Source: Acetobacter aceti NBRC 14818
Lineage (GTDB): Bacteria > Pseudomonadota > Alphaproteobacteria > Acetobacterales > Acetobacteraceae
Assembly (NCBI RefSeq): GCF_000193495.2
Contig: NZ_AP023410.1
Coordinates: forward strand, 2,999,501-3,063,500
Reading direction: 5' to 3'
DNA: 64,000 bases
Part shown: piece by piece, positions 1-64,000 of the stretch
Layout: every line of letters begins with the position of its first letter
Numbering within the stretch: position 1 is the first letter of the stretch
Made by a program: the position numbers and the translations under genes
The notes under the pieces: generated by a model
Told to the model about the DNA's origin: nothing
Seen by the model: only the letters and a program-made list of their open reading frames with translations
Databases searched by the model: none

Positions 1-1521
1 CACTTTCGCCAGCAGGGTTGTGTTCGGTGTGGGTGACATTGTGAGAATGGGGCCGACATCAATCAGGTTCTGGTTGCCCAGATACGTGCTGATGTCGAGG
101 TAGTAGGCTGACGGCACGAAGGGCGACATGTAGCTGCCCCATGAGCTTGTCTTGCTCTTGTTGTAATTGCCGCCGGAGATATCGTCCGCCTGAATGCCGA
201 TGGCCGGACGACCCCACCATTTGGCGAAACGCCATGATGCCTGCGCATTGAAGGAATACGCACTGACAGGGCGGGACGGCCCGTTGTTGGCGGCGTTGAA
301 AGAGCCTCCCTGCCAAGCGCCGCCGGCGGAGAATTCCAGAGGACCAGCATTGCCCCAGATACGCATGCCGGGATTATCACGGTGCGTAGAGCCGGCCATC
401 GTGCCGGTCTGCTGGGCTATTGGCGCTGAAGCCATGATAAAGCCGAAATAATAGGTATCGACAAAGATCTGGCTTTTCTTGCCGAGGAACGTGAAGGACG
501 GTACGGCGTATGACGTGTAGGCTCCGAAAAGCCGTGTCTTGTAACCGACCTGATCGCTGAACGGCACATTCTTCTGCGTCCAGTTTGTCAACGTCAGGTC
601 GAACAGGTCCGCACGGAAGTTCTTCCAGAAAGAATAGACGCGCACGCCATTCCAGGAAAACGGAACCGATGGATAGACCGATCCGGCGGTGAAGTAGGGC
701 GGCGCGTCAAGAAAGGTCATGCGGCCGACCATCACGCCCATGTTGGCGTTGAGAAGATGACCCTTGACCTCGACGAAAGCCTGCTGGGCGTCGAGCTTGC
801 TGCGCCAGCGGCCATTGGCATAGCCGTAATAGTTCGTGCCGCCGGCCTGACCGCTCAGCAGTTCGCCATACAGACGGACGTGTTCGCCAAGATGCAGGTC
901 CGCACCGACGTTCCAGCGGAAGTTGTTGCGATAGGCCGGATCTTTCTTGGTCTGTCCGAAACCTGCCCGCTGATCGTAGAAATTGTGCTGACGGAAGTTG
1001 CCGCTGAAAGACAGATAGATCGATCCGCTATCATTCAGTGGGATGTATTTCAGCGGGTCCATGACGTCGATGCGGTTCTTCTTGTCCCGCAGATTGGACC
1101 AGTCTTCCGCCCAGCGGGCGATCGCGTAGTAGCCCACAGTGCCCCAGCCTGAGGCTGCACCGGTGTTGGAGTTGAAGATCCCCCAGGGCCCCTGATGCAG
1201 CAGGGCCGGGTTTGACTGCTGTTTTGTCAGCATCAGGGTCTGCGGCTGGGCATAGTTCTCCGGACGCGATTCCAGAGGCGGTAGAAGGCTGTTGCTCCAG
1301 GGGTTCGGTTTGTTGCCCCGTGGGGGCGTGGCTTTGGGAGCGCTGCGATATTCCTCGGGAATCTGCGCGTGGTGATTCACGTTGGCGTTTGGCGCCGTCT
1401 CCGCCATGGCGGAAATTGGCAGTATGCCGGGAAGTCCAGCCAGTACAGTCGGAAAGACCAGCTGGCCGATCAGGGAACGGGGCAGTTTTCCAGAGGGGGC
1501 GATGCGATGTTTGTTTTTCAT
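1..1521 (-). CDS. Alginate-export-family outer membrane protein (3' end outside the window)
   Basis: The reverse strand reads open from an ATG at 1521 to the left edge, at least 507 residues, with no stop. The first ~40 residues look like a signal peptide ending in an Ala-x-Ala motif (ISAMA, then ETAP). The mature part is rich in aromatic residues and alternating polar/hydrophobic stretches. Blocks such as GSIYLSFSGNFRQHNFYDQ and LHLGEHVRLYGELLSGQ match what I know of alginate-export-domain beta barrels (AlgE-like, PF13372). The likely role is an outer membrane channel for an anionic sugar or polymer; the real substrate cannot be read. No partner gene lies within the window on its 5' side. 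Confidence 0.75.
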   Translation of the reverse strand, partial: MKNKHRIAPSGKLPRSLIGQLVFPTVLAGLPGILPISAMAETAPNANVNHHAQIPEEYRSAPKATPPRGNKPNPWSNSLLPPLESRPENYAQPQTLMLTKQQSNPALLHQGPWGIFNSNTGAASGWGTVGYYAIARWAEDWSNLRDKKNRIDVMDPLKYIPLNDSGSIYLSFSGNFRQHNFYDQRAGFGQTKKDPAYRNNFRWNVGADLHLGEHVRLYGELLSGQAGGTNYYGYANGRWRSKLDAQQAFVEVKGHLLNANMGVMVGRMTFLDAPPYFTAGSVYPSVPFSWNGVRVYSFWKNFRADLFDLTLTNWTQKNVPFSDQVGYKTRLFGAYTSYAVPSFTFLGKKSQIFVDTYYFGFIMASAPIAQQTGTMAGSTHRDNPGMRIWGNAGPLEFSAGGAWQGGSFNAANNGPSRPVSAYSFNAQASWRFAKWWGRPAIGIQADDISGGNYNKSKTSSWGSYMSPFVPSAYYLDISTYLGNQNLIDVGPILTMSPTPNTTLLAKV

Positions 1522-2489
1522 TCTTTTTGCAGCCTGACGCCGTCTAAACCCATGCTGCTCTTGCATGGCAGCTAACACATACGCTGCACGTATATTTATG
1601 TTTCGTCACATCGAGAAATCGTGTGGTCATCAGGAAAGTTATATATGTGATATAATTATCACATTTATCCATATTTTGAATAAATAACAGACCTAAGGAT
1701 TAGGGGAAGGGCTGTCTTTTGTTTGGGACAACTTTGATTGCGAAAATCTCTCGTATATTCGATAGCGCAATGACGTGATGGGCTCTTGTCGAAGATGCGT
1801 GTGTGGTGGCTTGCCCGTGAGGAGCTCATCTTCTTTTGGAAGACGGAACAGGAAAAGCCGAATCTGTAGCAGGTCTGAAGAGTCAAGCTAAGTGTAAATG
1901 CACCCCACTTCAGCAATGTTTTGATAAGATGTAAAATCAACCCCAGGGGCCAAAACTCTGTTTTCCCCTCATGCGTCATCAATCAGAAGCTAATCCGGAT
2001 CGGAGCAGTCTTTGAACGCCCTATATGCTCTGCTGGGAAAGCCTGTGCGCTGGAAATGTTCTTCCATACGTCGGGAAAACGAAGCGAAGAAGGTATCGTC
2101 CGGCGTAATGGAGAGTGTTCTGAGGGGAAGAAGATAAACAACACAGATGCCGGACGGCAGCTCACGCCTGAAGAATGAAGTTATAAAGCGGGTTGAGCGC
2201 TAATGAACGCTTGAAGGACATTTCGAGTCGGCAAATGGTACCCAGGGCGGACTCCGAGCAGCGGGAGCATAACCCGGACGGTATGCAGAGACGATCGGCG
2301 CTAGGCTGTATTCGTCACCGTCCCGCACCCATCAGACCGTCTTAATATTGGCAGGATATGCTCCGCCTTTTATGAGCCATGTGGAGGAAATGCTGGCTTT
2401 CCCTATTGGCTTCCCAAGGCAGGCAGTGGGCCGACTGGAAGTTTTCCTGTTATGCTCAATGGTTTTTCTTCAGAAATGGACTTGTGTGT
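1522..2489. other. Long intergenic region, no gene recognised
   Basis: Nearly 1 kb between the divergent barrel gene and purU. Short open frames exist on both strands, but none has convincing composition, a good ribosome-binding site or a recognisable domain. The first 130 bases upstream of the barrel gene are AT-rich and probably hold its promoter. The part nearest purU (about 2190-2480) is GC-rich and may be a leader, but I recognised no known riboswitch. Confidence 0.4.
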
Positions 2490-3368
2490 ATGACGACGCT
2501 CTCTCCTGACGGCAAAGGCTACATTCTGACGCTGAGCTGTCCGGATCAGCCGGGTATCGTGGCCGCTCTGAGTCAGACCCTGTTTGAAGCTGGGGCGAAT
2601 ATCACTGAAGCGCAGCAGTTTGATGACACGGGCAGTGGCAGTTTTTTCATGCGCATCATGTTCGACGTGAGGAAAAGCGGTCACTCAGAAGCCGAAGTTC
2701 GCGAGGCTATCGAGACGGTCACAAATCGGTTCGGGATGAAATATCGCCTGAACTGTCAGTCCTATCGTCCCAAGGTCATGATCCTTGTGTCGAAATTCGA
2801 CCATTGTCTTGTGGACCTTCTGTATCGCTGGCGGATTGGTGAGCTTCAGATTGATCCTGTCGGGATCATCGCCAACCATCCTGAAGAGATCTACCGGGAT
2901 GTCGATTTCTACGGCATCCCCTTTCATTACCTGCCGATCACGAAAGACACGAAGACCGAGCAGGAAGCCCGCATTCTCTCGCTCGTTCAGGACAGCCAGA
3001 CGGAGCTCGTCGTGCTGGCGCGCTATATGCAGATCCTGTCCAATGACATGGCGGCCGCCTTCTCGGGACGCTGCATTAACATCCATCACTCGTTCCTGCC
3101 GGGGTTCAAGGGGGCGCGACCCTATCATCAGGCATGGAACCGGGGCGTAAAACTGATTGGTGCGACCGCACATTATGTAACCAGCGATCTTGATGAAGGT
3201 CCGATTATTGAACAGGACGTGGAGCGCATCTCGCACGCTGACAGCCCGGAAGATCTGATCCGCAAGGGACGTGATATCGAGCGCCGTGTTCTGTCCCGGG
3301 CCGTGCGCTATCACATTGAGATGCGGACGATCCTGAATGGAAACAAGGCGATCGTTTTTACATCCTGA
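2490..3368 (+). CDS. purU: Formyltetrahydrofolate deformylase PurU
   Basis: A 292-residue protein of typical PurU length. It hydrolyses 10-formyl-tetrahydrofolate to tetrahydrofolate and formate, balancing the one-carbon pool and supplying formate for purine synthesis. Residues ~8-85 form an ACT domain ([19 protein letters not shown]). The rest is a formyltransferase domain with the [20 protein letters not shown] block carrying the catalytic Asn/His, and a downstream Asp in [14 protein letters not shown] chose ATG 2490 because the ACT domain starts right after it. The frame is open 37 codons further upstream, but that part looks non-coding. It stands alone, convergent with dctA. Confidence 0.92.
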
Positions 3369-3438
3369 TCTGCTTGGCCTGCCTTCATCACGACATGAGA
3401 GTCGTTGTCCTTGGTATGAGCCCACACTAACAGGCCGC

Positions 3439-3469
3439 CTATTCCTTCCCTGAGAACAGGAAGGAATAG
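3439..3469. terminator. Hairpin between convergent purU and dctA
   Basis: An inverted repeat with about 13 paired bases: CTATTCCTTC on the left pairs with GAAGGAATAG on the right, extended by CTG/CAG with one bulged C and a 4-base loop. It lies 70 bases past purU and 53 bases past the dctA stop. There is no clear T tract, so it may act as a bidirectional terminator or a 3'-end stabiliser. Confidence 0.55.
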
Positions 3470-3522
3470 CGCTAGCTGATCAGGAGCAACGCTTCATAAA
3501 CAGATCAGGACGCTCTCCTGCC

Positions 3523-4884
3523 TTAATGAAAACTGTGGACTCCTTCGTCCGGTATTTCATCATGATCGGCTGCGGCATTGTCCAAAGCTAGTGCTTCCGG
3601 CGGGGGAAGCCTTCCTGCCAGGGCGTCCTGCAATTTGTCCATGTCCAGCGCGCCTTCCCAACGCGCCACCACAATGGTTGCGACAGCATTGCCGACAATA
3701 TTGGTCAGGGAACGGCACTCGGACATGAACTTGTCCACGCCGAGGATCAGCGCCATGCCCGCGACCGGAATGGACGGCACGACGGATAGGGTCGCGGCCA
3801 GAGTAACGAAACCTGCGCCTGTAACGCCAGCCGCACCCTTGGAACTGACCATGGCGACAAGCAGAAGGGCCAGCTGTTCTCCCAGAGAAAGATGCACATC
3901 CGTTGCCTGCGCCACGAACAGAGCGGCAATCGTCATGTAGATGTTGGTACCGTCAAGGTTGAAGGAATAGCCCATCGGCACGACCAGTCCGACGATAGGG
4001 CGGTCGCAACCTGCAGCTTCCAGCTTGGACATCAGAGTGGGGAGAGCAGATTCCGAAGAACTCGTTCCCAGTACGATCAGCAGTTCCTCGCGCAGATAGC
4101 GAAGCAGCTTGATGATCGAAAAACCGCACAGGCGAGTGACAATTCCCAGAACCAGAAGAATGAACAGGATCGAGGTAAAGTAGAATGTCGCTACCAGCCA
4201 GATCAGGCTGATGACGGAACCAATGCCAAACTTGCCGATGGTGAACGCCATGGCGCCGAAAGCGCCGATAGGGGCCGCCAGCATGACAATACGAACCACG
4301 CCGAAGACAAGCTCGGTCAGTTGTTTGAACAGTTTGAGAACCGGTTCACCACGCGGTCCCATCTGCGACAGGCTGATGCCGAACACGATGGCGACGAACA
4401 GAACCTGAAGGATTTCGCCGGAGGTGAAGGCGCTGGCGGTTGTTGTCGGGATGATCTGAAGCAGGAAGTCGGAGAAGGAATGTTCTTTCGCCCGTTCGAC
4501 ATAAGTGCCGACGCTGGCGGCATCGAGGGAGCGTACGTCCACATGCATCGAGGCGCCGGGCTGGACAATGTTGGCGACCACCATGCCCACAATCAGCGCA
4601 AGGGTTGAGAAGAACAGGAAGTAGGTCATGGCCTTTGCGCCAATCCGTCCCGCCTTTCCAAGATTGCCCATTCCGGCAATGCCTGTTGAGACGGTCAGAA
4701 AGATGACCGGCGCAATCACCATTTTTACCAGCTTGATGAAGCCGTCGCCCAGCGGTCGCAGGGCGGCCCCCAGTCCGGGATCAAAGTAGCCAAGCAGGAC
4801 ACCGGCCACCACGGCCACCAGAACCTGCACATACAGGCTTTTCCAGAGTTGCCGCCGAGGGGATGGAGAAGAGGTTTCTGTCAT
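3523..4884 (-). CDS. dctA: Dicarboxylate/amino acid:cation symporter (DctA/GltP family)
   Basis: A 453-residue inner membrane symporter taking up C4-dicarboxylates (succinate, fumarate, malate) or glutamate/aspartate with cations. The family hallmarks are present: the serine-rich reentrant loop [13 protein letters not shown], the [13 protein letters not shown] block and the second loop [22 protein letters not shown]. These, and the C-terminal [22 protein letters not shown], look more like DctA than GltP. ATG 4884 (MTETSS) and ATG 4890 are both possible; an upstream in-frame extension to 4986 is unlikely. The gene is divergent from rmuC across about 190 bases. Substrate choice is inferred from family only. 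Confidence 0.88.
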
Positions 4885-5076
4885 TATCATGGTTCTTTGA
4901 GTGATCCCGTGCAGGAGAATTCTTGTTGTTGTTGGTCCTGTCACAGCAGCAAGGCGGTGGATGGAATGGTTTCGATAACAGGACAAAGGCTTTGCGCCAA
5001 ATCCAGTAGCACTTTCTTGTTTTGTTCTGATTTGTTAGAGGGAAGGCGTTCGATCGTTCAGAAAGCACTGTGAGTC

Positions 5077-6330
5077 ATGATTCCAACGTCTGCGGGCTCC
5101 CCTGAAACCGGTCTGTGGATTGGGCTGCTGGTGTGCGCCTGTCTGATAATCGCCTTTCTACTGTTCATAGTTCTGCGTTACCGTTCAACTTCCGGTGGGG
5201 AGAGTGACAGCGATCTGTTGGCGCGGCTTTACGTGCTGGTGGAAAGAGAAGCTGGGGTGCGTCATGCCGAAGCGGAACAGCAGCGGATCAGACTGGCGGA
5301 AACCGAACGGGCGCTGATCGGTCGTGTCGAGCAGATGCGGGCTGAACTGATGGAACGCGTAGCGCATCTGTCCGGTGCGCTCGGCAAGGATCAGGCGGAG
5401 GCCCGGGCGATGCAGTCCGAGGCGCTGAGGGAAATGGCGGAAGCCAGCGCGCTTCAGTTGAACGCCATCCGTGGTGCTGTCACGGAGCAGCTGCACGCAG
5501 CGGTTGAGCGTCAGATGCAGACGTCCTTCCAACGGGTGCTGGAGCAGTTCTCGGCCATGCAGAAAGCGATGGGCGAAGTGTCTGCAATGACAGCGCAGAT
5601 TGGCGATCTCAAGCGTCTCTTTGGCAATGTCAAAACACGCGGTGGGTGGGGTGAGGCGCAACTGCGTGCCATTCTGGAGGATGTGCTTCCTCCGGGTACC
5701 TTCGAGGCCAACCGTCGTCTTGGGCAGGGGCGTGAGGTCGTCGAGTTTGTCGTGCGTATGCCTGTGCGGGGATCGAATCCGCCAGTGCTCGCCATAGACA
5801 GCAAATTTCCGACAGAAGCCTACGAGCGACTGCTCGACGCCGTTGCGCAGGATGACAAGGATGCGGAACGCGGCTCCCGACGGGCTCTGGAAAATACGGT
5901 GAAGATGGAAGCGCGCAAGATTGCTTCCAAATACATTGTGCCGCCCGAAACGGTGGAGTTCGCCGTGCTTTATCTGCCGACAGATGGTCTTTATGCGGAA
6001 GTGGCCCGGGCGCCAGGACTGATTGACGAGATCGGTCGTACATACCGTGTTCTGATCATGGGGCCGTCATTGATGCCTGCGCTCCTGCGCACCATTCATC
6101 TTGGCTATGTCACGCTTTCTCTTGAAGAACGCACGGACACCATTGCTCGACTGCTTGGTGCGACACGTCAGGAAATGCTGAAAATGGACGGTGTACTCGA
6201 AAAACTTTCGCGCAATGCCCAGTCGATGAGCTCGACAATCGAGGACGCACGGCAGCGCACACGGGTTGTGGCCCGGCAGTTGCGAAGTCTCGATACGACT
6301 GATGATGGTGGGGAAGAAGTGCTGCTGTAG
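5077..6330 (+). CDS. rmuC: RmuC-family DNA recombination protein
   Basis: A 417-residue protein. The N-terminus (about residues 13-35) is a membrane anchor (IGLLVCACLIIAFLLFIVL). Residues ~60-190 are a long Glu/Gln/Ala-rich coiled coil. The C-terminal nuclease-like RmuC domain contains GGWGEAQLRAILEDVLPPG, the AIDSKFPTEAYERL block and the end VARQLRSLD. In E. coli RmuC limits recombination at inverted repeats and rearrangements; its exact reaction is unsettled. The gene is monocistronic here, with an intergenic hairpin downstream facing the convergent TSCPD gene. Confidence 0.9.
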   Translation: MIPTSAGSPETGLWIGLLVCACLIIAFLLFIVLRYRSTSGGESDSDLLARLYVLVEREAGVRHAEAEQQRIRLAETERALIGRVEQMRAELMERVAHLSGALGKDQAEARAMQSEALREMAEASALQLNAIRGAVTEQLHAAVERQMQTSFQRVLEQFSAMQKAMGEVSAMTAQIGDLKRLFGNVKTRGGWGEAQLRAILEDVLPPGTFEANRRLGQGREVVEFVVRMPVRGSNPPVLAIDSKFPTEAYERLLDAVAQDDKDAERGSRRALENTVKMEARKIASKYIVPPETVEFAVLYLPTDGLYAEVARAPGLIDEIGRTYRVLIMGPSLMPALLRTIHLGYVTLSLEERTDTIARLLGATRQEMLKMDGVLEKLSRNAQSMSSTIEDARQRTRVVARQLRSLDTTDDGGEEVLL

Positions 6331-6706
6331 ACTGCATTCTTCTGGTGACGAGTTATGAAGCAGAGGACAGTATCTGGTGAAGCTGCTTTGAAGAGTTTTT
6401 AAAGGCTTTGCGCCGGACACTTACAAAGAGACACAGGAAGTCTTGATCGGTTTACCTTCAACCGGCCGTCATCCTCCCAAGACGCTGGCGTCAGATCCTT
6501 CGCGGCCTGTATGTCAGCGAAGGATCTGCCACCAATAATTGCGAAACAGCGTCAGGAGGTTTGCCAGATGCTTCGCAAGGCTGCCCTGAGACGCAGGGGA
6601 AAGTTCCTCGCGCCCCCATTTTCTGGTTCAGGCCTGTGAATACATCTCAATCCGCTTCGGAAGCGACGTGAATCCTCTTCACCAATGAACTGCTGTGAAC
6701 TGGCCT
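6331..6706. other. Convergent intergenic region with one strong hairpin
   Basis: No gene is seen between rmuC and the TSCPD gene. The only structure I could see is the inverted repeat at 6492-6528, listed separately. Confidence 0.5.
6492..6528. terminator. Perfect 12-bp inverted repeat between convergent genes
   Basis: CAGATCCTTCGC (6492-6503) pairs perfectly with GCGAAGGATCTG (6517-6528) around a 13-base loop. No T run follows on either side. Its place between the 3' ends of rmuC and the TSCPD gene suggests a bidirectional transcription end or mRNA 3' protection. Confidence 0.55.
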
Positions 6707-8353
6707 TTAGCTGACCAGTCGCAATCCGCGCCTTCCACCCGGCGCTGAAGGTTTGGGTGTCTCTCCGCTTTTGAAGTCGAACGGCAGAAGCGGTGAATTA
6801 CCCTGATTGTCATCCTCGTGCGGTGCGTCGGGCAGACGCTGTTGAAGATACAGATTGGACAAGGCGCGGAAAGCGTAATCCAGAATCGACGTGGCGTAGG
6901 ATGTGACCGGATCGCCCTCGACGGTGCCTGCGGGACCGAATGAAGAATAGGCGAACCGCTCGACGAAATCCTCCAGCGGCGCGCCATATTGCAGACCGAT
7001 GCTTACGGCCTGACTGAAGCTTTCCATCAGACCACGCACCATCGCGCTTTCGCGGGCCGGTGTCAGGGCAATCTCGCCAAGCGTGCCGTCTTCATATTCG
7101 GCCGTTCGCAGGAAGAAGCGATGGCCACCGACCGAGGCCTTCTGGGCGATGCCGGTATGACGTTCGGGGAGTGGCTGCAACGTGCCGCGTGGCAGGATAC
7201 GGGGCGGCGGCGCCATCGTCGGGTCAGGACGGGCCGGAACGCGATCCACAAACCCGGCGAGGGCGCGATACATCCGCATATGTGCGTCGGTCGTCGGCAG
7301 AAGCAGCGGACTTTCACCTGCGAGGGAGGCGGCGAGAGCCGTTTCCACCGACAGGCCCCGTGCAGCCAGTCGATTGAGCGTGCTTGCGGCAAGCTGTCCA
7401 TCAGGTCCAAGCGGGGAAAAGATGGGGGCGAGACCACAGGCTTCGCAACCGAGCAGCGCATCGACAGGACCGGGTGAGGAAAAGCCGGTTTCAATGCGGG
7501 CTTCCGGTGCTTCAGTATCCACAGCGGCCCGCGACCAGGCATCCCGGATTGCAGCAGACAGGCCCGGCAGGACATGGCGGTGCGGCATGAGGGGAAGGTG
7601 ATCGCAACCCGTGCCCTCACGGGAAACAAGTGTCGTCAGTGCGACGATCGAACACGCAGCGTCACGTCCATCATCACTGTCATAGTCCAGTCCAAGCGCG
7701 GCGAGGCAGGCGTCCAGATTGGTCAGAAGGATTTCACCCACAATCGGAAGCGGTGCATCCGGAAGCAGGTTGCCTGTCATGTCGGCTTCTGCCGAGGCAG
7801 ATGCTGTTGTCTGTGAGGCGACTGGCAGATCGAACAGGGGCGGCTCGGAAGGCATCGCCTCGTCGAGCGGCAGTTCGCCGTTCCGTCGCGCTGCCTTGAC
7901 GCGGGCATCCGTGCGCAGAACGAGGCACAGCAGGCGAAGCGCCGCCACAAACGTCTCGGCGGCAAAGTCTTCGCCCGGCAGGACAAAGGCGGCGAGGTTG
8001 AGGACAAATCCCGGCCGTCTGTCGGAAGCGCCATGCCAGACGGCAAGCGTCGGCGCGGCCTGCCTCAGGATCAGGAGCCATGCGAGCGAGCGTCCGCTGA
8101 TGATCTCCCCGCGTGATGGCGCAGCGCTCTGTCCATCCGGTTGCGGCGCACCGGATGTAAAGGAGTCGATCCAGCGAGCGGATTCTCGCGGCAGGGAAAC
8201 CGCACCGATTCCGGTAACGATTTCCGCAAGTGCGGAGGCGGCGTCGTCATCCCAGTCGGCGGGCAGCGTAATGGCGCGTGCCGGAGCATCAGGGTCGGCG
8301 GAGGCCATGACGGTGCGCATTTCGACACCGTTCCAGAAATGATGAGCGTTCAT
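6707..8353 (-). CDS. Stand-alone TSCPD-domain protein related to the C-terminus of B12-dependent ribonucleotide reductase
   Basis: A 548-residue protein. The last ~180 residues match the C-terminal part of adenosylcobalamin-dependent ribonucleotide reductase (NrdJ). The block starts near GIAQKASVGGHRFFLRTAEYEDG and runs through SFSQAVSIGLQYGAPLEDFVERFAYSSFGPAGTV to SILDYAFRALSNLYL. In NrdJ this TSCPD region follows the catalytic barrel. Here the first ~350 residues are Ala/Pro-rich and show no finger-loop cysteine or other reductase motif. It is therefore not a reductase on its own and may be a nucleotide-binding or regulatory partner. The pair GCEACGL near residue 300 is the only obvious cysteine motif. 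The start is uncertain (ATG 8353, or in-frame ATG 8320). Confidence 0.6.
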   Translation of the reverse strand: MNAHHFWNGVEMRTVMASADPDAPARAITLPADWDDDAASALAEIVTGIGAVSLPRESARWIDSFTSGAPQPDGQSAAPSRGEIISGRSLAWLLILRQAAPTLAVWHGASDRRPGFVLNLAAFVLPGEDFAAETFVAALRLLCLVLRTDARVKAARRNGELPLDEAMPSEPPLFDLPVASQTTASASAEADMTGNLLPDAPLPIVGEILLTNLDACLAALGLDYDSDDGRDAACSIVALTTLVSREGTGCDHLPLMPHRHVLPGLSAAIRDAWSRAAVDTEAPEARIETGFSSPGPVDALLGCEACGLAPIFSPLGPDGQLAASTLNRLAARGLSVETALAASLAGESPLLLPTTDAHMRMYRALAGFVDRVPARPDPTMAPPPRILPRGTLQPLPERHTGIAQKASVGGHRFFLRTAEYEDGTLGEIALTPARESAMVRGLMESFSQAVSIGLQYGAPLEDFVERFAYSSFGPAGTVEGDPVTSYATSILDYAFRALSNLYLQQRLPDAPHEDDNQGNSPLLPFDFKSGETPKPSAPGGRRGLRLVS

Positions 8354-8601
8354 GCCGGAAGCTTATCGTTCCGCAAGAGGCGGGCGGAAGCGGGGCAGGC
8401 TGAGGATAAGGGGGGGATAATGGTCGGAATAGCGAGGATATGGGGGATAACTTTCAGCAGGCCCGAAACGGGGCTGAAATTACTCTTCTGATCGGCACGG
8501 CGATGCTTTCTGTGCGCTCCGGGAGGAGTGCCGCGTAACGTGAACGAAAGCATGCGTGTGGGCAGTGGACGGCGGCGGTTCGACTCCTTATGGTCTTTTC
8601 C

Positions 8602-8970
8602 ATGGCAACGCTCGGCACCCTTCTTCATACCCGCCTGCATGGACGTTTTGTGGGCAAGGACAACGATGGTCGCGCCTACTACGAGTCGCGGCGACCCACC
8701 CGGAAGACGGGCGGGGGCGAGCGCTATGAGCGCTGGGTCATCTACAAGAAGGGCGAGGATGCGTCCGCCGTGCCGCCTGAATGGTGGGGCTGGCTGCATT
8801 ACATGGAAGATCAGCCGATCCCCATGGAGGCCCGCAAGCCCTGGCAGTTGCCGTATGAGCCAAACAAGACCGGAACGGTCGAGGCGTATCGTCCACCCGG
8901 CAGCGCTTACAAGGGTGGACACCGCCCACCCGCGACTGGCGATTATGACGCCTGGACACCGGAAAGCTGA
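8602..8970 (+). CDS. NDUFA12-family NADH:ubiquinone oxidoreductase accessory subunit
   Basis: About 122 residues. It resembles the NDUFA12/B17.2 family, an accessory subunit of respiratory complex I found in mitochondria and Alphaproteobacteria. Visible family features are an early GxFVGKDNDGRAYYES block, RYERWVIYKKGEDASAVPPEWWGWLHY in the middle, and the Pro-rich tail. ATG 8602 gives MATLGTLLH; ATG 8590 adds four residues. It is followed by a strong terminator at 9000-9034, so it is mainly monocistronic although mlaD follows in the same direction. Confidence 0.88.
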   Translation: MATLGTLLHTRLHGRFVGKDNDGRAYYESRRPTRKTGGGERYERWVIYKKGEDASAVPPEWWGWLHYMEDQPIPMEARKPWQLPYEPNKTGTVEAYRPPGSAYKGGHRPPATGDYDAWTPES

Positions 8971-8999
8971 GCCTTTACGGCGTTGAATGGGACTGAAAG

Positions 9000-9034
9000 G
9001 CGCGGGAAGGGTGAAACCCCTTACGCGCTTTTTT
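9000..9034 (+). terminator. Rho-independent terminator after the NDUFA12 gene
   Basis: GCGCG-GG-AAGGG pairs with CCCTT-A-CGCGC (internal GG/A mismatch) around a short loop. The stem is followed directly by six T residues at 9029-9034. Confidence 0.75.
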
Positions 9035-9162
9035 CATATGTCCTGAACAGACGAATGCGTCGCTATGGGCACATTCTTGCCAGAGAGTTGCGCTATCGGG
9101 CTTGTCAGACTTCATCGTTCCAGACGACAAGAACGAATGATCACAAAGGCGCGTGAGAACCC

Positions 9163-9732
9163 ATGAGTTCTGTTTCGACCACTTCCCAGCCGGCAACGGC
9201 GGCGTTGCCGCCTCTGCGTAACTCACGTCCGACCGTAGAACTCGTGGCCGGCTTTGCTGTGATTGTCGTGTTCGTGCTTCTGCTGGGGCTCGCCGTGGTC
9301 AGCAGCGGTCGCAAGACGGATGCGGGCTATCAGCTCAAGGCCGGTTTCTCCCATATTGATGGTCTCGACATCGGCTCGGACGTGAAACTGGCCGGAATTC
9401 GCATTGGTCATGTTGCATCCGCAGGGGTGGACCCGAAGACTTTCCAGGCGACGGTTGTGTTCACCGTTCGTCCAGACGTGCAGCTGCCAGTGGACAGCGC
9501 CGCAATCATCACCAGCGACAGTCTGCTTGGCGGTAAATACATCGCCATTTCACCGGGCGGTGACACGAAGATGCTCAAGGCGGGCGGTGAGATCAGCGAG
9601 ACGCAGGGAGCGATCAGTCTGGAGCAGTTGCTGAGCAAGTTCATTTTCTCTGTGACGGATACGCTGACTCAGGCCAATCAGGCGAAAGCGAAGCAGGAAA
9701 TGGACGCGCCAAAGGGCGAGGCTCAGCCGTGA
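9163..9732 (+). CDS. mlaD: MlaD-type MCE-domain lipid transport protein
   Basis: A 189-residue protein with one N-terminal membrane helix (VELVAGFAVIVVFVLLLGLAVV, residues ~24-45) followed by a single MCE domain. The domain shows the usual KAGFSHIDGLDIGSDVKLAGIRIG block and the SDSLLGGKYIAISPGG loop. MlaD is the periplasmic substrate-binding ring of the Mla ABC system that moves phospholipids to keep outer-membrane asymmetry. The other mla genes are not in the window; the gene lies next to NDUFA12 and DUF2155 genes, as in many Alphaproteobacteria. Its stop overlaps the next small gene (TGATG). Confidence 0.9.
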   Translation: MSSVSTTSQPATAALPPLRNSRPTVELVAGFAVIVVFVLLLGLAVVSSGRKTDAGYQLKAGFSHIDGLDIGSDVKLAGIRIGHVASAGVDPKTFQATVVFTVRPDVQLPVDSAAIITSDSLLGGKYIAISPGGDTKMLKAGGEISETQGAISLEQLLSKFIFSVTDTLTQANQAKAKQEMDAPKGEAQP

Positions 9733-9950
9733 TGGAGACGCCTGCTCTCTGGCCCCAGCCGGATGGAACGCCGGTTTCCTGCACGGAAAAATTGCTGGTT
9801 CTGCGTCAGAACTGGGAGGAGTTGCAGGGCGTGATGCAGGACGCGTTTGAAGATGCCGTACTGATGGGTGTGGATGAGGCCGAAATGAAAAAGATGCTGA
9901 CGTCTCTTGTAGCATCTCTCACCAGCCCACGAGGCAAGCCTTCAGTATGA
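9732..9950 (+). CDS. Small conserved-looking protein of unknown function
   Basis: A 72-residue acidic, helical protein (METPALWPQPDG at the start; the middle is rich in Glu, Met and Leu). The ATG at 9732 overlaps the mlaD stop and its own stop overlaps the next start (ATGA at 9947). This tight coupling on both sides argues that it is a real gene. A GTG at 9729 is an alternative start. I recognise no domain; no signal peptide or membrane segment is visible, so a cytoplasmic role is likely. Confidence 0.6.
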   Translation: METPALWPQPDGTPVSCTEKLLVLRQNWEELQGVMQDAFEDAVLMGVDEAEMKKMLTSLVASLTSPRGKPSV

Positions 9951-10573
9951 CAGACGGGATAGGAACAAAGATGCTGTTGCGGTCTGCTCAAGCGTGTCTG
10001 GGGCTGGCCTCCGTTCTGATCGGTGCTGGATCAGTCCTCGCAGCGGAGCCGCTGGCGCCTCCGGCCATGTATCCGCCCAACACTTGGCAGGGGAAAAGCA
10101 CGGCCGTTGTCCGGGTGCTCAATCGCCTTGATTCCCGTGTTGAAACCATCAAGGTTCCTGTCGGTGGAACCTCTCAGTATGAGACGCTCGCCATCGGCGT
10201 GACGCGGTGCCTGCTGCATGCTCCGACAGCGCGTCAGGATGCGGCGGCGTGGCTCGATATTCAGGATCGACGGGCTGAAGGAGCGGTTTTTCACGGCTGG
10301 ATGCTGGCCGCTGAACCGTCACTGGGGATTCTGGAAAGCCCGATCTATGATGTGCATGTCGTGACCTGTGAAGGGAACGACGTTCAGCCCATGCTGCCCG
10401 CGCTGGAGCATCCGCCGGTTCCGCCTTTACCCGGAAGAAAGCCTGATGGTTCACAATCCGGTCAGGAGCAGGGTGAAAGTGGTGGGAATGCTGCTCCGCA
10501 GAATCCGGGTGCGGCTCCATCCTCTTCCGGTTCTCAGGCAGATCATGGTGCGACGGAGGGTGATCAACCCTGA
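9947..10573 (+). CDS. DUF2155-domain exported protein
   Basis: 208 residues with a signal peptide (hydrophobic stretch LLRSAQACLGLASVLIGAG ending SVLAAEP). Residues ~55-145 form the DUF2155 domain: a repeated VRVLNRLDSRVETIKVPVGG motif, TRCLLHAP, AWLDIQD, VFHGWMLAAEPSLGILESPIYDVHVVTCEG. The C-terminal ~60 residues are Pro/Gly/Ser/Gln-rich and probably disordered. The function is unknown; the family is periplasmic and sits by complex I accessory and mla genes in Alphaproteobacteria. ATG 9947 overlaps the upstream stop; ATG 9971 lies nearer the signal peptide and is also possible. Confidence 0.82.
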   Translation: MTDGIGTKMLLRSAQACLGLASVLIGAGSVLAAEPLAPPAMYPPNTWQGKSTAVVRVLNRLDSRVETIKVPVGGTSQYETLAIGVTRCLLHAPTARQDAAAWLDIQDRRAEGAVFHGWMLAAEPSLGILESPIYDVHVVTCEGNDVQPMLPALEHPPVPPLPGRKPDGSQSGQEQGESGGNAAPQNPGAAPSSSGSQADHGATEGDQP

Positions 10574-10580
10574 AGCTGCC

Positions 10581-10613
10581 CCGACCGGGATGCGGGGCAG
10601 GAACCCCGGTCGG
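10581..10613 (+). terminator. GC-rich hairpin after the DUF2155 gene
   Basis: CCGACCGGG (10581-10589) pairs perfectly with CCCGGTCGG (10605-10613) over a 15-base loop, just past the stop. There is no T tract, so the terminator call is tentative. Confidence 0.45.
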
Positions 10614-10762
10614 TCTATGGTAATGCCGGGGAAGCTGTGGTGAAACAGAACACTCTATGCAGCAGATAGCGGCTCCATCAGTATAACGACCTGTACGCGC
10701 CGCTCGCCGGGATAAGCCGGGCTGATGCAGGCTGAACAGGTGAGCAGGGAAGGCATTTTGTC

Positions 10763-11554
10763 GTGAGTTCTTCGGACATGACTTCAGCGCCTCAGACGTC
10801 CACCATAAGACTGACGCGGAATTACATGCCTCTCAATAAGGTGGCGTTTCTGCTGGATTTTGACGGCACGCTTGTCGATATTGCGCCCACTCCTGAGTCT
10901 GTGGTTGTGCCGCCGGGTCTGAAGGAAACGCTGCTCGCCCTGAGAGAAGCGACCGGTGATGCGCTGGCGGTCATATCCGGACGGTCCATTGATCAGATTG
11001 ACGCTTTTCTCGGAGATGTGCCTTTCGCCGTCGCCGGAGAGCACGGCATTGCCATCCGCCATCGTCCCGGCGGTCCCATCGAGCGGGCAGCGCTTCCCTC
11101 GGTTCCCAGCCAGTGGGTGATCGAGGCGCAGGCGCTGGTTGCGTCTTTGCCGGGCACGCGGCTGGAACGAAAGGTCGGCGGTTTCGTTCTGCATTACAGG
11201 GGTGCGCCGGAAGCGGAAGGGCAGCTCCGTAAGGCAGCGGAGGCATGGGTGAAGGACGAGGGCGGCAAATTCCATATCCAGGCGGCAAAAATGGCATGGG
11301 AAATCCGGCCTGCCGGTGTCGACAAGGGCTATGCGGTCGAACTGCTCATGGAAAATGCGCCGTTCGCAGGTCGTAGACCGGTGTTTGTCGGAGACGATGT
11401 CACGGACGAGGACGCCATCCGCGCCGCAGTCCGTCTGGGTGGAGCTGGCTTCCGTATCCCGGTGGATTTCCCTACACCTGCTGTTTTCCGGAGCTGGCTG
11501 GCGTCTCTGGTACCCTCTCGTGATGAAGGCCGCCCTGCGGGTAACGGGGCATAA
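10763..11554 (+). CDS. otsB: Trehalose-6-phosphate phosphatase OtsB
   Basis: A 263-residue HAD-superfamily phosphatase that converts trehalose-6-phosphate to trehalose, an osmo- and desiccation protectant. The catalytic motif DFDGTLVD lies at residues ~32-39 (nucleophile Asp32, acid/base Asp34). The late acidic motif GDDVTDEDAIRAA is present, and EHGIAIRHRPGG matches the cap region. It lies two bases upstream of otsA, so the two enzymes are made together. Start choice is GTG 10763 (preceded by AGGGAAGG); ATG 10778 is possible and leaves all motifs. Confidence 0.93.
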   Translation: MSSSDMTSAPQTSTIRLTRNYMPLNKVAFLLDFDGTLVDIAPTPESVVVPPGLKETLLALREATGDALAVISGRSIDQIDAFLGDVPFAVAGEHGIAIRHRPGGPIERAALPSVPSQWVIEAQALVASLPGTRLERKVGGFVLHYRGAPEAEGQLRKAAEAWVKDEGGKFHIQAAKMAWEIRPAGVDKGYAVELLMENAPFAGRRPVFVGDDVTDEDAIRAAVRLGGAGFRIPVDFPTPAVFRSWLASLVPSRDEGRPAGNGA

Positions 11555-11556
11555 CG

Positions 11557-12915
11557 ATGGGGCGTCTTGTTATCGTTTCCAATCGCGTGCCGGATCCTCG
11601 GGAGAGGAACAAGCCGGCAGGTGGTCTGGCGGTTGGTCTGGCGGACGCGCTGCGTGGAGACCAGAGTACATTGTGGTTCGGCTGGTCTGGCCGTCAGGTG
11701 GAAGCGGACGCGGACCCCGTGCCGTCTCTGGATACACATGGAACGGTAACCTACGCCACCATTCCCCTGACCCCGACGCAGCATCGCGGCTATTATCAGC
11801 GTTTCTCGAACGCCATTCTCTGGCCGCTCTGCCATTACCGGCTGGGGCTGATGGACTATGCGCGGGCCGACTGGCAGCAGTATCTCGAGGTGAACCGGAT
11901 GTTCGCCCGGGTGCTCGCCCCCCTGCTGAAGCCCGACGATATCATCTGGGTGCATGATTATCATCTTTTCCCGCTGGCGCAGGCGTTGCGGGAGCTGGGC
12001 GTGACGGCGCCCATCGGTTTCTTCCTGCATATTCCGTTCCCGCCCTGGAGCCTGTTCCGCGCCCTGCCGCCTGCGACCGCGCTTCTGGATGATATGAAGG
12101 CCTATGATCTCATCGGCGTTCAGACGGAAGAAGACGCCCAGAATCTCTGGGAATGTCTGCGTGTCGAAGGGATGACAGACCCGTCACGGGTCGTGGCCTG
12201 TCCCATAGGCATTGATCCGGTTTCCTTCAGCGAAGAGGCTCGGGACGCCTTCGAAGGACCTGAAGTGCGCCGGCTGAGAGAAAGTCTTCACGACGAGCCT
12301 TTGATTATCGGTGTGGACCGGCTGGATTATTCCAAGGGGCTGGAAGAGCGTTTTCACGGATATGAAAAGCTGCTGATCCGCTACCCTGAACATCATCGCC
12401 ATGTGACCTATCTTCAGGTCGCGCCGGTTTCCCGTGGAGAGGTCGAGGAATATCGTCTGTTGCGTCGTCAGCTTGATGAAACAATCGGGCGGATCAACGG
12501 CGCTTTTGCCGCCTATGACTGGACGCCGATCCGTTATCTGACACGCCCGATTGCGCGCCAGACGCTGGCGGGGTTCTATCGTCTTGCTGATGTGGCTCTT
12601 GTCACGCCGCTACGCGACGGCATGAATCTGGTCGCCAAGGAGTATGTGGCTGCGCAGAATCCGGACAATCCCGGTGCTCTTGTCCTGTCGCATCTGGCTG
12701 GAGCCGCGCCTGAACTGGATGAAGCGCTGCTGGTCAATCCTCACGATTCAGACGCTATTGCTGATGCCCTGCATCTGGCGCTGACCATGAAAAAGGAAGA
12801 GCGCAAGCGCCGCTGGAATATCCTGAACAACGAAATCAGGAATACGACAGCGGGTTCCTGGGCGCGGGATTTCCTGAAGGCCCTGAATCGCACCAGAAAG
12901 ACCAGCGTCGGGTGA
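11557..12915 (+). CDS. otsA: Trehalose-6-phosphate synthase OtsA (GT20)
   Basis: A 452-residue glycosyltransferase family 20 enzyme. It joins UDP-glucose and glucose-6-phosphate to give trehalose-6-phosphate. Typical blocks are LVIVSNRVPDP with the nearby AGGLAVGL donor loop, WVHDYHLFPLAQALRELG, GFFLHIPFPP, VDRLDYSKGL, and the C-terminal RDGMNLVAKEYVAAQ and LVLSHLAGAAPELDEALLVNPHD. The length is normal for bacterial OtsA. It is translationally adjacent to otsB; together they form a complete two-step trehalose pathway. Confidence 0.95.
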   Translation: MGRLVIVSNRVPDPRERNKPAGGLAVGLADALRGDQSTLWFGWSGRQVEADADPVPSLDTHGTVTYATIPLTPTQHRGYYQRFSNAILWPLCHYRLGLMDYARADWQQYLEVNRMFARVLAPLLKPDDIIWVHDYHLFPLAQALRELGVTAPIGFFLHIPFPPWSLFRALPPATALLDDMKAYDLIGVQTEEDAQNLWECLRVEGMTDPSRVVACPIGIDPVSFSEEARDAFEGPEVRRLRESLHDEPLIIGVDRLDYSKGLEERFHGYEKLLIRYPEHHRHVTYLQVAPVSRGEVEEYRLLRRQLDETIGRINGAFAAYDWTPIRYLTRPIARQTLAGFYRLADVALVTPLRDGMNLVAKEYVAAQNPDNPGALVLSHLAGAAPELDEALLVNPHDSDAIADALHLALTMKKEERKRRWNILNNEIRNTTAGSWARDFLKALNRTRKTSVG

Positions 12916-12990
12916 AATTCCTGCGGGGGGCTGCTATACGCACGTTTCCCGAAAACACATGACCTTCATGTGGAACAGAAAGCTTGGCGC

Positions 12991-13533
12991 ATGGTGCTGA
13001 TGCCACGACGCAGAATTTTCAATAAACAGACACCCGGAACTGTCCGCCTGCCCAATCTCCTGCTGATCTTTGCAGGGGTTGTGGCAATGCTTTTCGTATG
13101 GTGGGTGCAGGACGGGCTGGGCATAGCGCCCTGTGCGCTCTGTCTGTGGGAACGTTGGCCGTGGCGCGTGCTGGTGGTGATCGGAGTGGTTGGCCTGCTC
13201 GTGCCCAGACGCTGGGCCAGAACCGTGGCGTGGTTCGGCGTGCCGACGTTGCTTGCCGATCTCGTTCTTGTCGGAGTTCATGCCGGTGTTGAATGGCGTT
13301 TCTGGAAGAGCCCGCTGCCGGAATGTCTGTCGCCGCATCTGACAGGTGCAACAATGGCCGAGCGGCTGGCTTCCATGCCGTTACGGCCTTCCAAGCCATG
13401 TGACTTGCCGACCTATCTCTTTAACGGGCTGCCGATCTCCCTGACCGTGATGGAGGGGATGGCAGCCCTTGCTGTTCTCGTTCTTCTGATCTCCGGTTTG
13501 CTCAGTTCCCTCGGCGGCCGAACAAGAGGCTGA
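12991..13533 (+). CDS. dsbB: DsbB-family disulfide bond formation protein
   Basis: About 180 residues with four predicted membrane helices. The quinone-side pair is C48-A-L-C51 ([14 protein letters not shown]) and the second periplasmic pair is C112 and C137 (LPECLS ... SKPCDLP), as in DsbB. DsbB reoxidises periplasmic DsbA and passes electrons to ubiquinone. A partner dsbA is not in the window. The start is unsure: GTG 12970, ATG 12991 and ATG 13000 are all in frame. The last 32 bases overlap the small DUF1328 gene on the other strand. Confidence 0.85.
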
Positions 13534-13669
13534 TGACGAACAGGACGAGGAAGATGAAGAACAGGACCTTGCCGATATAGGCAAAATTCGCGGCTATACC
13601 GGAAAAACCGAAAACAGCCGCGATCAGGGCGAAAACCAGAAAGATCAGGGTCCAGCGTAAAAGATCCAT
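13502..13669 (-). CDS. Small DUF1328 (YtjA-family) membrane protein
   Basis: A 55-residue reading frame found by translating the reverse strand: [19 protein letters not shown] at the start, then [17 protein letters not shown], ending LLFGRRGN. Two hydrophobic helices separated by a short FSGIAA turn are the hallmark of the DUF1328/YtjA family of tiny inner membrane proteins of unknown, possibly stress-linked function. Its 3' end overlaps the convergent dsbB by 32 bases. It is too short for most ORF cut-offs, but the family match is strong. Confidence 0.85.
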
Positions 13670-14429
13670 GGGAAATACTCCGTTCAGGTAGCGTCTGAAC
13701 GCAAAACGGAATGGAGAAGTTTCTCAGGTTTGAAGGTATGCGTCTCAGGGCCGGATAGTCTCATGGTGTCTCAGGTGCGTCAGATGGTCTGTTCTTTCTG
13801 CGGCGTCATTGGAAATGCCAGTCTTCCGGGAAGCACAAACTTGCTTCCACACGCGGCTTCATACGGCAAACGCTCAGGTTGCGTGGGGGACACAGGTCGG
13901 GTGCGCGGCATCCGGAAACCATTCCGCATTGATCATGTAAATTTCTTCCCAACTCTTTGCTGATTGAAATCCAGAATATCTTTTCTGCAGTCCTGTCGCG
14001 TTTATGCGACAGAATGGACATGGTGTTGTCGCGAAGATGAAAGCCTGAAACTACATATTTTGTAATCGGCGATGCTGGCGTGATGTGCTCCGGATTACCG
14101 CCAGAGCCGATGCCCAGAGAGGAAATTCTGCATGGCAGCATCACAAAAAGTTGCACAGGGGACGGGGGCGGCACAGAGGCTTGTACTTCTGCCTGACCTG
14201 TGATGTTTTTCTCTGTTTTCACGGAGAGGGTGAATGCGCCGGTATGGTCGGAGTGACAGACAGTGGGAGCGGATAAAGGATTTTCTTCCGGGTCACCAAA
14301 ATCCACGCCATAATCGATACTGCGGGAATGGCTGTGGCTCTTTTCCTGACACACGGGCAGAGAGCCGACATCAAGGAAGCAGAACCGCTTCTGGATGAAG
14401 GCGCCTGTACGGTCTGGCTGTTTTCCGCG
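13670..14429. other. Region without a convincing gene
   Basis: Between the DUF1328 gene and the metallopeptidase remnant. An open frame spans 13806-14714 on the reverse strand, but its translation (many Cys, Ser, Pro and His, no domain) looks like chance. AT content is higher around 13930-14080. I saw no RNA gene or mobile element. Confidence 0.4.
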
Positions 14430-14577
14430 GATCGACGTCAAAATAGAGCGCCCCAAGGATAGGCACCACACCACCAATGCCGCCGATACGCAGGGGCATA
14501 CGACCGCCAGAACCACGTCCATCCTCAATATTGGTGCTCTCGCGTTCATCATCCAGACGCGTGGATACAGGTTCCAC
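14430..14577 (-). pseudogene. N-terminal remnant of a neutral zinc metallopeptidase (YpfJ family)
   Basis: The reverse-strand frame from 14577 begins MEPVSTRLDDERESTNIEDG, then RGSGGRMPLRIGGIGG, and reaches a short hydrophobic stretch ending FDVDP. This matches the N-terminus of YpfJ/KPN_02809 proteins, which start with an RxDDxRESxNVEDRRG-type motif, a Gly-rich linker and a membrane anchor ending FGVDP. Similarity then stops: the frame ends about 20 residues later and I could not find the HExxH peptidase domain downstream in any frame. I infer a decayed gene. Confidence 0.5.
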
Positions 14578-14803
14578 TGTCTCGGTTGCAGTTTATCTGC
14601 ATCACTTATCAACGTTATTGAGGAAAGAGGATGGCGGAAGCCGGTTTCATCGTCTGGAATTATCTCCTGGAGGAGATCGCGAAGCCCGGACGATCGCCCG
14701 CAAGCCCGCTTCACTGAACAAAGAGTTTCCCCAAGGGCAGATTGCGCTCAAAACTCTCATCTCCGGAAGGATATGAGCGTGCGCGATAACAGGCATGTTT
14801 CCT

Positions 14804-14831
14804 CTTGCATTCCGTTTTTCAGCACCCATAT
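14804..14831 (+). promoter_or_regulatory. Candidate heat-shock (sigma-32) promoter for clpB
   Basis: CTTGCAT (14804-14810) and CCCATAT (14825-14831) are separated by 14 bases. They match the sigma-32 (RpoH) consensus CTTGAAA / CCCATNT at most positions with allowed spacing. The element ends 96 bases before the clpB start, and ClpB is a classic RpoH target. Confidence 0.5.
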
Positions 14832-14927
14832 CCTTCAACAAGATCAAGACCATGGCCGCGCTGCCTCCTTGAGGGGCGCCCTTCATGGCCCTGACCGTCG
14901 CCTCACTTCAAAGGGACAAACAGGAAT

Positions 14928-17534
14928 ATGGACATTCAGAAATTTACCGAACGCAGTCGTGGCTTTCTTCAGGCCGCACAGACGATTGCGCTTCGCGAAT
15001 ACAACCAGCAGCTCACGCCGGAGCACCTGCTCAAGGCGATGCTGGATGACAACGAAGGCGCTGCCTCTTCACTGATCAAGGCCGCTGGCGGCAACCCGCT
15101 CGGCGCACTTTCCGCTGTCGAAGAAGCACTCGCCAAACTGCCGAAAGTTCAGGGAGGCGGAGCCGGTCAGCCGCAGGCGACGCCCGACCTCGTGCGTCTG
15201 CTCGACAACGCCGAACAGGCTGCCCAGAAAGCCAATGACTCATTCGTGGCGCAGGATCGTCTTCTCGTCGCCATTGCGGCGTCTGACACTGCGGCCGGTC
15301 GCGCCCTGAAAGACAATGGCGCGTCTGCCGATGCGCTTGAAAAAGCTGTTGCCACTGTCCGTAAGGGCCGCACCGTCACCAGCGAGAACGCCGAGGCTGG
15401 CTTCGACGCGCTGAAGAAATACGCCCGCGACGTGACCGCCGTGGCGCTGGCTGGCAAGCTTGATCCAGTGATTGGCCGTGACGAGGAAATCCGTCGCGCC
15501 ATTCAGGTTCTCGCACGCCGCAGCAAGAACAATCCCGTTCTGATCGGTGAGCCGGGCGTTGGTAAGACCGCCATCGTCGAAGGGCTGGCCCAGCGTATTG
15601 TCAATGGCGACGTGCCGGAGGCGCTTCGTAACAAGAAGCTGCTTTCCCTCGACATGGGCGCGCTGATTGCCGGTGCGAAATATCGCGGTGAGTTCGAAGA
15701 ACGTCTGAAAGCGGTTCTCAAGGAGATTGAGTCCGCCGAAGGACAGGTCATTCTGTTCATCGACGAGATGCATACGCTTGTCGGCGCAGGCCGCTCCGAT
15801 GGCGCGATGGACGCCTCCAACCTCATCAAGCCGGAACTCGCCCGTGGCACGCTGCACTGTATCGGTGCAACGACGCTCGACGAGTATCGCAAATACATCG
15901 AGAAGGACGCGGCGCTGGCCCGTCGTTTCCAGCCGGTGTTCGTTGGCGAGCCTTCGGTGGCCGACACGATCTCGATCCTGCGCGGCATCAAGGAGAAGTA
16001 TGAGCTTCACCACGGTATCCGCATCGCCGACGGTGCGCTTGTCGCCGCCGCCACGCTGTCGAACCGCTACATCACCGACCGCTTCCTGCCGGACAAAGCC
16101 ATTGATCTGATCGATGAGGCTTCCAGCCGTCTGCGGATGCAGATCGACAGCAAGCCGGAAGAACTCGACGAGCTCGATCGTCGTGTCATCCAGCTCAAGA
16201 TCGAGCGTGAAGCGCTGCGCAAGGAGGATGACTCCGCCAGTCGTGATCGTCTTGAAAAGGTCGATGCCGAACTGGCCGAGCTGGAAGAGAAATCCGACGC
16301 GATGAACGCCGCGTGGCATGCGGAAAAGGATCGGGTCAACGCTGTTCAGAAGCTCAAGGAGCAGCTGGACGAAGCCCGTTCGCAGGTGGAAGTCGCACAG
16401 CGCAAGGGCGATCTGGGTCGTGCTTCGGAGCTGATGTACAGCACCATTCCGCAGCTGGAAGCTAAGATCACCGAGGCGCAGAACGAAGAACAGAGCAACT
16501 CGGCGACTGACCTTGTCTCGCAGGCCGTCACCGAGCAGAGCATTGCCTCGGTCGTGTCCCGCTGGACCGGTATCCCCGTGGATCGCATGGTTGAAGGCGA
16601 ACGCGCCAAGCTGCTCCGCATGGAAGACGAGCTGCGCAAGCGTGTCGTCGGTCAGGAGCCCGCGCTCAAGGCCGTGGCGAATGCCGTCCGTCGCGCCCGC
16701 GCAGGTCTTCAGGACCCGAACCGTCCGATCGGTTCGTTCCTGTTCCTCGGCCCGACCGGCGTCGGCAAGACCGAACTGACCAAGGCGCTCGCCGAATTCC
16801 TGTTCGACGATGAAAAGGCCCTGCTCCGCATCGACATGAGCGAGTTCATGGAGAAGCACTCCGTGGCCCGTCTGATTGGCGCGCCTCCAGGCTATGTCGG
16901 CTACGAGGAAGGCGGTGTGCTGACCGAGGCCGTGCGGCGTCGTCCGTATCAGGTCATCCTGTTCGACGAGGTGGAGAAGGCTCATCCGGACGTCTTCAAC
17001 ATCCTGCTTCAGGTGCTTGATGACGGTCGTCTGACCGATGGTCAGGGGCGCACGGTGGACTTCCGCAACACACTGATCGTGCTGACCAGTAACCTTGGTT
17101 CCGACGTTCTGGCCAACCAGCCGGATGGCGAAACCACCGACATGGTGCAGGCTCAGGTCATGGAAGTCGTGCGTGCGCACTTCCGTCCCGAGTTCCTGAA
17201 CCGTCTGGACGAGATCGTGCTGTTCTCGCGGTTGCAGAAGAAGGACATGGCGCGGATCGTGGATATCCAGATCGCCCGTCTCCAGTCGCTGCTGACCGAT
17301 CGGAATATCGTGATCAAGCTGGACGACCTTGCCCACCAGTGGCTGGCCAACGAAGGCTACGATCCGGTTTACGGTGCCCGTCCGCTCAAGAGAGTTGTGC
17401 AGCGCAGCCTGCAGAACCCACTGGCGGAACTGCTGCTCGAAGGCGCGATCCACGATGGCGAAGAGGTCAAAGTCTCGGCCAATGGCGATGGTCTGATCAT
17501 CAATGGTCGCGAGGCGGCAACTGTTCTCGCCTGA
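14928..17534 (+). CDS. clpB: Chaperone ClpB (Hsp100 disaggregase)
   Basis: An 868-residue hexameric AAA+ ATPase that, with DnaK, pulls proteins out of aggregates. Domains in order: N-terminal repeat domain (residues ~1-145, starting [18 protein letters not shown]), AAA1 with Walker A GEPGVGKT and Walker [15 protein letters not shown], the coiled-coil middle domain (~400-520, very Glu/Lys/Leu-rich), and AAA2 with Walker [10 protein letters not shown] and Walker [15 protein letters not shown]. The C-terminus carries the [11 protein letters not shown] sensor-2 block. Length is normal. It is preceded by a sigma-32-like promoter and followed by a strong terminator, so it is its own transcription unit. 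Confidence 0.97.
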
Positions 17535-17561
17535 TCGATCAGGTAAATGACGCTATGAAAG

Positions 17562-17594
17562 AGGCTCCCGGTTTCGGGGGCCTTTTTCTTTTTG
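17562..17594 (+). terminator. Rho-independent terminator after clpB
   Basis: GGCTCCCG pairs with CGGGGGCC (one G-T pair) over a GTTT-type loop and is followed by TTTTTCTTTTT. It lies about 30 bases past the clpB stop. Confidence 0.85.
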
Positions 17595-17719
17595 GGGAAA
17601 CTATATGGGCCTCATGAAACTGCTACGTTCAGGAGCAGGATCACTGATCGGTCTCTTGCGTCTTTCTCCGCAGTCTGAGAAACCGGCCTCCTTCATCGGC
17701 GCGACAGGAACCTCTTCTC

Positions 17720-18094
17720 ATGATCGAACGCTATACGGATCACGCCGCGAACGAACGCACCTTTCTTGCGTGGATAAGGACAGCTCTGGCGCTGGTCGCC
17801 TTCGGCTGCGTTCTCGCAAAATTCGATCTGTTCCTGCGTCTTCTGGCAGTCCAGCATGCCATGCCTGCTCATCAGTCCTTCGCGTCTACCTCGCAGGTAG
17901 GCATTCTTACCGTGCTGACAGGTATTCTGCTGATTCCGGTTTCTTACTGGCGTTTCTGCAAGGTGAGAACGGCGCTGAATGAAACGAAAACCATGAGTAT
18001 TGCTCTGGCGAAGGTCGAGGGCATCCTGACCATTGTCCTGATCGCCCTCTGTCTGGCCGTATTTGCTGTGCTGCTGCCTGCTGTTACAGGCTGA
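17720..18094 (+). CDS. DUF202 / YidH-family membrane protein
   Basis: A 124-residue protein starting MIERYTDHAANERTFLAWIRTALA, which is the DUF202 signature (ANERTFLAWxRTxLA), followed by three hydrophobic helices. YidH-like proteins are inner membrane proteins of unknown role. It is monocistronic, downstream of the clpB terminator. No strong ribosome-binding site is visible before ATG 17720, but the signature fixes the frame. Confidence 0.82.
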   Translation: MIERYTDHAANERTFLAWIRTALALVAFGCVLAKFDLFLRLLAVQHAMPAHQSFASTSQVGILTVLTGILLIPVSYWRFCKVRTALNETKTMSIALAKVEGILTIVLIALCLAVFAVLLPAVTG

Positions 18095-18121
18095 CAGCAG
18101 CATCGCGTTTCCAAAACGCGG

Positions 18122-18984
<863 letters not shown>

Positions 18985-19527
18985 ATGCCTGTTCCGTCCT
19001 CCATCCCTACAGACAGCCCACGCTATGATACACCAACGATCGTTCTCCACTGGATGACGGCCCTGCTCGTGATATTTCAGTTTGTTCTTGGTGAAACATG
19101 GAGTTTGCCCACAAAACCCATTCATCATCTCATGGTTGTCGCCCATCTAACAGCAGGCATTTGCCTGACGGCTGTCATGATGTTTCGCGTTGGATGGCGT
19201 CTGACGAAAGGGCGGGATCTGTCAAAGCTTCTCTCGCCTCTCGATCGGATGTGCGCTCTTGGAATGGAGTCCGTGCTCTATATTCTGCTGCTGACAGAAA
19301 TCGGGCTCGGCTATCTCTGGCGTTGGGGTGGCGGACAAGCCATGAGCTTTTTTAACATCTCGTTTCTCTCCCCATTCCCACGCTTTCCAACAAAGACGCT
19401 TCAGTGGATTCAATCGCTGCACCACTGGAATGCATGGCTGATCGTCGGCCTTGCAGTAGGTCACGGTAGTGCTGCTCTTTTCCATCAGTTTGTTCTCAAA
19501 GACAGGGTTCTGGAACGGATGCTCTAA
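18985..19527 (+). CDS. Cytochrome b561-family membrane protein
   Basis: About 180 residues with four membrane helices. Paired histidines typical of the bacterial cytochrome b561 family (CybB-like) are visible: LHWMTALLV in helix 1, IHHLMVVAHLT in helix 2, LHHWNAWLIVGLAVGH in the last helices. The family moves electrons from quinol, in CybB to superoxide or another acceptor. I chose ATG 18985, preceded by GAAGGTG; the frame is open upstream to 18937. It is not linked to a clear partner; a decayed IS element follows. Confidence 0.8.
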   Translation: MPVPSSIPTDSPRYDTPTIVLHWMTALLVIFQFVLGETWSLPTKPIHHLMVVAHLTAGICLTAVMMFRVGWRLTKGRDLSKLLSPLDRMCALGMESVLYILLLTEIGLGYLWRWGGGQAMSFFNISFLSPFPRFPTKTLQWIQSLHHWNAWLIVGLAVGHGSAALFHQFVLKDRVLERML

Positions 19528-19542
19528 CCGTAAGCCATGATT

Positions 19543-20338
19543 TCAGGCCTCATTCCTTGAGCCAGAAGACGGTTGCTGCGATGTGGATAGCGGACATGAA
19601 GGCACGAGCGCTCCGATCGTATCGGGTTGCTCCCCGTCGCCAGTCTTTCAGCTTTGCGGTCATGTCTTCGCTGAGGTGACGCTTTTTATAAAGATGCCAG
19701 CTGCAAGGCGGCCCTGATTTCCGGCTCTTCTTCGGTGGGATACAGGCCGTGATATTCCGCTCGGCGAGCGACTGCCTGATTTATTGCTGTCGTATCTTCG
19801 GTCCCCGATGACCTCTTCTGTCTCATCGGAAAGCTTTGCCAGAAGTACATCTGCTCCCTTGAAGTCGTTGGCCTGACCCACCGTCAGATGAAGACGGACA
19901 GGACGGTCCTCACCGTCGCACACAGCATGCAGCTTTGGGTCAGACCGCCTTTTGTGCGCCCGATATGACGGGGAAAAGTCCGCTTTTGAGCAAAGACGCT
20001 GCTGTCCGGTGTGTCGCGTCAATCATCAGGTGCTTCGACCGTTCTGACTGTTCCGTCAGCGCGACGAAGAGATGAAGCGGTTGTATAAAGTCTTGTGCAG
20101 ACCATAAACTTTCAGGGCGTCTTTCCGCTGAAGGCCGTGACGGATCGGATCACGTAAACAATTCCCCTCAGAACCCGCTGTCATCCACGCACGGAACCCC
20201 GTGAGCCAGTGGGAAAACGGCCTGATCCGTTCCATCTGATGCCCGGACAGAACAAATATGTCACTCTCAGACACCTCCCCATCGACGGGCCTGTGAATCA
20301 CAACAGCACGTTCAATTCAATAAATTAACAGAGCCTGA
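19543..20338 (-). mobile_element. Decayed IS5-family insertion sequence (copy 1)
   Basis: Starts with TCAGG at 19543 and ends with CCTGA at 20338, about 796 bp. The content matches a second copy split by the prophage (29962-30408 plus 42172-42275). The right end almost touches the stop codon of hpxY (20340-20342). The transposase is broken. No convincing target duplication is visible. Confidence 0.75.
19550..20274 (-). pseudogene. Broken IS5-family transposase
   Basis: Reverse-strand pieces keep the family order but in different frames: VSESDIFVLSGHQMERIRPF near the start, GLQRKDALKVYGLHKTLYNRF, a DPKLHAVCDGEDRPVRLHLT block around 19900, and a C-terminal end FWLKE just before the stop at 19550. 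At least two frameshifts or deletions separate them. The DDE catalytic set cannot be made from one frame, so the element should not move by itself. Confidence 0.7.
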
Positions 20339-20339
20339 G

Positions 20340-21713
20340 TCAGGCAGCACTCTTCGGAAGTCGGCATCCGGCCAGGCCGGCTCGTTCCAGATGCCAGGCA
20401 ACCCTGAACAGTTTCTCTTCACATCCCGGTGCCGCAACAAGCTGGAGACCGAGCGGCAGCCCTTCGGACACCAGCACAGGCACCGTCAGGACGGGCACTC
20501 CGGGCAGGCTGAGAGGCTGGGTAAACAGACCGAGATTGGCGCGTGCAGAAACGACCTTTCCTCCCACAGTGACAGTAGGCTCATCCAGTCTCGGCGCTTC
20601 CCCCATCACGGCTGGCGCAATCAGCACGTCAGCTTCGTCTCGGAACACGGCATGGATCTGCTCGCGGAACCAGCGACGAAAGCGTTGCGCCTTGAGATAA
20701 GTGTCTGCGGGAAGCATCGCACCCGCTAATAGACGATCCCGCGTCGCCGGATCATAGGAATCGGCCTGCTCTTTCAGACGGGGCAGATGAAGATTCCCGC
20801 CTTCCGCAGCGGTAATCAGAAAAGAACTCGCGCGGGCGGTTGCGACTTCCGGCAGGGAAACCGTGCGTGTCACATCCAGCGCAGCACAGACGCTCTCAAG
20901 CGCCCTGACCATCGGTTTGGACAGATTGTCGGCAAACCAGCCTTCCAGACGCGCAATGCGCAGCGTTTCCCATGATCCTGCAACGGCGGGCTCCGGAATT
21001 CTGTCACATCCATCCATAATATAAAAACTTGCCGCCAGATCAGAGACATTTCTGGCAAAAGGACCAACAACATCCAGACTGGCCGCAAAAGGATAGGCTC
21101 CCTCTCTGGGAAGACGTCCAAACGTGGGTTTCAGCCCCCACACTCCGCACAGGGATGCCGGAATACGGATCGATCCATTGGTGTCTGAACCCAGAGAAAG
21201 AGGAAGAAACCCTGCGGCTACGGCAGCCGCCGACCCGCCAGAAGACCCTCCGGCCATGCGCGATGTGTCATGCGGATTCAGCGTCGTGCCATAATGGGCA
21301 TTCTCCGTTGCAAATCCGTAGGCAAACTCATCCATGTTCAGTGTTGCGACAGGAATGGCTCCGGCCTGCCGTAGACGTTGCACGACAGCCGCATCCTGTT
21401 TCGCAGGAGGATTACTGCGCAGAACGATCGATCCCGCCGTGGTGACATGACCTGCAATGTCAAAGAGATCCTTCACGCCAAAAGGTACGCCTGCCAGAGG
21501 AGGAAGCGTCTTTCCCTGCTTCCGGAGAGCGTCGACAGCATCGGCCTGTCGGCAGGCCTCTTCGGAAAACAGATACGTGACACTGTGGATAGACCGATCC
21601 TTGCTGGACAGGGTTTCCAGCGTGGCTTCAACCACATCACGGGCGGTCCTCTCTCCTGTACGGATTGAGGTCGCGAGATCCAGTGCGCCGGGAAGGGGAG
21701 AAAGATCTCTCAT
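20340..21713 (-). CDS. hpxY: AtzE/HpxY-type amidase (amidase-signature family)
   Basis: A 457-residue amidase-signature enzyme with the Ser-cisSer-Lys set visible: K81 (GVPFGVKDLFDIAG), the GGSSGGS loop at ~155-161 and S181 (GSDTNGSIRIPA). Similarity and the small partner gene upstream place it with AtzE (1-carboxybiuret hydrolase) and HpxY of the Klebsiella oxalurate cluster. In this context, right behind pucG, hydrolysis of oxalurate or a related carbamoyl compound fits best; this is inference. Its ATG overlaps the hpxX stop (ATGA), so the subunits are made together. An IS5 remnant abuts the stop. Confidence 0.82.
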   Translation of the reverse strand: MRDLSPLPGALDLATSIRTGERTARDVVEATLETLSSKDRSIHSVTYLFSEEACRQADAVDALRKQGKTLPPLAGVPFGVKDLFDIAGHVTTAGSIVLRSNPPAKQDAAVVQRLRQAGAIPVATLNMDEFAYGFATENAHYGTTLNPHDTSRMAGGSSGGSAAAVAAGFLPLSLGSDTNGSIRIPASLCGVWGLKPTFGRLPREGAYPFAASLDVVGPFARNVSDLAASFYIMDGCDRIPEPAVAGSWETLRIARLEGWFADNLSKPMVRALESVCAALDVTRTVSLPEVATARASSFLITAAEGGNLHLPRLKEQADSYDPATRDRLLAGAMLPADTYLKAQRFRRWFREQIHAVFRDEADVLIAPAVMGEAPRLDEPTVTVGGKVVSARANLGLFTQPLSLPGVPVLTVPVLVSEGLPLGLQLVAAPGCEEKLFRVAWHLERAGLAGCRLPKSAA

Positions 21714-21898
21714 GGCACATACTCGAAAGCCGGTTCACACTCGTCGGAAAAGACGTGACGGTTCAACAGATCTGCGTACTGGCCAAGCAGTTCCGTGTTG
21801 GTCAGCACGCCGGGCAGACAGCGATCGGAAAGATCAAGGCCGATCGCTGCGGCGCGGGCCTGAACAAGCAGTGTCAAGTCAGTCTGGGACTCTTTCAT
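21710..21898 (-). CDS. hpxX: DUF4089 small amidase partner (AtzG/HpxX type)
   Basis: A 62-residue protein (MKESQTDLTLLVQARAAAIG...). The AAxIGLxL-x-ClPGVLTN-x-LLxxYAxLL pattern is typical of DUF4089. AtzG, the best-known member, forms a complex with the amidase AtzE. I chose ATG 21898 because a GGAGG site stands just before it; the longer frame to 21955 has none. It lies 47 bases downstream of pucG and overlaps hpxY by four bases. Confidence 0.82.
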   Translation of the reverse strand: MKESQTDLTLLVQARAAAIGLDLSDRCLPGVLTNTELLGQYADLLNRHVFSDECEPAFEYVP

Positions 21899-21945
21899 CG
21901 CGTAACCTCCCTGTTCAACGCTCTGTGCGATACTCCGTAGAAAGA

Positions 21946-23172
21946 TCAGCGCCACGCCTCACGTGCGGCGTCAACCGCGACACCTCGCGAACACGCAAAC
22001 CCCTCGGAAACCAGCGCCGCTTCCAGAGCCCCAAGCGTGGTCAGCACGTTTGGCTTGCAGGCGTTGTAACCCATGGTGCCGATCCGCCAGATGCGACCGG
22101 CCAGAGGTCCGAACGCCGTGCCGATCTCGATACCAAAATCATCCCGCATAACAGAGCGAATGGCCTCGCCGTTTACTCCGTCAGGAATCCATACACCCGT
22201 CACATTGGCCATGCGGTGCGCGTCATCCCCGAAGATGGACAACCCCATGCCGCGCAGCCCCGCAATCAGCGCCCCGCTGGCGTTCCTGTGACGGGCGAAG
22301 CGGGCTTCCAGCCCTTCCTCCAGCACGACCCTCGCTGCTTCCCGTGCACCATAAAGCATGGTGGTCGCTTCCGTATGATGGTTGAGCCGTTTCTCCGACC
22401 AGTAATCCATGATCATGGCGAGATCAAAATAGTTCGAAGGGATCCGTGAACGTTGGCCATCTGTCTGATCCGCTCCACGAATACCGGCCTCGACATGACG
22501 ACGGCTCATGATGAACTCCGCTGCCCGGTTGGAAATCGTAATGGGTGCGGACCCCGGTGGTCCCCCCATGCATTTCTGCAATCCCCCCGACACAACATCT
22601 ATTTCCCATTGATCCACACAGACCGGCACACCGCCCAGCGTCGCGGTGGCATCGACATAGGAAAGGACATCATATTTCCTGCAAAGGGCACCGATCCCTT
22701 CCAGCGGTTGCGCCATCGTGGTGGAGGTGTCGCCGTGAATACAGGCGAAGACCTGCGGACGATGTTCCTTCAGAGCTTCTTCAATCTGATCCGGGGTAGC
22801 GACTTCACCCCAAAGGAGATCGAGCGTGCGGATATCAGCGCCAAGACGCTCTGCAATTTCCGAAAGTAGCAGTCCGAACCGACCGGCGCGCACAATAAGC
22901 ACCCGGCTTCCCGGTTCCACCAGCGAGACCATGGCGGCTTCGATACCGGCCCGCGCCGTTCCATCCACGAGAAAGGTCCAGCGGTTCTCCGTCATGAAAA
23001 CCTGCCGGTACAGCGACATGGTTTCATTCATATACCCTGTCATCTCAGGGTCGAACTGCCCAAGCATATCGGCTGACATGGCGCGCAGCACGCGTGGATG
23101 GACGTTGATTGGCCCCGGTCCCATGAGGAGACGGCGTGGCGGATCAATCTGTCGAAAAAGACTGGGAGTCAC
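21946..23172 (-). CDS. pucG: Ureidoglycine-glyoxylate aminotransferase (PucG/HpxJ type)
   Basis: A 408-residue class V PLP enzyme. K200 in SGGLQKCMGGPPGSAP is the Schiff-base lysine, with D174 in SYVDATATLGG. The unusual GGLQKCxGGPxG motif is typical of PucG, which moves the amino group of (S)-ureidoglycine to glyoxylate, giving oxalurate and glycine in purine breakdown. Close relatives are alanine-glyoxylate and serine-pyruvate aminotransferases. The N-terminal LLMGPGPINVHPRVLRAM is the usual family start. It heads a pucG-hpxX-hpxY operon, so its product could pass to the amidase. Confidence 0.85.
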   Translation of the reverse strand: MTPSLFRQIDPPRRLLMGPGPINVHPRVLRAMSADMLGQFDPEMTGYMNETMSLYRQVFMTENRWTFLVDGTARAGIEAAMVSLVEPGSRVLIVRAGRFGLLLSEIAERLGADIRTLDLLWGEVATPDQIEEALKEHRPQVFACIHGDTSTTMAQPLEGIGALCRKYDVLSYVDATATLGGVPVCVDQWEIDVVSGGLQKCMGGPPGSAPITISNRAAEFIMSRRHVEAGIRGADQTDGQRSRIPSNYFDLAMIMDYWSEKRLNHHTEATTMLYGAREAARVVLEEGLEARFARHRNASGALIAGLRGMGLSIFGDDAHRMANVTGVWIPDGVNGEAIRSVMRDDFGIEIGTAFGPLAGRIWRIGTMGYNACKPNVLTTLGALEAALVSEGFACSRGVAVDAAREAWR

Positions 23173-23810
23173 GCGGACATCTCCCTGAAAGGCTGATGGG
23201 TTGATTGGGAAACTCGTTTATGAAGCAGGAAGCTGTTTCAACGACTGTACTGGACAGGATTTCCGTCAGAACAGCCGATGAGCAATCCTGAAGCCGAAGT
23301 GAGATGTTCCACCGGTTTCCGCTGCCCCGCGTTTGCACAGTCAGGCGTAGCAGCCTGTGCCGGGAAAGACAGGCAGGACGTGGGCTACCCTGCACACGGA
23401 AAAAGGATGCAGAATCTGACATCTCAATTTTTTTGAGACTTCGAAAACCTGTCGACAAAAGCAAAAACGATGAAAAAGACATGGCGCTTCTCTCTGTGTC
23501 CTTTTCGTCGAGCAGGGCGAATCCCTTGACTGAGCATAAGGATGGCTCAGAATCACTTTAGGCAGTCAGGCCCGTTCTCACAAAAGTAAAAAAGACAATT
23601 ATTCGTTGCTTTTAATAGAGCGGACCCCATGCGCAAAAAAGCAATGAGGGAGTGCTTTTTTGCTTCTTTTAGAGAACGAGGTGCCCTGTATGCATCGATA
23701 ACGCAAAAGCTTTGATGTGGAGACGCCGCAGGTGCACAGGGCAGTCACAGCACGGTTTGTCAGGAGCTGCGCACAGATGGTGTGCAGCGATACATGAAGG
23801 TCGTGCCCTG
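23173..23810. other. Divergent intergenic region between pucG and the porin gene
   Basis: 638 bases with no convincing gene. It holds the promoters of the two divergent units and the terminator-like hairpin at 23633-23663. A short AT-rich part lies at 23560-23620. Confidence 0.5.
23633..23663 (+). promoter_or_regulatory. Perfect terminator-like hairpin in the porin leader
   Basis: GCAAAAAAGCA (23633-23643) pairs with TGCTTTTTTGC (23653-23663) over 9 bases, followed by TTCTTTT. It looks like an intrinsic terminator on the + strand, yet no gene ends before it. It sits ~150 bases upstream of the porin start, so it may be a leader attenuator or the end of a short RNA. Confidence 0.5.
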
Positions 23811-25286
23811 ATGCGCGACTATATCGCCTGCTCGTGCATTGTGGCCCTGTTCTGGTGGGGCGTGTCAGATACCAAAAACGGCGTCCACCTCATCCCTCAC
23901 GCCCATGCAGCGGTTACCGTCAAATCAGGAACTGGCGGAAAGCAGGCTCTACGGCCGATGCTCGACGATGCAGATGCGCCCGGTTCCCTTCAGACAAGTG
24001 AAGAAGTCGAACAGCCTTCGTCTCCCGATGAGGAGAACAAGGAAGTGCGGGAACAGCACGAAGATCGTAAGGAGCAGCGCAATCATGCCCGTTCCTTTAC
24101 CGACATGTTTATTCAGGGCTATTTTTCAGGCTATTTTCGAACGCTGTATTATTCGTCACGCAATGCGTTCTATGCTCCGGGTGTCAATCAGGACACCGTC
24201 AGTTATGGCGGCAAGATCGGCTACAACACCTTGCCCTGGCACGGTTTCTCTGCTGGCGTCAGCGCCTTCTTCCAGCGCGGTATTGCGCATTCGCACAATC
24301 CGGACAAGGTGAATTCCTACCTTGCGCCTGATCTGACGACGATCGGTGAGGCCTATCTCCAGTACGAGGGATACGGACTGAAAGTTGTCGGCGGCAATCA
24401 GGCGCTCGATGTGCCGTTTGCTTCCTCTTATGACTGGCGTATGGCACCGCAGCTTTATCAGGGCATTTCAGCCCGATACGGCGATGCGGATAATTTCATT
24501 CACGTCTTCAAGATGTTCCGATACAAGTCCTACACGTATAACTCGTTCAAGAATCATACGAATTACAATTCCGATTTTGATGCCTATTCCAGCATCGGCA
24601 ATGCGCCAAGCGGCGGTTTCTGGGGCACAGGCGTAGGGCATCGATGGGAAATAAACCCGGTCGCCATTTCGGCACAGGGTTGGTACCAGACCTATCAGGA
24701 CTACGCGAAATTCGGTTATGTCGAAGGACAGGTGATCCGCTCACAGGGCGAGTTCAAGCCGTTTCTTGCATTGCAGGGATTTCGTCAGGTGGGCGACGGT
24801 CGTCGGCTTCTCGGCCATGTCGATGTACTAGGCGGCGGCGCACAGATCGGTCTGAAAAGACGCTCCCTGACCATCAGCCTCGGCTTCGACCGGATGGACC
24901 CGCACGCCGGTTCCTTCCGGAATGGCGTTCTGGTCACGCCCTATGCCCATAATGTCGCCTCCGGCCCACTGTTCGCACAGCCGCTGCTGACCAGCGCACA
25001 GGATCTGGGCGGCGGCAATGCCTATGCGCTCAACATCACCGGCGCACCGGCCAAACACTGGTTTGTCGCCGGGCGGTATTCCTATATGGATCTGCGGACA
25101 CAGCGCGGCATACCGAGGATCGATCAGTCGGAATATCTGTTTCTTGCAGCCTATAGTTTTGGCGGTGCGCTCAAGGGACTGAGCCTTTCCGAACTTGCCG
25201 CCCTTCAGGTTTCACCGACTCATGACAAGAAATATTTCGAGAACCGACTGACCCTGCAATATGAGTTTGGCGGTCCTGACAACTGA
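23811..25286 (+). CDS. OprD-like outer membrane porin
   Basis: About 491 residues. The N-terminus has a hydrophobic export signal (IACSCIVALFWWGVSD) and then a Glu/Lys-rich segment before the barrel. The barrel starts near SFTDMFIQGYFSGYFRTLYYSS and ends with the aromatic-containing YEFGGPDN. GKIGYNTLPWHGFSAGVS and the FGRVKG-like strands resemble the OprD family of substrate-selective porins. ATG 23811 is preceded by a weak site; the frame is open to 23712. It lies 11 bases before hpxZ, so it probably serves entry of purine-derived compounds. Confidence 0.72.
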   Translation: MRDYIACSCIVALFWWGVSDTKNGVHLIPHAHAAVTVKSGTGGKQALRPMLDDADAPGSLQTSEEVEQPSSPDEENKEVREQHEDRKEQRNHARSFTDMFIQGYFSGYFRTLYYSSRNAFYAPGVNQDTVSYGGKIGYNTLPWHGFSAGVSAFFQRGIAHSHNPDKVNSYLAPDLTTIGEAYLQYEGYGLKVVGGNQALDVPFASSYDWRMAPQLYQGISARYGDADNFIHVFKMFRYKSYTYNSFKNHTNYNSDFDAYSSIGNAPSGGFWGTGVGHRWEINPVAISAQGWYQTYQDYAKFGYVEGQVIRSQGEFKPFLALQGFRQVGDGRRLLGHVDVLGGGAQIGLKRRSLTISLGFDRMDPHAGSFRNGVLVTPYAHNVASGPLFAQPLLTSAQDLGGGNAYALNITGAPAKHWFVAGRYSYMDLRTQRGIPRIDQSEYLFLAAYSFGGALKGLSLSELAALQVSPTHDKKYFENRLTLQYEFGGPDN

Positions 25287-25297
25287 GGGAGGAAGAT

Positions 25298-25705
25298 ATG
25301 CAGTTCAATAACGACAAGACAGTTCGGGAAATCGTAGACTGTGCCGATCGCTACGAAAAGGCCCTTGCTGATAACGACGTTGCGGCGCTGGACAATTTCT
25401 TCTGGGACGGACCGGAAGTCGTCCGTTATGGTGTCGGGGAAAACCTTTACGGCGGCGAAGAAATTGCCGCATTCCGTCGTGCGCGACAGGGCGGCTCGCC
25501 TCCACGGACGGTTCTGCGCCGACACATCACCTGCATGGGCGATGATATCGCTGTCGTCAGTCTGGAGTTCAGGCGTGAAGGTGGCCAGCGTATAGGTCGG
25601 CAGATGCAGACATGGGCGCGTATTAACGCGCAATGGAAAATAATCGCGGCGCATGTGTCGCTGATGGCGCAACAGTCAGAAGCTGCTGGACCTGCCGCAT
25701 CATAG
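25298..25705 (+). CDS. hpxZ: DUF3225 / AtzH-HpxZ-like protein
   Basis: A 135-residue single-domain protein of the NTF2-like fold class. Visible features are ADRYEKALADNDVAALDNFFW near the start, RYGVGENLYGGEEIAAFRRAR in the middle and a C-terminal WKIIAAHVSLM. This is the DUF3225 pattern of AtzH and HpxZ, which accompany AtzEG-type amidases; HpxZ is in the Klebsiella oxalurate operon. AtzH was reported to act on a carboxylated biuret intermediate, but a role here is not proved. GGAGGAAGAT stands before the ATG. It follows the porin by 11 bases and overlaps the convergent LysR gene by 6 bases. Confidence 0.82.
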   Translation: MQFNNDKTVREIVDCADRYEKALADNDVAALDNFFWDGPEVVRYGVGENLYGGEEIAAFRRARQGGSPPRTVLRRHITCMGDDIAVVSLEFRREGGQRIGRQMQTWARINAQWKIIAAHVSLMAQQSEAAGPAAS

Positions 25706-26602
25706 GCTTTGCATGAAGAATGTTTCTATTTCCGCCATGATCAGACGGGCGGCCACGGAAAGCTGCCTTGAGCGATCCACGCAGAGAGCAAGGCTGAGGG
25801 GTAGAAGTTTCTTGTGATTTATTTTCACAAAAGCAAGCTGTCCACGGGAAATTTCGTCATAGGCATCCAGATAGCTCAGGATGCCAATCCCTACTCCCTC
25901 CTGCACCAGAGACTTGATCATCTGGATATTGTCCGTGCGGGCGACAGCAGCGATCTTGATCCCTGTTTCAGCCTCCAGCAGTCCGATCGGACGCCAAAGG
26001 GCGAGCGGGGGCGTGGGGATAATGGTCGGGTATTCTGTCGCCAGACTGAACGGGCCTTCCTTCATGCTGGCAATGGGATGTGAAGGCAGGCACAGGAAGC
26101 CAAGCGGCACATCCTTGTGAATCCGGACTGCCAGCTCCCGCATGTGATTCGGATTGAACATCAGGGCGAAATCGGCATGCCCCTTGACCAGAAGTTCACC
26201 CATATTCTGGCTTTTCCGGATATGCAGACTCACCACAATACCCGGATGACTCTCCCTTAGACGGCCAACAAGCTGCGGGAGAAAACCTTTTGTCAGGGCA
26301 TCGGGGATCAGCACATCTACGGCCCCCTGTCTCAGTCCCTTGAGACCATCGATCTGCGTCCTGACGGTGTTCATGTCGCGTGACCAGCGATTGCAGGCTG
26401 TCAGCAGCAACTCGCCCGCAGCAGTCAGCCGCAGGCCCGTGGGAAGCCGCTCAAAGAGCAGCGTATCAAGCGTCCGTTCACCTTGAAGAATCTGTCTGTC
26501 AATTGCGGACGCTGCGATGTGCAGTTCATCGGACGCTTTCCGTATGGAGCCGTGCTGGGCGACACTCATGAAATACCGAAGAAAACGGGAAAAGACAGGC
26601 AT
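25700..26602 (-). CDS. LysR-family transcriptional regulator
   Basis: 300 residues. The N-terminal winged helix-turn-helix is at ~1-60 (FLRYFMSVAQHGSIRKASDELHIAASAIDRQILQGE), with an effector-binding domain after it. The recognition part (IDRQILQGERTLDTLLFERLPTGLRLTAAG) is standard. It is divergent from the flavin-monooxygenase-like gene across 155 bases, the usual geometry for a LysR regulator acting on its neighbour. It is convergent with hpxZ (6-base overlap). The effector is likely a purine or ureide intermediate, by context only. Confidence 0.88.
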   Translation of the reverse strand: MPVFSRFLRYFMSVAQHGSIRKASDELHIAASAIDRQILQGERTLDTLLFERLPTGLRLTAAGELLLTACNRWSRDMNTVRTQIDGLKGLRQGAVDVLIPDALTKGFLPQLVGRLRESHPGIVVSLHIRKSQNMGELLVKGHADFALMFNPNHMRELAVRIHKDVPLGFLCLPSHPIASMKEGPFSLATEYPTIIPTPPLALWRPIGLLEAETGIKIAAVARTDNIQMIKSLVQEGVGIGILSYLDAYDEISRGQLAFVKINHKKLLPLSLALCVDRSRQLSVAARLIMAEIETFFMQSL

Positions 26603-26757
26603 CCGGATCTGCTCTCATTCTGCGAACGCATCATGCTGAATTAAAATATATACAAGAACGCTCCGGCTGTGAAACATTAACTTTAGAGTTGCAGGCGCTA
26701 CCGGGAATGTCCGTTATAGAGCTTCTCTGATGGCGCAATGAGGATTGATAAGCCCAA

Positions 26758-28173
26758 ATGGAACAGCTGGACGCACAGGTTAAGGCCGACCTGCAGAAAA
26801 TTGAGTATGCCACAGGCAACTGGAGCATCCCGCGAGAGAAGGATGGCCAGAAGGTTCTGGATGTCGCCATCATTGGTGGCGGTCAGGGCGGCATCGCGAC
26901 ATGCTTTGCGCTCAAGCGACGCGGCATTTCCAACTGCTGCATTTTCGACGCTGCTCCACGCGGTGGAGAAGGTCCGTGGATCACCTTTGCACGGATGCTC
27001 ACGCTCCGGACGCCCAAATATGTGACAGGACCAGATCTGGGCATTCCCAGCCTGACGCCGCAATCATGGTATGAAGCGAAATATGGTGCTCAGGCATGGA
27101 AAGATCTGAACAAGATCTCCCGTCAGGACTGGCAGGCTTATCTCGACTGGGTGCGCGACGTGCTGGAACTGCCGGTCCGGAACGAACACCGTCTGATGAA
27201 CATGGAATGGCAGGACGGGCTGCTGCGTCTGTCCTTTGAATGTGCAGGCGGAGAGCGGAAAACCGTCTGGGCCCGCAAGCTGGTTCTGGCGACGGGGATC
27301 GACGGTGGTGGACGATGGTATGTCCCTCCTTTCATTTCCGATGTCCTGCCACCTTCCTGCTATGCTCACACATCGCAGCCGATTGATTTTGAAAAACTGC
27401 GTGACAAGAGAATTGGTGTTCTGGGGGCAGGCGCATCGGCTTTCGACAATGCCGCAACAGCTCTGGAAATGGGTGCAGCGCGTGTTGATCTCTGCCTGAG
27501 ACGGAAGGAAATTCCCTCGGTCAATCCTTATCGCTGGATGGAAAATGCTGGATTCCTCAGCTATTTTTCAGAATTGCCGGACCTCATCCGCTGGCGTTTC
27601 ATGCGCCGGATCTATGATCTCAACCAGCCTCCTCCGCAGGACACTTTCTGGCGCTGCCGTCGTCATGAGAATTTCGCATTTCATACCGGCGCGCCTTGGA
27701 CAGCCGTCAGTCGGGATGGCGATGACATCGTTGTCACGACGCCAAAGGGTGAGATGCGGTTTGATTTTCTGATCATCGGAACTGGCTTTACCATCGACAT
27801 GGCGCTGCGTCCTGAACTGGCAGGCATCGCCGGTCATGTTGCGCTCTGGAAGGAGCGCTTTACCGCACCGGAAGACGAGCCGAGCGCTGTTCTTGGCGAT
27901 TATCCTTATCTGGGCAAGAAATTTCAGTTTCTTCCCAAGGATGAAAAAGACCCTATCGCGCCGATGCTGTCCGCCATCCACAATTTCACCTTTTCCGCCA
28001 CACCCAGCATGGGACTGTCCGGCGCATCGGTGAGCGCCATGCGGTTCGGTGTCGAGAAACTGTCTTTTGCCATCGGTCGTGATCTCTTCGTTGAAGATGG
28101 AGATCAGCACCTGAAAAGTCTGCTGGCCTATCAGGTGGATGAACTTGTCAGTCTGGAACCACCTCCAGTGTGA
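26758..28173 (+). CDS. FAD/NAD(P)-binding oxidoreductase, flavin-monooxygenase-like
   Basis: 471 residues. A FAD Rossmann motif (VAIIGGGQGGIATC, residues ~39-52) and a second NAD(P) motif (RIGVLGAGASAFDNAA, ~220-235) mark the two-dinucleotide layout of class B flavin monooxygenases and CzcO-like proteins. The FMO fingerprint FxGxxxHxxxY is not cleanly conserved; the region reads CYAHTSQPIDFEKL. Its substrate is unknown. Placement between a divergent LysR and an NCS2 permease, within a purine/ureide locus, suggests oxidation of a purine-derived compound. ATG 26758 lacks a strong ribosome-binding site. Confidence 0.72.
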   Translation: MEQLDAQVKADLQKIEYATGNWSIPREKDGQKVLDVAIIGGGQGGIATCFALKRRGISNCCIFDAAPRGGEGPWITFARMLTLRTPKYVTGPDLGIPSLTPQSWYEAKYGAQAWKDLNKISRQDWQAYLDWVRDVLELPVRNEHRLMNMEWQDGLLRLSFECAGGERKTVWARKLVLATGIDGGGRWYVPPFISDVLPPSCYAHTSQPIDFEKLRDKRIGVLGAGASAFDNAATALEMGAARVDLCLRRKEIPSVNPYRWMENAGFLSYFSELPDLIRWRFMRRIYDLNQPPPQDTFWRCRRHENFAFHTGAPWTAVSRDGDDIVVTTPKGEMRFDFLIIGTGFTIDMALRPELAGIAGHVALWKERFTAPEDEPSAVLGDYPYLGKKFQFLPKDEKDPIAPMLSAIHNFTFSATPSMGLSGASVSAMRFGVEKLSFAIGRDLFVEDGDQHLKSLLAYQVDELVSLEPPPV

Positions 28174-28233
28174 GTGGCAGTCACAGGACTGCCCGTTCCA
28201 GACTGAGGCTGGATTTTCAAGGGACGATATACT

Positions 28234-29667
28234 GTGGAAACACCAGAAAAAATCAGCAGGGAAGTTCATCCGATTGATGAAGTTCTTCCTTTCTGGCAGC
28301 TTGGGTTTTATGGACTCCAGCATGTCCTGACATTTTATGCGTCAGCCGTTATTGTGCCGATCCTTCTCGCCAGTGCGCTGGGATTGTCGCGGGACATGCT
28401 GGAACATTTGATCGAAGCTGATCTGTTCACCTGCGGTATAGCGTCCCTGCTGCAATGCGTCGGCCTTGGCCCGATCGGGGTAAGAATGCCGCTTCTGCAG
28501 GGCGTCACCTTTGTTGCTGTCGCTCCAATGATTACAATCGGCCTGTCTGCGGGCGGCGGCGTGGAAGGATTGCAGCAGATCTTCGGCGCCGTCATTGCCG
28601 CCGGTCTGTTTTCTTTTGTAACGGCCCCGCATTTTGCAAAGCTGGTACGCTTCTTTCCGCCCGTCGTAACCGGGTCGATCATTTTGGTGATCGGGATCGC
28701 GCTTCTGCCAGTAGCAGCCAATGATATTGTCAATGGCCATGGCACGTCCGTCATGCAGGACCCCGTGAATATGCGGAATGTAGCCTACGGACTGGGCACA
28801 TTGCTTGTCATCCTGTTCATGCAGCGTTTTTTTACGGGTTTTTGGCGGGCAATCAGCGTGCTGCTGGGATTGATCAGCGGAACCACCCTCGCGTGGCTTC
28901 TGGGTGACGCCCAATTTGACACGGTCGCCGCGGCACCTGCTCTTACTGTAGTGACACCTCTTTATTTTGGAATTCCGACTTTCCGTCTGATGCCCGTTCT
29001 CTCAATGATTGTCGTCATGATGATCGCCATGCTGGAAACGGTAGGAGACGTGTATGCAGCTGGAAAAATTGTAGGCAAGCCTATCGGGCCAAAGGAAATT
29101 ACGCAGGCCATCCGCGCTGATGGAGCCGCCACCATTCTCGGCGGGATTTTCAATTCCTTTCCCTACACCTGCTTTGCCCAGAATGTCGGTCTGGTTCGTC
29201 TGACAGGCATCCGGAGCCGATGGGTTGTTGCAGCGGCTGCCGTGATCATGATGATTCTTGGCTGTGTGCCAAAACTGGCCGCCATGATGGCCTGCGTTCC
29301 TTTACCGGTCATGGGTGGAGCGGCTCTCGCCATGTTCGGTGCTGTTGCGGTCGTGGGAATTCAAGCGCTTTCACAGGTCAATTTCGAGCATCAGGGCAAT
29401 ACCGTGGTTGTCGGGACCAGCCTCGGGCTAGGGATGTTGCTTGTGTCCCAGCCGCATATTACGGACCATTTCCCTGCTTGGATGAAAATCATCTTTGGTA
29501 GCGGGATTACCCTGGGCGCGACTGCTGCAATTGTCCTCAATTTCATTTTCAACCGTCAGGATCCCCCTCCAATTTCTGTGGAGGGTGAAGTCTGGAATGT
29601 TGGCGTACAGATTTCACAAGATCCGGACATGCTGGATCTGGAGGGAGCCAAGTCGTCCGCCGGATAG
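28234..29667 (+). CDS. NCS2-family purine (xanthine/urate) permease
   Basis: A 477-residue transporter with about 12-14 membrane helices. It carries the NCS2 signature QNVGLVRLTGIRSRWVV near residues 310-330 and the GFYGLQHVLTFYASAVIVPILLASALGL block at the start (QH motif). Relatives such as UacT and XanQ import urate or xanthine with protons. I take GTG 28234 as start, with AGGGA ten bases upstream. It follows the flavoprotein by 60 bases and is probably its transport partner. Confidence 0.9.
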   Translation: METPEKISREVHPIDEVLPFWQLGFYGLQHVLTFYASAVIVPILLASALGLSRDMLEHLIEADLFTCGIASLLQCVGLGPIGVRMPLLQGVTFVAVAPMITIGLSAGGGVEGLQQIFGAVIAAGLFSFVTAPHFAKLVRFFPPVVTGSIILVIGIALLPVAANDIVNGHGTSVMQDPVNMRNVAYGLGTLLVILFMQRFFTGFWRAISVLLGLISGTTLAWLLGDAQFDTVAAAPALTVVTPLYFGIPTFRLMPVLSMIVVMMIAMLETVGDVYAAGKIVGKPIGPKEITQAIRADGAATILGGIFNSFPYTCFAQNVGLVRLTGIRSRWVVAAAAVIMMILGCVPKLAAMMACVPLPVMGGAALAMFGAVAVVGIQALSQVNFEHQGNTVVVGTSLGLGMLLVSQPHITDHFPAWMKIIFGSGITLGATAAIVLNFIFNRQDPPPISVEGEVWNVGVQISQDPDMLDLEGAKSSAG

Positions 29668-29961
29668 TTTCGGCCTCCGACGATCAGATGCAGCATCTGT
29701 GACCCTGAGCAGGTATGTCCAACAGAAGAGCCTGTTGCCGACCTCTCTGTCCTGCGAGCCTGCTTTCAACAGAATGATGCCGTCTTATGAAACAGTTGCT
29801 GTCCATTTTTGGTCTTGCTCTCACTGGCGCTCATAGTCGCTGCACGCAGACGGACAAGGTTCCTCTTCATTACGGAGAGGAGAATCCAGATGTGGTGCGC
29901 CTTTGATCTGCTTGGACCGCATATAGAATAGTGCTTCATCTCGGTCCGTGTGGACTATTCT
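29668..29961. other. Intergenic region before the split IS element
   Basis: No gene, repeat or RNA recognised between the permease stop and the TCAGG end of the IS5-family element. Confidence 0.4.
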
Positions 29962-30408
29962 TCAGGCTCGACCTCATTCCTTGAGCCAGAAGACGGTTGC
30001 GTCGATGTGGATCGTGGACATGAAGGTATGAACGCAGCGGTCGTATCGGATCGCCACACGTCGCCGGTCTTTCAGCTTTGCGGACGTGTTTTCGATGAGA
30101 TGACTCTTTATTATAAAGGTACCAGTCGTAAGATGGCCCTGATTTCCGGCTTTTCTTCGACGGGATACAGACGGTGTGATCTGCCTGCTTTTTGACTCAG
30201 GGTGGTGAAATTCCGATCAAAGACACCGAGATGGCTCCAGCGAATGAAACAATTGTATAAAGTCTTGTGCGGACCATAGGCTTTCGGTTCGTCTTTCCAC
30301 TGAAGGCCGTTATGGATGACGTAAACAATCCCGCCCAGAACACGACGGTCATCCATGCGGGGCATACCATGCGCCAGTGAGAAAAATAGCCTGATCCGTT
30401 CCATCTGG
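29962..30408 (-). mobile_element. Left part of IS5-family element (copy 2), split by the prophage
   Basis: Begins TCAGG at 29962, followed by the same CCTCATTCCTTGAGCCAGAA as copy 1 near 19546. It ends at 30408 with CCATCTGG. The transposase frame on the reverse strand keeps QMERIRLFFSLAHGMPRMDD and WKDEPKAYGPHKTLYNCFIRW, but has an internal deletion compared with copy 1. The missing end of this element is found at 42172-42275, on the far side of the prophage. Confidence 0.8.
30404..30408. repeat. Target-site duplication TCTGG, tail-side end of the prophage
   Basis: TCTGG directly precedes the TG end of the Mu-like prophage at 30409. The same five bases follow the CA end at 42172-42176. Five-base duplications are typical of Mu-like phage insertion. 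Confidence 0.8.
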
Positions 30409-30438
30409 TGAAGCGCGCCGGATGGTTTTGCACAATGA

Positions 30439-30447
30439 GACACAAGG
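30439..30447 (+). repeat. End motif GACACAAGG, tail-side prophage end
   Basis: Reading inward from the TG at 30409, GACACAAGG starts 31 bases in. The same nine bases occur, also reading inward, near the other prophage end (42155-42163 on the reverse strand). A shared inward-facing motif suggests a transposase-binding site. Confidence 0.45.
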
Positions 30448-30481
30448 AATTGCACCCCAAATCGGGCTTCTAAGAGCCCTT

Positions 30482-30820
30482 TTAGAGGTCGATAAGACCT
30501 CTCTCAGCAATGGCCTTTGTGGCCTCCATCGCTCGCCAGTCAGCGCTCATCATCTTCAAGCCGACACCAACATCAAGCGGCTTCGGTCCGAATTTCAGCC
30601 GCAGCGCAGAGCATGCTGACGCCTCACGTTCACGACGTGCTTCCACAGCCAATCTGCCGATCAGCGATCGAGAAACGCCAAGTCGCTTTCCGATACTCCT
30701 GATCGTCAGAGGCCTCTTCTCTGCTCCAGCATCCTGAATGCAGGTCTGCGTCAAATACTGCTCGACCAACGACCTGGCGGCCTGAAGTTTCTCCGGATCT
30801 GTAAGCGAAATGGGTCTCAT
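30482..30820 (-). CDS. Small prophage protein with a helix-turn-helix-like region
   Basis: 112 residues. The middle (LTIRSIGKRLGVSRSLIGRLAVEARRERE) looks like a DNA-binding helix-turn-helix. GGAAGGTGAGG stands before ATG 30820. It is the last gene before the tail-side end, where Mu carries com and mom. I see no similarity to Com or Mom by eye, so the role is unknown. Confidence 0.6.
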   Translation of the reverse strand: MRPISLTDPEKLQAARSLVEQYLTQTCIQDAGAEKRPLTIRSIGKRLGVSRSLIGRLAVEARREREASACSALRLKFGPKPLDVGVGLKMMSADWRAMEATKAIAERGLIDL

Positions 30821-30852
30821 TGCGCCTCACCTTCCTATCGGTCTTCCTGCCA

Positions 30853-31296
30853 TTACCCCGCACCTCGATCGTCTGATGTAGAGGTCTCCATTGCGGGATA
30901 TGGAACATCTCTGCCGTCGATCTCCGTATCAGTCGGAAACGACGGCAATGGTTCAAACGGGCGACGTGGCAAGCCCAGTCGCGCATCCAGCTCACGCACA
31001 ATCAGACGCGCAGCCAGTGCATGCACCTGAACGGTCGACAGAACGTCCATCGTCTGCCAGCGCGCCCGGCGCAATTCGATCAATTCAGATTCATACGAGC
31101 GCACCAGATCGGTCAGAGACGCTTCACGCTCTGCTGATCGTTTGACCATCTCCAGCGCCATCTGCCCGGCGTCATAGACCTCCTGCCGGGCAATGGAGCG
31201 CATCCGGTAAGAATGCGCCCACCATCCGGACAGCAGGCCGCCAAACCACACCGCAACGTGGCCACCCTCACGCGCCAGAATCAACCAACTAGCCAC
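30853..31296 (-). CDS. Small prophage membrane-anchored protein
   Basis: 147 residues, with one hydrophobic segment near the N-terminus (VAVWFGGLLSGWWAHSY, residues ~14-30). An Arg/Glu-rich region, likely helical, follows (EVYDAGQMALEMVKRSAEREASLTDLV), then a Pro-rich tail. It overlaps the end of the tail-fibre gene by 8 bases, so it is co-translated. The layout could fit a lysis accessory (spanin-like) or tail-assembly protein, but no family was recognised. Confidence 0.55.
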   Translation of the reverse strand: MASWLILAREGGHVAVWFGGLLSGWWAHSYRMRSIARQEVYDAGQMALEMVKRSAEREASLTDLVRSYESELIELRRARWQTMDVLSTVQVHALAARLIVRELDARLGLPRRPFEPLPSFPTDTEIDGRDVPYPAMETSTSDDRGAG

Positions 31297-34018
31297 TCGA
31301 TGCAGGACCGTAGTTCGGTGAGCGAGCGACGGCCGTGCTGCCTTCCATGCTCAGCAGCATCTGACCACTGACTGCCGGAGCAATCAGCGCGTGACCAGCA
31401 GACAGGGGATGCACCTGATCCGTATTGATCAACGACCCCGTGTTCACCTCGATCGTGGTGGAGAGCGCGTCCCCGATATCGACGACCGCCACCCGTTTAT
31501 CCAGAGGATAGGCCGCCTGATACGCGGATATCGCGGCATTGAACGCCGTGAGATATGCGGCTGGATATTTGGGCGCATAGTGGAACCCAACAGGGATCAT
31601 CAGGAACAGCCACGCATTCGGTGCCGCCGTTCTGTGCGCTTTCATGCACTGCATCATGGCCGCCTGACAGTCCGATGTGCTCAGTTTCCCGAGCGCCTCG
31701 TTCGTCAGATAATTCACCAGAGTTGCGACAGGCTCGCTGCCTGTGTCGCCGTAGGCTGTCAGATGACCGTTGCTGTCGAGCGCCGAGACGTTCTCGTCGA
31801 TCTTGTTCCACCGGCTTTTCGTGTCGTCGTAGGTGCCCCCAGATCCATTGCTGGACCCCGACACATAATAATATGCCGGAACGTCCGCCGTGCTGTCCCC
31901 GGTATCCAGATAACCTGAGTAACCGCACACAGAGACGCATACCTCGTAACCCTGCGCCCGGAGCGTCTGAAGCAGAAAATAAGTGTAGGACTGCGTAAAA
32001 TCGGGCTTGTTCGCACCACCTGAATTGATGCCCTCGGTGATGCTGTCACCGATGATCTTCACCCAGCCTTTTTCACCCGCGACGGAAACACCGGCCGTGG
32101 ACGCCGCATCCAGCGTGACGCCGGACACGACAATGTTGTTGGCACCTTCATTCCACCGACCCGACTGCGGTGTGTCGCGGAAGACCACGAAAACGGTATT
32201 CTCGGCAGACGGGATGATATTCCACAGTGTTACACTGGATGCGGCCGAAAACTCTTTCACAGAGCCGTTGACGCTGACATTCACATTTCCGGACGTCCCC
32301 GCCAGACCGAAATCAATAACTGCGGTCGGGTTGGCAGACGCATTCCATGTGAAGACGAAATAGGCACCGACGTTCCATGTCCGACGCCACAGAGAGCCAC
32401 CGCGCCCGCTGTCGCCATACCAGTTTCCCGGTGAAAACAGGAAAGCCGGATTATCCACCGGCACAGCAGATCCCGGAGCGAGAGGCGTCGCCGTCTGGTC
32501 AGCAGAATAGGTCGCGCCGACGCTGTTCGCAGCGCCGACCTTAACCTTGTAGGCAGTCCCGTTCGTCAGACCGGTGATCGTATAACTGCCAGCGACCGTC
32601 AGGGTCGTGACAGGAGAAGTCGCGTCGTTGACCACAATCGGATAGCCCGTGATCGGCGATCCCCCATCACTCGACGGGGCCACAACCTGCACCACGATCT
32701 GCCCGTTGCCAGCCGTAAGCGTCACGCCCGGCGCGCCTGGTGCCGTGGCAGATGATACAGGCGTCGCGGTCTGCTCAGCCGCCACAGTCGTGCCGACGCC
32801 GTTGGTCGCGCCCACTTTCACATACACAGGCGTGCCGTTCGTCAGGCCCGTGATCGTGTAGCTTCCCGCAGCCGTCAGCGTCGTGACTGGCGTTGAGGAC
32901 TCGCCCCCTGACGTCGTTCCGACATAGATGGGATAACCCGTAATCGCTGAGCCGCCATCGCTCGACGGAGCCACGACCTTCACCGTTATCTGCCCGCTTC
33001 CGGCCGTCAACGTGACACCCGGCGCGCCCGGAGCCGTGGCAGATGCCTGCACCGTCAGAGACGCGGTCCCGTTGGTCAGACTGCTGTCGTTCGTTCCTGT
33101 CAGCGTCACAGCGCCAGCCTTAGATCCCGCCGTATATTCCAGCGTTCCAGACAGACTCCCGGCCGCGATTTTCAGCGTGGCAGAACTCCATGAACCACCA
33201 GCACCGCCGTCGCCCGGCGTGATCGTAACGTCCTGAGCTGCCGCCGCATCCAGAGCAAACGTCACCTCCGTGCTGCTGCCGGTCTGAACAGTCGAACTGG
33301 CCGGAGCGACCGTATATTTCGTGGCAGTCGAAGGCGCGGCATCCCCGCTGTAAACGGTGATTTCCTTCAGACCAGCAAGCGCGCCGCCAGAACCTGAATA
33401 GGCACACACACCAGCCGATCCCGCTACATTCTGAAGCGCGGCCGTGTTGACCGTGGCATTCGCTGCCCCCGAGTCATACGTCCCAAGAACTGTTCCTGAG
33501 GCATTCGAGACCGTCACAACTATTTCAGATGTGGTAGTCGTTACCTGTGTGAGCTGAATATCCAGAGTGACGACATCGCCCTGAGCGGGCTGCGTCGCCA
33601 GATCCTGCCCCACAAACTGCGTTAATTTCCCAGATGCAATGGCGAACCCGTGGATGGCGTATTTTTTGTCGCTCATATAGTCCACGGACACGAGGTATCC
33701 GTTGGCCGAACTGCTCGATCTATTAGAGCGCAGCATCGCATAGTAGGTCTGTCCACTGTTTAGACAGACCTGCATGGTCACACGCTGATTGATCGAATCT
33801 TCAGACGCTGGACGGAATAACTGGCCCGCTGTCCATGGCGTGCTTTGTTTCGTGGATGTGAGGTAAAAATCAGCCGCATTACTATCAGATGCGATATTTG
33901 CAGCCGACCAGACAGAGCCCGCCAAGTCGATCCAGCCGTTGACCAGCGTGCCGCCAGCGCCTACCGCCGCAATCGCAGCCGTGATCGACGTGTCAGATGT
34001 TTGGGTCCAGCTCGCCAT
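31289..34018 (-). CDS. Prophage tail-fibre-like protein with two Fn3 repeats and an SGNH esterase domain
   Basis: 909 residues. The N-terminal ~230 form a beta-rich domain. A Ser/Thr-rich region follows, then two tandem fibronectin type III repeats at ~330-505, both beginning TAPGAPGVTLTAG. The next region looks like a carbohydrate-binding beta domain. A C-terminal SGNH/GDSL hydrolase follows: KIIGDSITEG near residue 655 gives the Ser, and TDQVHPLSAGH near 866 gives the Asp and His. This suggests deacetylation of host surface polysaccharide during adsorption. The gene sits one codon after the truncated gene upstream. A tail-fibre role is inferred from position. Confidence 0.72.
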   Translation of the reverse strand: MASWTQTSDTSITAAIAAVGAGGTLVNGWIDLAGSVWSAANIASDSNAADFYLTSTKQSTPWTAGQLFRPASEDSINQRVTMQVCLNSGQTYYAMLRSNRSSSSANGYLVSVDYMSDKKYAIHGFAIASGKLTQFVGQDLATQPAQGDVVTLDIQLTQVTTTTSEIVVTVSNASGTVLGTYDSGAANATVNTAALQNVAGSAGVCAYSGSGGALAGLKEITVYSGDAAPSTATKYTVAPASSTVQTGSSTEVTFALDAAAAQDVTITPGDGGAGGSWSSATLKIAAGSLSGTLEYTAGSKAGAVTLTGTNDSSLTNGTASLTVQASATAPGAPGVTLTAGSGQITVKVVAPSSDGGSAITGYPIYVGTTSGGESSTPVTTLTAAGSYTITGLTNGTPVYVKVGATNGVGTTVAAEQTATPVSSATAPGAPGVTLTAGNGQIVVQVVAPSSDGGSPITGYPIVVNDATSPVTTLTVAGSYTITGLTNGTAYKVKVGAANSVGATYSADQTATPLAPGSAVPVDNPAFLFSPGNWYGDSGRGGSLWRRTWNVGAYFVFTWNASANPTAVIDFGLAGTSGNVNVSVNGSVKEFSAASSVTLWNIIPSAENTVFVVFRDTPQSGRWNEGANNIVVSGVTLDAASTAGVSVAGEKGWVKIIGDSITEGINSGGANKPDFTQSYTYFLLQTLRAQGYEVCVSVCGYSGYLDTGDSTADVPAYYYVSGSSNGSGGTYDDTKSRWNKIDENVSALDSNGHLTAYGDTGSEPVATLVNYLTNEALGKLSTSDCQAAMMQCMKAHRTAAPNAWLFLMIPVGFHYAPKYPAAYLTAFNAAISAYQAAYPLDKRVAVVDIGDALSTTIEVNTGSLINTDQVHPLSAGHALIAPAVSGQMLLSMEGSTAVARSPNYGPASSG

Positions 34019-34020
34019 GA

Positions 34021-34312
34021 TCAGTATCTCCCCAGCAGAGTGACCGTCTTGTCAGGCGTTTCAACCCAGATCTGAGCCACACTCCCGGCGGTCGTCAGGA
34101 TCTGCGGAGCAGCGGCGTCCGGCCACCAAAGCGCCGCAGGCCAGAGAACCTTGAACCCGGTTCCGGTCGCGGGCTGACGGACGATGATCCGCATCCCCGA
34201 AACCTCGCCAGCCGTTCCGCCCGTAAACCCGATCGTCAGATCCGCTGTCAGCGTGATGTCGTAACAGACGCGCCCAAACGGCGGGAACGCCAGCACCTGA
34301 TTGGCACCGCCC
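34021..34312 (-). pseudogene. C-terminal part of a prophage tail protein, cut by IS3
   Basis: The reverse frame is open from the IS end: GGANQVLAFPPFGRVCYDITL, through DLTIGFTGGTAGEVSGMRII, to TPDKTVTLLGRY and a stop at 34021. It lacks its own start; the IS3-family element replaces everything upstream. Composition suggests a beta-rich tail or baseplate-associated protein like those before tail fibres. It ends two bases before the fibre gene. Confidence 0.65.
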
Positions 34313-34339
34313 TTGAATTGCCCCGGGTTTTGTGGAGAC
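34313..34339 (+). repeat. IS3 left terminal inverted repeat
   Basis: 27 bases, a perfect inverted match of 35593-35619. Confidence 0.9.
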
Positions 34340-34367
34340 AGAACGACCCGTGAGGTAAGAAGAATTC

Positions 34368-34691
34368 ATGAGCAACAAATCGAAGCGTTTTCCGCCTGAA
34401 TTTCGCGAGCGTGCAGCCCGCATGGTTCTGGAGGAAGAGAAGAACCATCCATCACGTTGGTCCGCAGTGATGATGATAGCGCCAAAGCTGGATATTCATC
34501 CTGACACGCTGTCAAAATGGACCCGTCTGCATGAGCGGGCCAATGCGCCTGCGGTGAGTGACCTGCCTGATCGAGAGAAGATCAGGCAACTGGAGCGAGA
34601 GAACCGCGAATTGCGGCAGGCCAATGAAATCCTGCGCAAGGCATCAGCATATTTTGCCCAGGCGGAGCTCGACCGCATCTTCAGACCATGA
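34368..34691 (+). CDS. IS3-family transposase OrfA
   Basis: 107 residues with an N-terminal helix-turn-helix (PPEFRERAARMVLEEEKNHPSRW, then APKLDIHPDTLSKWTR) and a C-terminal leucine zipper (IRQLERENRELRQANEILRKAS). OrfA binds the IS ends and joins OrfB to form the active transposase, usually by a -1 frameshift. The stop overlaps the orfB ATG (ATGA at 34688-34691), so re-initiation is also possible. Confidence 0.92.
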   Translation: MSNKSKRFPPEFRERAARMVLEEEKNHPSRWSAVMMIAPKLDIHPDTLSKWTRLHERANAPAVSDLPDREKIRQLERENRELRQANEILRKASAYFAQAELDRIFRP

Positions 34692-35578
34692 CACGCTTCA
34701 TTGAGGAGCATCGGCAGACATATGGTGTCGGGTCAATCTGCAGGGTTCTGTCGATTGCACCATCTGCCTATTACGCTTATCGGGCGAGACAGAAAAATCC
34801 CTGTGTGCGCAGCCAGAAAGATAAAGAGCTCTGTCATGAAATCCGCAGGATCTGGAACGATAATTTCTGCGTCTACGGAGTGCGCAAGGTCTGGCATCAG
34901 CTCAGACGTGAAGGTCTGGATGTCGCCCGCTGCACGGTAGAGCGGCTGATGCACCGGATGGGACTGAAAGGTGTCATGCGTGGCAAGGGGGTCAGAACCA
35001 CACGGCCCGATCCGGCACGGCCCTGTCCACAGGATCTGGTACAGCGACAGTTTCATGCACCAGCCCCCAATAGACTCTGGGTTTCGGATTTTACTTACGT
35101 TTCCACCTGGCAGGGCTTTGTGTATGTGGCCTTCATCATTGATGTCTTTGCCCGGGTTATTGTGGGCTGGCGCGTCTCGTCCACTGCCCATACCGACTTC
35201 GTGCTGGATGCCCTTGAGCAGGCTCTGTGCCAGAGGCGGCCTGAGGGAAAAGTGACCCACCATTCCGACCGCGGATGTCAATATGTGTCCATTCGCTACA
35301 CGCAAAGACTGGCTGAAGCGGGCCTTGTTGCTTCTGTCGGAAGCGTTGGGGATTCCTATGATAACGCTTTGGCGGAGACCATTAACGGACTTTATAAAAC
35401 CGAACTCATCTATCGACAGGGGCCATGGAAAAACAGGGACGCTGTTGAGCTAGCAACACTGAAATGGGTCGACTGGTTCAATAATCGGCGGCTCCTGTCC
35501 TCCATTGGAAACATCCCGCCAGCAGAAGCCGAAGCACGTTTTTATGCGCAACAGAAATCACATGCATTAGCCGCTTAA
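34688..35578 (+). CDS. IS3-family transposase OrfB (DDE integrase core)
   Basis: 296 residues. An HTH_21-type N-terminal region (NDNFCVYGVRKVWHQLRREG) is followed by an rve integrase core. All three catalytic acids are visible: D in LWVSDFTYVSTW, D in HHSDRGCQYVS, and E in GDSYDNALAETINGLYKTELI. The C-terminal RLLSSIGNIPPAEAEARFYAQ is the usual family end. The gene is intact, so the element should be functional. Confidence 0.93.
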   Translation: MTRFIEEHRQTYGVGSICRVLSIAPSAYYAYRARQKNPCVRSQKDKELCHEIRRIWNDNFCVYGVRKVWHQLRREGLDVARCTVERLMHRMGLKGVMRGKGVRTTRPDPARPCPQDLVQRQFHAPAPNRLWVSDFTYVSTWQGFVYVAFIIDVFARVIVGWRVSSTAHTDFVLDALEQALCQRRPEGKVTHHSDRGCQYVSIRYTQRLAEAGLVASVGSVGDSYDNALAETINGLYKTELIYRQGPWKNRDAVELATLKWVDWFNNRRLLSSIGNIPPAEAEARFYAQQKSHALAA

Positions 35579-35592
35579 ATCAGATAAAAAAC

Positions 35593-35619
35593 GTCTCCAC
35601 AAAACCCGGGGCAATTCAA
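35593..35619 (-). repeat. IS3 right terminal inverted repeat
   Basis: 27 bases, the perfect inverse of 34313-34339. Its outer bases supply the TGA stop that ends the truncated MuA-type frame. Confidence 0.9.
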
Positions 35620-36848
35620 TAAGCACCGGCAAAGCGGATGTCCTTGGCAATGTCCCGCGTGAAATCGAGAAACGCGCGCTCGATTGGCTTTGATCGACCG
35701 GAATAAGGCGTGACAAAGATCGGCTCCGTGCCAAGGATCGTCATCACGCCCCTGATTTCATCCTCCTGATAGGTGAACCGGAAACGGGTCTTCTTGCCGC
35801 CAGTCATCTGCTTGGAAGCGAAGGCGCGACCGTTATCGAGATAAGCCTTGTCCGGAATGCCGTATTTCTCAACCATATCGCCATAAGCGAGCTGGATCAG
35901 ATCGGCGCTCTCGGAACGCTCCACGCGCCACGACAGAATCATGCGTGAATAGATGTCCTGCCACGCCACCATCAGCGGACGCGCAACCTTTCCATCCGGC
36001 CAGCGGACGAAAACATCCCACTTGTGACCATCCGCAGTAACAGCCTGAAGCGCATGCATGTGCGCCACGGTCCGCTCCTGAAACGGGATCATCTCATTCG
36101 CCGCCACACGCCCCTTGCGCGCCATCACAACGGTCATTTCAGGAAGTTTGTCGATCCATCGGGAGAATGTCTTGAGCGATGGAATGGTCCAGCCATGCTC
36201 TTCCGCCATCTCCTGCACATCCCGATAACACTTCTCCAATGTCGGTCCTTCAGGCTGGAGATAGAGGGATTTCATCGCTTCGAACGCTTCCTCGCTGCAC
36301 GCAGCACGCTTTTCCGTGCGCCCGCGATACCGGGGCAACAGACACGGAAGCCAGTGATTGCGCGGAACCTGCGCGATCAGCCTGCGCCAGCTCATAAACG
36401 TGCTGCGTGATACCTGCGGATTTTCCCGAAGACGGACCTCATTCATGGCCTCTTCTTTTGTCAGGCCAGCCTCGCAGAGCCGGTGATACCGATCCAGAAT
36501 GGCCAGATGAGCCAGAGCCTTCTCCTTCTTGCCTTCTGATGCCTCATGAAAACGACGCCATTCCTCGTCGTAACGATGGTCTTCCTCACTGACCTGAGCG
36601 CGCTCTTCATCAACCGAGATCACGGAAAACCGCTTCACCCATTCCAGTTGAGCCATCCGGTTGAGCAGCATGTAGTGATACTCATTCCCGCCACCCGAAG
36701 CGTCACGCCGCCGCCAATAGCGATTGCGATACTCCGAGCGGTCCCAACGGTTCTTCTCAGCGGAAATCTGAAGAGCACGTCGATCAGGAATCATCGGCAA
36801 TCCCATTTCCGAGAACTCGCGTATCGTCGCCCACTCACGCGTCAGCAT
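35616..36848 (-). pseudogene. MuA-type transposase, C-terminally truncated by IS3
   Basis: 410 residues remain; MuA-like proteins are usually 600-700. The DNA-binding N-terminal part and the RNase-H-like core are present, with D273 (TADGHKWDV), D338 (AYLDNGRAFA) and E390 (SKPIERAFLDF), so the DDE triad survives. The frame ends at DIRFAGAY with a stop made by the IS end. The non-specific DNA-binding and MuB-contact C-terminal domain is gone. No MuB-like gene is left. It overlaps the upstream 113-aa gene by 14 bases. Transposition by this protein alone is unlikely. Confidence 0.82.
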
Positions 36849-37176
36849 CGCCGCTCTCCGCCGCGAAATGCGCTTCTTGCCGCAAGGTACTCTCTAAACG
36901 GGCGATAATCCGGCGCTTAAAATCAGCATCAAGATTTCGCAAAGCACTCGGGCTGTATCTCTCAATCTCCTCAATCAGCCCTTTTCCACCGCTGATCACA
37001 TTCACGCACACGGCCTGAAAATCTTCGCCTGTAATCCAATCGAAGCCCTGCGGCCTAAAGATGAGCAAATGCAGTAAAGTGACCTGAGATATCCATCGCA
37101 TGACATCAAAAAGGGCGCGCCATTCCTGAGCCTCACGGATAGCGGACCCCAGAGCCGTCTGACGGTCTTCCGGCAT
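36835..37176 (-). CDS. Prophage early-region protein, unknown
   Basis: 113 residues starting MPEDRQTALGSAIREAQEW, alpha-helical, with no motif I can name. ATG 37176 has GGGAGG about 10 bases upstream and overlaps the stop of the small membrane protein gene before it (TGATG). Its end overlaps the transposase start by 14 bases, so it is part of the early operon. Confidence 0.65.
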   Translation of the reverse strand: MPEDRQTALGSAIREAQEWRALFDVMRWISQVTLLHLLIFRPQGFDWITGEDFQAVCVNVISGGKGLIEEIERYSPSALRNLDADFKRRIIARLESTLRQEAHFAAESGDADA

Positions 37177-37367
37177 CACACATCCTCCCTGGATGCAGCC
37201 CGCAGCGGAAACATCTGCTCCGCCGTCATCCGCACCCACGTTCCATGAAATTTCCGGCGTGGGATAAAAAACCGCAGGTTCCACAACGTGCTGATCGTGA
37301 CGATCTCCATCACCACAAACAGCGAAACCAGAAGAACCCAAAGCCAGAGCGGAAGAGTGATCGTCAT
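37176..37367 (-). CDS. Small single-helix membrane protein of the prophage
   Basis: 63 residues with one strong membrane helix (LPLWLWVLLVSLFVVMEIVTI, residues ~5-25) and a basic tail. GGGAGGGG stands just before ATG 37367. Holin-like or superinfection-exclusion roles are possible, but nothing supports a specific one. A 16-base motif (37400-37415) in its leader is repeated in the leader of the gene at 37995. Confidence 0.6.
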   Translation of the reverse strand: MTITLPLWLWVLLVSLFVVMEIVTISTLWNLRFFIPRRKFHGTWVRMTAEQMFPLRAASREDV

Positions 37368-37399
37368 GCGACCCCTCCCGGTCTGGCGGAGCGCATCCG

Positions 37400-37415
37400 T
37401 TGCCGGACTCGCCCC
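37400..37415. repeat. 16-bp motif TTGCCGGACTCGCCCC, first copy
   Basis: An identical 16-base copy lies at 38025-38040. Each copy sits between the starts of a leftward gene and a rightward gene, together with a CCTCCCG ribosome-binding-site segment. Confidence 0.7.
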
Positions 37416-37460
37416 GTCGCTCCCATCATTGCGGCGTCCAAACCAGCAATAAGAGAACCC

Positions 37461-37868
37461 ATGGAAAAAGATGACGGCTTCACGCCAAACGAAGCTCTGA
37501 ACAAGGCGATAAACACCCTTGCTTCCGCATATGATGCGCTGGAGCAGACGGAATCAGTCAAACAGCCGATTATTGATGCCGTAAACGACAGTCTGGACGC
37601 CACGACCAATGAATATTGCGCTTCCCAGATCATGATTCTCTACCTCGAAAAATATACCGGGCGATTACTGGGACAAGCAGCAAAACGCCTGCCGTCGAAA
37701 GACCTTGCACAAAGCCACGTCGATGCTCTGCTCGACGAAGAGCAGTCCAGAATTTTTCTTCTGATGCGCCAGCTTTTCCCAGATCAGGACAACCCTGATC
37801 TCGATAGGCTCTTAAAGTCCTCATGCGATCGTTTAAGATTTGCTGCTTACGATGAAATCGCTCGATAG
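37461..37868 (+). CDS. Counter-oriented prophage gene, unknown protein
   Basis: 135 residues from ATG 37461 (MEKDDGFTPNEALNKAINTL), acidic and helical with natural composition. A second half (LDEEQSRIFLLMRQLFPDQD) looks structured. It runs against the early operon, and its 3' part overlaps the reverse gene 37630-37995 by 239 bases. No strong ribosome-binding site is visible, and no domain is recognised. A cargo (moron) gene of the lysogen is possible; it may also be a chance frame. Confidence 0.45.
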   Translation: MEKDDGFTPNEALNKAINTLASAYDALEQTESVKQPIIDAVNDSLDATTNEYCASQIMILYLEKYTGRLLGQAAKRLPSKDLAQSHVDALLDEEQSRIFLLMRQLFPDQDNPDLDRLLKSSCDRLRFAAYDEIAR

Positions 37869-37995
37869 ACGTTTCTGTCTGCGACCCATTTCCTCGCTGG
37901 GATGGCTCAAGTCCTGTCTCCCCGCGAGCAAGGTCAGCCAGTTGTCGCTTGAGGAATAACTCGCGCGCCGTTTTTTTAGATGCGGGGTAAGTCAT
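37630..37995 (-). CDS. Prophage early-region protein, unknown
   Basis: 121 residues starting MTYPASKKTARELFLKRQLADLARG, with a C-terminal hydrophobic helix (GFVQGLSTAGVLLLVPVIARYIF). An excellent GGGAGGTG site lies before ATG 37995. It overlaps the opposite-strand gene 37461-37868 at the 3' side. Basic N-terminus and C-terminal anchor suggest a membrane-tethered protein. No family recognised. Confidence 0.55.
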   Translation of the reverse strand: MTYPASKKTARELFLKRQLADLARGETGLEPSQRGNGSQTETSIERFHRKQQILNDRMRTLRAYRDQGCPDLGKAGASEEKFWTALRRAEHRRGFVQGLSTAGVLLLVPVIARYIFRGRES

Positions 37996-38024
37996 GCGTC
38001 ACCTCCCGCATCCGGGACGAGCCC

Positions 38025-38040
38025 TTGCCGGACTCGCCCC
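38025..38040. repeat. 16-bp motif TTGCCGGACTCGCCCC, second copy
   Basis: Identical to 37400-37415, in the same position relative to a pair of divergent starts (37995 on the reverse strand, 38086 on the forward strand). Confidence 0.7.
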
Positions 38041-38085
38041 GGCTCATCCACCATGGGGCTGTCACACACAACCATGGAGGAACCC

Positions 38086-38352
38086 GTGACCAATACTGGA
38101 AATATCAATTCTGATACTGAGTCATACATGACGATCAACAGTCTGGAAATTAAACAGGATGGTCTTTTCTGGATCGCAACAGGCCAGTTCATTTGCGAGG
38201 CGGAAATTGATCAAGACTTTCGTCTAGATGGGTCTTTCGCAGTGCGTCTGAATACCCTTCCAGCCAAGCCTCCAATCGAGACTCATGATTTTCTGAGGAA
38301 GAAAATTCTAGAGCAGCTGATACAATCTTTAGAAGGCAATCCAGCTCTCTGA
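38086..38352 (+). CDS. Second counter-oriented prophage gene, unknown protein
   Basis: 88 residues from GTG 38086, with GGAGGAA six bases upstream. The translation (TINSLEIKQDGLFWIATGQF, then ICEAEIDQDFRLDGSFAVRL) looks like a genuine beta-rich fold. It lies opposite the early operon and its 3' end overlaps the reverse gene 38189-38527 by 164 bases. Base composition is more AT-rich than the neighbours. Function unknown. Confidence 0.5.
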   Translation: MTNTGNINSDTESYMTINSLEIKQDGLFWIATGQFICEAEIDQDFRLDGSFAVRLNTLPAKPPIETHDFLRKKILEQLIQSLEGNPAL

Positions 38353-38527
38353 CCGAAAGACTGACGGTGTCAGCGTTGCCTGTCTTCACACTGCGCCACG
38401 CATCCAGACTGCCGTCAGTTTTTTTGACGACTGTGATGCCGCCTATTCTGATCTGTTTTAATTTGTCACTTCCCACAGCCTGAACAGTAGGAACAAGGCG
38501 ATCATTGGCGTTTACTGTATAAGTCAT
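38189..38527 (-). CDS. Prophage early-region protein, unknown
   Basis: 112 residues (MTYTVNANDRLVPTVQAVGSD...). The ribosome-binding site CTGGAGAAT lies before ATG 38527. The first ~70 residues look beta-rich, the rest helical and acidic. The C-terminal half is antisense to the forward gene 38086-38352. No family recognised. Confidence 0.55.
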   Translation of the reverse strand: MTYTVNANDRLVPTVQAVGSDKLKQIRIGGITVVKKTDGSLDAWRSVKTGNADTVSLSVRELDCLLKIVSAALEFSSSENHESRLEAWLEGYSDALRKTHLDESLDQFPPRK

Positions 38528-38586
38528 CTCTATTCTCCAGTATCGTTATTGTTTTATTGTCTATTTCTCGGGCGGAATTTTTCCGC

Positions 38587-38787
38587 TTACTCACCGCTCA
38601 GGACGTCGGAAGAGCGCCGCCGGAACACACCGCCACACGCCCGCGCCGCATCAATCCGGCTGCGTCTGTGCATGGCAGCAGCACTGCTCAGATCACCCAT
38701 CAGAACCGATGACAGACCGGCGGCGACACCAATCGCCAGACCGCCCAGACCTGACGCAATGCAGTAAAACATCGGATCACCCATCAT
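38587..38787 (-). CDS. Small Gly/Ala-rich prophage membrane protein
   Basis: 66 residues; MMGDPMFYCIASGLGGLAIG begins a hydrophobic segment, followed by an Arg-rich tail. The start overlaps the stop of the previous gene (ATGA at 38784-38787). Too small to assign. Confidence 0.45.
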   Translation of the reverse strand: MMGDPMFYCIASGLGGLAIGVAAGLSSVLMGDLSSAAAMHRRSRIDAARACGGVFRRRSSDVLSGE

Positions 38788-39251
38788 CCCGGCACCCCCC
38801 GATAGGCTGCACGCCGCAGGGACGCCGCCATTTTTGAAAGTTCACGCTGTTTCAACTGCGTTTCCGCCAGAGTGATCATCGGCAACAATCGCCGGTCCAC
38901 CACAGCCAGGCCGTGCGGCGCAGCGATAAACTCCAGAAGTCTCTGATCGCCTGTCGCACCCAGCAGCGCATCGAAACGCGGCACCGAGATCACATGCGTG
39001 TCGCGCGTCGGTGAGGCATAGGCGTTCAGAATGTTCACGCTGATATGCCGGTCCATCCGACGACTCATGCTGTCCGCAACCTGCTCCCGCGACCGACCGC
39101 ACTCCGCCAGCGCAATCGAAACCGCACGGGCCAGACGCACATCAAACGAGTTCGAACGCATCAGCGCAGGATCGAACGCCGCGACAGGAGAGGGCGGAAC
39201 CCAGTCCAGCAGAGACATCTGCGCCACTGCATCAATCCGAGCCCCTTTCAT
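38784..39251 (-). CDS. Prophage early-region regulator-like protein
   Basis: 155 residues from ATG 39251 (MKGARIDAVAQMSLLDWVPP). A middle stretch (RAVSIALAECGRSREQVADSMSRRMDRHIS) resembles a helix-turn-helix with a following VNILNAYASPTRD loop. The start overlaps the upstream stop (ATGA), as do its neighbours, giving a chain of coupled early genes. DNA binding is inferred only. Confidence 0.6.
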   Translation of the reverse strand: MKGARIDAVAQMSLLDWVPPSPVAAFDPALMRSNSFDVRLARAVSIALAECGRSREQVADSMSRRMDRHISVNILNAYASPTRDTHVISVPRFDALLGATGDQRLLEFIAAPHGLAVVDRRLLPMITLAETQLKQRELSKMAASLRRAAYRGVPG

Positions 39252-39532
39252 TGCGCATCTCCGCGCCACAGACGGATGGCGTGCGCCATCAGAAAATCGG
39301 TGCAGCCAATCGCCTCTCCGACTGTCATGATGTTTTCCAGCGTTATGCCTTTTCCGGTCGTCTCCATTCGGGAGAGCATCTGCTGAGAGATCCCTGTGGC
39401 GCGGGAGACATGACTCATGCGCAGACCGTTCTGTTTCCGGAAACTGCGGAGAGCTGAGCCCATCCCTGATCGAAACGTGGCGCGTTGACCGCAGCGCGCA
39501 TCCCGCATCTGCGTCGCAAAAATCCCGTTCAT
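39248..39532 (-). CDS. Small XRE-type helix-turn-helix protein
   Basis: 94 residues from ATG 39532, which overlaps the stop of the next-upstream gene (ATGA). LRSFRKQNGLRMSHVSRATG and ISQQMLSRMETTGKGITLEN form a clear XRE/Cro-like HTH. Probably a second transcription switch of the prophage early region. It is the second of two HTH genes in tandem. Confidence 0.7.
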   Translation of the reverse strand: MNGIFATQMRDARCGQRATFRSGMGSALRSFRKQNGLRMSHVSRATGISQQMLSRMETTGKGITLENIMTVGEAIGCTDFLMAHAIRLWRGDAQ

Positions 39533-39810
39533 GCCGCAGCGACAGCGCGCAACCGCATGTCCACCCACAGGAGATCAGTGAAAAACTTAGATGCAGCAAC
39601 AGCATCCACGTCATAGAAGTAGAGCAGGTCCAGAATAGTGCTCAGGCGAGGCATATTCTCACCACGCTCTATCCGCCCCAGTCGGCTGGATGAAAAATTC
39701 AGTGCAGCATCAACCTCGCGCACGCGCAGTCCGGCGAGTTCACGAAACTCACGCAGCCTGAGTCCGACATGCGCAGAGACTTTCCTTGGATCAACATGAT
39801 CGGTCATCAC
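39529..39810 (-). CDS. Small XRE-type helix-turn-helix protein
   Basis: 93 residues. VGLRLREFRELAGLRVREVD followed by AALNFSSSRLGRIERGENMP is a canonical HTH with the usual Arg-Ile-Glu-Arg-Gly end. Its start overlaps the ParB-like gene stop (ATGA at 39807-39810). Likely an early-gene regulator. Confidence 0.72.
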   Translation of the reverse strand: MMTDHVDPRKVSAHVGLRLREFRELAGLRVREVDAALNFSSSRLGRIERGENMPRLSTILDLLYFYDVDAVAASKFFTDLLWVDMRLRAVAAA

Positions 39811-40637
39811 GCTGCCTCCAGAATCTGGTCACGAGTGATAAGCCCCGCCGTCACCAGTTCATCCAGAAACACCCGACGCGCAGGCGCTTCCATTTTCAGA
39901 ACTCGCGCAGCCTCTTTGCGGCCAAGCACCAGCCACTTCTCTTCATTGGCGACCGGAGCCACGTTTTCAGAGGCCAGCTCGGACGGCTTCTTGTCTTCCG
40001 CCAGCGCTTTCTTGACCCGCTCGACCTGCAGCCCCGGCTCTTTGATGCTGCCGATAAACAGAAGCTCGGACCGGTCATTTGCTAGCGTTGTGCCCTGCAA
40101 AGCCCGGACAGTTTCCGGCTGAAGGTTTCGATACAGCGAGACATAGCCATGCACGGTGCGCTCACTGACGCCCATGCGGGCGGCGGCATCGACAGCAAAG
40201 CGCGGTAAGCAGTTTGCAACCGTTGCAAACTGGTCGGAAACGCGATCTCCGCCATTCCTTGTCTCAGGGTAAAGCCTGAGATAAAGTTCCTTGCGTTCGA
40301 ACAGGCTTCGGGCACGCGACAGGATATCTAATTCCTGGCGGATCAGGTTCTCGTCGATTTCCTTCAGCCGAGCCTGATCCGCGTTCAGCTTCGAAACGGA
40401 AGCCGAAACCTCATTCCATCCAGCTAGATGCGCTGCAGCCAGACGATGGCCGCCCGCGACCAGAATATACTTGGGAGAGCCTTCCGCGCCGGTGCCGTAG
40501 CGCACCTCAATCGGGGTGTCCTGACCGCGCTCGATAAAGCTCTGCGCGATGATCTCAACATACCCTTCATTGACCGGCCGGATGCGGTCGTTCGTGCGCG
40601 GATCAATGTCCGCGAGAGCGATTTTCTTGACGTTCAC
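39807..40637 (-). CDS. ParB/Spo0J-like nuclease-fold protein of the prophage
   Basis: 276 residues. The N-terminal ParB/Srx domain has the VEIIAQSFIERGQDTPIEVR block and VAGGHRLAAAHLAGW (the GxxR-type box). An HTH segment (AARMGVSERTVHGYVSLYRN) follows at ~150-175. ParB-like proteins are seen in the early region of several Mu-like phages, where they may aid replication or partition; the true role is unproved. The start overlaps the Ner-like gene stop. Confidence 0.78.
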   Translation of the reverse strand: MNVKKIALADIDPRTNDRIRPVNEGYVEIIAQSFIERGQDTPIEVRYGTGAEGSPKYILVAGGHRLAAAHLAGWNEVSASVSKLNADQARLKEIDENLIRQELDILSRARSLFERKELYLRLYPETRNGGDRVSDQFATVANCLPRFAVDAAARMGVSERTVHGYVSLYRNLQPETVRALQGTTLANDRSELLFIGSIKEPGLQVERVKKALAEDKKPSELASENVAPVANEEKWLVLGRKEAARVLKMEAPARRVFLDELVTAGLITRDQILEAA

Positions 40638-40939
40638 GCCGCTGCTCCTTTTGCACGCAGATCAGCAGGGACTTTCCGGGTAGGTGTCCTGTCAGCAACA
40701 CGCGAAACAGGAGAGCCATCAGCATGATACCGGTCCGGCCAGACGTCGTAGGGCTCGCGCTCCAGCAGCTCCGCCACCTTCTTCTCACCGGCAATGGAGT
40801 AATCCGGACGGGAAATGATGTTGCTGATCGCGTTCTTGCCCATCCCGATCTGCTCGGACACGCTGGACAGGGAGCCGTAGCGCTTCCTGATCTCGGCCTT
40901 GATATCCTCGGGGTGCATCCCGCATGGCTTTCGTGCCAT
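40634..40939 (-). CDS. ner: Ner-like DNA-binding protein
   Basis: 101 residues from ATG 40939 (MARKPCGMHPEDIKAEIRKR). YGSLSSVSEQIGMGKNAISN, then IISRPDYSIAGEKKVAELLE, matches the Nlp/Ner/SfsB helix-turn-helix family, in which Ner turns down Mu early transcription. It is the first leftward gene, divergent from the repressor, exactly as in Mu. GAGGATT precedes the start; GTG 40945 is an alternative. The C-terminal ~35 residues are an added basic tail. Confidence 0.8.
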   Translation of the reverse strand: MARKPCGMHPEDIKAEIRKRYGSLSSVSEQIGMGKNAISNIISRPDYSIAGEKKVAELLEREPYDVWPDRYHADGSPVSRVADRTPTRKVPADLRAKGAAA

Positions 40940-41045
40940 ACTCACAATCCTCCTCTCCGAGAGTCGGCCCTCTGGCCGACTCTCTTTTTTCCCAACATGA
41001 CGGGGGTTCTGTCCCCGTCATCTCACCGGAGATTGTCACCAATAT

Positions 41046-41143
41046 TGCCAATCAGCAACCACAAACGGGCATTTCCTACCTAAAAAATCCGTAATGTTGT
41101 GGATAAATGGCAATTTCCGTTATCTGGACTTGATAAATGGCAA
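41046..41143. promoter_or_regulatory. Candidate operator repeats between repressor and ner
   Basis: GATAAATGGCAA occurs twice (41102-41113 and 41132-41143), 30 bases apart. The second copy covers the repressor start codon. TTGCCA in the opposite sense lies near 41047. The region is AT-rich and holds both divergent promoters, so these are likely sites for the repressor or the Ner-like protein. Confidence 0.5.
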
Positions 41144-41895
41144 ATGAATCGGGAAATGAAGGCGGAAACGCAAATTTCCAACCTGACGCTGAGGATGCCG
41201 CAATATCTGAGCGCGCAGAGCGTCTACAGCAGGCCGTTCAGCTAGCTGGCGGAAATACAAAAGTTGCCATTCGTGCACAAATGCCGTTGAGCACGCTTAG
41301 CCGCTATCTTGCGGGTAGAGATATGAAGGCAAGCGCTATGATTGCGCTTGCTAGAGCCTGTGATGTTTCGTTGGACTGGCTAGCCGACGGCTCAGGAAAT
41401 AGGCACACAGATGCCATAGTTTCCGACCGCTTCGCCGCAACAGACTGTGGCGATAATTCTATTCCTGTAAGTTATTTCAAAGCGGAACCGTCTGCTGGAA
41501 CTGGATGCGTTCCAGATGAATGGGATGGTGGAGAAGTATTCCACGTATCAAAAGAGTTTCTTAACAATGTATTGGGCGTTTACCACCGCTCTCTGTTCTT
41601 TGTGAGAGTGCAGGGTGACAGCATGATGCCAACACTGAACCCCGGCGATACCATTCTCGTGGACTATACACCCGAACAGATCATGGAGTCAGTCTATGTC
41701 GTCTCGGTGCAGGGAATGCTCATGGTCAAGCGGCTGTCCGTAAAGGACCCCCTCACATTCAGCCTGGTCAGCGATAATGAGCGCTATAAACCCTTCGACA
41801 TCCAGATGACTCGCACCAGCTGGGCCAACGCCTCCACAGACGCCGATCTCCGCATCATCGGACGCGTCGTGGGCCGCTTCCACATAAACGTCTAA
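41137..41895 (+). CDS. Prophage repressor, HTH plus S24 (LexA-like) peptidase
   Basis: 252 residues. The N-terminal HTH (TKVAIRAQMPLSTLSRYLAG, residues ~41-60) is followed by a C-terminal S24 domain. The latter has S162 in VQGDSMMPTL and K198 in MLMVKRL, the Ser-Lys pair for RecA-stimulated self-cleavage. It probably keeps the prophage silent and would be inactivated by DNA damage. That is unlike Mu c, which lacks this domain. It is the only rightward gene at this end. The ATG overlaps an operator-like repeat, suggesting autoregulation. Confidence 0.87.
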   Translation: MANESGNEGGNANFQPDAEDAAISERAERLQQAVQLAGGNTKVAIRAQMPLSTLSRYLAGRDMKASAMIALARACDVSLDWLADGSGNRHTDAIVSDRFAATDCGDNSIPVSYFKAEPSAGTGCVPDEWDGGEVFHVSKEFLNNVLGVYHRSLFFVRVQGDSMMPTLNPGDTILVDYTPEQIMESVYVVSVQGMLMVKRLSVKDPLTFSLVSDNERYKPFDIQMTRTSWANASTDADLRIIGRVVGRFHINV

Positions 41896-41918
41896 GCGCC
41901 CTTTTAAGCGGCGCTTAG
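41892..41918 (+). terminator. Hairpin at the end of the repressor gene
   Basis: CTAAGCGCC (41892-41900, including the stop codon) pairs perfectly with GGCGCTTAG (41910-41918) over 9 bases. No T tract follows. Confidence 0.45.
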
Positions 41919-42154
41919 CACTCGCCAAGCGCCGCCATCAGATCGCAGCGCAATGTCCGGAACCATCTGTCCAATCCCGACAAAACGGCTCCTCACGTTC
42001 AAAACCTTATGTCTTTCGACATCCCGTCAGGCTCTGTGTATAATGTGTGGATAAATTCTCACGGACCTCAATTTTTCCGCCGACAACCGCCGACTAAAAA
42101 TTTTCCATCCCACGTGGTCCCCGATTGTCCCCCGGAATCCCACTCTGTCCGATA

Positions 42155-42163
42155 CCTTGTGTC
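42155..42163 (-). repeat. End motif GACACAAGG, repressor-side prophage end
   Basis: Inward-facing copy of the motif at 30439-30447. Two more GGGGAC boxes lie just inside it (near 42118 and 42130 on the reverse strand), which may be further transposase-binding sites. Confidence 0.45.
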
Positions 42164-42171
42164 CCCTGACA

Positions 42172-42275
42172 TCTGGCGTTCAGAAAGCAAAAACACGTTA
42201 CTCACAGACTTTTTCCCAGCGGTAGGCCTGTGAATCACAACAACAAGCTCAGCTCAATGAATTAACAGGTCCTGA
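42172..42275 (-). mobile_element. Right part of the IS5-family element (copy 2)
   Basis: Starts with TCTGG, the second copy of the prophage target duplication. It continues with a sequence alignable to copy 1 (shared GGCCTGTGAATCACAAC and AATTAACAG) and ends CCTGA at 42275. Together with 29962-30408 it restores one IS5-family element interrupted by the prophage. Confidence 0.8.
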
Positions 42276-42757
42276 GCCTGGAATAGACGTCGTGGTAACG
42301 TTGGGTAGACGTGCCTGTGGAGTCATCCAAGGTTTTAGAACTCATTGTGAAATATGAAGATAGTTCTGAGTCTCTCTGACGGTTGTAACCTCAGGCATAT
42401 TCATATGTTCGAGGTAGAAAACTGCCATTGGTTTGTGCTGCATAGCTCTGGGTCAGGTGGAACCCATGCACACAGGCGCTTTAATGGCATCTCGTCGGTT
42501 CAATTGCTGTAATGATCGGGCAAGGCTGTATCGCCTATGATAATGTGTACTTCTTTTTCACCAAAAGGACGGTTCACCTGCTTCAGGAGACTGTCGCATC
42601 TGGGTCTGCACGATATTCAATCCTGTAAAATTCAATCCAGTGAAAATTTCATCTGAAAGAAACGGCACAAAATCATATACTTAGTGTGTACAGAACTTTT
42701 TTATTGCATGAAGGGAACATTTTTATGTTGCAACCAAACGAGTTACGTCAGAGAATG
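42276..42757. other. Leader region upstream of the guanidine/urea operon, no gene
   Basis: About 480 bases, AT-rich towards 42600-42750. I looked for ykkC-type (guanidine-I) and mini-ykkC motifs and found none. No confident -35/-10 or sigma-54 pair can be called. Confidence 0.4.
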
Positions 42758-42787
42758 AGTAATACGATTTAGCTTAGTCGTATTACT
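42758..42787 (+). promoter_or_regulatory. NikR-like operator palindrome overlapping the ribosome-binding site
   Basis: AGTAATACGA (42758-42767) and TCGTATTACT (42778-42787) are perfect inverted 10-mers separated by 10 bases. Trimmed by one base at each side this is GTAATA-N16-TATTAC, the same half-site length and spacing as the E. coli NikR operator GTATGA-N16-TCATAC. The right arm touches the GGAGG of the first gene. It may be the operator for the NikR-like protein encoded at 45693; it could also fold as an mRNA hairpin. Confidence 0.6.
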
Positions 42788-42798
42788 GGAGGCTGACC

Positions 42799-43782
42799 AT
42801 GCACCTGCTCTCGCTTCTTCGGAAAACCTTGTTGACTGGCGTCTGTGCCGCGGCGGCGCTCACTTCCGCTTCCGCCGCGACACTGAAGATCGGCTACAGT
42901 GACTGGCCTGGCTGGGTCGCCTGGCAGGTGGCCATCGACAAGGGGTGGCTGAAGGACGCGGGGGTCGACGCCGATTTCCAGTGGTTCGATTACAGCGCTT
43001 CACTTGACGCATTTTCAGCCCATAAACTCGATGCTGTCATGGCGACGAATGGCGATGCATTGGTCACGGGAGCGAATGGGCATAAAGGGGAAATGATCCT
43101 CGCCACTGATTACTCCGACGGCAATGATATGGTGGTGGCCCAGCCCGGCATCACTGACATGAAGGACCTCAAGGGCAAATCCGTCGCAGTTGAGGAGGGG
43201 CTGGTCGACCATCTCCTTCTGCTCACAGGTCTGGAAAAAGCAGGTCTCAGCGAGAAGGATGTCAAACTGGTCAACACCAAGACCAATGAAACGCCGCAGG
43301 TGCTCGCGTCCGGCGAAGTGGCCGCTATCGCGGCCTGGCAGCCAAATGCCGGTCAGGCTCTGCATATGGTGCCCGGTTCCCGCCCCATATTCACTTCTCA
43401 TGAAGCGCCGGGCCTGGTCTATGACACCATCGTCGTGGATCCGCAGTCCCTTCATGACAACCGTGACCAGTGGCAGAAGCTGGTTGGTGTCTGGGATCAT
43501 GTTGTCTCCTACATCAAGGATCCGAAAACCCAGCCTGATGCGTTGCGTATCATGGCGACACGGACAGGTGTTGCTCCCGAAGCTTACAAGCGTTTTCTCA
43601 AGGGAACGCATCTGCTGACGGTATCTGACGACAAGGCGGTCTTCACAAAGAAAGAAGGCCTGAGCTCGCTCTATGGTTCTTCGTCCGTCTCTGATTCCTT
43701 CAATGTTCGCTATAGCGTCTATAAGACTCCGCAAAATGTGGACAGCTATATCGATCCGTCTTTCGTAGCGGCCGTGAAATAG
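42799..43782 (+). CDS. ABC transporter substrate-binding protein (NMT1/TauA-like), guanidine/urea operon
   Basis: 327 residues. The signal peptide is ~1-27 (LLTGVCAAAALTSASA, then ATLKIGY). The mature part is an NMT1/SsuA-type binding fold with LKIGYSDWPGWVAWQVAIDKGW at the start, LDAVMATNGDALV, and LKGKSVAVEEGLVDHLLLLTG. Such proteins deliver small amines or sulfonates to the ABC pump. In operons with a carboxylase of this type the ligand is thought to be guanidine or urea. It is the first gene of the operon; GGAGG ends seven bases before the ATG and overlaps the palindrome at 42758-42787. Confidence 0.82.
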   Translation: MHLLSLLRKTLLTGVCAAAALTSASAATLKIGYSDWPGWVAWQVAIDKGWLKDAGVDADFQWFDYSASLDAFSAHKLDAVMATNGDALVTGANGHKGEMILATDYSDGNDMVVAQPGITDMKDLKGKSVAVEEGLVDHLLLLTGLEKAGLSEKDVKLVNTKTNETPQVLASGEVAAIAAWQPNAGQALHMVPGSRPIFTSHEAPGLVYDTIVVDPQSLHDNRDQWQKLVGVWDHVVSYIKDPKTQPDALRIMATRTGVAPEAYKRFLKGTHLLTVSDDKAVFTKKEGLSSLYGSSSVSDSFNVRYSVYKTPQNVDSYIDPSFVAAVK

Positions 43783-43804
43783 CGCTGAGGCAGGAGAAAC
43801 CGCC

Positions 43805-44770
43805 ATGCAGGGCCTTGCCGCTTCATGGAAATTATACGGTCGGACTGACGGAGTATCCCGTGGGGTCTTCGGTGTTCTGGCGGTGCTGCTGCCCTTGCTG
43901 GTCTGGAGCGCTGTCAGTTACCTGCCGTTTGTATGGCATCCACAGGTGCTCATCACCGATCCGGGTGGTGAGGATTATCTGGAATCAGGCATGCGGATGA
44001 ACCGCGCTGATTTCAGTCGTGCCGTGACTGAGATGCAGGCAAAAAATGAGCCTGTTCCGCAAGGTATTGCGGCAAATCCTGTCTATCTTCCGTCTCCGGG
44101 CGAGGTGCTGACGGCTTTTGTCCACGCCTTCACGTCTTCGGCTCCCACGGGGGCTGAACACTCCATCACGCAGGCTTTCGGGCACAGTATCCAGATCATT
44201 TTCTGGGGTTTTCTTATCTCTTCCCTGATCGGCGTGCCATTGGGTGTGATGTGCGGTGCTTTGCCTGGTCTGGCGCGGCTTGTTGAACCCTCAGTGGATT
44301 TCTTCCGTTATCTGCCCGCGCCTGCTTTCGGTGCGCTCGCTGTCGCCATTCTGGGTATATATGACGCGCCAAAAATCGCGATCATCGTTATTGGTACGCT
44401 GTTTCAGCAGATTCTTGTGATTGCCAACACCACACGCAAGCTGGATTTCGCGTTGATCGAAGCATCCCGCACGCTTGGAGCGAAAGGGTTGAAGCTGCTT
44501 TTTCGGGTGGTGATACCGGGCATTCTGCCGGATATCTATCGTGATCAGCGTATTCTGCTGGGCTGGGCCTGGACGTATCTGATCGTGGCCGAGTTGATCG
44601 GCACATCTTCCGGTATCACATGGTTCATCACACAGCAGGCGCGCTACCAGCATTTTGATAATGTCTATGCAGCGATGGCTATCATCGGAATAGCAGGCCT
44701 TGGCACCGATATGGTTCTCGGTCTGCTGGGACGCCGGTTCTTTGCTTGGAAAAGGGAGATCGACGGATGA
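43805..44770 (+). CDS. ABC transporter permease, guanidine/urea operon
   Basis: 321 residues with about six membrane helices and an extended N-terminal periplasmic segment (~45-120). The EAA loop that contacts the ATPase is at EASRTLGAKGLKLLFRVVIPGILPDI. This is the SsuC/TauC type of binding-protein-dependent permease. It begins 22 bases after the binding protein and its stop overlaps the ATPase start (ATGA). Confidence 0.87.
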   Translation: MQGLAASWKLYGRTDGVSRGVFGVLAVLLPLLVWSAVSYLPFVWHPQVLITDPGGEDYLESGMRMNRADFSRAVTEMQAKNEPVPQGIAANPVYLPSPGEVLTAFVHAFTSSAPTGAEHSITQAFGHSIQIIFWGFLISSLIGVPLGVMCGALPGLARLVEPSVDFFRYLPAPAFGALAVAILGIYDAPKIAIIVIGTLFQQILVIANTTRKLDFALIEASRTLGAKGLKLLFRVVIPGILPDIYRDQRILLGWAWTYLIVAELIGTSSGITWFITQQARYQHFDNVYAAMAIIGIAGLGTDMVLGLLGRRFFAWKREIDG

Positions 44771-45681
44771 CCGAACATCAGCTTCCTGACTATCGCACGC
44801 TTCCAGCCGATGTTGCCGAACGCATGGAGCAGATCAAACAGCGTGACTGTGTGCTGGAAATTGACCATGTCGGAAAGGTCTTCGCACAAAAGCGCCATCA
44901 GACTGTGGCGCTTGAAGACATCGAATTCGGCGTTCACCGACGGGAATTTGTCTGCGTCGTAGGTCCGTCGGGCTGCGGTAAATCGACGTTGATCCGCATT
45001 CTGGCCGGACTTGAGGAGACAACCACAGGCCGTATCCTCGTGGATGGGAAACCTGTGAACGGGCCGGGTCCGGATCGCGGCATGGTGTTTCAGAAATACA
45101 CCCTGTTTCCCTGGCTGGATGTCTGTCGCAACGTCATGTTCGGCATAGAAATGGGTGGTACCGAACGGGCTGAAGCACGTCGGCAGGCCATGCAATGGCT
45201 ACAGGTTGTGGGACTGGAACATTTCGCCACTTCCTTTCCGCATCAGCTTTCCGGCGGCATGCAGCAGCGCGTGGCCATTGCCCGTGCGCTGGCCGCCCGC
45301 CCTCGCGTTTTGCTGATGGATGAATCTTTCAGTGCACTGGACGCCGAGACCCGGCTGAAAATGCAGAACTATCTGATGGAGATCTGGCGCAAGATCGACA
45401 TCACCATCGTCTTCATCACGCATGATCTGGATGAAGCCATTTATCTGGCTGACCGGATTCTTGTGCTGAAACCCCGTCCAGGCAGGGTGGAAGAGGTCAT
45501 TGAAGTGCCGCTGTCCCGTCCACGTCGGGCAGCGCAGATGATGTCCGACGAATTCCTTGCGACCAAAGCCCATCTGGAGGGGCTGATCCGTTCTTTTGGT
45601 GATAACGCCGAAGAAACGGATGAGGGAGCGGATGATTTCACCATGCCGCTCCTTACCCTCGTCACGGACAAGGCTGAGTAG
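44767..45681 (+). CDS. ABC transporter ATPase, guanidine/urea operon
   Basis: 304 residues. Walker A GPSGCGKST, signature LSGGMQQRVAIARAL, Walker B VLLMDESFSALD (Ser in place of the common Pro) and THD switch histidine are all intact. It has ~35 extra residues at the N-terminus and ~55 at the C-terminus compared with the SsuB/TauB core. I took ATG 44767, which overlaps the permease stop. It powers uptake by the two preceding gene products. Confidence 0.9.
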   Translation: MTEHQLPDYRTLPADVAERMEQIKQRDCVLEIDHVGKVFAQKRHQTVALEDIEFGVHRREFVCVVGPSGCGKSTLIRILAGLEETTTGRILVDGKPVNGPGPDRGMVFQKYTLFPWLDVCRNVMFGIEMGGTERAEARRQAMQWLQVVGLEHFATSFPHQLSGGMQQRVAIARALAARPRVLLMDESFSALDAETRLKMQNYLMEIWRKIDITIVFITHDLDEAIYLADRILVLKPRPGRVEEVIEVPLSRPRRAAQMMSDEFLATKAHLEGLIRSFGDNAEETDEGADDFTMPLLTLVTDKAE

Positions 45682-45692
45682 GAATCGCGGCA

Positions 45693-46172
45693 GTGAGCAG
45701 TCGGGAAACAAAGGAACAGGTCAGTCGCGTCAGTATTTCCCTGCCGCCAGGCATCCTGCAGGAGCTGGACGCCATGGTCGCGGAGAAAGGCTACGCCAGC
45801 CGGTCGCAGGCCATTCAGAACATCCTGCATCAGGAACTGATGGCCTCGCGTAATGACTGCGCGGATGAGCTGATGGCCGGTGTCATCATTCTTTTCTACA
45901 ACAACGCGGCAACCGGTCTTTCCCAGAAACTTGCTGAGCTGCAATACGAAAATCTTGCCGAAGTCATCAGCTCCCTGCACGTCAACCTCGTGCGTCGCCA
46001 GACACTCGAGGTTCTTCTCGTTCAGGGGAAGGTAAAAAAACTTCAGGAAATTGCGGATCAGTTCATGACGCAGTCCGGTGTTATTTCCGGAAAGCTTCAC
46101 CTCATCGCGTCACTCATTCCACCGGTTCACGAGAAGGGGCGTTCCCCCACGCTCGACATAACGCCGTGCTGA
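45693..46172 (+). CDS. NikR-like ribbon-helix-helix regulator lacking the nickel site
   Basis: 159 residues from GTG 45693. Residues ~11-50 form a ribbon-helix-helix (SRVSISLPPGILQELDAMVA, then GYASRSQAIQNIL) and ~62-145 an ACT-like domain as in NikR. The alignment with E. coli NikR is gapless from the DNA-binding domain on. Nickel ligands His76, His89 and Cys95 correspond here to Y85, N98 and T104; only His87 is kept (H96). So it is a NikR homologue that should not bind nickel in the NikR way. Lying inside the operon, it probably senses a pathway compound and controls the operon via the palindrome at 42758-42787. The effector is unknown. Confidence 0.8.
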   Translation: MSSRETKEQVSRVSISLPPGILQELDAMVAEKGYASRSQAIQNILHQELMASRNDCADELMAGVIILFYNNAATGLSQKLAELQYENLAEVISSLHVNLVRRQTLEVLLVQGKVKKLQEIADQFMTQSGVISGKLHLIASLIPPVHEKGRSPTLDITPC

Positions 46173-46211
46173 ACGGCATTTTTCGGCTTACTCCATAAAA
46201 AGGAGCGTTTC

Positions 46212-47015
46212 ATGCAGATCGATCAACAGACACCCGAGTGGTATCGCGCCCGCTACAACCAGCTCCGCGATCAGGCCCTTCTCACTGAAAGTGCCACACG
46301 TCCTGCTTTTACGCCTATCGAGATGACTGAAAGCAGTGTGCTGCACCGTGAAACCATTCCGGGTGGTTGGTACTGGAGCACACTTCTGCCGCGCGGACAG
46401 GCGCTGCGCCTGATCAATACATCAGGCAATAACGGTGTTTCTGTCGGCTTGTGGAATGCGGACGACCTTAGCGAGCGCTATAATGTCGGTGACACCATCA
46501 AGCTGCAATGGACGACCTGTCTGACGACCGGTCGCGTTCTGTTCTCGGACATGGGGCGTGTGCTCGCTTCCATCATAGGTGATTCCTGCGGTTTCAGCGA
46601 CACGCTGGTAGGCGGGAGCACGCCGCAGAGCAACGCACGGAATTTCGGTAATGAGGGTCTGCGCAACACACGCAATAATCTGCGCCTGATCGCAGGCAAG
46701 CACGGCATGGCGCAGCATGACGTCACCTCCTGCATCACCTTCTTTTCGCATATCAGCACGCAGGCGGATGGCAGCTTCCGCTGGATCGAGGGTGATGTCC
46801 GGCCCGGTGACCATGTCGATCTGCGTGCGGAGATGAATCTTCTCGTCGCTGTCTCGAATTGTCCCCATCCTCTGGCTCCAGAGAAGAGCTTTGCGCCAGC
46901 ACCAATCGAGGCCGTGCGCTGGCAGGCTCCCGCCATCAAGCCGGATGATCTTTGCCGGACCTTCTGTGAAGAAGCCCGTCGTGGCTTCGAAAATACCGAC
47001 CCTCTCTTTGTCTGA
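46212..47015 (+). CDS. DUF1989 protein, carboxyguanidine deiminase subunit candidate
   Basis: 267 residues, DUF1989 (urea carboxylase-associated) family. Blocks are RGQALRLINTSGNNGVSVGLWNA, VLASIIGDSCGFSDTLVGG and VDLRAEMNLLVAVSNCPHPLAP. DUF1989 pairs beside this carboxylase were shown to form carboxyguanidine deiminase (CgdAB), turning carboxyguanidine into allophanate and ammonia. Compared with the next gene, the CSC pair after LxGA is replaced here by GST, so this subunit probably lacks part of a metal site. AAAAAGGAGCG precedes the ATG. Confidence 0.78.
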   Translation: MQIDQQTPEWYRARYNQLRDQALLTESATRPAFTPIEMTESSVLHRETIPGGWYWSTLLPRGQALRLINTSGNNGVSVGLWNADDLSERYNVGDTIKLQWTTCLTTGRVLFSDMGRVLASIIGDSCGFSDTLVGGSTPQSNARNFGNEGLRNTRNNLRLIAGKHGMAQHDVTSCITFFSHISTQADGSFRWIEGDVRPGDHVDLRAEMNLLVAVSNCPHPLAPEKSFAPAPIEAVRWQAPAIKPDDLCRTFCEEARRGFENTDPLFV

Positions 47016-47031
47016 TCCGGGAGTTCTATCG

Positions 47032-47676
47032 ATGCCAGAATACGATATCAGTAAGGTCTTCTCGACCATCACTCTCGATGAGGTCGTGGCTGCCCGGGTG
47101 CCCTGGTCCGGCGTGGTACGCAAGGGACAGGTCCTTCGCATCATCGATCTTGAAAGCCAGCAGGCGGTGGATGCCCTTTTCTACAACGCCCATGCCTATC
47201 AAGAGCGTTACAGCGCACAGGATACGCTTGTGAATCAGGGAGCCGCCTATATCGGCAAGGGTGGTCGGCTGTTTTCCAATGAGGGCAATGTTCTCATGAC
47301 TGTTGTAGAGGACACCTGCGGACGCCATGATACGCTGGCAGGAGCCTGCAGCTGTGAATCCAACACGGTGCGCTTCGGCCATGAAACAAAATACATGCAT
47401 GCATGCCGTGAGAACTTCCTTCTGGAAGTTGAAAAATACGGTATGAGCAAGCGGGATATCGTCAACAACGTCAATTTCTTCATGAATGTTCCCATCATGC
47501 AGAATGGCGAGCTGGTGATTGATGACGGCCTGTCTGCACCCGGCGGCTTTGTCGATCTGCGCGCCGAGATGGACACGCTCGTCGTGGTGTCGAACTGCCC
47601 GCAGGTCAACAATCCCTGCAACGGCTTCACACCCACTCCCATCCGCGTGGTCATCGGTGACCCCATCTCCATCTGA
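47032..47676 (+). CDS. DUF1989 protein, carboxyguanidine deiminase subunit candidate (Cys-rich site)
   Basis: 214 residues from ATG 47032 (MPEYDISKVFSTITLDEVV). It shares the DUF1989 blocks with the preceding gene (RKGQVLRIIDLESQQAVDAL, DLRAEMDTLVVVSNCPQ). Here EDTCGRHDTLAGACSCESN keeps several cysteines and a histidine that could hold a metal. It is probably the catalytic partner of the first DUF1989 protein. It starts 16 bases after it, and 18 bases before the carboxylase. The frame is open upstream to 46891, inside the other gene, which I reject as a start. Confidence 0.8.
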   Translation: MPEYDISKVFSTITLDEVVAARVPWSGVVRKGQVLRIIDLESQQAVDALFYNAHAYQERYSAQDTLVNQGAAYIGKGGRLFSNEGNVLMTVVEDTCGRHDTLAGACSCESNTVRFGHETKYMHACRENFLLEVEKYGMSKRDIVNNVNFFMNVPIMQNGELVIDDGLSAPGGFVDLRAEMDTLVVVSNCPQVNNPCNGFTPTPIRVVIGDPISI

Positions 47677-47694
47677 CCTATTGGAAGATCTGTC

Positions 47695-50600
47695 ATGTTC
47701 AGCAAGGTCCTCATCGCCAATCGTGGAGAAATTGTCCGGCGTGTCAGTCGGACTCTCCGGCACATGAATATTGCTTCCGTGGCTGTGTGCTCGGAAGCCG
47801 ATCGCTTTACGCCTCCCGTGCTGGAGGCCGATGAGTCGGTGCTGATCGGCCCGGCAGCGGTGACGGACAGTTATCTGAACATGGACGCCATTCTGGACGC
47901 TTGCGCCAGAACGGGGGCACAGGCTGTCCACCCCGGTTACGGTTTTCTCAGTGAACGGGCCGAATTTGCCGAAAAGCTGGCTGAACGTGGCATTCGCTTC
48001 ATGGGGCCGCGTCCGGAGCATATGCGGGCGTTCGGCCTCAAACATACCGCACGCGATCTGGCCAAGCAGAACAATGTGCCGCTTCTGCCGGGTTCCGATA
48101 TTCTCAGCACGGCTGATGAGGCCGCAGTCGAAGCGCAGCGCATCGGCTATCCTGTCATGCTCAAGAGCACGGCGGGCGGCGGCGGTATCGGCATGCAGGT
48201 CTGCCACAACGAAGCTGAACTGCGTGACTGCTTCGCCGCGGTTTCCCGTATGGGCGGCAACAACTTTGGTGATGCCCGCGTCTTTCTTGAAAAGTTCATT
48301 GCCTTCGCACGTCATGTCGAGGTGCAGATCTTTGGTGATGGAAAAGGCAACATTCTCACCCTGGGCGAACGTGACTGTTCTCTCCAGCGTCGCAATCAGA
48401 AGGTTATCGAAGAAACACCGGCTCCTGGCCTGTCGGACGCGACACGCAAGGGACTGCGTGAAGCCGCTCGTGCCCTGTGCTCCGCGGTTGCTTATGAATC
48501 CGCCGGCACGGTGGAGTTCATCTACGATACGGAAAGCGGTGAGTTCTATTTCCTTGAGGTGAATACACGCCTTCAGGTCGAACACTGCGTGACCGAGGAA
48601 GTGTTCGGGATCGACCTTGTCGAATGGATGGTGCGTCAGGCGGATGGCAGTCTGGTCCTGCCGCCACAGGACAGCCTGATCCCGCAGGGTGCCGCCGTGG
48701 AAGCCCGCGTCTATGCCGAGAACCCTGCGGAAAATTTCCGTCCTTCGACGGGGCGTCTGACTGAAGTGCAGTTCCCGTCCAATGTACGCGTGGATGGATG
48801 GATCGAGACCGGCACGGAAGTGACGCCTTATTACGATCCGATGCTGGCCAAGGTCATCGCACGGGGCGCCACGCGTGAAGAAGCCTTTCATAACCTCAAT
48901 GAAGCGCTGACGGCTACGCGCATCGGTGGTCTGGAGAGCAATCTCGATTACCTGCGTGCCATTACCGCAGCGCCTGCCGTGCTTGCCGGAGAGGTTTTTA
49001 CCGGCCTGCTCAACAGCTTTGCCTATACGCCGACGACAATCGAAGTCATTGCGCCGGGCCTTCAGTCCACAGTGCAGGACTGGCCGGGACGGATCGGCTA
49101 CTGGGATGTGGGCGTGCCCCCCAATGGTCCGATGGACGATCGCAGTTTCCGTCTGGCCAATCGCATTGTCGGCAATGCCGAGGGTGTGGCCGCTCTGGAG
49201 TTCACGGTTTCCGGTCCGGTTCTCCGTTTCAACGCTCCTGCCACCATTGGCCTGGCCGGAGCGTTCATGCCCGCGACACTGGATGGCAAAGAAATTCCTT
49301 ACTGGGAGCCGATCGAGGTAAAGGCCGGGCAGGTTCTGTCATTGGGGCAGATCAAGGGGGCGGGACATCGCACCTATCTCGCCATTCGTGGTGGCATTGA
49401 TGCGCCGCTTTATCTCGGATCGCGCTCGACTTTCATGCTCGGTCAGTTCGGTGGTCATGCAACCGGACAGTTGCGCACTGGCGATGTTCTGAGACTTGCC
49501 GCGCCTCTGGCTGATGCGCCTCCGACCACAACCATTTCGGTCGAAGATCGTCCGGCGCTGACGCAGACATGGGAACTGGGTGTGCTGTACGGTCCGCATG
49601 GTGCACCGGATTTCTTCCGTGACGAGGATATCGCTGAGCTGTTTTCCAGCGAATACGAGGTTCACTTCAACAGCGCCCGTACGGGTGTGCGTCTGATCGG
49701 ACCGAAGCCACGCTGGGCGCGTACGGACGGCGGTGAGGCCGGACTCCATCCTTCCAACATTCACGATAATGCCTACGCCATCGGCGCTATCGACTTTACC
49801 GGTGACATGCCGATTCTGCTGGGTCCTGACGGTCCGAGCTTGGGCGGTTTTGTCTGCCCGGCCGTGCTCACGCGCGATGAACTGTGGAAGATGGGACAGC
49901 TCCATCCGGGTGACAAGGTGCGTTTCCGTCGCGTGCAGCCTGAACTGCTGAATCTGCCATTCCTGACGGCTCCAGTGACCGGCGACAGTCCCATCCTGTT
50001 CCGTTCGGAAGGTGAAATTCCGGTCGTCTATCGTCGGGCAGGCGACAGTTATCTTCTGCTTGAATTCGGACCGCCGGAACTGGATGTGACGTTGCGTCTG
50101 CGCGCCCAGCTTGTGCTGGAGCGTCTGAAAATCGAAGCTGTGGACGGTATTATTGACCTCACGCCCGGCATCCGGTCTTTGCAGGTCCATTACAATCCCG
50201 ACGTCATCAGCCTGTCCGCTCTTCTGGAAATCCTGCACAATATCGAGCAGGCTCTCCCGTCAGGCGACGATGACATCGTGGTCCCCAGCCGTATCGTGTA
50301 CCTTCCAGTGTCCTGGGATGATGAGCAGGCGCGGCTGGCCATGCAGCGTTATCAGGAACTCGTGCGTCCAAACGCGCCATGGTGCCCCTCCAACATTGAG
50401 TTCATCCGTCGCATCAACGGACTGCCCTCGATTGATGCCGTCAAGGATATCATCTTTAACGCCTCTTACCTCGTGATGGGGCTGGGTGATGTCTATCTCG
50501 GTGCGCCTGTCGCTACTCCGATCGATCCGCGCCACAGGCTCGTAACAACCAAATACAATCCGGCCCGTACATGGACACCTGACAACGTGGTGGGCATTGG

Positions 50601-51234
50601 TGGCAGCTATATGTGCATCTACGGCATGGAAGGGCCGGGAGGATATCAGCTTTTTGGCCGCACCACACAGGTCTGGAACACATGGCGCACAACGGATGTG
50701 TTCCATGAAGGCACGCCGTGGCTTCTCAGGTTTTTCGATCAGATCCGTTTCTACCCTGTCTCACATGACGAACTGATGGAGGCTCGCGCCGCTTTCCCGT
50801 ATGGCCGTTTCTCTGTGAAGATCGAGGATACGCAGTTCAGTCTGAGGGAATATCGCGCTTTTCTCGAGGCCAACAAGGACGAGATCGAAGCGGCCCGCAA
50901 TCGTCAGCAGGCGGCCTTTGAGGCTGAACGGCAGGACTGGATTGCCAAAGGTCTCGATACGTTCGAGGAAGAGACGAACGATAATCAGGCTGATGAATCC
51001 CTTCTCCCCGAAGGTCACATGGGCGTGGACAGCCCGGTGCCCGGCAGCGTGTGGCAGCTTCCCGTTAATGTGGGCGACCATGTGAAAGTGGGGGACACTG
51101 TCGCCATCATTGAATCCATGAAGACCGAGATGAAGATCATCTCGCCTGCAACCGGAGTCATTACGGACATTCTCTGCCGCAAGGGGCGGGAGGTGCGTGG
51201 CGGCGAACGCATCATGGTTGTGCGCACAGACTGA
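47695..51234 (+). CDS. Biotin-dependent urea/guanidine carboxylase
   Basis: 1179 residues. Domains: biotin carboxylase (~1-450; MLKSTAGGGGIGMQ ATP-grasp loop, EVNTRLQVEHCVTEEVFGID), carboxyltransferase of AHS2 then AHS1 type (~450-1000; STVQDWPGRIGYWDVGVP, RHRLVTTKYNPARTWTP, GGSYMCIYGMEGPGGYQL), and a C-terminal biotin carrier domain with biotinylated K1143 in IESMKTEMK. It adds CO2 to urea, giving allophanate, or to guanidine, giving carboxyguanidine. The two DUF1989 genes beside it favour guanidine. The specificity residue was not assigned. Allophanate hydrolase follows as a separate gene, unlike the fused yeast enzyme. Confidence 0.9.
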   Translation: MFSKVLIANRGEIVRRVSRTLRHMNIASVAVCSEADRFTPPVLEADESVLIGPAAVTDSYLNMDAILDACARTGAQAVHPGYGFLSERAEFAEKLAERGIRFMGPRPEHMRAFGLKHTARDLAKQNNVPLLPGSDILSTADEAAVEAQRIGYPVMLKSTAGGGGIGMQVCHNEAELRDCFAAVSRMGGNNFGDARVFLEKFIAFARHVEVQIFGDGKGNILTLGERDCSLQRRNQKVIEETPAPGLSDATRKGLREAARALCSAVAYESAGTVEFIYDTESGEFYFLEVNTRLQVEHCVTEEVFGIDLVEWMVRQADGSLVLPPQDSLIPQGAAVEARVYAENPAENFRPSTGRLTEVQFPSNVRVDGWIETGTEVTPYYDPMLAKVIARGATREEAFHNLNEALTATRIGGLESNLDYLRAITAAPAVLAGEVFTGLLNSFAYTPTTIEVIAPGLQSTVQDWPGRIGYWDVGVPPNGPMDDRSFRLANRIVGNAEGVAALEFTVSGPVLRFNAPATIGLAGAFMPATLDGKEIPYWEPIEVKAGQVLSLGQIKGAGHRTYLAIRGGIDAPLYLGSRSTFMLGQFGGHATGQLRTGDVLRLAAPLADAPPTTTISVEDRPALTQTWELGVLYGPHGAPDFFRDEDIAELFSSEYEVHFNSARTGVRLIGPKPRWARTDGGEAGLHPSNIHDNAYAIGAIDFTGDMPILLGPDGPSLGGFVCPAVLTRDELWKMGQLHPGDKVRFRRVQPELLNLPFLTAPVTGDSPILFRSEGEIPVVYRRAGDSYLLLEFGPPELDVTLRLRAQLVLERLKIEAVDGIIDLTPGIRSLQVHYNPDVISLSALLEILHNIEQALPSGDDDIVVPSRIVYLPVSWDDEQARLAMQRYQELVRPNAPWCPSNIEFIRRINGLPSIDAVKDIIFNASYLVMGLGDVYLGAPVATPIDPRHRLVTTKYNPARTWTPDNVVGIGGSYMCIYGMEGPGGYQLFGRTTQVWNTWRTTDVFHEGTPWLLRFFDQIRFYPVSHDELMEARAAFPYGRFSVKIEDTQFSLREYRAFLEANKDEIEAARNRQQAAFEAERQDWIAKGLDTFEEETNDNQADESLLPEGHMGVDSPVPGSVWQLPVNVGDHVKVGDTVAIIESMKTEMKIISPATGVITDILCRKGREVRGGERIMVVRTD

Positions 51235-51275
51235 TACTTCCGAACAATCCGACGCTGACAGAACAGGAAAAAATC

Positions 51276-53078
51276 ATGACCCTGCCAAACATGTTGCAGA
51301 TAGCGCCCCTGCTTTCCGCCTGTCGCGCCGGAACGCTGATGCCCACAGACATCGTGCGGGAAGTTGCCGCACGTGTTGATGCCTATGCCGCCAAGGATCC
51401 GGCGGTCTGGATCAGTCGTGTGCCAATGGAGCGGCTTCTGGCTCGTGCCGCTGAACTGGAGAGGCTGCCTGCGGCTGACTTGCCGCTTTACGGTATCCCG
51501 TTTGCAGTAAAGGATAATATTGACGTCGCCGGTCTGCCGACGACGGCAGCCTGTCCGGCCTTTGCCTATGAGCCTCGGGAAAGCGCTGAAGTGATCAAAC
51601 GGCTGGAAGCAGCCGGAGCCATTGTCATCGGCAAGACCAATCTGGATCAGTTCGCAACAGGACTTGTTGGAATGCGCTCGCCCTATGGCCAACCACATTG
51701 CGTGTTCAATGCGGACTATGTCTCGGGCGGTTCAAGCTCCGGTTCTGCTGTGGCTGTGGCGGCCGGGCTGGTGTCGTTTTCTCTGGGAACGGATACGGCA
51801 GGATCAGGCCGTGTTCCCGCAGCGTTCAACAACATCGTTGGTCTCAAGCCTTCGAGAGGCGTCCTCAGTACTTATGGTCTTGTGCCAGCGTGTGAATCCC
51901 TTGACTGTATCTCTGTTTTTGCAGGATCAACGACCGACGCATGGGAAGTTGAACAGGTGGCTGGTGCTGCAGATGCGCGGGCTCCTTTCTCGCGAACCTT
52001 CTCGCCACGTTCGCTGCCGCTCACGACATTCCGTTTCGGGGTTCTGTCGGCAGAAGATCGCTTTTTTGATGGTAACGAAGCCAATGCTGCTCTTTATGCT
52101 CAGGCCATAAAGCGCCTCGAACAGCTTGGAGGCACGCCTGTCGAGCTGGATTTTGCACCTCTGAAAGAAACGGCGGCGTTACTCTATAGCGGTCCCTTCG
52201 TTGTGGAACGTCTCGCAGCGATTAAGGATTTTTATCATGCGCATCGCAAGGATATGGATCCGACAGTTGGAACCATCATCGATGGAGCCGCAAACTATAC
52301 GGCGACAGATGTTTTCGACGGGATCTATCGTCAGCATGCGTTGCAGCAGATTGCGCAGTGCATGTGGGATGATTTCGATGTCATGTTATTGCCGACCGCA
52401 CCGCGTATCGTCACGAAACAGGAAGTCATCGAGCAGCCCATTGCTGCCAACAGTCTGCTGGGCGCTTATACCAACTTCGTGAATCTGCTTGATATGGCGG
52501 CATGTGCCGTGCCGGCCGGTTTTGCACCCGACGGCCTGCCTTTCGGAGTGACGTTCATCGCACCAGCCTTCACTGATGAGGACCTTGCTGCTTTGGCCGG
52601 GCGTTTCCATGAGGCTCTGGGGGAAGCCATCGGGGCCGCACGCACCGAAAAGCCCGATATTTCAGCAAAACTGGAGATTTCATCTTCCGGTCGCGTGCTG
52701 CTGGCGGTGGTTGGGGCGCATCTGAAAGGTTTCCCATTGCATTGGCAGCTTGAAAAGGAGAATGCCGTTCTGCGGGAGACGACACGCACAGCGCCCTATT
52801 ACAGGCTTTTTGCCCTGCCTGACGCAACGCCGCCAAAGCCGGGTCTTGTAAGGGAGGCAGGCTTTACAGGCGCAGGCCTGGAAGTTGAAGTGTATGAGCT
52901 GGATGCCGCAGGTTTTGGACGGTTCGTCGCTTCCGTTCCGCAGCCAATGTCCATCGGACGCATCACGCTGGCGGATGGCAAGGAAGTCTGTGGTTTTCTG
53001 TGTAGCGAAGCCGTCGCCCGCAGTGGCACGGATATTACCGCGACTGGTGGCTGGCGTTCCTACATGCAGAAGAAGTGA
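51276..53078 (+). CDS. atzF: Allophanate hydrolase
   Basis: 600 residues. The N-terminal amidase-signature domain has K79 (PFAVKDNIDVAG), the GGSSSGS loop at ~151-157 and S177 (GTDTAGSGRV) as catalytic triad. The C-terminal ~130 residues are the second domain typical of bacterial allophanate hydrolases (LLAVVGAHLKGFPLHWQL, ending near EVCGFLCSEA). The enzyme turns allophanate into two ammonia and CO2, finishing the pathway begun by the carboxylase. It begins 41 bases after the carboxylase and closes the operon. The length matches the family. Confidence 0.92.
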   Translation: MTLPNMLQIAPLLSACRAGTLMPTDIVREVAARVDAYAAKDPAVWISRVPMERLLARAAELERLPAADLPLYGIPFAVKDNIDVAGLPTTAACPAFAYEPRESAEVIKRLEAAGAIVIGKTNLDQFATGLVGMRSPYGQPHCVFNADYVSGGSSSGSAVAVAAGLVSFSLGTDTAGSGRVPAAFNNIVGLKPSRGVLSTYGLVPACESLDCISVFAGSTTDAWEVEQVAGAADARAPFSRTFSPRSLPLTTFRFGVLSAEDRFFDGNEANAALYAQAIKRLEQLGGTPVELDFAPLKETAALLYSGPFVVERLAAIKDFYHAHRKDMDPTVGTIIDGAANYTATDVFDGIYRQHALQQIAQCMWDDFDVMLLPTAPRIVTKQEVIEQPIAANSLLGAYTNFVNLLDMAACAVPAGFAPDGLPFGVTFIAPAFTDEDLAALAGRFHEALGEAIGAARTEKPDISAKLEISSSGRVLLAVVGAHLKGFPLHWQLEKENAVLRETTRTAPYYRLFALPDATPPKPGLVREAGFTGAGLEVEVYELDAAGFGRFVASVPQPMSIGRITLADGKEVCGFLCSEAVARSGTDITATGGWRSYMQKK

Positions 53079-53414
53079 AGCATACAGTCGTTCCGGCAGG
53101 GTAGGGGCATCGCACGCTTTACCAGCCGAAAGATTACGTCGCAGGGGCAGGACCGTGGCTAACGGACTGCCTCTTTTCGTTTTTGCGGGAATGGCGAGCC
53201 TGTCATGGTTGTACGGTTCTCTACGCGCTGCTGGCTGTCTCCTTCATGCCTGATGTCTGTTTCCCTGATCCTTCGACAAGCCACCCTCAGAAAAACGGAC
53301 GTAGCGCCTCTGAAAGTCCTTGTTACGGTGTCAGAACAACGATGTTAGCTTCTTCATAGAGTCAGAATTAATCAGCTGACTGACAGGGTTTTCCTGCGGA
53401 GAGACATCGAAGCC
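53079..53414. other. Intergenic region between the two nitrogen clusters
   Basis: 336 bases with no gene. It probably holds the end of the guanidine operon and the promoter of the DUF1028 gene; no clear hairpin or known operator was seen. The part 53320-53380 is AT-rich. Confidence 0.4.
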
Positions 53415-54092
53415 ATGACCTTTTCCCTCGTTGCACGTTGTTCCCGTACCGGCCAGTTCGCGGTTGCCGTGTCCTCATCCTCGCCTGCCGTGGCCGCCCG
53501 CTGTGCTTTCGCGCGGGCTGGAGTAGGGGCGGTCACCACGCAGAACGTGACTGATCCACGTCTTGGTCCGTGGGCGCTCGATCTCATGCAGGCAGGCGCA
53601 TCAGCCGGAGAGGCTCGTGACATCATCGCCCGCACCTGCACGTTTCCCGCCTATCGTCAGATGACCCTGATCGATAAGGAAGGCCGGACTGCTCTGTGGT
53701 CGGGCGAGAAATCTCTCGGAATCAACGCCAGCTCTGAAGGGGTCAACGTGGTTTCGGCGGGTAATCTTCTGGCTTCGGCGGAAGTGCCGGAAACCATCGT
53801 GCGAAACTTCGAGCAGTCGGGTTCGGGCATGGAGCTTGGACAGCGGGTAGTGCAGGCCATGCAGGCAGGCCTGCACTCAGGCGGAGAAGCCGGTCCCGTG
53901 CGCTCCGCCGGCATGCTGGTGGTTGACCGGGAAGCATGGCCGCTGGCCGATCTCCGGGTGGACTGGGAAGATGATCCCATCGGACGTCTGGCGACCCTTT
54001 GGTCCGTCTGGAAACCGCAGATGCACGATTACGTCACCCGCTGCCTTAACCCCGAAGCGGCGCCGTCTTACGGCGTTCCCGGCGACGAATAA
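53415..54092 (+). CDS. DUF1028 Ntn-hydrolase-like protein
   Basis: 225 residues. The start MTFSLVARCSRTGQFAVAVSSSSPAVAARC and the later GVGAVTTQNVTDPRLGPWALDLMQAGASA are typical of DUF1028. The family has an Ntn-hydrolase-like fold and is often encoded beside Rid proteins and amidohydrolases in catabolic clusters. Amide or lactam hydrolysis is a reasonable guess but unproved. It leads the cluster and lies ~115 bases before the flavin monooxygenase. Confidence 0.8.
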   Translation: MTFSLVARCSRTGQFAVAVSSSSPAVAARCAFARAGVGAVTTQNVTDPRLGPWALDLMQAGASAGEARDIIARTCTFPAYRQMTLIDKEGRTALWSGEKSLGINASSEGVNVVSAGNLLASAEVPETIVRNFEQSGSGMELGQRVVQAMQAGLHSGGEAGPVRSAGMLVVDREAWPLADLRVDWEDDPIGRLATLWSVWKPQMHDYVTRCLNPEAAPSYGVPGDE

Positions 54093-54206
54093 TCCCTTCG
54101 CCGCCTGAGGCGCGCCGCGCGCCAAGCGGCTGCGCTGACGCTCTGTCGTTTCGATATCAAATCATTATGCCGCGCTTGGCTGCGGTCATGAATCAAGGAG
54201 ACAGCC

Positions 54207-55466
54207 ATGTCTGTCGAGAAAACCGAAGTCCTGGTGGTGGGAGCCGGACAGGCCGGTATCGCCATGAGCGAGCATCTGCGCAGCTACGGCATCCCGCATG
54301 TCGTGCTGGAACGTAACCGGGTGGCGGAGCGCTGGCGCAGTTGCCGCTGGGATTCCCTCGTGGCGAACGGGCCGGCCTGGCATGACCGCTTTCCTGGTCT
54401 TGCCTTTTCCGAAGACGGTCCGGATGATTTTGTCCCCAAGGAAAGGGTGGCCGACTATCTCGCGGCTTATGCACAGAAGATCGAGGCTCCCGTCCGTTGT
54501 GGCGTGGAAGTCAGGAATGTGCGCCGCAAGCAGGGAGAAACCGGCTTTCACATCGAGACCTCTGAAGGTGTGATCGAAGCCGAATGTGTCGTGGCAGCCA
54601 CAGGTCCTTTCCAGATTCCGGTCATCCCCTCGGTTGTGCCGGAGAGCGAGGGACTGACCCAGATTCACTCGTCCACTTACCGCAATCCGGACCAGATTCC
54701 CGAAGGTGCGGTCCTTGTCATCGGTGCGGGTTCCTCTGGCGCACAGATTGCCGAGGAACTGATGCGCAGTGGCCGGAAGGTCTATCTCTCGGTGGGCCCG
54801 CATGACCGTCCGCCCCGCAGCTATCGCGGTCGTGATTTCGTGTGGTGGCTGGGCGTTCTCAACAAATGGAATGCGGAAGCCACGCCGGGCGTGGAGCACA
54901 CGACCATTGCCGTCAGTGGCGCCAATGGTGGTCACACCATCGATTTCCGCCGCTTTGCCGCAGAGGGCATGACCCTGCTCGGACGCACCGAAAACTTCGT
55001 GGATGGAAAACTGACCTTCGCGCCTGATCTCGCCGGGAATATTGCGAAAGGGGACGCCAACTACCTGTCCCTTCTTGGCGAGGCGGACGCCTATGTCACC
55101 CGCAACGGTCTGGACCTGCCGGAAGAACCGTCGGCGCGTGATTTCCTGCCGGAGCCGGAATGCGTGAAGCATCCCCTGCTTGAGCTGGATCTGAAAAAAG
55201 CGGGCATCAGCACCATCATCTGGGCGACCGGCTTTGGTGTGGATTACAGCTGGCTGAAAGTGGAAGCGCTGGACGAGAATGGCCGTCCTCACCACCAGCG
55301 CGGTGTTTCCTCCGAACCGGGCGTCTATTTCCTTGGCCTGCCCTGGCAGACACGGCGCGGTTCGTCTTTCATTTGGGGCGTATGGCATGACGCAAAATAC
55401 GTCGCGGATCACATTGCCAAGCAGCGCAGCTACATGGCGTACCGTCCGGCAGATGGAACGGCATGA
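54207..55466 (+). CDS. Flavin monooxygenase-like NAD(P)/FAD oxidoreductase
   Basis: 419 residues. The FAD motif VLVVGAGQAGIAMSEHLR is at ~8-25 and the NADPH motif VLVIGAGSSGAQIAEELM at ~170-187; this is the FMO/CzcO architecture. The ATG-type fingerprint appears as IIWATGFGVDYSWLK near 335. It likely hydroxylates the nitrogen-containing substrate of this cluster, or a carbonyl adjacent to nitrogen. CAAGGAGACAGCC precedes the ATG. It is only distantly like the flavoprotein at 26758. Confidence 0.8.
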   Translation: MSVEKTEVLVVGAGQAGIAMSEHLRSYGIPHVVLERNRVAERWRSCRWDSLVANGPAWHDRFPGLAFSEDGPDDFVPKERVADYLAAYAQKIEAPVRCGVEVRNVRRKQGETGFHIETSEGVIEAECVVAATGPFQIPVIPSVVPESEGLTQIHSSTYRNPDQIPEGAVLVIGAGSSGAQIAEELMRSGRKVYLSVGPHDRPPRSYRGRDFVWWLGVLNKWNAEATPGVEHTTIAVSGANGGHTIDFRRFAAEGMTLLGRTENFVDGKLTFAPDLAGNIAKGDANYLSLLGEADAYVTRNGLDLPEEPSARDFLPEPECVKHPLLELDLKKAGISTIIWATGFGVDYSWLKVEALDENGRPHHQRGVSSEPGVYFLGLPWQTRRGSSFIWGVWHDAKYVADHIAKQRSYMAYRPADGTA

Positions 55467-55698
55467 GGACCGGTTGCCCTGATTGCCTCTTTCCCTGCTC
55501 CGAATGGGGTAGGGGGAATCAGATTAACTGAAGCAGAACGTCAGAAATAATTTCTTTTTCTGAAATCCAAAATCGTTTCAAACTCGCAACAGGATCATGC
55601 GGGAAGATGGCAGGAAATTTTTCAGCATTTCCATAGCCACCAGCCCGTTCCCGTTGCGCAGGACCATCCGCACCAGCCCTTACAGGGAGACACAGACC

Positions 55699-56106
55699 AT
55701 GGCCCATATCCGCCTCCGTCCCTTCAACACGAAGGACACTTACCCCGAACAGGCGCTCGACAACGATCTCTGTCAGGCCGTCATCACGCGCAACACGATC
55801 TATCTGCGGGGGCAGGTGCCGCAGGATCTCAACACACGCGAGAATGTCGGCGTGGGCGACCCGATCGCACAGGCCGAGAAGGTGATGGACAACATCGAAC
55901 TGCTGATGACCGAAGCTGGTGGCAAGCTGACCGATATCTGCAAGGTCACGGTCTATCTCACGGACATCCGCTACCGCGAGGCGACCTATCGTGTGCTGGG
56001 CCGTCGTCTCAAGGGCGTCTTCCCGGTTTTCACCGGCCTTGTGGTTGTAGCCCTCGCCCGCCCGGAATGGCTGATCGAAGTCGATGTGATCGCCGAACGC
56101 GAATGA
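55699..56106 (+). CDS. Rid-family protein without the catalytic Arg
   Basis: 135 residues from ATG 55699 (MAHIRLRPFNTKDTYPEQAL). Rid fold with YLRGQVPQDL, AQAEKVMDNIELLMTEAGGKLTDICKVTVYLTDIR and the end WLIEVDVIAER. Aligned by eye with E. coli RidA, Arg105 (in FPARSC) falls on Phe (FPVFTG). It therefore should not act as a normal enamine/imine deaminase and belongs to a divergent Rid group. The open frame to 55597 is not needed. A strong terminator follows at 56119, so it ends its transcript. Confidence 0.85.
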   Translation: MAHIRLRPFNTKDTYPEQALDNDLCQAVITRNTIYLRGQVPQDLNTRENVGVGDPIAQAEKVMDNIELLMTEAGGKLTDICKVTVYLTDIRYREATYRVLGRRLKGVFPVFTGLVVVALARPEWLIEVDVIAERE

Positions 56107-56118
56107 CCTGATGACACG

Positions 56119-56150
56119 CCCCGCCGACCATAGGTGTCGGCGGGGTTTTT
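56119..56150 (+). terminator. Rho-independent terminator after the Rid gene
   Basis: CCCCGCCGAC (56119-56128) pairs perfectly with GTCGGCGGGG (56136-56145) over 7 bases, followed by five T residues. Confidence 0.9.
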
Positions 56151-56227
56151 CTGGCTCTCAATATTACGATTCCGACACAAAAATTCCGACGGGCATGCTC
56201 GCCGACGCCAGAGGAAGGAACCGACCC

Positions 56228-57637
56228 ATGACAGACGCCGCGACGGCACGAGGCCCGGAGTCACGAGGCCCTGAGGCCCATACTATTTACCAGATCCCGC
56301 TCGACCAGCGGCACGGACGCCCGCGCGATCTGTTCACCGTGTGGTTCGGCTCCAACATCATGATGCTGACCATCATCACCGGCGCGCTGGCGACCACAGT
56401 GTTTGGGCTGCCGTTCTGGCCAGCCCTGCTCTCGGCGGTACTGGGCAACATGATCGGTGGCCTGTTCATGGCGCTTCACGCAGCGCAGGGACCGCAGCTT
56501 GGCGTACCACAGATGGTGCAGACACGCGGCCAGTTCGGCTCCATGGGGGCGATGGCGGTCATCTGCCTTGTGGTTGTGATGTATGTCGGCTTCTTCGCCT
56601 CCAACCTCGTGCTGGGCGGTGAGTCCCTGCATACGGTGGTGACGTTCCTGCCCGAAAAGGCCTGCGTCGTCCTGCTTGGCCTCGTAAGCCTCGTGGCTAC
56701 GATCTACGGCCATGATCTGATCCATGCCTACACCCGACTGATGACGGTGGTATCTGGCATCGCTCTGGCGCTGTGTTTCGTGTGGATCCTCTGCGTGAAC
56801 GGCGTTTCATCCGCAACGCTGTCGCACGGCACGTTCACCATGTCAGGCTTCCTTGGCGGCCTGTCCACGGCGGCGCTCTGGCAGATCGCCTACGCGCCCT
56901 ATGTCTCGGACTATTCGCGTTATCTGCCACCCGGCACTGGAAGTCGTCAGGCCTTCATGGCGAGCTACTGGGGTTGCGTGCTCGGTTCGGTCTTCCCCAT
57001 GATTCTTGGAGGTCTGCTCGGCGTGATCGCAGGTGGCGGTGATGTGGTGGCCACGCTGACCACACAAGTCGGTCCGCTGGCGCTGTTCATCGTTCCCGTG
57101 CTGTCTCTGGGTATCGCGTCCACCAACGCGATGAATCTCTATTGCGGCGCGCTCTCGGCCATCACGGTCGTGCAGACCATCATTCCCTCATGGAAAGCAA
57201 CGCATGTCGGACGTGCAGGCACAGCCATCATTCTGGCCAGTCTTTCGCTGCTGATCGCTCTGGGTGCGGAAGCAAACTTCATGGAAGAATATACCAACTT
57301 CATTCTTCTGCTGCTTTACGTCATGGTGCCCTGGACCGCCATCAACCTGGCCGACTTCTATCTGATCCGGCATGGCGAGTATGACGTTCCTTCCTTCTTC
57401 CGCGCTGATGGCGGCATCTATGGCCGCTACTGCTGGCCCGCGCTGATTGCCTACGTCTTCGGCATTCTGATCCAGATCCCTTTTGTCTCGAACGGTCTCT
57501 ACACCGGCCCTGTCGCAAACATGCTTGGTGGTGCTGACATTTCGTGGATCGTGGGACTGATTGTCGTGACAGTGTTCTATATCTGGATGATGCGCAACGA
57601 GCGTCACGCCCAGCCTGTCATGAGTGGAGCTGACTGA
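56228..57637 (+). CDS. NCS1-family purine-cytosine/nucleobase-type permease
   Basis: About 469 residues from ATG 56228, with ~12 membrane helices. GSNIMMLTIITGALATTVFGLPF in helix 1 and PYVSDYSRYLPPGTGSRQAFMASYWG (helix 6 region) match the CodB/PurP branch of NCS1 symporters, which import cytosine, purines or hydantoins. The substrate is unknown; it probably imports what the GMC/M20/flavin enzymes degrade. It starts a new transcript after the terminator and overlaps the GMC gene by one base. Confidence 0.85.
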   Translation: MTDAATARGPESRGPEAHTIYQIPLDQRHGRPRDLFTVWFGSNIMMLTIITGALATTVFGLPFWPALLSAVLGNMIGGLFMALHAAQGPQLGVPQMVQTRGQFGSMGAMAVICLVVVMYVGFFASNLVLGGESLHTVVTFLPEKACVVLLGLVSLVATIYGHDLIHAYTRLMTVVSGIALALCFVWILCVNGVSSATLSHGTFTMSGFLGGLSTAALWQIAYAPYVSDYSRYLPPGTGSRQAFMASYWGCVLGSVFPMILGGLLGVIAGGGDVVATLTTQVGPLALFIVPVLSLGIASTNAMNLYCGALSAITVVQTIIPSWKATHVGRAGTAIILASLSLLIALGAEANFMEEYTNFILLLLYVMVPWTAINLADFYLIRHGEYDVPSFFRADGGIYGRYCWPALIAYVFGILIQIPFVSNGLYTGPVANMLGGADISWIVGLIVVTVFYIWMMRNERHAQPVMSGAD

Positions 57638-59250
57638 TGACCGCACAGAACGATTTCCCGACTGATTATGACTTCATCGTTGTGGGTGGCGGCGCAGCAG
57701 GCTGTGTGCTCGCCAACCGGCTGAGCGCGCGCAGCAATCTGCGTGTGGCGCTACTGGAAGCGGGCGGCCCTGACAACACGCCGCGCATCCATGTGCCTGC
57801 CGGCACCATCTCACTCTACAAAAGCCGAAAATATACCTACCAGTATTACTCCACACCGCAGACGCATCTCGACAACCGCCGCGTCCATGTGCCGCGTGGC
57901 CGGATGCTGGGCGGCTCTTCCTCCATGAACAGCATGATCTACATCCGCGGCGCTCGCTCGGATTATGACGGCTGGGAAGCGATGGGCTGCACCGGCTGGG
58001 ATTATGAGTCGGTGCTGAAATACTTCATGCGCGAGGAAGACAACCACCTTCATCAGGACCCGCATTTTCATGGCACGGGCGGTGAACTGGTGGTGGATCA
58101 GCCGCGTGATCCGCTGGGTGTGTCGCGTCTGTTCATCAAGGCGGCCGAAGAGATTGGGCTGAAAGAAAACACCGATTTCAACGGAGCCCGGCTTGAGGGT
58201 GTTGGCGTCTATGACGTCACGCAGAAGGGTGGCAAGCGTCTCAGCGCCTATCGCGCCTTTGTCGCTCCCGTCCTGTCACGTCCGAACCTGCATGTGCTGA
58301 CAGGGTGTCGTGTGGCTTCGCTTGTGACAGACGGGCGGGAGGTGCAGGGCGTCACCATAGAACGCAACGGAAAGTTCCACGTCCTGCGGGCGCACAAGGA
58401 AACCATCCTTTCGGCGGGGGCCATCGGTTCGCCGCACCTGCTGATGTCGTCAGGCATCGGTAATGCGAAAGAACTGCTGCAATCCGGTGTCCCTGTGGTG
58501 AGCGATCTGCCGGAAGTAGGCCGCAATCTTCAGGATCATATCGATGGGCTGGTAACCATCCGCTCGGATTCAGCCAGCACTCTGGGGTTCTCGCGATCCT
58601 CGCTCGGCTCCGTGCTGCCGGCTCCTTTACAGTTTCTGCTGCGCGGCAAAGGCTGGCTGACCACGAATTATGTGGAGGCCGGAGGTTTCGCCTCCACCCG
58701 TTATGCTGAAGGCGTGCCGGACGTGCAGTTCCACTTCGTGCCGGGCTATCGCAGCCATCGGGGGCGGCTGTTCGAGTGGGGACACGGTTTTGCGCTGCAC
58801 ACCTGCGTACTGCGTCCAAAAAGCCGGGGCAGCATCCGCTTGACACAGGACGGCAGCCGCAATCCGGAGATCGACTTCAATTTCCTTTCCGACGAACGCG
58901 ATGCGCTCGTGCTGCTGGAAGGGGTGAAGCTTGCGCGCCGTATCCTGCGTGCCTCTCCGTTCGACGCCATTCGGGGCAAGGAAATGGCTCCGACCGCCGA
59001 TCTCGAAACAGATGCTCAGCTGATGGACTATCTCCGTGCCTCCGCCAGCACCGTGTTTCATCCTTCGGGCACCTGTCGCATGGGATCGGATGCGGACAGC
59101 GTGGTCACGCCGGAGTTGAAGGTGCGTGGACTGAATGGGCTGCGTGTGGCCGATACGTCCATCATGCCGACGCTTGTTAGCGGGAATACCAACGCGCCGA
59201 CGATGATGATCGGCGACAAGGCTTCCGATATGATCCTTTCGGAGCTTTGA
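57637..59250 (+). CDS. GMC-family FAD oxidoreductase (choline dehydrogenase-like)
   Basis: 537 residues. FAD motif DFIVVGGGAAGCVLANRLS at the N-terminus, GMC signature 1 RMLGGSSSMNSMIYIRGARSDYDGWE, signature 2 GAIGSPHLLMSSGIG, and the active-site His in STVFHPSGTCRMGSD with a C-terminal ADTSIMPTLVSGNTNAPTMMIG. BetA-like enzymes oxidise alcohols to aldehydes or acids. The substrate here is inferred to be an alcohol produced within the same cluster. Its start overlaps the permease stop (TGATG). Confidence 0.88.
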   Translation: MTAQNDFPTDYDFIVVGGGAAGCVLANRLSARSNLRVALLEAGGPDNTPRIHVPAGTISLYKSRKYTYQYYSTPQTHLDNRRVHVPRGRMLGGSSSMNSMIYIRGARSDYDGWEAMGCTGWDYESVLKYFMREEDNHLHQDPHFHGTGGELVVDQPRDPLGVSRLFIKAAEEIGLKENTDFNGARLEGVGVYDVTQKGGKRLSAYRAFVAPVLSRPNLHVLTGCRVASLVTDGREVQGVTIERNGKFHVLRAHKETILSAGAIGSPHLLMSSGIGNAKELLQSGVPVVSDLPEVGRNLQDHIDGLVTIRSDSASTLGFSRSSLGSVLPAPLQFLLRGKGWLTTNYVEAGGFASTRYAEGVPDVQFHFVPGYRSHRGRLFEWGHGFALHTCVLRPKSRGSIRLTQDGSRNPEIDFNFLSDERDALVLLEGVKLARRILRASPFDAIRGKEMAPTADLETDAQLMDYLRASASTVFHPSGTCRMGSDADSVVTPELKVRGLNGLRVADTSIMPTLVSGNTNAPTMMIGDKASDMILSEL

Positions 59251-59251
59251 C

Positions 59252-60412
59252 ATGACCAGTCCGTATGAGCTGCCCGTCCGCGATATCCTTGCGAAGCTGA
59301 TTGCATTTCCTACAATCTGCCGCACGGAAAATGCGGAACTGATCGACTGGGCTGAAGGTTTTCTCCGTGATTTTGGAGCACGCTGCTATCGTGTGTCGGG
59401 CAAGGAGGAGGGGCGGTTCAATCTCTTCGCCAGCATCGGACCCGACACGCCGGACGGCATCGTGCTGTCGGCCCATAGCGATGTGGTGCCGGTGGAGGGA
59501 CAGCCATGGACGACAGATCCCTTTGTCCTGACTGAACGGGATGGAAAGCTTTACGGACGTGGCAGCAGCGACATGAAGGGCTTCCTTGCCTGCATGCTTG
59601 TGGCGGCGCGGTACGCCGCCAGTCAATCCGGGCTGCGCGCACCCTTGCATCTGGCCATTTCCCATGACGAGGAAATCGGTTGTGTGGGCGTGCATTCGAT
59701 GCTCCGTGATCTGGCTGCCCGTGGTTTTCAGGCGCGCGGCTGTGTCATTGGAGAACCAACCGGTCTGCGTGCTGTATCCGGCCACAAGGGCAAGCTTGCG
59801 GCGCGTATTGTGTGTCACGGACTGGCAGCACACTCGGCCAATCCTGATCGCGGTTGCAATGCCATCGGTCTGGCGACAGACATGGTGAAAGTCATTGAAG
59901 CCGTACAGGAAGCACTGAAAGAGACCGGCGCTCGGGACGAGCATTATGAGGTGCCTTACAGCACCATGCAGGTCGGGCTGATCCGGGGGGGAGTGGCGCT
60001 CAACATCGTGCCTGATATGTGCGAGGTCCAGTTTGAGATGCGTCTGCTGCCCGGTGTTGATCCGCAGCCTCTGCTTGACCGGTTGTGTGTGGAGGCGGAC
60101 CGTCTGTGCTCGGAACGACCACATGCCCGCATCGAGATTGAGACCCTCAACACCTATCCCGGTTTGCATACACCGGACGACTCTTCCTTCCTGCACGAGA
60201 TCATGCAGATAACTGGCGACAATGCGCCGTCACGGATTGGTTTTGGAACGGAGGGCGGCCTGTTCAGCGAATATCTGGATATGCCGGTTGTCGTCTGTGG
60301 TCCCGGTTCCATCGATCGCGCTCATAAGGCGGATGAGTTCATTCTGCCGAAAGAGTTACAGGATGGTGTGAAGTTTGTGGAACAGGTTGTGGATATGCTG
60401 GTTCATTCCTGA
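59252..60412 (+). CDS. M20-family deacylase (acetylornithine deacetylase ArgE-like)
   Basis: 386 residues. Metal-site motifs SAHSDVVPVEGQPW, GRGSSDMKGFLA, the catalytic HDEEIGCVG and EPTGLRAVSGHKGKL are present, with a C-terminal FGTEGGLFSE and VVCGPGS. This is the ArgE/DapE type of zinc deacylase. In this catabolic cluster it more likely hydrolyses an N-acyl or carbamoyl intermediate than acetylornithine. It starts one base after the GMC gene stop. It ends the operon NCS1-GMC-M20. Confidence 0.87.
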   Translation: MTSPYELPVRDILAKLIAFPTICRTENAELIDWAEGFLRDFGARCYRVSGKEEGRFNLFASIGPDTPDGIVLSAHSDVVPVEGQPWTTDPFVLTERDGKLYGRGSSDMKGFLACMLVAARYAASQSGLRAPLHLAISHDEEIGCVGVHSMLRDLAARGFQARGCVIGEPTGLRAVSGHKGKLAARIVCHGLAAHSANPDRGCNAIGLATDMVKVIEAVQEALKETGARDEHYEVPYSTMQVGLIRGGVALNIVPDMCEVQFEMRLLPGVDPQPLLDRLCVEADRLCSERPHARIEIETLNTYPGLHTPDDSSFLHEIMQITGDNAPSRIGFGTEGGLFSEYLDMPVVVCGPGSIDRAHKADEFILPKELQDGVKFVEQVVDMLVHS

Positions 60413-60542
60413 AAATCATCGCAGAGAGGGTGGAAAAGCTGATGCTTGTAATCTGGCATGCATAGCACCTCCATCCTTGCGTATATGCACGCCGATTGTA
60501 AAAGGCCATGCGCATGAAGCCACATCAAGTCTCGCAAAGAAT

Positions 60543-60944
60543 TCAGGGGTCCATATTTAACAGCCTGCGCACGCGCTGTGTTTCCATCGCAAGAATATCG
60601 AGCAATTTACGGGCTTCGATCCTGAGCGGAGTCCAGACAGGATCACTCATTGTTTTCAGATGATTTTTCCGAATATTTGTCACGTTTATAATTTCGTCAG
60701 GGATGTTTTCAATATTCTGAAGTAACATTTTTATGCAGCACTTCTGATATAATGTGAGGTATTTTTCTCCCATGGAAAGAGTGTCATATCCATCACTCAG
60801 GGTGTCATTTTTCAACTCCCACGCTACATTGTAATATTGTAGTATTCTGCACTGCTCGATCACATCTTGTGCCAGTATGTCCAAGCAGTAGATGAAAAGC
60901 AGATATCGATTTGCGTAAGCGTCTTCTTCTTCGGAGAGTGTCAT
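60543..60944 (-). CDS. AT-rich orphan protein, unknown
   Basis: 133 residues from ATG 60944, with GAGGTAAG just upstream. Acidic, Tyr/Leu/Ile-rich and predicted all-helical (YANRYLLFIYCLDILAQDVI near the start, RIEARKLLDILAMETQRVRRLLN at the end). Four cysteines. GC content is well below its neighbours, so it may be recently acquired. No domain is recognised; a small AbiV- or HEPN-like fold cannot be ruled out. It is divergent from the LysR gene. Confidence 0.6.
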   Translation of the reverse strand: MTLSEEEDAYANRYLLFIYCLDILAQDVIEQCRILQYYNVAWELKNDTLSDGYDTLSMGEKYLTLYQKCCIKMLLQNIENIPDEIINVTNIRKNHLKTMSDPVWTPLRIEARKLLDILAMETQRVRRLLNMDP

Positions 60945-61181
60945 AAACTTACCTCGCAATTGAAGCTGTGTTTAGTCGTGGATTATACTTATGGAAAATT
61001 AATACTTATTATGATTTCTTGCGATAAAATGTATTAACTTGACATGGAGCCCTGACGGAAAATTTGAAAGATGAAAGCGTAGTATCTTTTACATTTCAAA
61101 GATTCATTTCACTGCGATCTCTGGTAAGCTCCATGCTTCAGGACAGCGGATTTTTCCGCCATATCCGAGGAGTTGCCAAGA
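60945..61181. other. AT-rich divergent promoter region
   Basis: 237 bases between the orphan and the LysR gene, AT-rich at 60970-61080. It probably holds both promoters; no single site is certain. Confidence 0.4.
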
Positions 61182-62099
61182 GTGAAGTTCTCCCTGCGAC
61201 AGATCGAATATTTCGTCGCTACGGCTGAAACCGGTTCCATCGTACAGGCCTCGCGCCAGATCCCCATCTCGCAGCCTGCCATCTCGGCCGCGATCGCGCA
61301 TCTGGAAAGCGTGTTCGGTGTGTCGCTTTTCATCCGTCATCACGCGCAGGGATTATCGCTGACACCGGAAGGGCGCATGGTGTTGCAGGAGGCCCGTGGA
61401 CTTCTTTCTCAGGCACAGGAACTGGGAAGTTCGCTCAATGGTATGTTGGGTCGGGTGCAGGGAGAAGTCATCGTCGGCTGTATGACCACGCTCTTTCCTC
61501 TCCTGGCCCCTGATCTCATTCAGAACTTTTCTGCAACCTACCCGGAAGCCCGGCTACGGGTCATTGCGGGGCACCACGAGGAACTGACGGAAAAACTGCG
61601 GGACGGAGAGGTTTCGGTCATGATCGGTTATAATATGCCGATGCCGCAGGCGATCAGCTTTCAACCGCTTTCCGCGCTTCCACCCTACGTGTTCACATCT
61701 GTCGATCATCCACTCGCAAGGATGGATCATGTTCGGTTGGAGGATCTTGTGGATGAACCCTTTCTTCTGCTCGACCTGCCTTTTTCGCGCGATTACTTCC
61801 TCCAGCTCTTTTCCTCGGCAGGCGTGGCTCCACGCATTGCAGGTCATTATCCCAGCATGGATGTAATACGTAGTCTGGCCGCAAGAGGTGTGGGGTTCGG
61901 GCTGGGAAACGCTCGACCGCGTAATCAGAATGCGCTCGATGACAAGCCTCTGGCTTATCTGGGACTGGAAGATGAGTGTGCGCCGCTGATCTACGGACTT
62001 TTTACCGTAACAGGTCAGCGTATCCCGCTAAGGGTCTCGGCTTTTCTTGATATGTGCGTTGAAACTCTTTCCAACAGGAATCTGCCCGGTACAATATGA
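61182..62099 (+). CDS. LysR-family transcriptional regulator
   Basis: 305 residues. N-terminal HTH (LRQIEYFVATAETGSIVQAS, then RQIPISQPAISAAIAHLESVFG) and a substrate-binding-like effector domain. I chose GTG 61182 because GAGGAG ends nine bases before it; the upstream TTG is too close to it. It lies after the NCS1-GMC-M20 operon and before the convergent amino-acid ABC genes, so its targets are not given by a divergent partner other than the AT-rich orphan. Confidence 0.87.
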   Translation: MKFSLRQIEYFVATAETGSIVQASRQIPISQPAISAAIAHLESVFGVSLFIRHHAQGLSLTPEGRMVLQEARGLLSQAQELGSSLNGMLGRVQGEVIVGCMTTLFPLLAPDLIQNFSATYPEARLRVIAGHHEELTEKLRDGEVSVMIGYNMPMPQAISFQPLSALPPYVFTSVDHPLARMDHVRLEDLVDEPFLLLDLPFSRDYFLQLFSSAGVAPRIAGHYPSMDVIRSLAARGVGFGLGNARPRNQNALDDKPLAYLGLEDECAPLIYGLFTVTGQRIPLRVSAFLDMCVETLSNRNLPGTI

Positions 62100-62256
62100 G
62101 TTTTTTCTGACAAGAGTGCAATTGTCAGCAATCACTACACATCTGGCGGTCGGCTCCGGGAACCGTCAGCTAAGTGAGTGAAGAAAGAAACTGCATTCTG
62201 ATATTAAAGGCATTTTAAAAACATGCGGCACTATCGTGCTGTGTCTGACAACCGAT

Positions 62257-63015
62257 TCAGAACTGGATCATCTGGTCAAGAAATGCCCGGGCGCGTTCTG
62301 TGCGTGGCGCGGTGAAAAACTCCTGTGGAGGGGCCACTTCGAGAATGCTGCCCTTATCCATAAACACGATCCGATCTGCAATACGGCGGGCGAAGCCCAT
62401 TTCATGCGTTACGCAGATGGTTGTGATCTGCTGGGCAGCAAGATCCTCCATGATCGCGACAACCCCGGAAATGGCCTCCGGGTCGAGAGCGGCTGTCGGT
62501 TCATCAAACAGAATGATCTCGGGATTCATGCTCAGCGCGCGGGCGATGGCGACACGTTGCTGCTGCCCACCGGAAAGCTGGATTGGATATTTCCCCGCCT
62601 GCTCGCCAATACCGACCTGCGCCAGATAACGCCGCGCGTCATCCTCCGCCCGTTCCCGTGGAGTGCCTCGAACCAGACGCGGAGCAAGCGTGCAGTTATC
62701 GAGAACAGTCAGATGAGGAAAGAGATTATAGTTCTGGAACACCATGCCCACGCGACCACGTAAGGTAGCAAGGTCGGTTTTGTCGTCGATGACCTGTCCG
62801 TCGATCATCAACGTTCCGCTATCATGTGGCTCAATGCGGTTGAAGCATCGGATGAAAGTCGATTTTCCAGAACCTGAAGGGCCAAGAACAACAATCTTCT
62901 CGCCCTTGTCGATATCGAGACTCAGGCGGTCAAGCGCTAGAAACTCACCGTAAAACTTGCTGAGATTGCGAACGGAGATCCGGATATCCGGGTTGGGTGC
63001 GGTGTCACTGACCAT
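62257..63015 (-). CDS. Polar amino-acid ABC transporter ATPase (GlnQ/HisP family)
   Basis: 252 residues from ATG 63015 (MVSDTAPNPDIRIS). Walker A GPSGSGKSTF, signature LSGGQQQRVAIARAL, Walker B IILFDEPTAALD and THEMGFARRIADRI are intact. The MxFQxYNLFPHLTVLDNC stretch is typical of the polar amino acid family. It overlaps the upstream permease stop by 11 bases, so both are in one operon. The longer frame to 63060 runs inside the permease gene and is rejected. Confidence 0.92.
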   Translation of the reverse strand: MVSDTAPNPDIRISVRNLSKFYGEFLALDRLSLDIDKGEKIVVLGPSGSGKSTFIRCFNRIEPHDSGTLMIDGQVIDDKTDLATLRGRVGMVFQNYNLFPHLTVLDNCTLAPRLVRGTPRERAEDDARRYLAQVGIGEQAGKYPIQLSGGQQQRVAIARALSMNPEIILFDEPTAALDPEAISGVVAIMEDLAAQQITTICVTHEMGFARRIADRIVFMDKGSILEVAPPQEFFTAPRTERARAFLDQMIQF

Positions 63016-64000
63016 GGCCGGTCGCCTTGTTGCGGTCTGCCCAGGAGAAACGACGTTCAATCCGCTTCTGCAGGAAAAGGAAGAAGAACACCATCGCCAG
63101 GTAATAGACGAGGGCTGCTGAATAATACTCGGTGAACTCGAATGTGCGCGCCACCTGAATCTGGGTCACGGCCAGCAGTTCCTGCAATGAGATCACCGAA
63201 GCAAGCGAGGTTGTTTTCAGGAGACTGATGAACTCGTTGATCGTTGGTGGAAGGGCTATGCGGAGTGCCTGCGGAAAGATGACATAGCGATAGATCTGCG
63301 AACGTTTCATGCCCAACGCGTCGGCTGCGACCAACTGTCCCTGATCAACTGCGCGCAAGGCGGCGCGATTGATCTCTACCTGATAGGCGGATTCATTGAT
63401 TGACAGGGACAGCCATGTTGCCAGAAACGGGGTGAACCAGCTTTCACGAAAGATCGGGAAGAACTGGGGCAGGGCGTTCCAGATGAACAGGAGTTGCAAA
63501 AGCGTCGGCGCTCCGCGAAAGACCGCGACATAGGCGGAAAGCAGCATCTGTAATGGTGAACGGGGGCCGTTGAGTTTCAGTGCCACCGGAATGGAGATGA
63601 TGATGGCGGTCAGGTGGGACAGCACCGCAACAATCAACGTTAGCGCCGCGCCCTTTACAAACGCCATGGATGTCAAGGCGGAGAAAAAGACTTCAAGACT
63701 GAATGCGGAAGGGGTCGCTTTCTCGGTGAAAGCCTGTTCCTGTGCGTTGGAAATATTCCATTTCTTACTTAGATTTTCCAGAATACCTTGTTGTTTCAGC
63801 GTTGCGATTGTTTGTGTCAGGACTTCCTTATTGTGAGGATCTTTACTGATATAGGCACCGAACTCTCGAAAGTCAGGATTATCAGGTTTCAGAATGATCG
63901 TGACTTTTCCGCCCAGCTGTTTCTGGCGGTAATAAACTTCGACATCCTGAGTGATCAGCGCGTGCGCACGACCAAGCAGGACCTGCTGCACGACCTGATC
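63005..64000 (-). CDS. Amino-acid ABC transporter: binding-protein and permease fused (5' end outside the window)
   Basis: At least 331 residues, open to the right edge. The visible N-terminal ~85 residues are the end of a periplasmic binding-protein domain (ALITQDVEVYYRQKQLGGKV, then GAYISKDPHNKEVLTQTIATLKQQG, a bac_3 family end). After a linker of about 25 residues follows a HisM-type permease with AVFRGAPTLLQLLFIWNALP and the EAA loop AADALGMKRSQIYRYVIFPQALR. Fused binding protein-permeases for glutamine or other polar amino acids are known. The substrate is not assigned. Confidence 0.85.
   Translation of the reverse strand, partial: DQVVQQVLLGRAHALITQDVEVYYRQKQLGGKVTIILKPDNPDFREFGAYISKDPHNKEVLTQTIATLKQQGILENLSKKWNISNAQEQAFTEKATPSAFSLEVFFSALTSMAFVKGAALTLIVAVLSHLTAIIISIPVALKLNGPRSPLQMLLSAYVAVFRGAPTLLQLLFIWNALPQFFPIFRESWFTPFLATWLSLSINESAYQVEINRAALRAVDQGQLVAADALGMKRSQIYRYVIFPQALRIALPPTINEFISLLKTTSLASVISLQELLAVTQIQVARTFEFTEYYSAALVYYLAMVFFFLFLQKRIERRFSWADRNKATGHGQ

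Follow-up and report, generated by a model that had tools for sequence, protein, structure and literature searches.

What does a NikR-type protein regulate, and in response to what, when it sits in a carboxylase operon and has lost most of its nickel ligands? This question is raised by one open reading frame in the window, by which we mean the whole stretch of 64,000 nucleotides from Acetobacter aceti NBRC 14818 that was analysed. A first-pass annotation, made from the letters alone, had described the protein as a NikR homologue without its nickel site, placed in a guanidine/urea carboxylase operon and rebuilt to sense something else. Our reading, to which we assign a probability of roughly 0.6, is that the protein is a dedicated regulator of its own guanidine uptake and carboxylation operon, that nickel would no longer be its signal, and that guanidine or an imported guanidino compound is its most likely ligand.

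The frame encodes 159 amino acids from a GTG start, and its first residue aligns with Met in five orthologues from the same genus. Pfam profiles detected both domains of a NikR, RHH_1 with 20.8 bits (cut-off 20.5) and NikR_C with 74.1 bits (cut-off 22). When the window's own genome was searched with the NikR_C profile, this protein was the sole match. Two NCBIfam models were barely passed, PRK04460 with 106.1 (cut-off 105) and PRK02967 with 83.4 (cut-off 83); the scores for TIGR02793, PRK01002 and PRK00630 were below cut-off. Residues 11–137 match residues 2–128 of E. coli NikR (1q5v), 127 residues on each side, in agreement with the gap-free alignment reported at first pass; the alignment to P. 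horikoshii NikR (2bj1) is ungapped. The structure model, built from 38 sequences, had a mean pLDDT of 77.6 and a pTM of 0.55 and is a single chain with unreliable domain orientation. Its C-terminal domain superposes on solved NikR domains at about 1 Å (2y3y: 0.9 Å over 82 columns).

According to excerpts of PMC7055735, the nickel ligands of E. coli NikR are His76, His87, His89 and Cys95, and Glu30 contributes to a potassium site where the two domains meet. In the 2bj1 alignment the four ligand positions are occupied by Tyr85, His96, Asn98 and Thr104. His87 is the only ligand kept, and the three substitutions given at first pass were confirmed. The potassium-site residues Glu30 and Asp34 are also changed, to Gln39 and Asn43.

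Table 1. Features of the regulator locus, in window coordinates.
Feature	Coordinates	Strand	Basis or remark
Candidate operator, 28-bp palindrome GTAATACGA-N10-TCGTATTAC	42759–42786		12 bases 5′ of the first gene's ATG
ABC transporter substrate-binding protein (NMT1-like)	42799–43782	+	Profiles; resembles TIGR03427 "putative urea ABC transporter substrate-binding protein", below cut-off
ABC transporter permease	43805–44770	+	ORF, profiles
ABC transporter ATPase	44767–45681	+	ORF, profiles
NikR-fold regulator without nickel site (Y85, H96, N98, T104)	45693–46172	+	ORF, Pfam/NCBIfam profiles, alignment, model
UAAP1, DUF1989	46212–47015	+	TIGR03425, 272.6 bits (cut-off 205.95)
UAAP2, DUF1989	47035–47676	+	TIGR03424, 329.6 bits (cut-off 284.7)
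Biotin-dependent carboxylase	47695–51234	+	TIGR02712 "urea carboxylase", 1813 bits; Asp700
Allophanate hydrolase	51276–53078	+	TIGR02713, 768 bits (cut-off 511)

As shown in Table 1, eight genes are tightly spaced between 42799 and 53078, with the regulator between the transporter genes and UAAP1. UAAP1 and UAAP2 are presumably parts of carboxyguanidine deiminase. Residue 700 of the carboxylase is Asp, compared with Asn1330 in the urea amidolyase of K. lactis, the position to which we take the published Asp/Asn rule to refer. By that rule, as given in excerpts of a review (PMC12186494), Asp marks guanidine carboxylases and Asn marks urea carboxylases, so that Asp700 points to guanidine as the substrate. 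The same residue is Asp in 59 of the 59 related loci where it could be read; two surveyed genomes have an Asn-type carboxylase and no detected UAAP gene adjoining it. With an Asp-type carboxylase, two DUF1989 genes and an allophanate hydrolase, the operon is of the guanidine type. Directly downstream of the allophanate hydrolase gene, on the same strand, lies a DUF1028 protein (53415–54092, 210.9 bits). The upstream stretch at 31289–41895 is phage-like and looks like a Mu-type element with an adjoining IS. It holds a DDE-transposase-like frame (35616–36848, minus strand) and an IS3-type transposase frame (34688–35578, plus strand), both labelled by eye, the latter with an ALIL frameshift pseudoknot at 34646–34762. 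A weak ParB_N-like match, an HTH_35 protein and an S24-peptidase repressor are also found there.

One scan of genome contigs yielded at least 561 confirmed relatives, and the best 80 of these were used for counts. Cys95 is lost in all 80, His76 in 76 and His89 in 21, with His87 kept in 80; chance is excluded, because the ligand changes are conserved across the relatives. Ordinary NikRs from the same searches have HHHC in 28 of 28 cases. A tree of 123 rows, from which the four ligand columns had been removed, placed the 94 Cys-less rows, the window protein included, on one side of a branch with an SH-aLRT of 100, and the 28 ordinary NikRs and L009 on the other; it was made by a quick method from few columns, with ordinary NikRs taken from the window's phylum only. 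L009:1501–1917, on the ordinary side, has lost three ligands independently (HQQR) and is a separate case. The clade spans alpha-, beta- and gammaproteobacteria, three Verrucomicrobiota records and one Acidobacteriota record, several of them metagenome bins, and one genome of the window's genus (G295) encodes both an ordinary NikR and a clade protein. Three residues are invariant and specific to the clade, S93, S94 and Q111 (94/94 each), and E90 is present in 92 of 94 rows, a position with Leu or Ile in 26 of 28 ordinary NikRs. No published description of the clade was found in the PMC literature, a corpus that most subscription papers and all preprints lie outside, nor did searches of it return a paper joining NikR with guanidine carboxylase or with a guanidine riboswitch. 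Excerpts of PMC2667541 contain both NikR and urea carboxylase, in separate contexts.

The clade that shares the ligand loss is tied to carboxylase/DUF1989 operons, a comparison that the first-pass annotation had called for. Among the best 80 of at least 561 loci, 76 have one or more of the seven other operon genes near the regulator. The ABC transporter is present in 70 of these 80 loci (at 45% identity or more), UAAP1 in 65, UAAP2 in 65, the carboxylase in 62 and allophanate hydrolase in 47. In the remaining four (L081, L088, L091 and L101) no operon gene was found in the available locus DNA; contigs are often short, which makes such absences weak. On annotated plasmids of Novosphingobium and Asticcacaulis, where UAAP1, UAAP2 and the carboxylase adjoin it, the regulator is named "CopG family ribbon-helix-helix protein"; in an Acinetobacter locus it is named "transcriptional regulator". 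A NikR-fold clade with a lost nickel site and the guanidine operon as its target is well supported by sequence. Several loci carry a creatininase-family gene and a type III glutamine synthetase gene between transporter and regulator, recognised by profiles in L089 and L133 and by reading in L083 and L112. One clade member (L045:9828–10397, RHHT) lies away from operon genes, in a genome whose carboxylase is on another contig; it is possibly an intermediate state. In one Methylobacterium bin (L099), a urease alpha gene at 12244–13977 lies less than 4 kb from the regulator. It was named by eye from its sequence, and an Rfam match to the 5'ureB sRNA lies on the opposite strand.

The DNA named at first pass for a binding test holds the palindrome of Table 1, and this candidate operator before the operon proved to be real and conserved. 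The palindrome extends to 42758–42787 with one more flanking pair and is the sole site in the window at two mismatches or fewer. In most clade members the site reads GTATTAC-N14-GTAATAC, and in Acetobacter GTAATAC-N14-GTATTAC. At one mismatch or fewer in 1.39 Mb, the two forms gave 47 and 17 matches at spacer 14, against 0–4 for each other spacer from 6 to 21, some sites being counted twice, once for each form; no match appeared in five first-order Markov shuffles. Loci were testable when the binding-protein gene was present with at least 150 bases before it. In 60 of these 67 loci the site (two mismatches or fewer, within 200 bases) lies before that gene, 6–62 bases from the projected start. 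Among the misses, L077–L079 carry a site some 2 kb upstream of the regulator, close to the permease, and their binding-protein gene is downstream; the site in L131 and in L138 has two mismatches and fails the distance rule; in L129 and L146 no site was found. Genome-wide, a perfect site of the non-Acetobacter form occurs once in each of six clade genomes, always at the operon, and is absent from seven riboswitch-type genomes without the regulator. With one mismatch allowed, this form also turns up at scattered places outside the operon, in clade and riboswitch-type genomes alike. A sigma-70-like promoter at 42653–42681 was not used, as such matches are no commoner than in shuffles.

The E. coli NikR box is GTATGA-N16-TCATAC in excerpts of PMC7055735. 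Compared with this box, the clade's candidate operator has the same total length of 28 bp and the same ends, and its half-site shows a single-base difference in most clade members, GTATTAC versus GTATGAC. Among 32 ordinary-NikR loci (29 distinct), a GTATGAC-N14-GTCATAC-like site (two mismatches or fewer) was found in 6, and the clade form (one mismatch) in none. At position 14 of the protein, 91 of 94 clade rows have Ser, and 27 of 28 ordinary NikRs have Thr. L045 is the single clade member with Thr14, and a GTATGAC-type site precedes its gene, as in ordinary NikR loci. We take this position to be one that contacts DNA in E. coli NikR, and the pattern fits a ribbon that reads the half-site directly. 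Acinetobacter NCu2D-2 has three operator-like sites, each ahead of a guanidine-type operon: UAAP1-UAAP2-carboxylase, where the site has two mismatches; regulator-allophanate hydrolase-binding protein; and permease-ATPase-2OG oxygenase-hypothetical protein-SMR transporter. The SMR protein scored below the cut-offs of all 17 NCBIfam models that it matched, which are of drug-efflux types. Judged from sequence, control of the guanidine operon by the regulator is well supported.

The first-pass annotation had also suggested that such a protein, if it senses a compound of this pathway, stands in place of the guanidine riboswitches. For the window's own operon this fits. No Rfam family was found at 42000–53500 even at E 10 with lax filters, a rescan made because the scores of one other locus (L087) had disagreed between scans. 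The leader and the intergenic gaps thus gave no guanidine riboswitch, and neither guanidine-I nor guanidine-II was found in the whole genome. Both classes were also absent from 8 of 8 Acetobacter genomes, searched with stricter filters that scored part of the candidates, and two Acetobacter loci had no guanidine family at E 10. In a survey of 249 genomes drawn from the phylum, 29 had the carboxylase; guanidine-I was present in 22 of these, and guanidine-II in 22 (21 over the cut-off). The regulator (more than 200 bits) occurred in 4 of the 7 carboxylase genomes without guanidine-I versus 0 of the 22 with it (Fisher p 0.0015, which depends on four regulator genomes and ignores kinship). Five weaker regulator matches (76–94 bits), which either do not share a contig with the carboxylase or are separated from it by more than 400 kb, were taken for ordinary NikRs. 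Of the other three genomes without guanidine-I, two have an Asn-type carboxylase, and G868 has the Asp type with neither element found.

In the genomes of the relatives the claim did not stand as a general rule. Guanidine-I was over the cut-off in 11 of 49 (12 at E 0.001). L104 and L125 carry it immediately upstream of UAAP1, next to the regulator's operon and on the other strand; in L080, L082, L083 and L134 the regulator's operon has no carboxylase, and the carboxylase lies elsewhere behind guanidine-I. Guanidine-II was found in 20 of 49 genomes at E 0.001 (15 over the cut-off), and 18 of the 20 candidates fall within the regulator locus, where 14 precede the carboxylase gene and 4 precede UAAP1; 13 of the 18 are over the cut-off and 5 below. 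On a rescan of 15 of these 18 loci, 12 reached the gathering score; L109 and L118, below the cut-off earlier, gave no guanidine-II. We are unsure of the candidate in L087, which scored 34.0 bits in one search and 20.2 bits on a closer scan and was missed by the first Rfam scan. With guanidine-II candidates in the same operons, simple replacement of riboswitches was dropped as a general rule.

Could the protein still sense a metal through altered or weaker ligands? We consider this very improbable, although several residues speak for it: His87 is kept in 93 of 93 clade rows, His89 in 62, Met stands at the Cys position in 18, and H146 is kept in 83 of 90. The ligand positions show 24 patterns in the 93 rows, and some clade members could still bind metal, which counts against a guanidine sensor; the urease near the regulator in L099 is a nickel enzyme. 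However, no three ligand-capable residues at the four positions are common to the clade. Rows from Novosphingobium and Asticcacaulis keep His87 alone (S/A/V/G/L-H-F-S), yet they too have the operon and a similar operator. At position 39, the equivalent of Glu30 in the potassium site, 89 of 94 clade rows have Gln, whereas ordinary NikRs have Glu in 28 of 28; at position 43, Asp or Glu is still present in 66 of 94. A urease alpha gene was seen in just 1 of the best 80 of at least 561 loci, and to our knowledge the pathway genes need no nickel. H146 as a substitute ligand was dropped, since some rows from Novosphingobium and Acinetobacter have a different residue at this position. We also set aside a nickel regulator of a nickel-free urea route, as the ligands are lost clade-wide and the carboxylase is of the guanidine type.

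It is improbable, too, that the protein takes no small-molecule ligand and sets expression as a constitutive or autoregulatory DNA-binding protein, with guanidine-II or nitrogen control doing the sensing. The variation at the site residues would agree with this, and the guanidine-II candidates downstream in 18 of 49 loci could do the sensing of guanidine, another point against a protein sensor. Against it, Acetobacter would be left without any guanidine sensor, and the C-terminal domain keeps the clade-specific residues given above. Unlikely, in our view, but deserving more weight is a regulator of the operon that responds to another ligand, either a related guanidino compound of the methylguanidine or creatinine type or an intermediate such as carboxyguanidine, allophanate or urea. 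Many relatives have the creatininase-family and type III glutamine synthetase genes in the operon, and the 2OG oxygenase and its neighbour in Acinetobacter resemble a pair, a dioxygenase and a neighbouring "hypothetical protein", that according to excerpts of PMC12508155 demethylates methylguanidine in riboswitch-controlled guanidine carboxylase operons. Asp700 in 59 of 59 carboxylases and the guanidine-II candidates in the same operons point instead to guanidine itself. The intermediates are disfavoured by Methylobacillus arboreus (G1099, 100% complete), which has the regulator, the operator and the transporter and no carboxylase over the cut-off, its TIGR02712 match being partial and of the biotin-carboxylase type. 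Because of this genome, carboxyguanidine and allophanate are less likely signals, which argues for an imported compound. The creatininase-family and type III glutamine synthetase set is present in M. arboreus.

Guanidine as the ligand of the regulator is plausible, and it is the candidate that fits best. The guanidine-I riboswitches in 11 of the 49 genomes of relatives count against our reading, as do the four of the best 80 loci in which no operon gene was found. The regulator would bind the 28-bp palindrome just before the first gene, and because the site lies close before the start codon it is most likely a repressor. Nickel-bound NikR represses when loaded. For catabolic genes such as these, ligand binding is expected to free the operator, so an inverted allosteric logic would be required: the protein would hold the DNA when unloaded and leave it when loaded, the reverse of nickel-bound NikR. 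The signal of the rebuilt C-terminal domain is most likely guanidine or a guanidino compound imported by the transporter, and the operon would be switched on when its substrate is present. Candidates for a guanidinium site are the clade-specific E90, S93, S94 and Q111 together with the kept Y69, Q84, H96 and E106.

Compared with known systems, the protein matches NikR of E. coli (1q5v, 2hza), P. horikoshii (2bj1) and H. pylori (2ca9) over its full length, with ribbon-helix-helix and NikR_C domains, and its candidate operator has the 28-bp length. Unlike NikR, it lacks three of the four nickel ligands and both carboxylates of the potassium site, and its target is a guanidine operon rather than nickel uptake. 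The guanidine-I riboswitch (ykkC, RF00442), an RNA that binds guanidine directly, is found elsewhere close to operons of this type, upstream of importer or UAAP genes; in the survey it and the regulator did not share a carboxylase genome, yet it is present in some genomes of the relatives. The guanidine-II riboswitch (mini-ykkC, RF01068) works at the level of the mRNA, within the operon or next to it, where its candidates precede carboxylase or UAAP1 genes.

At even odds, we propose that the clade as a whole consists of guanidine-sensing transcription factors, in which a NikR fold has had its cation site rebuilt for guanidinium, replacing guanidine-I at operon heads across several phyla and standing beside guanidine-II in many. 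The window protein passes two NCBI name cut-offs for NikR, and such genes risk annotation as nickel regulators. The clade is a concrete candidate for a protein guanidine sensor, with a defined operator and at least 561 relatives, and the question of guanidine sensing becomes testable with one protein and one DNA fragment. If the proposal is true, a metal-sensor fold would have changed its signal and kept its operator geometry, with one base per half-site changed in most of the clade.
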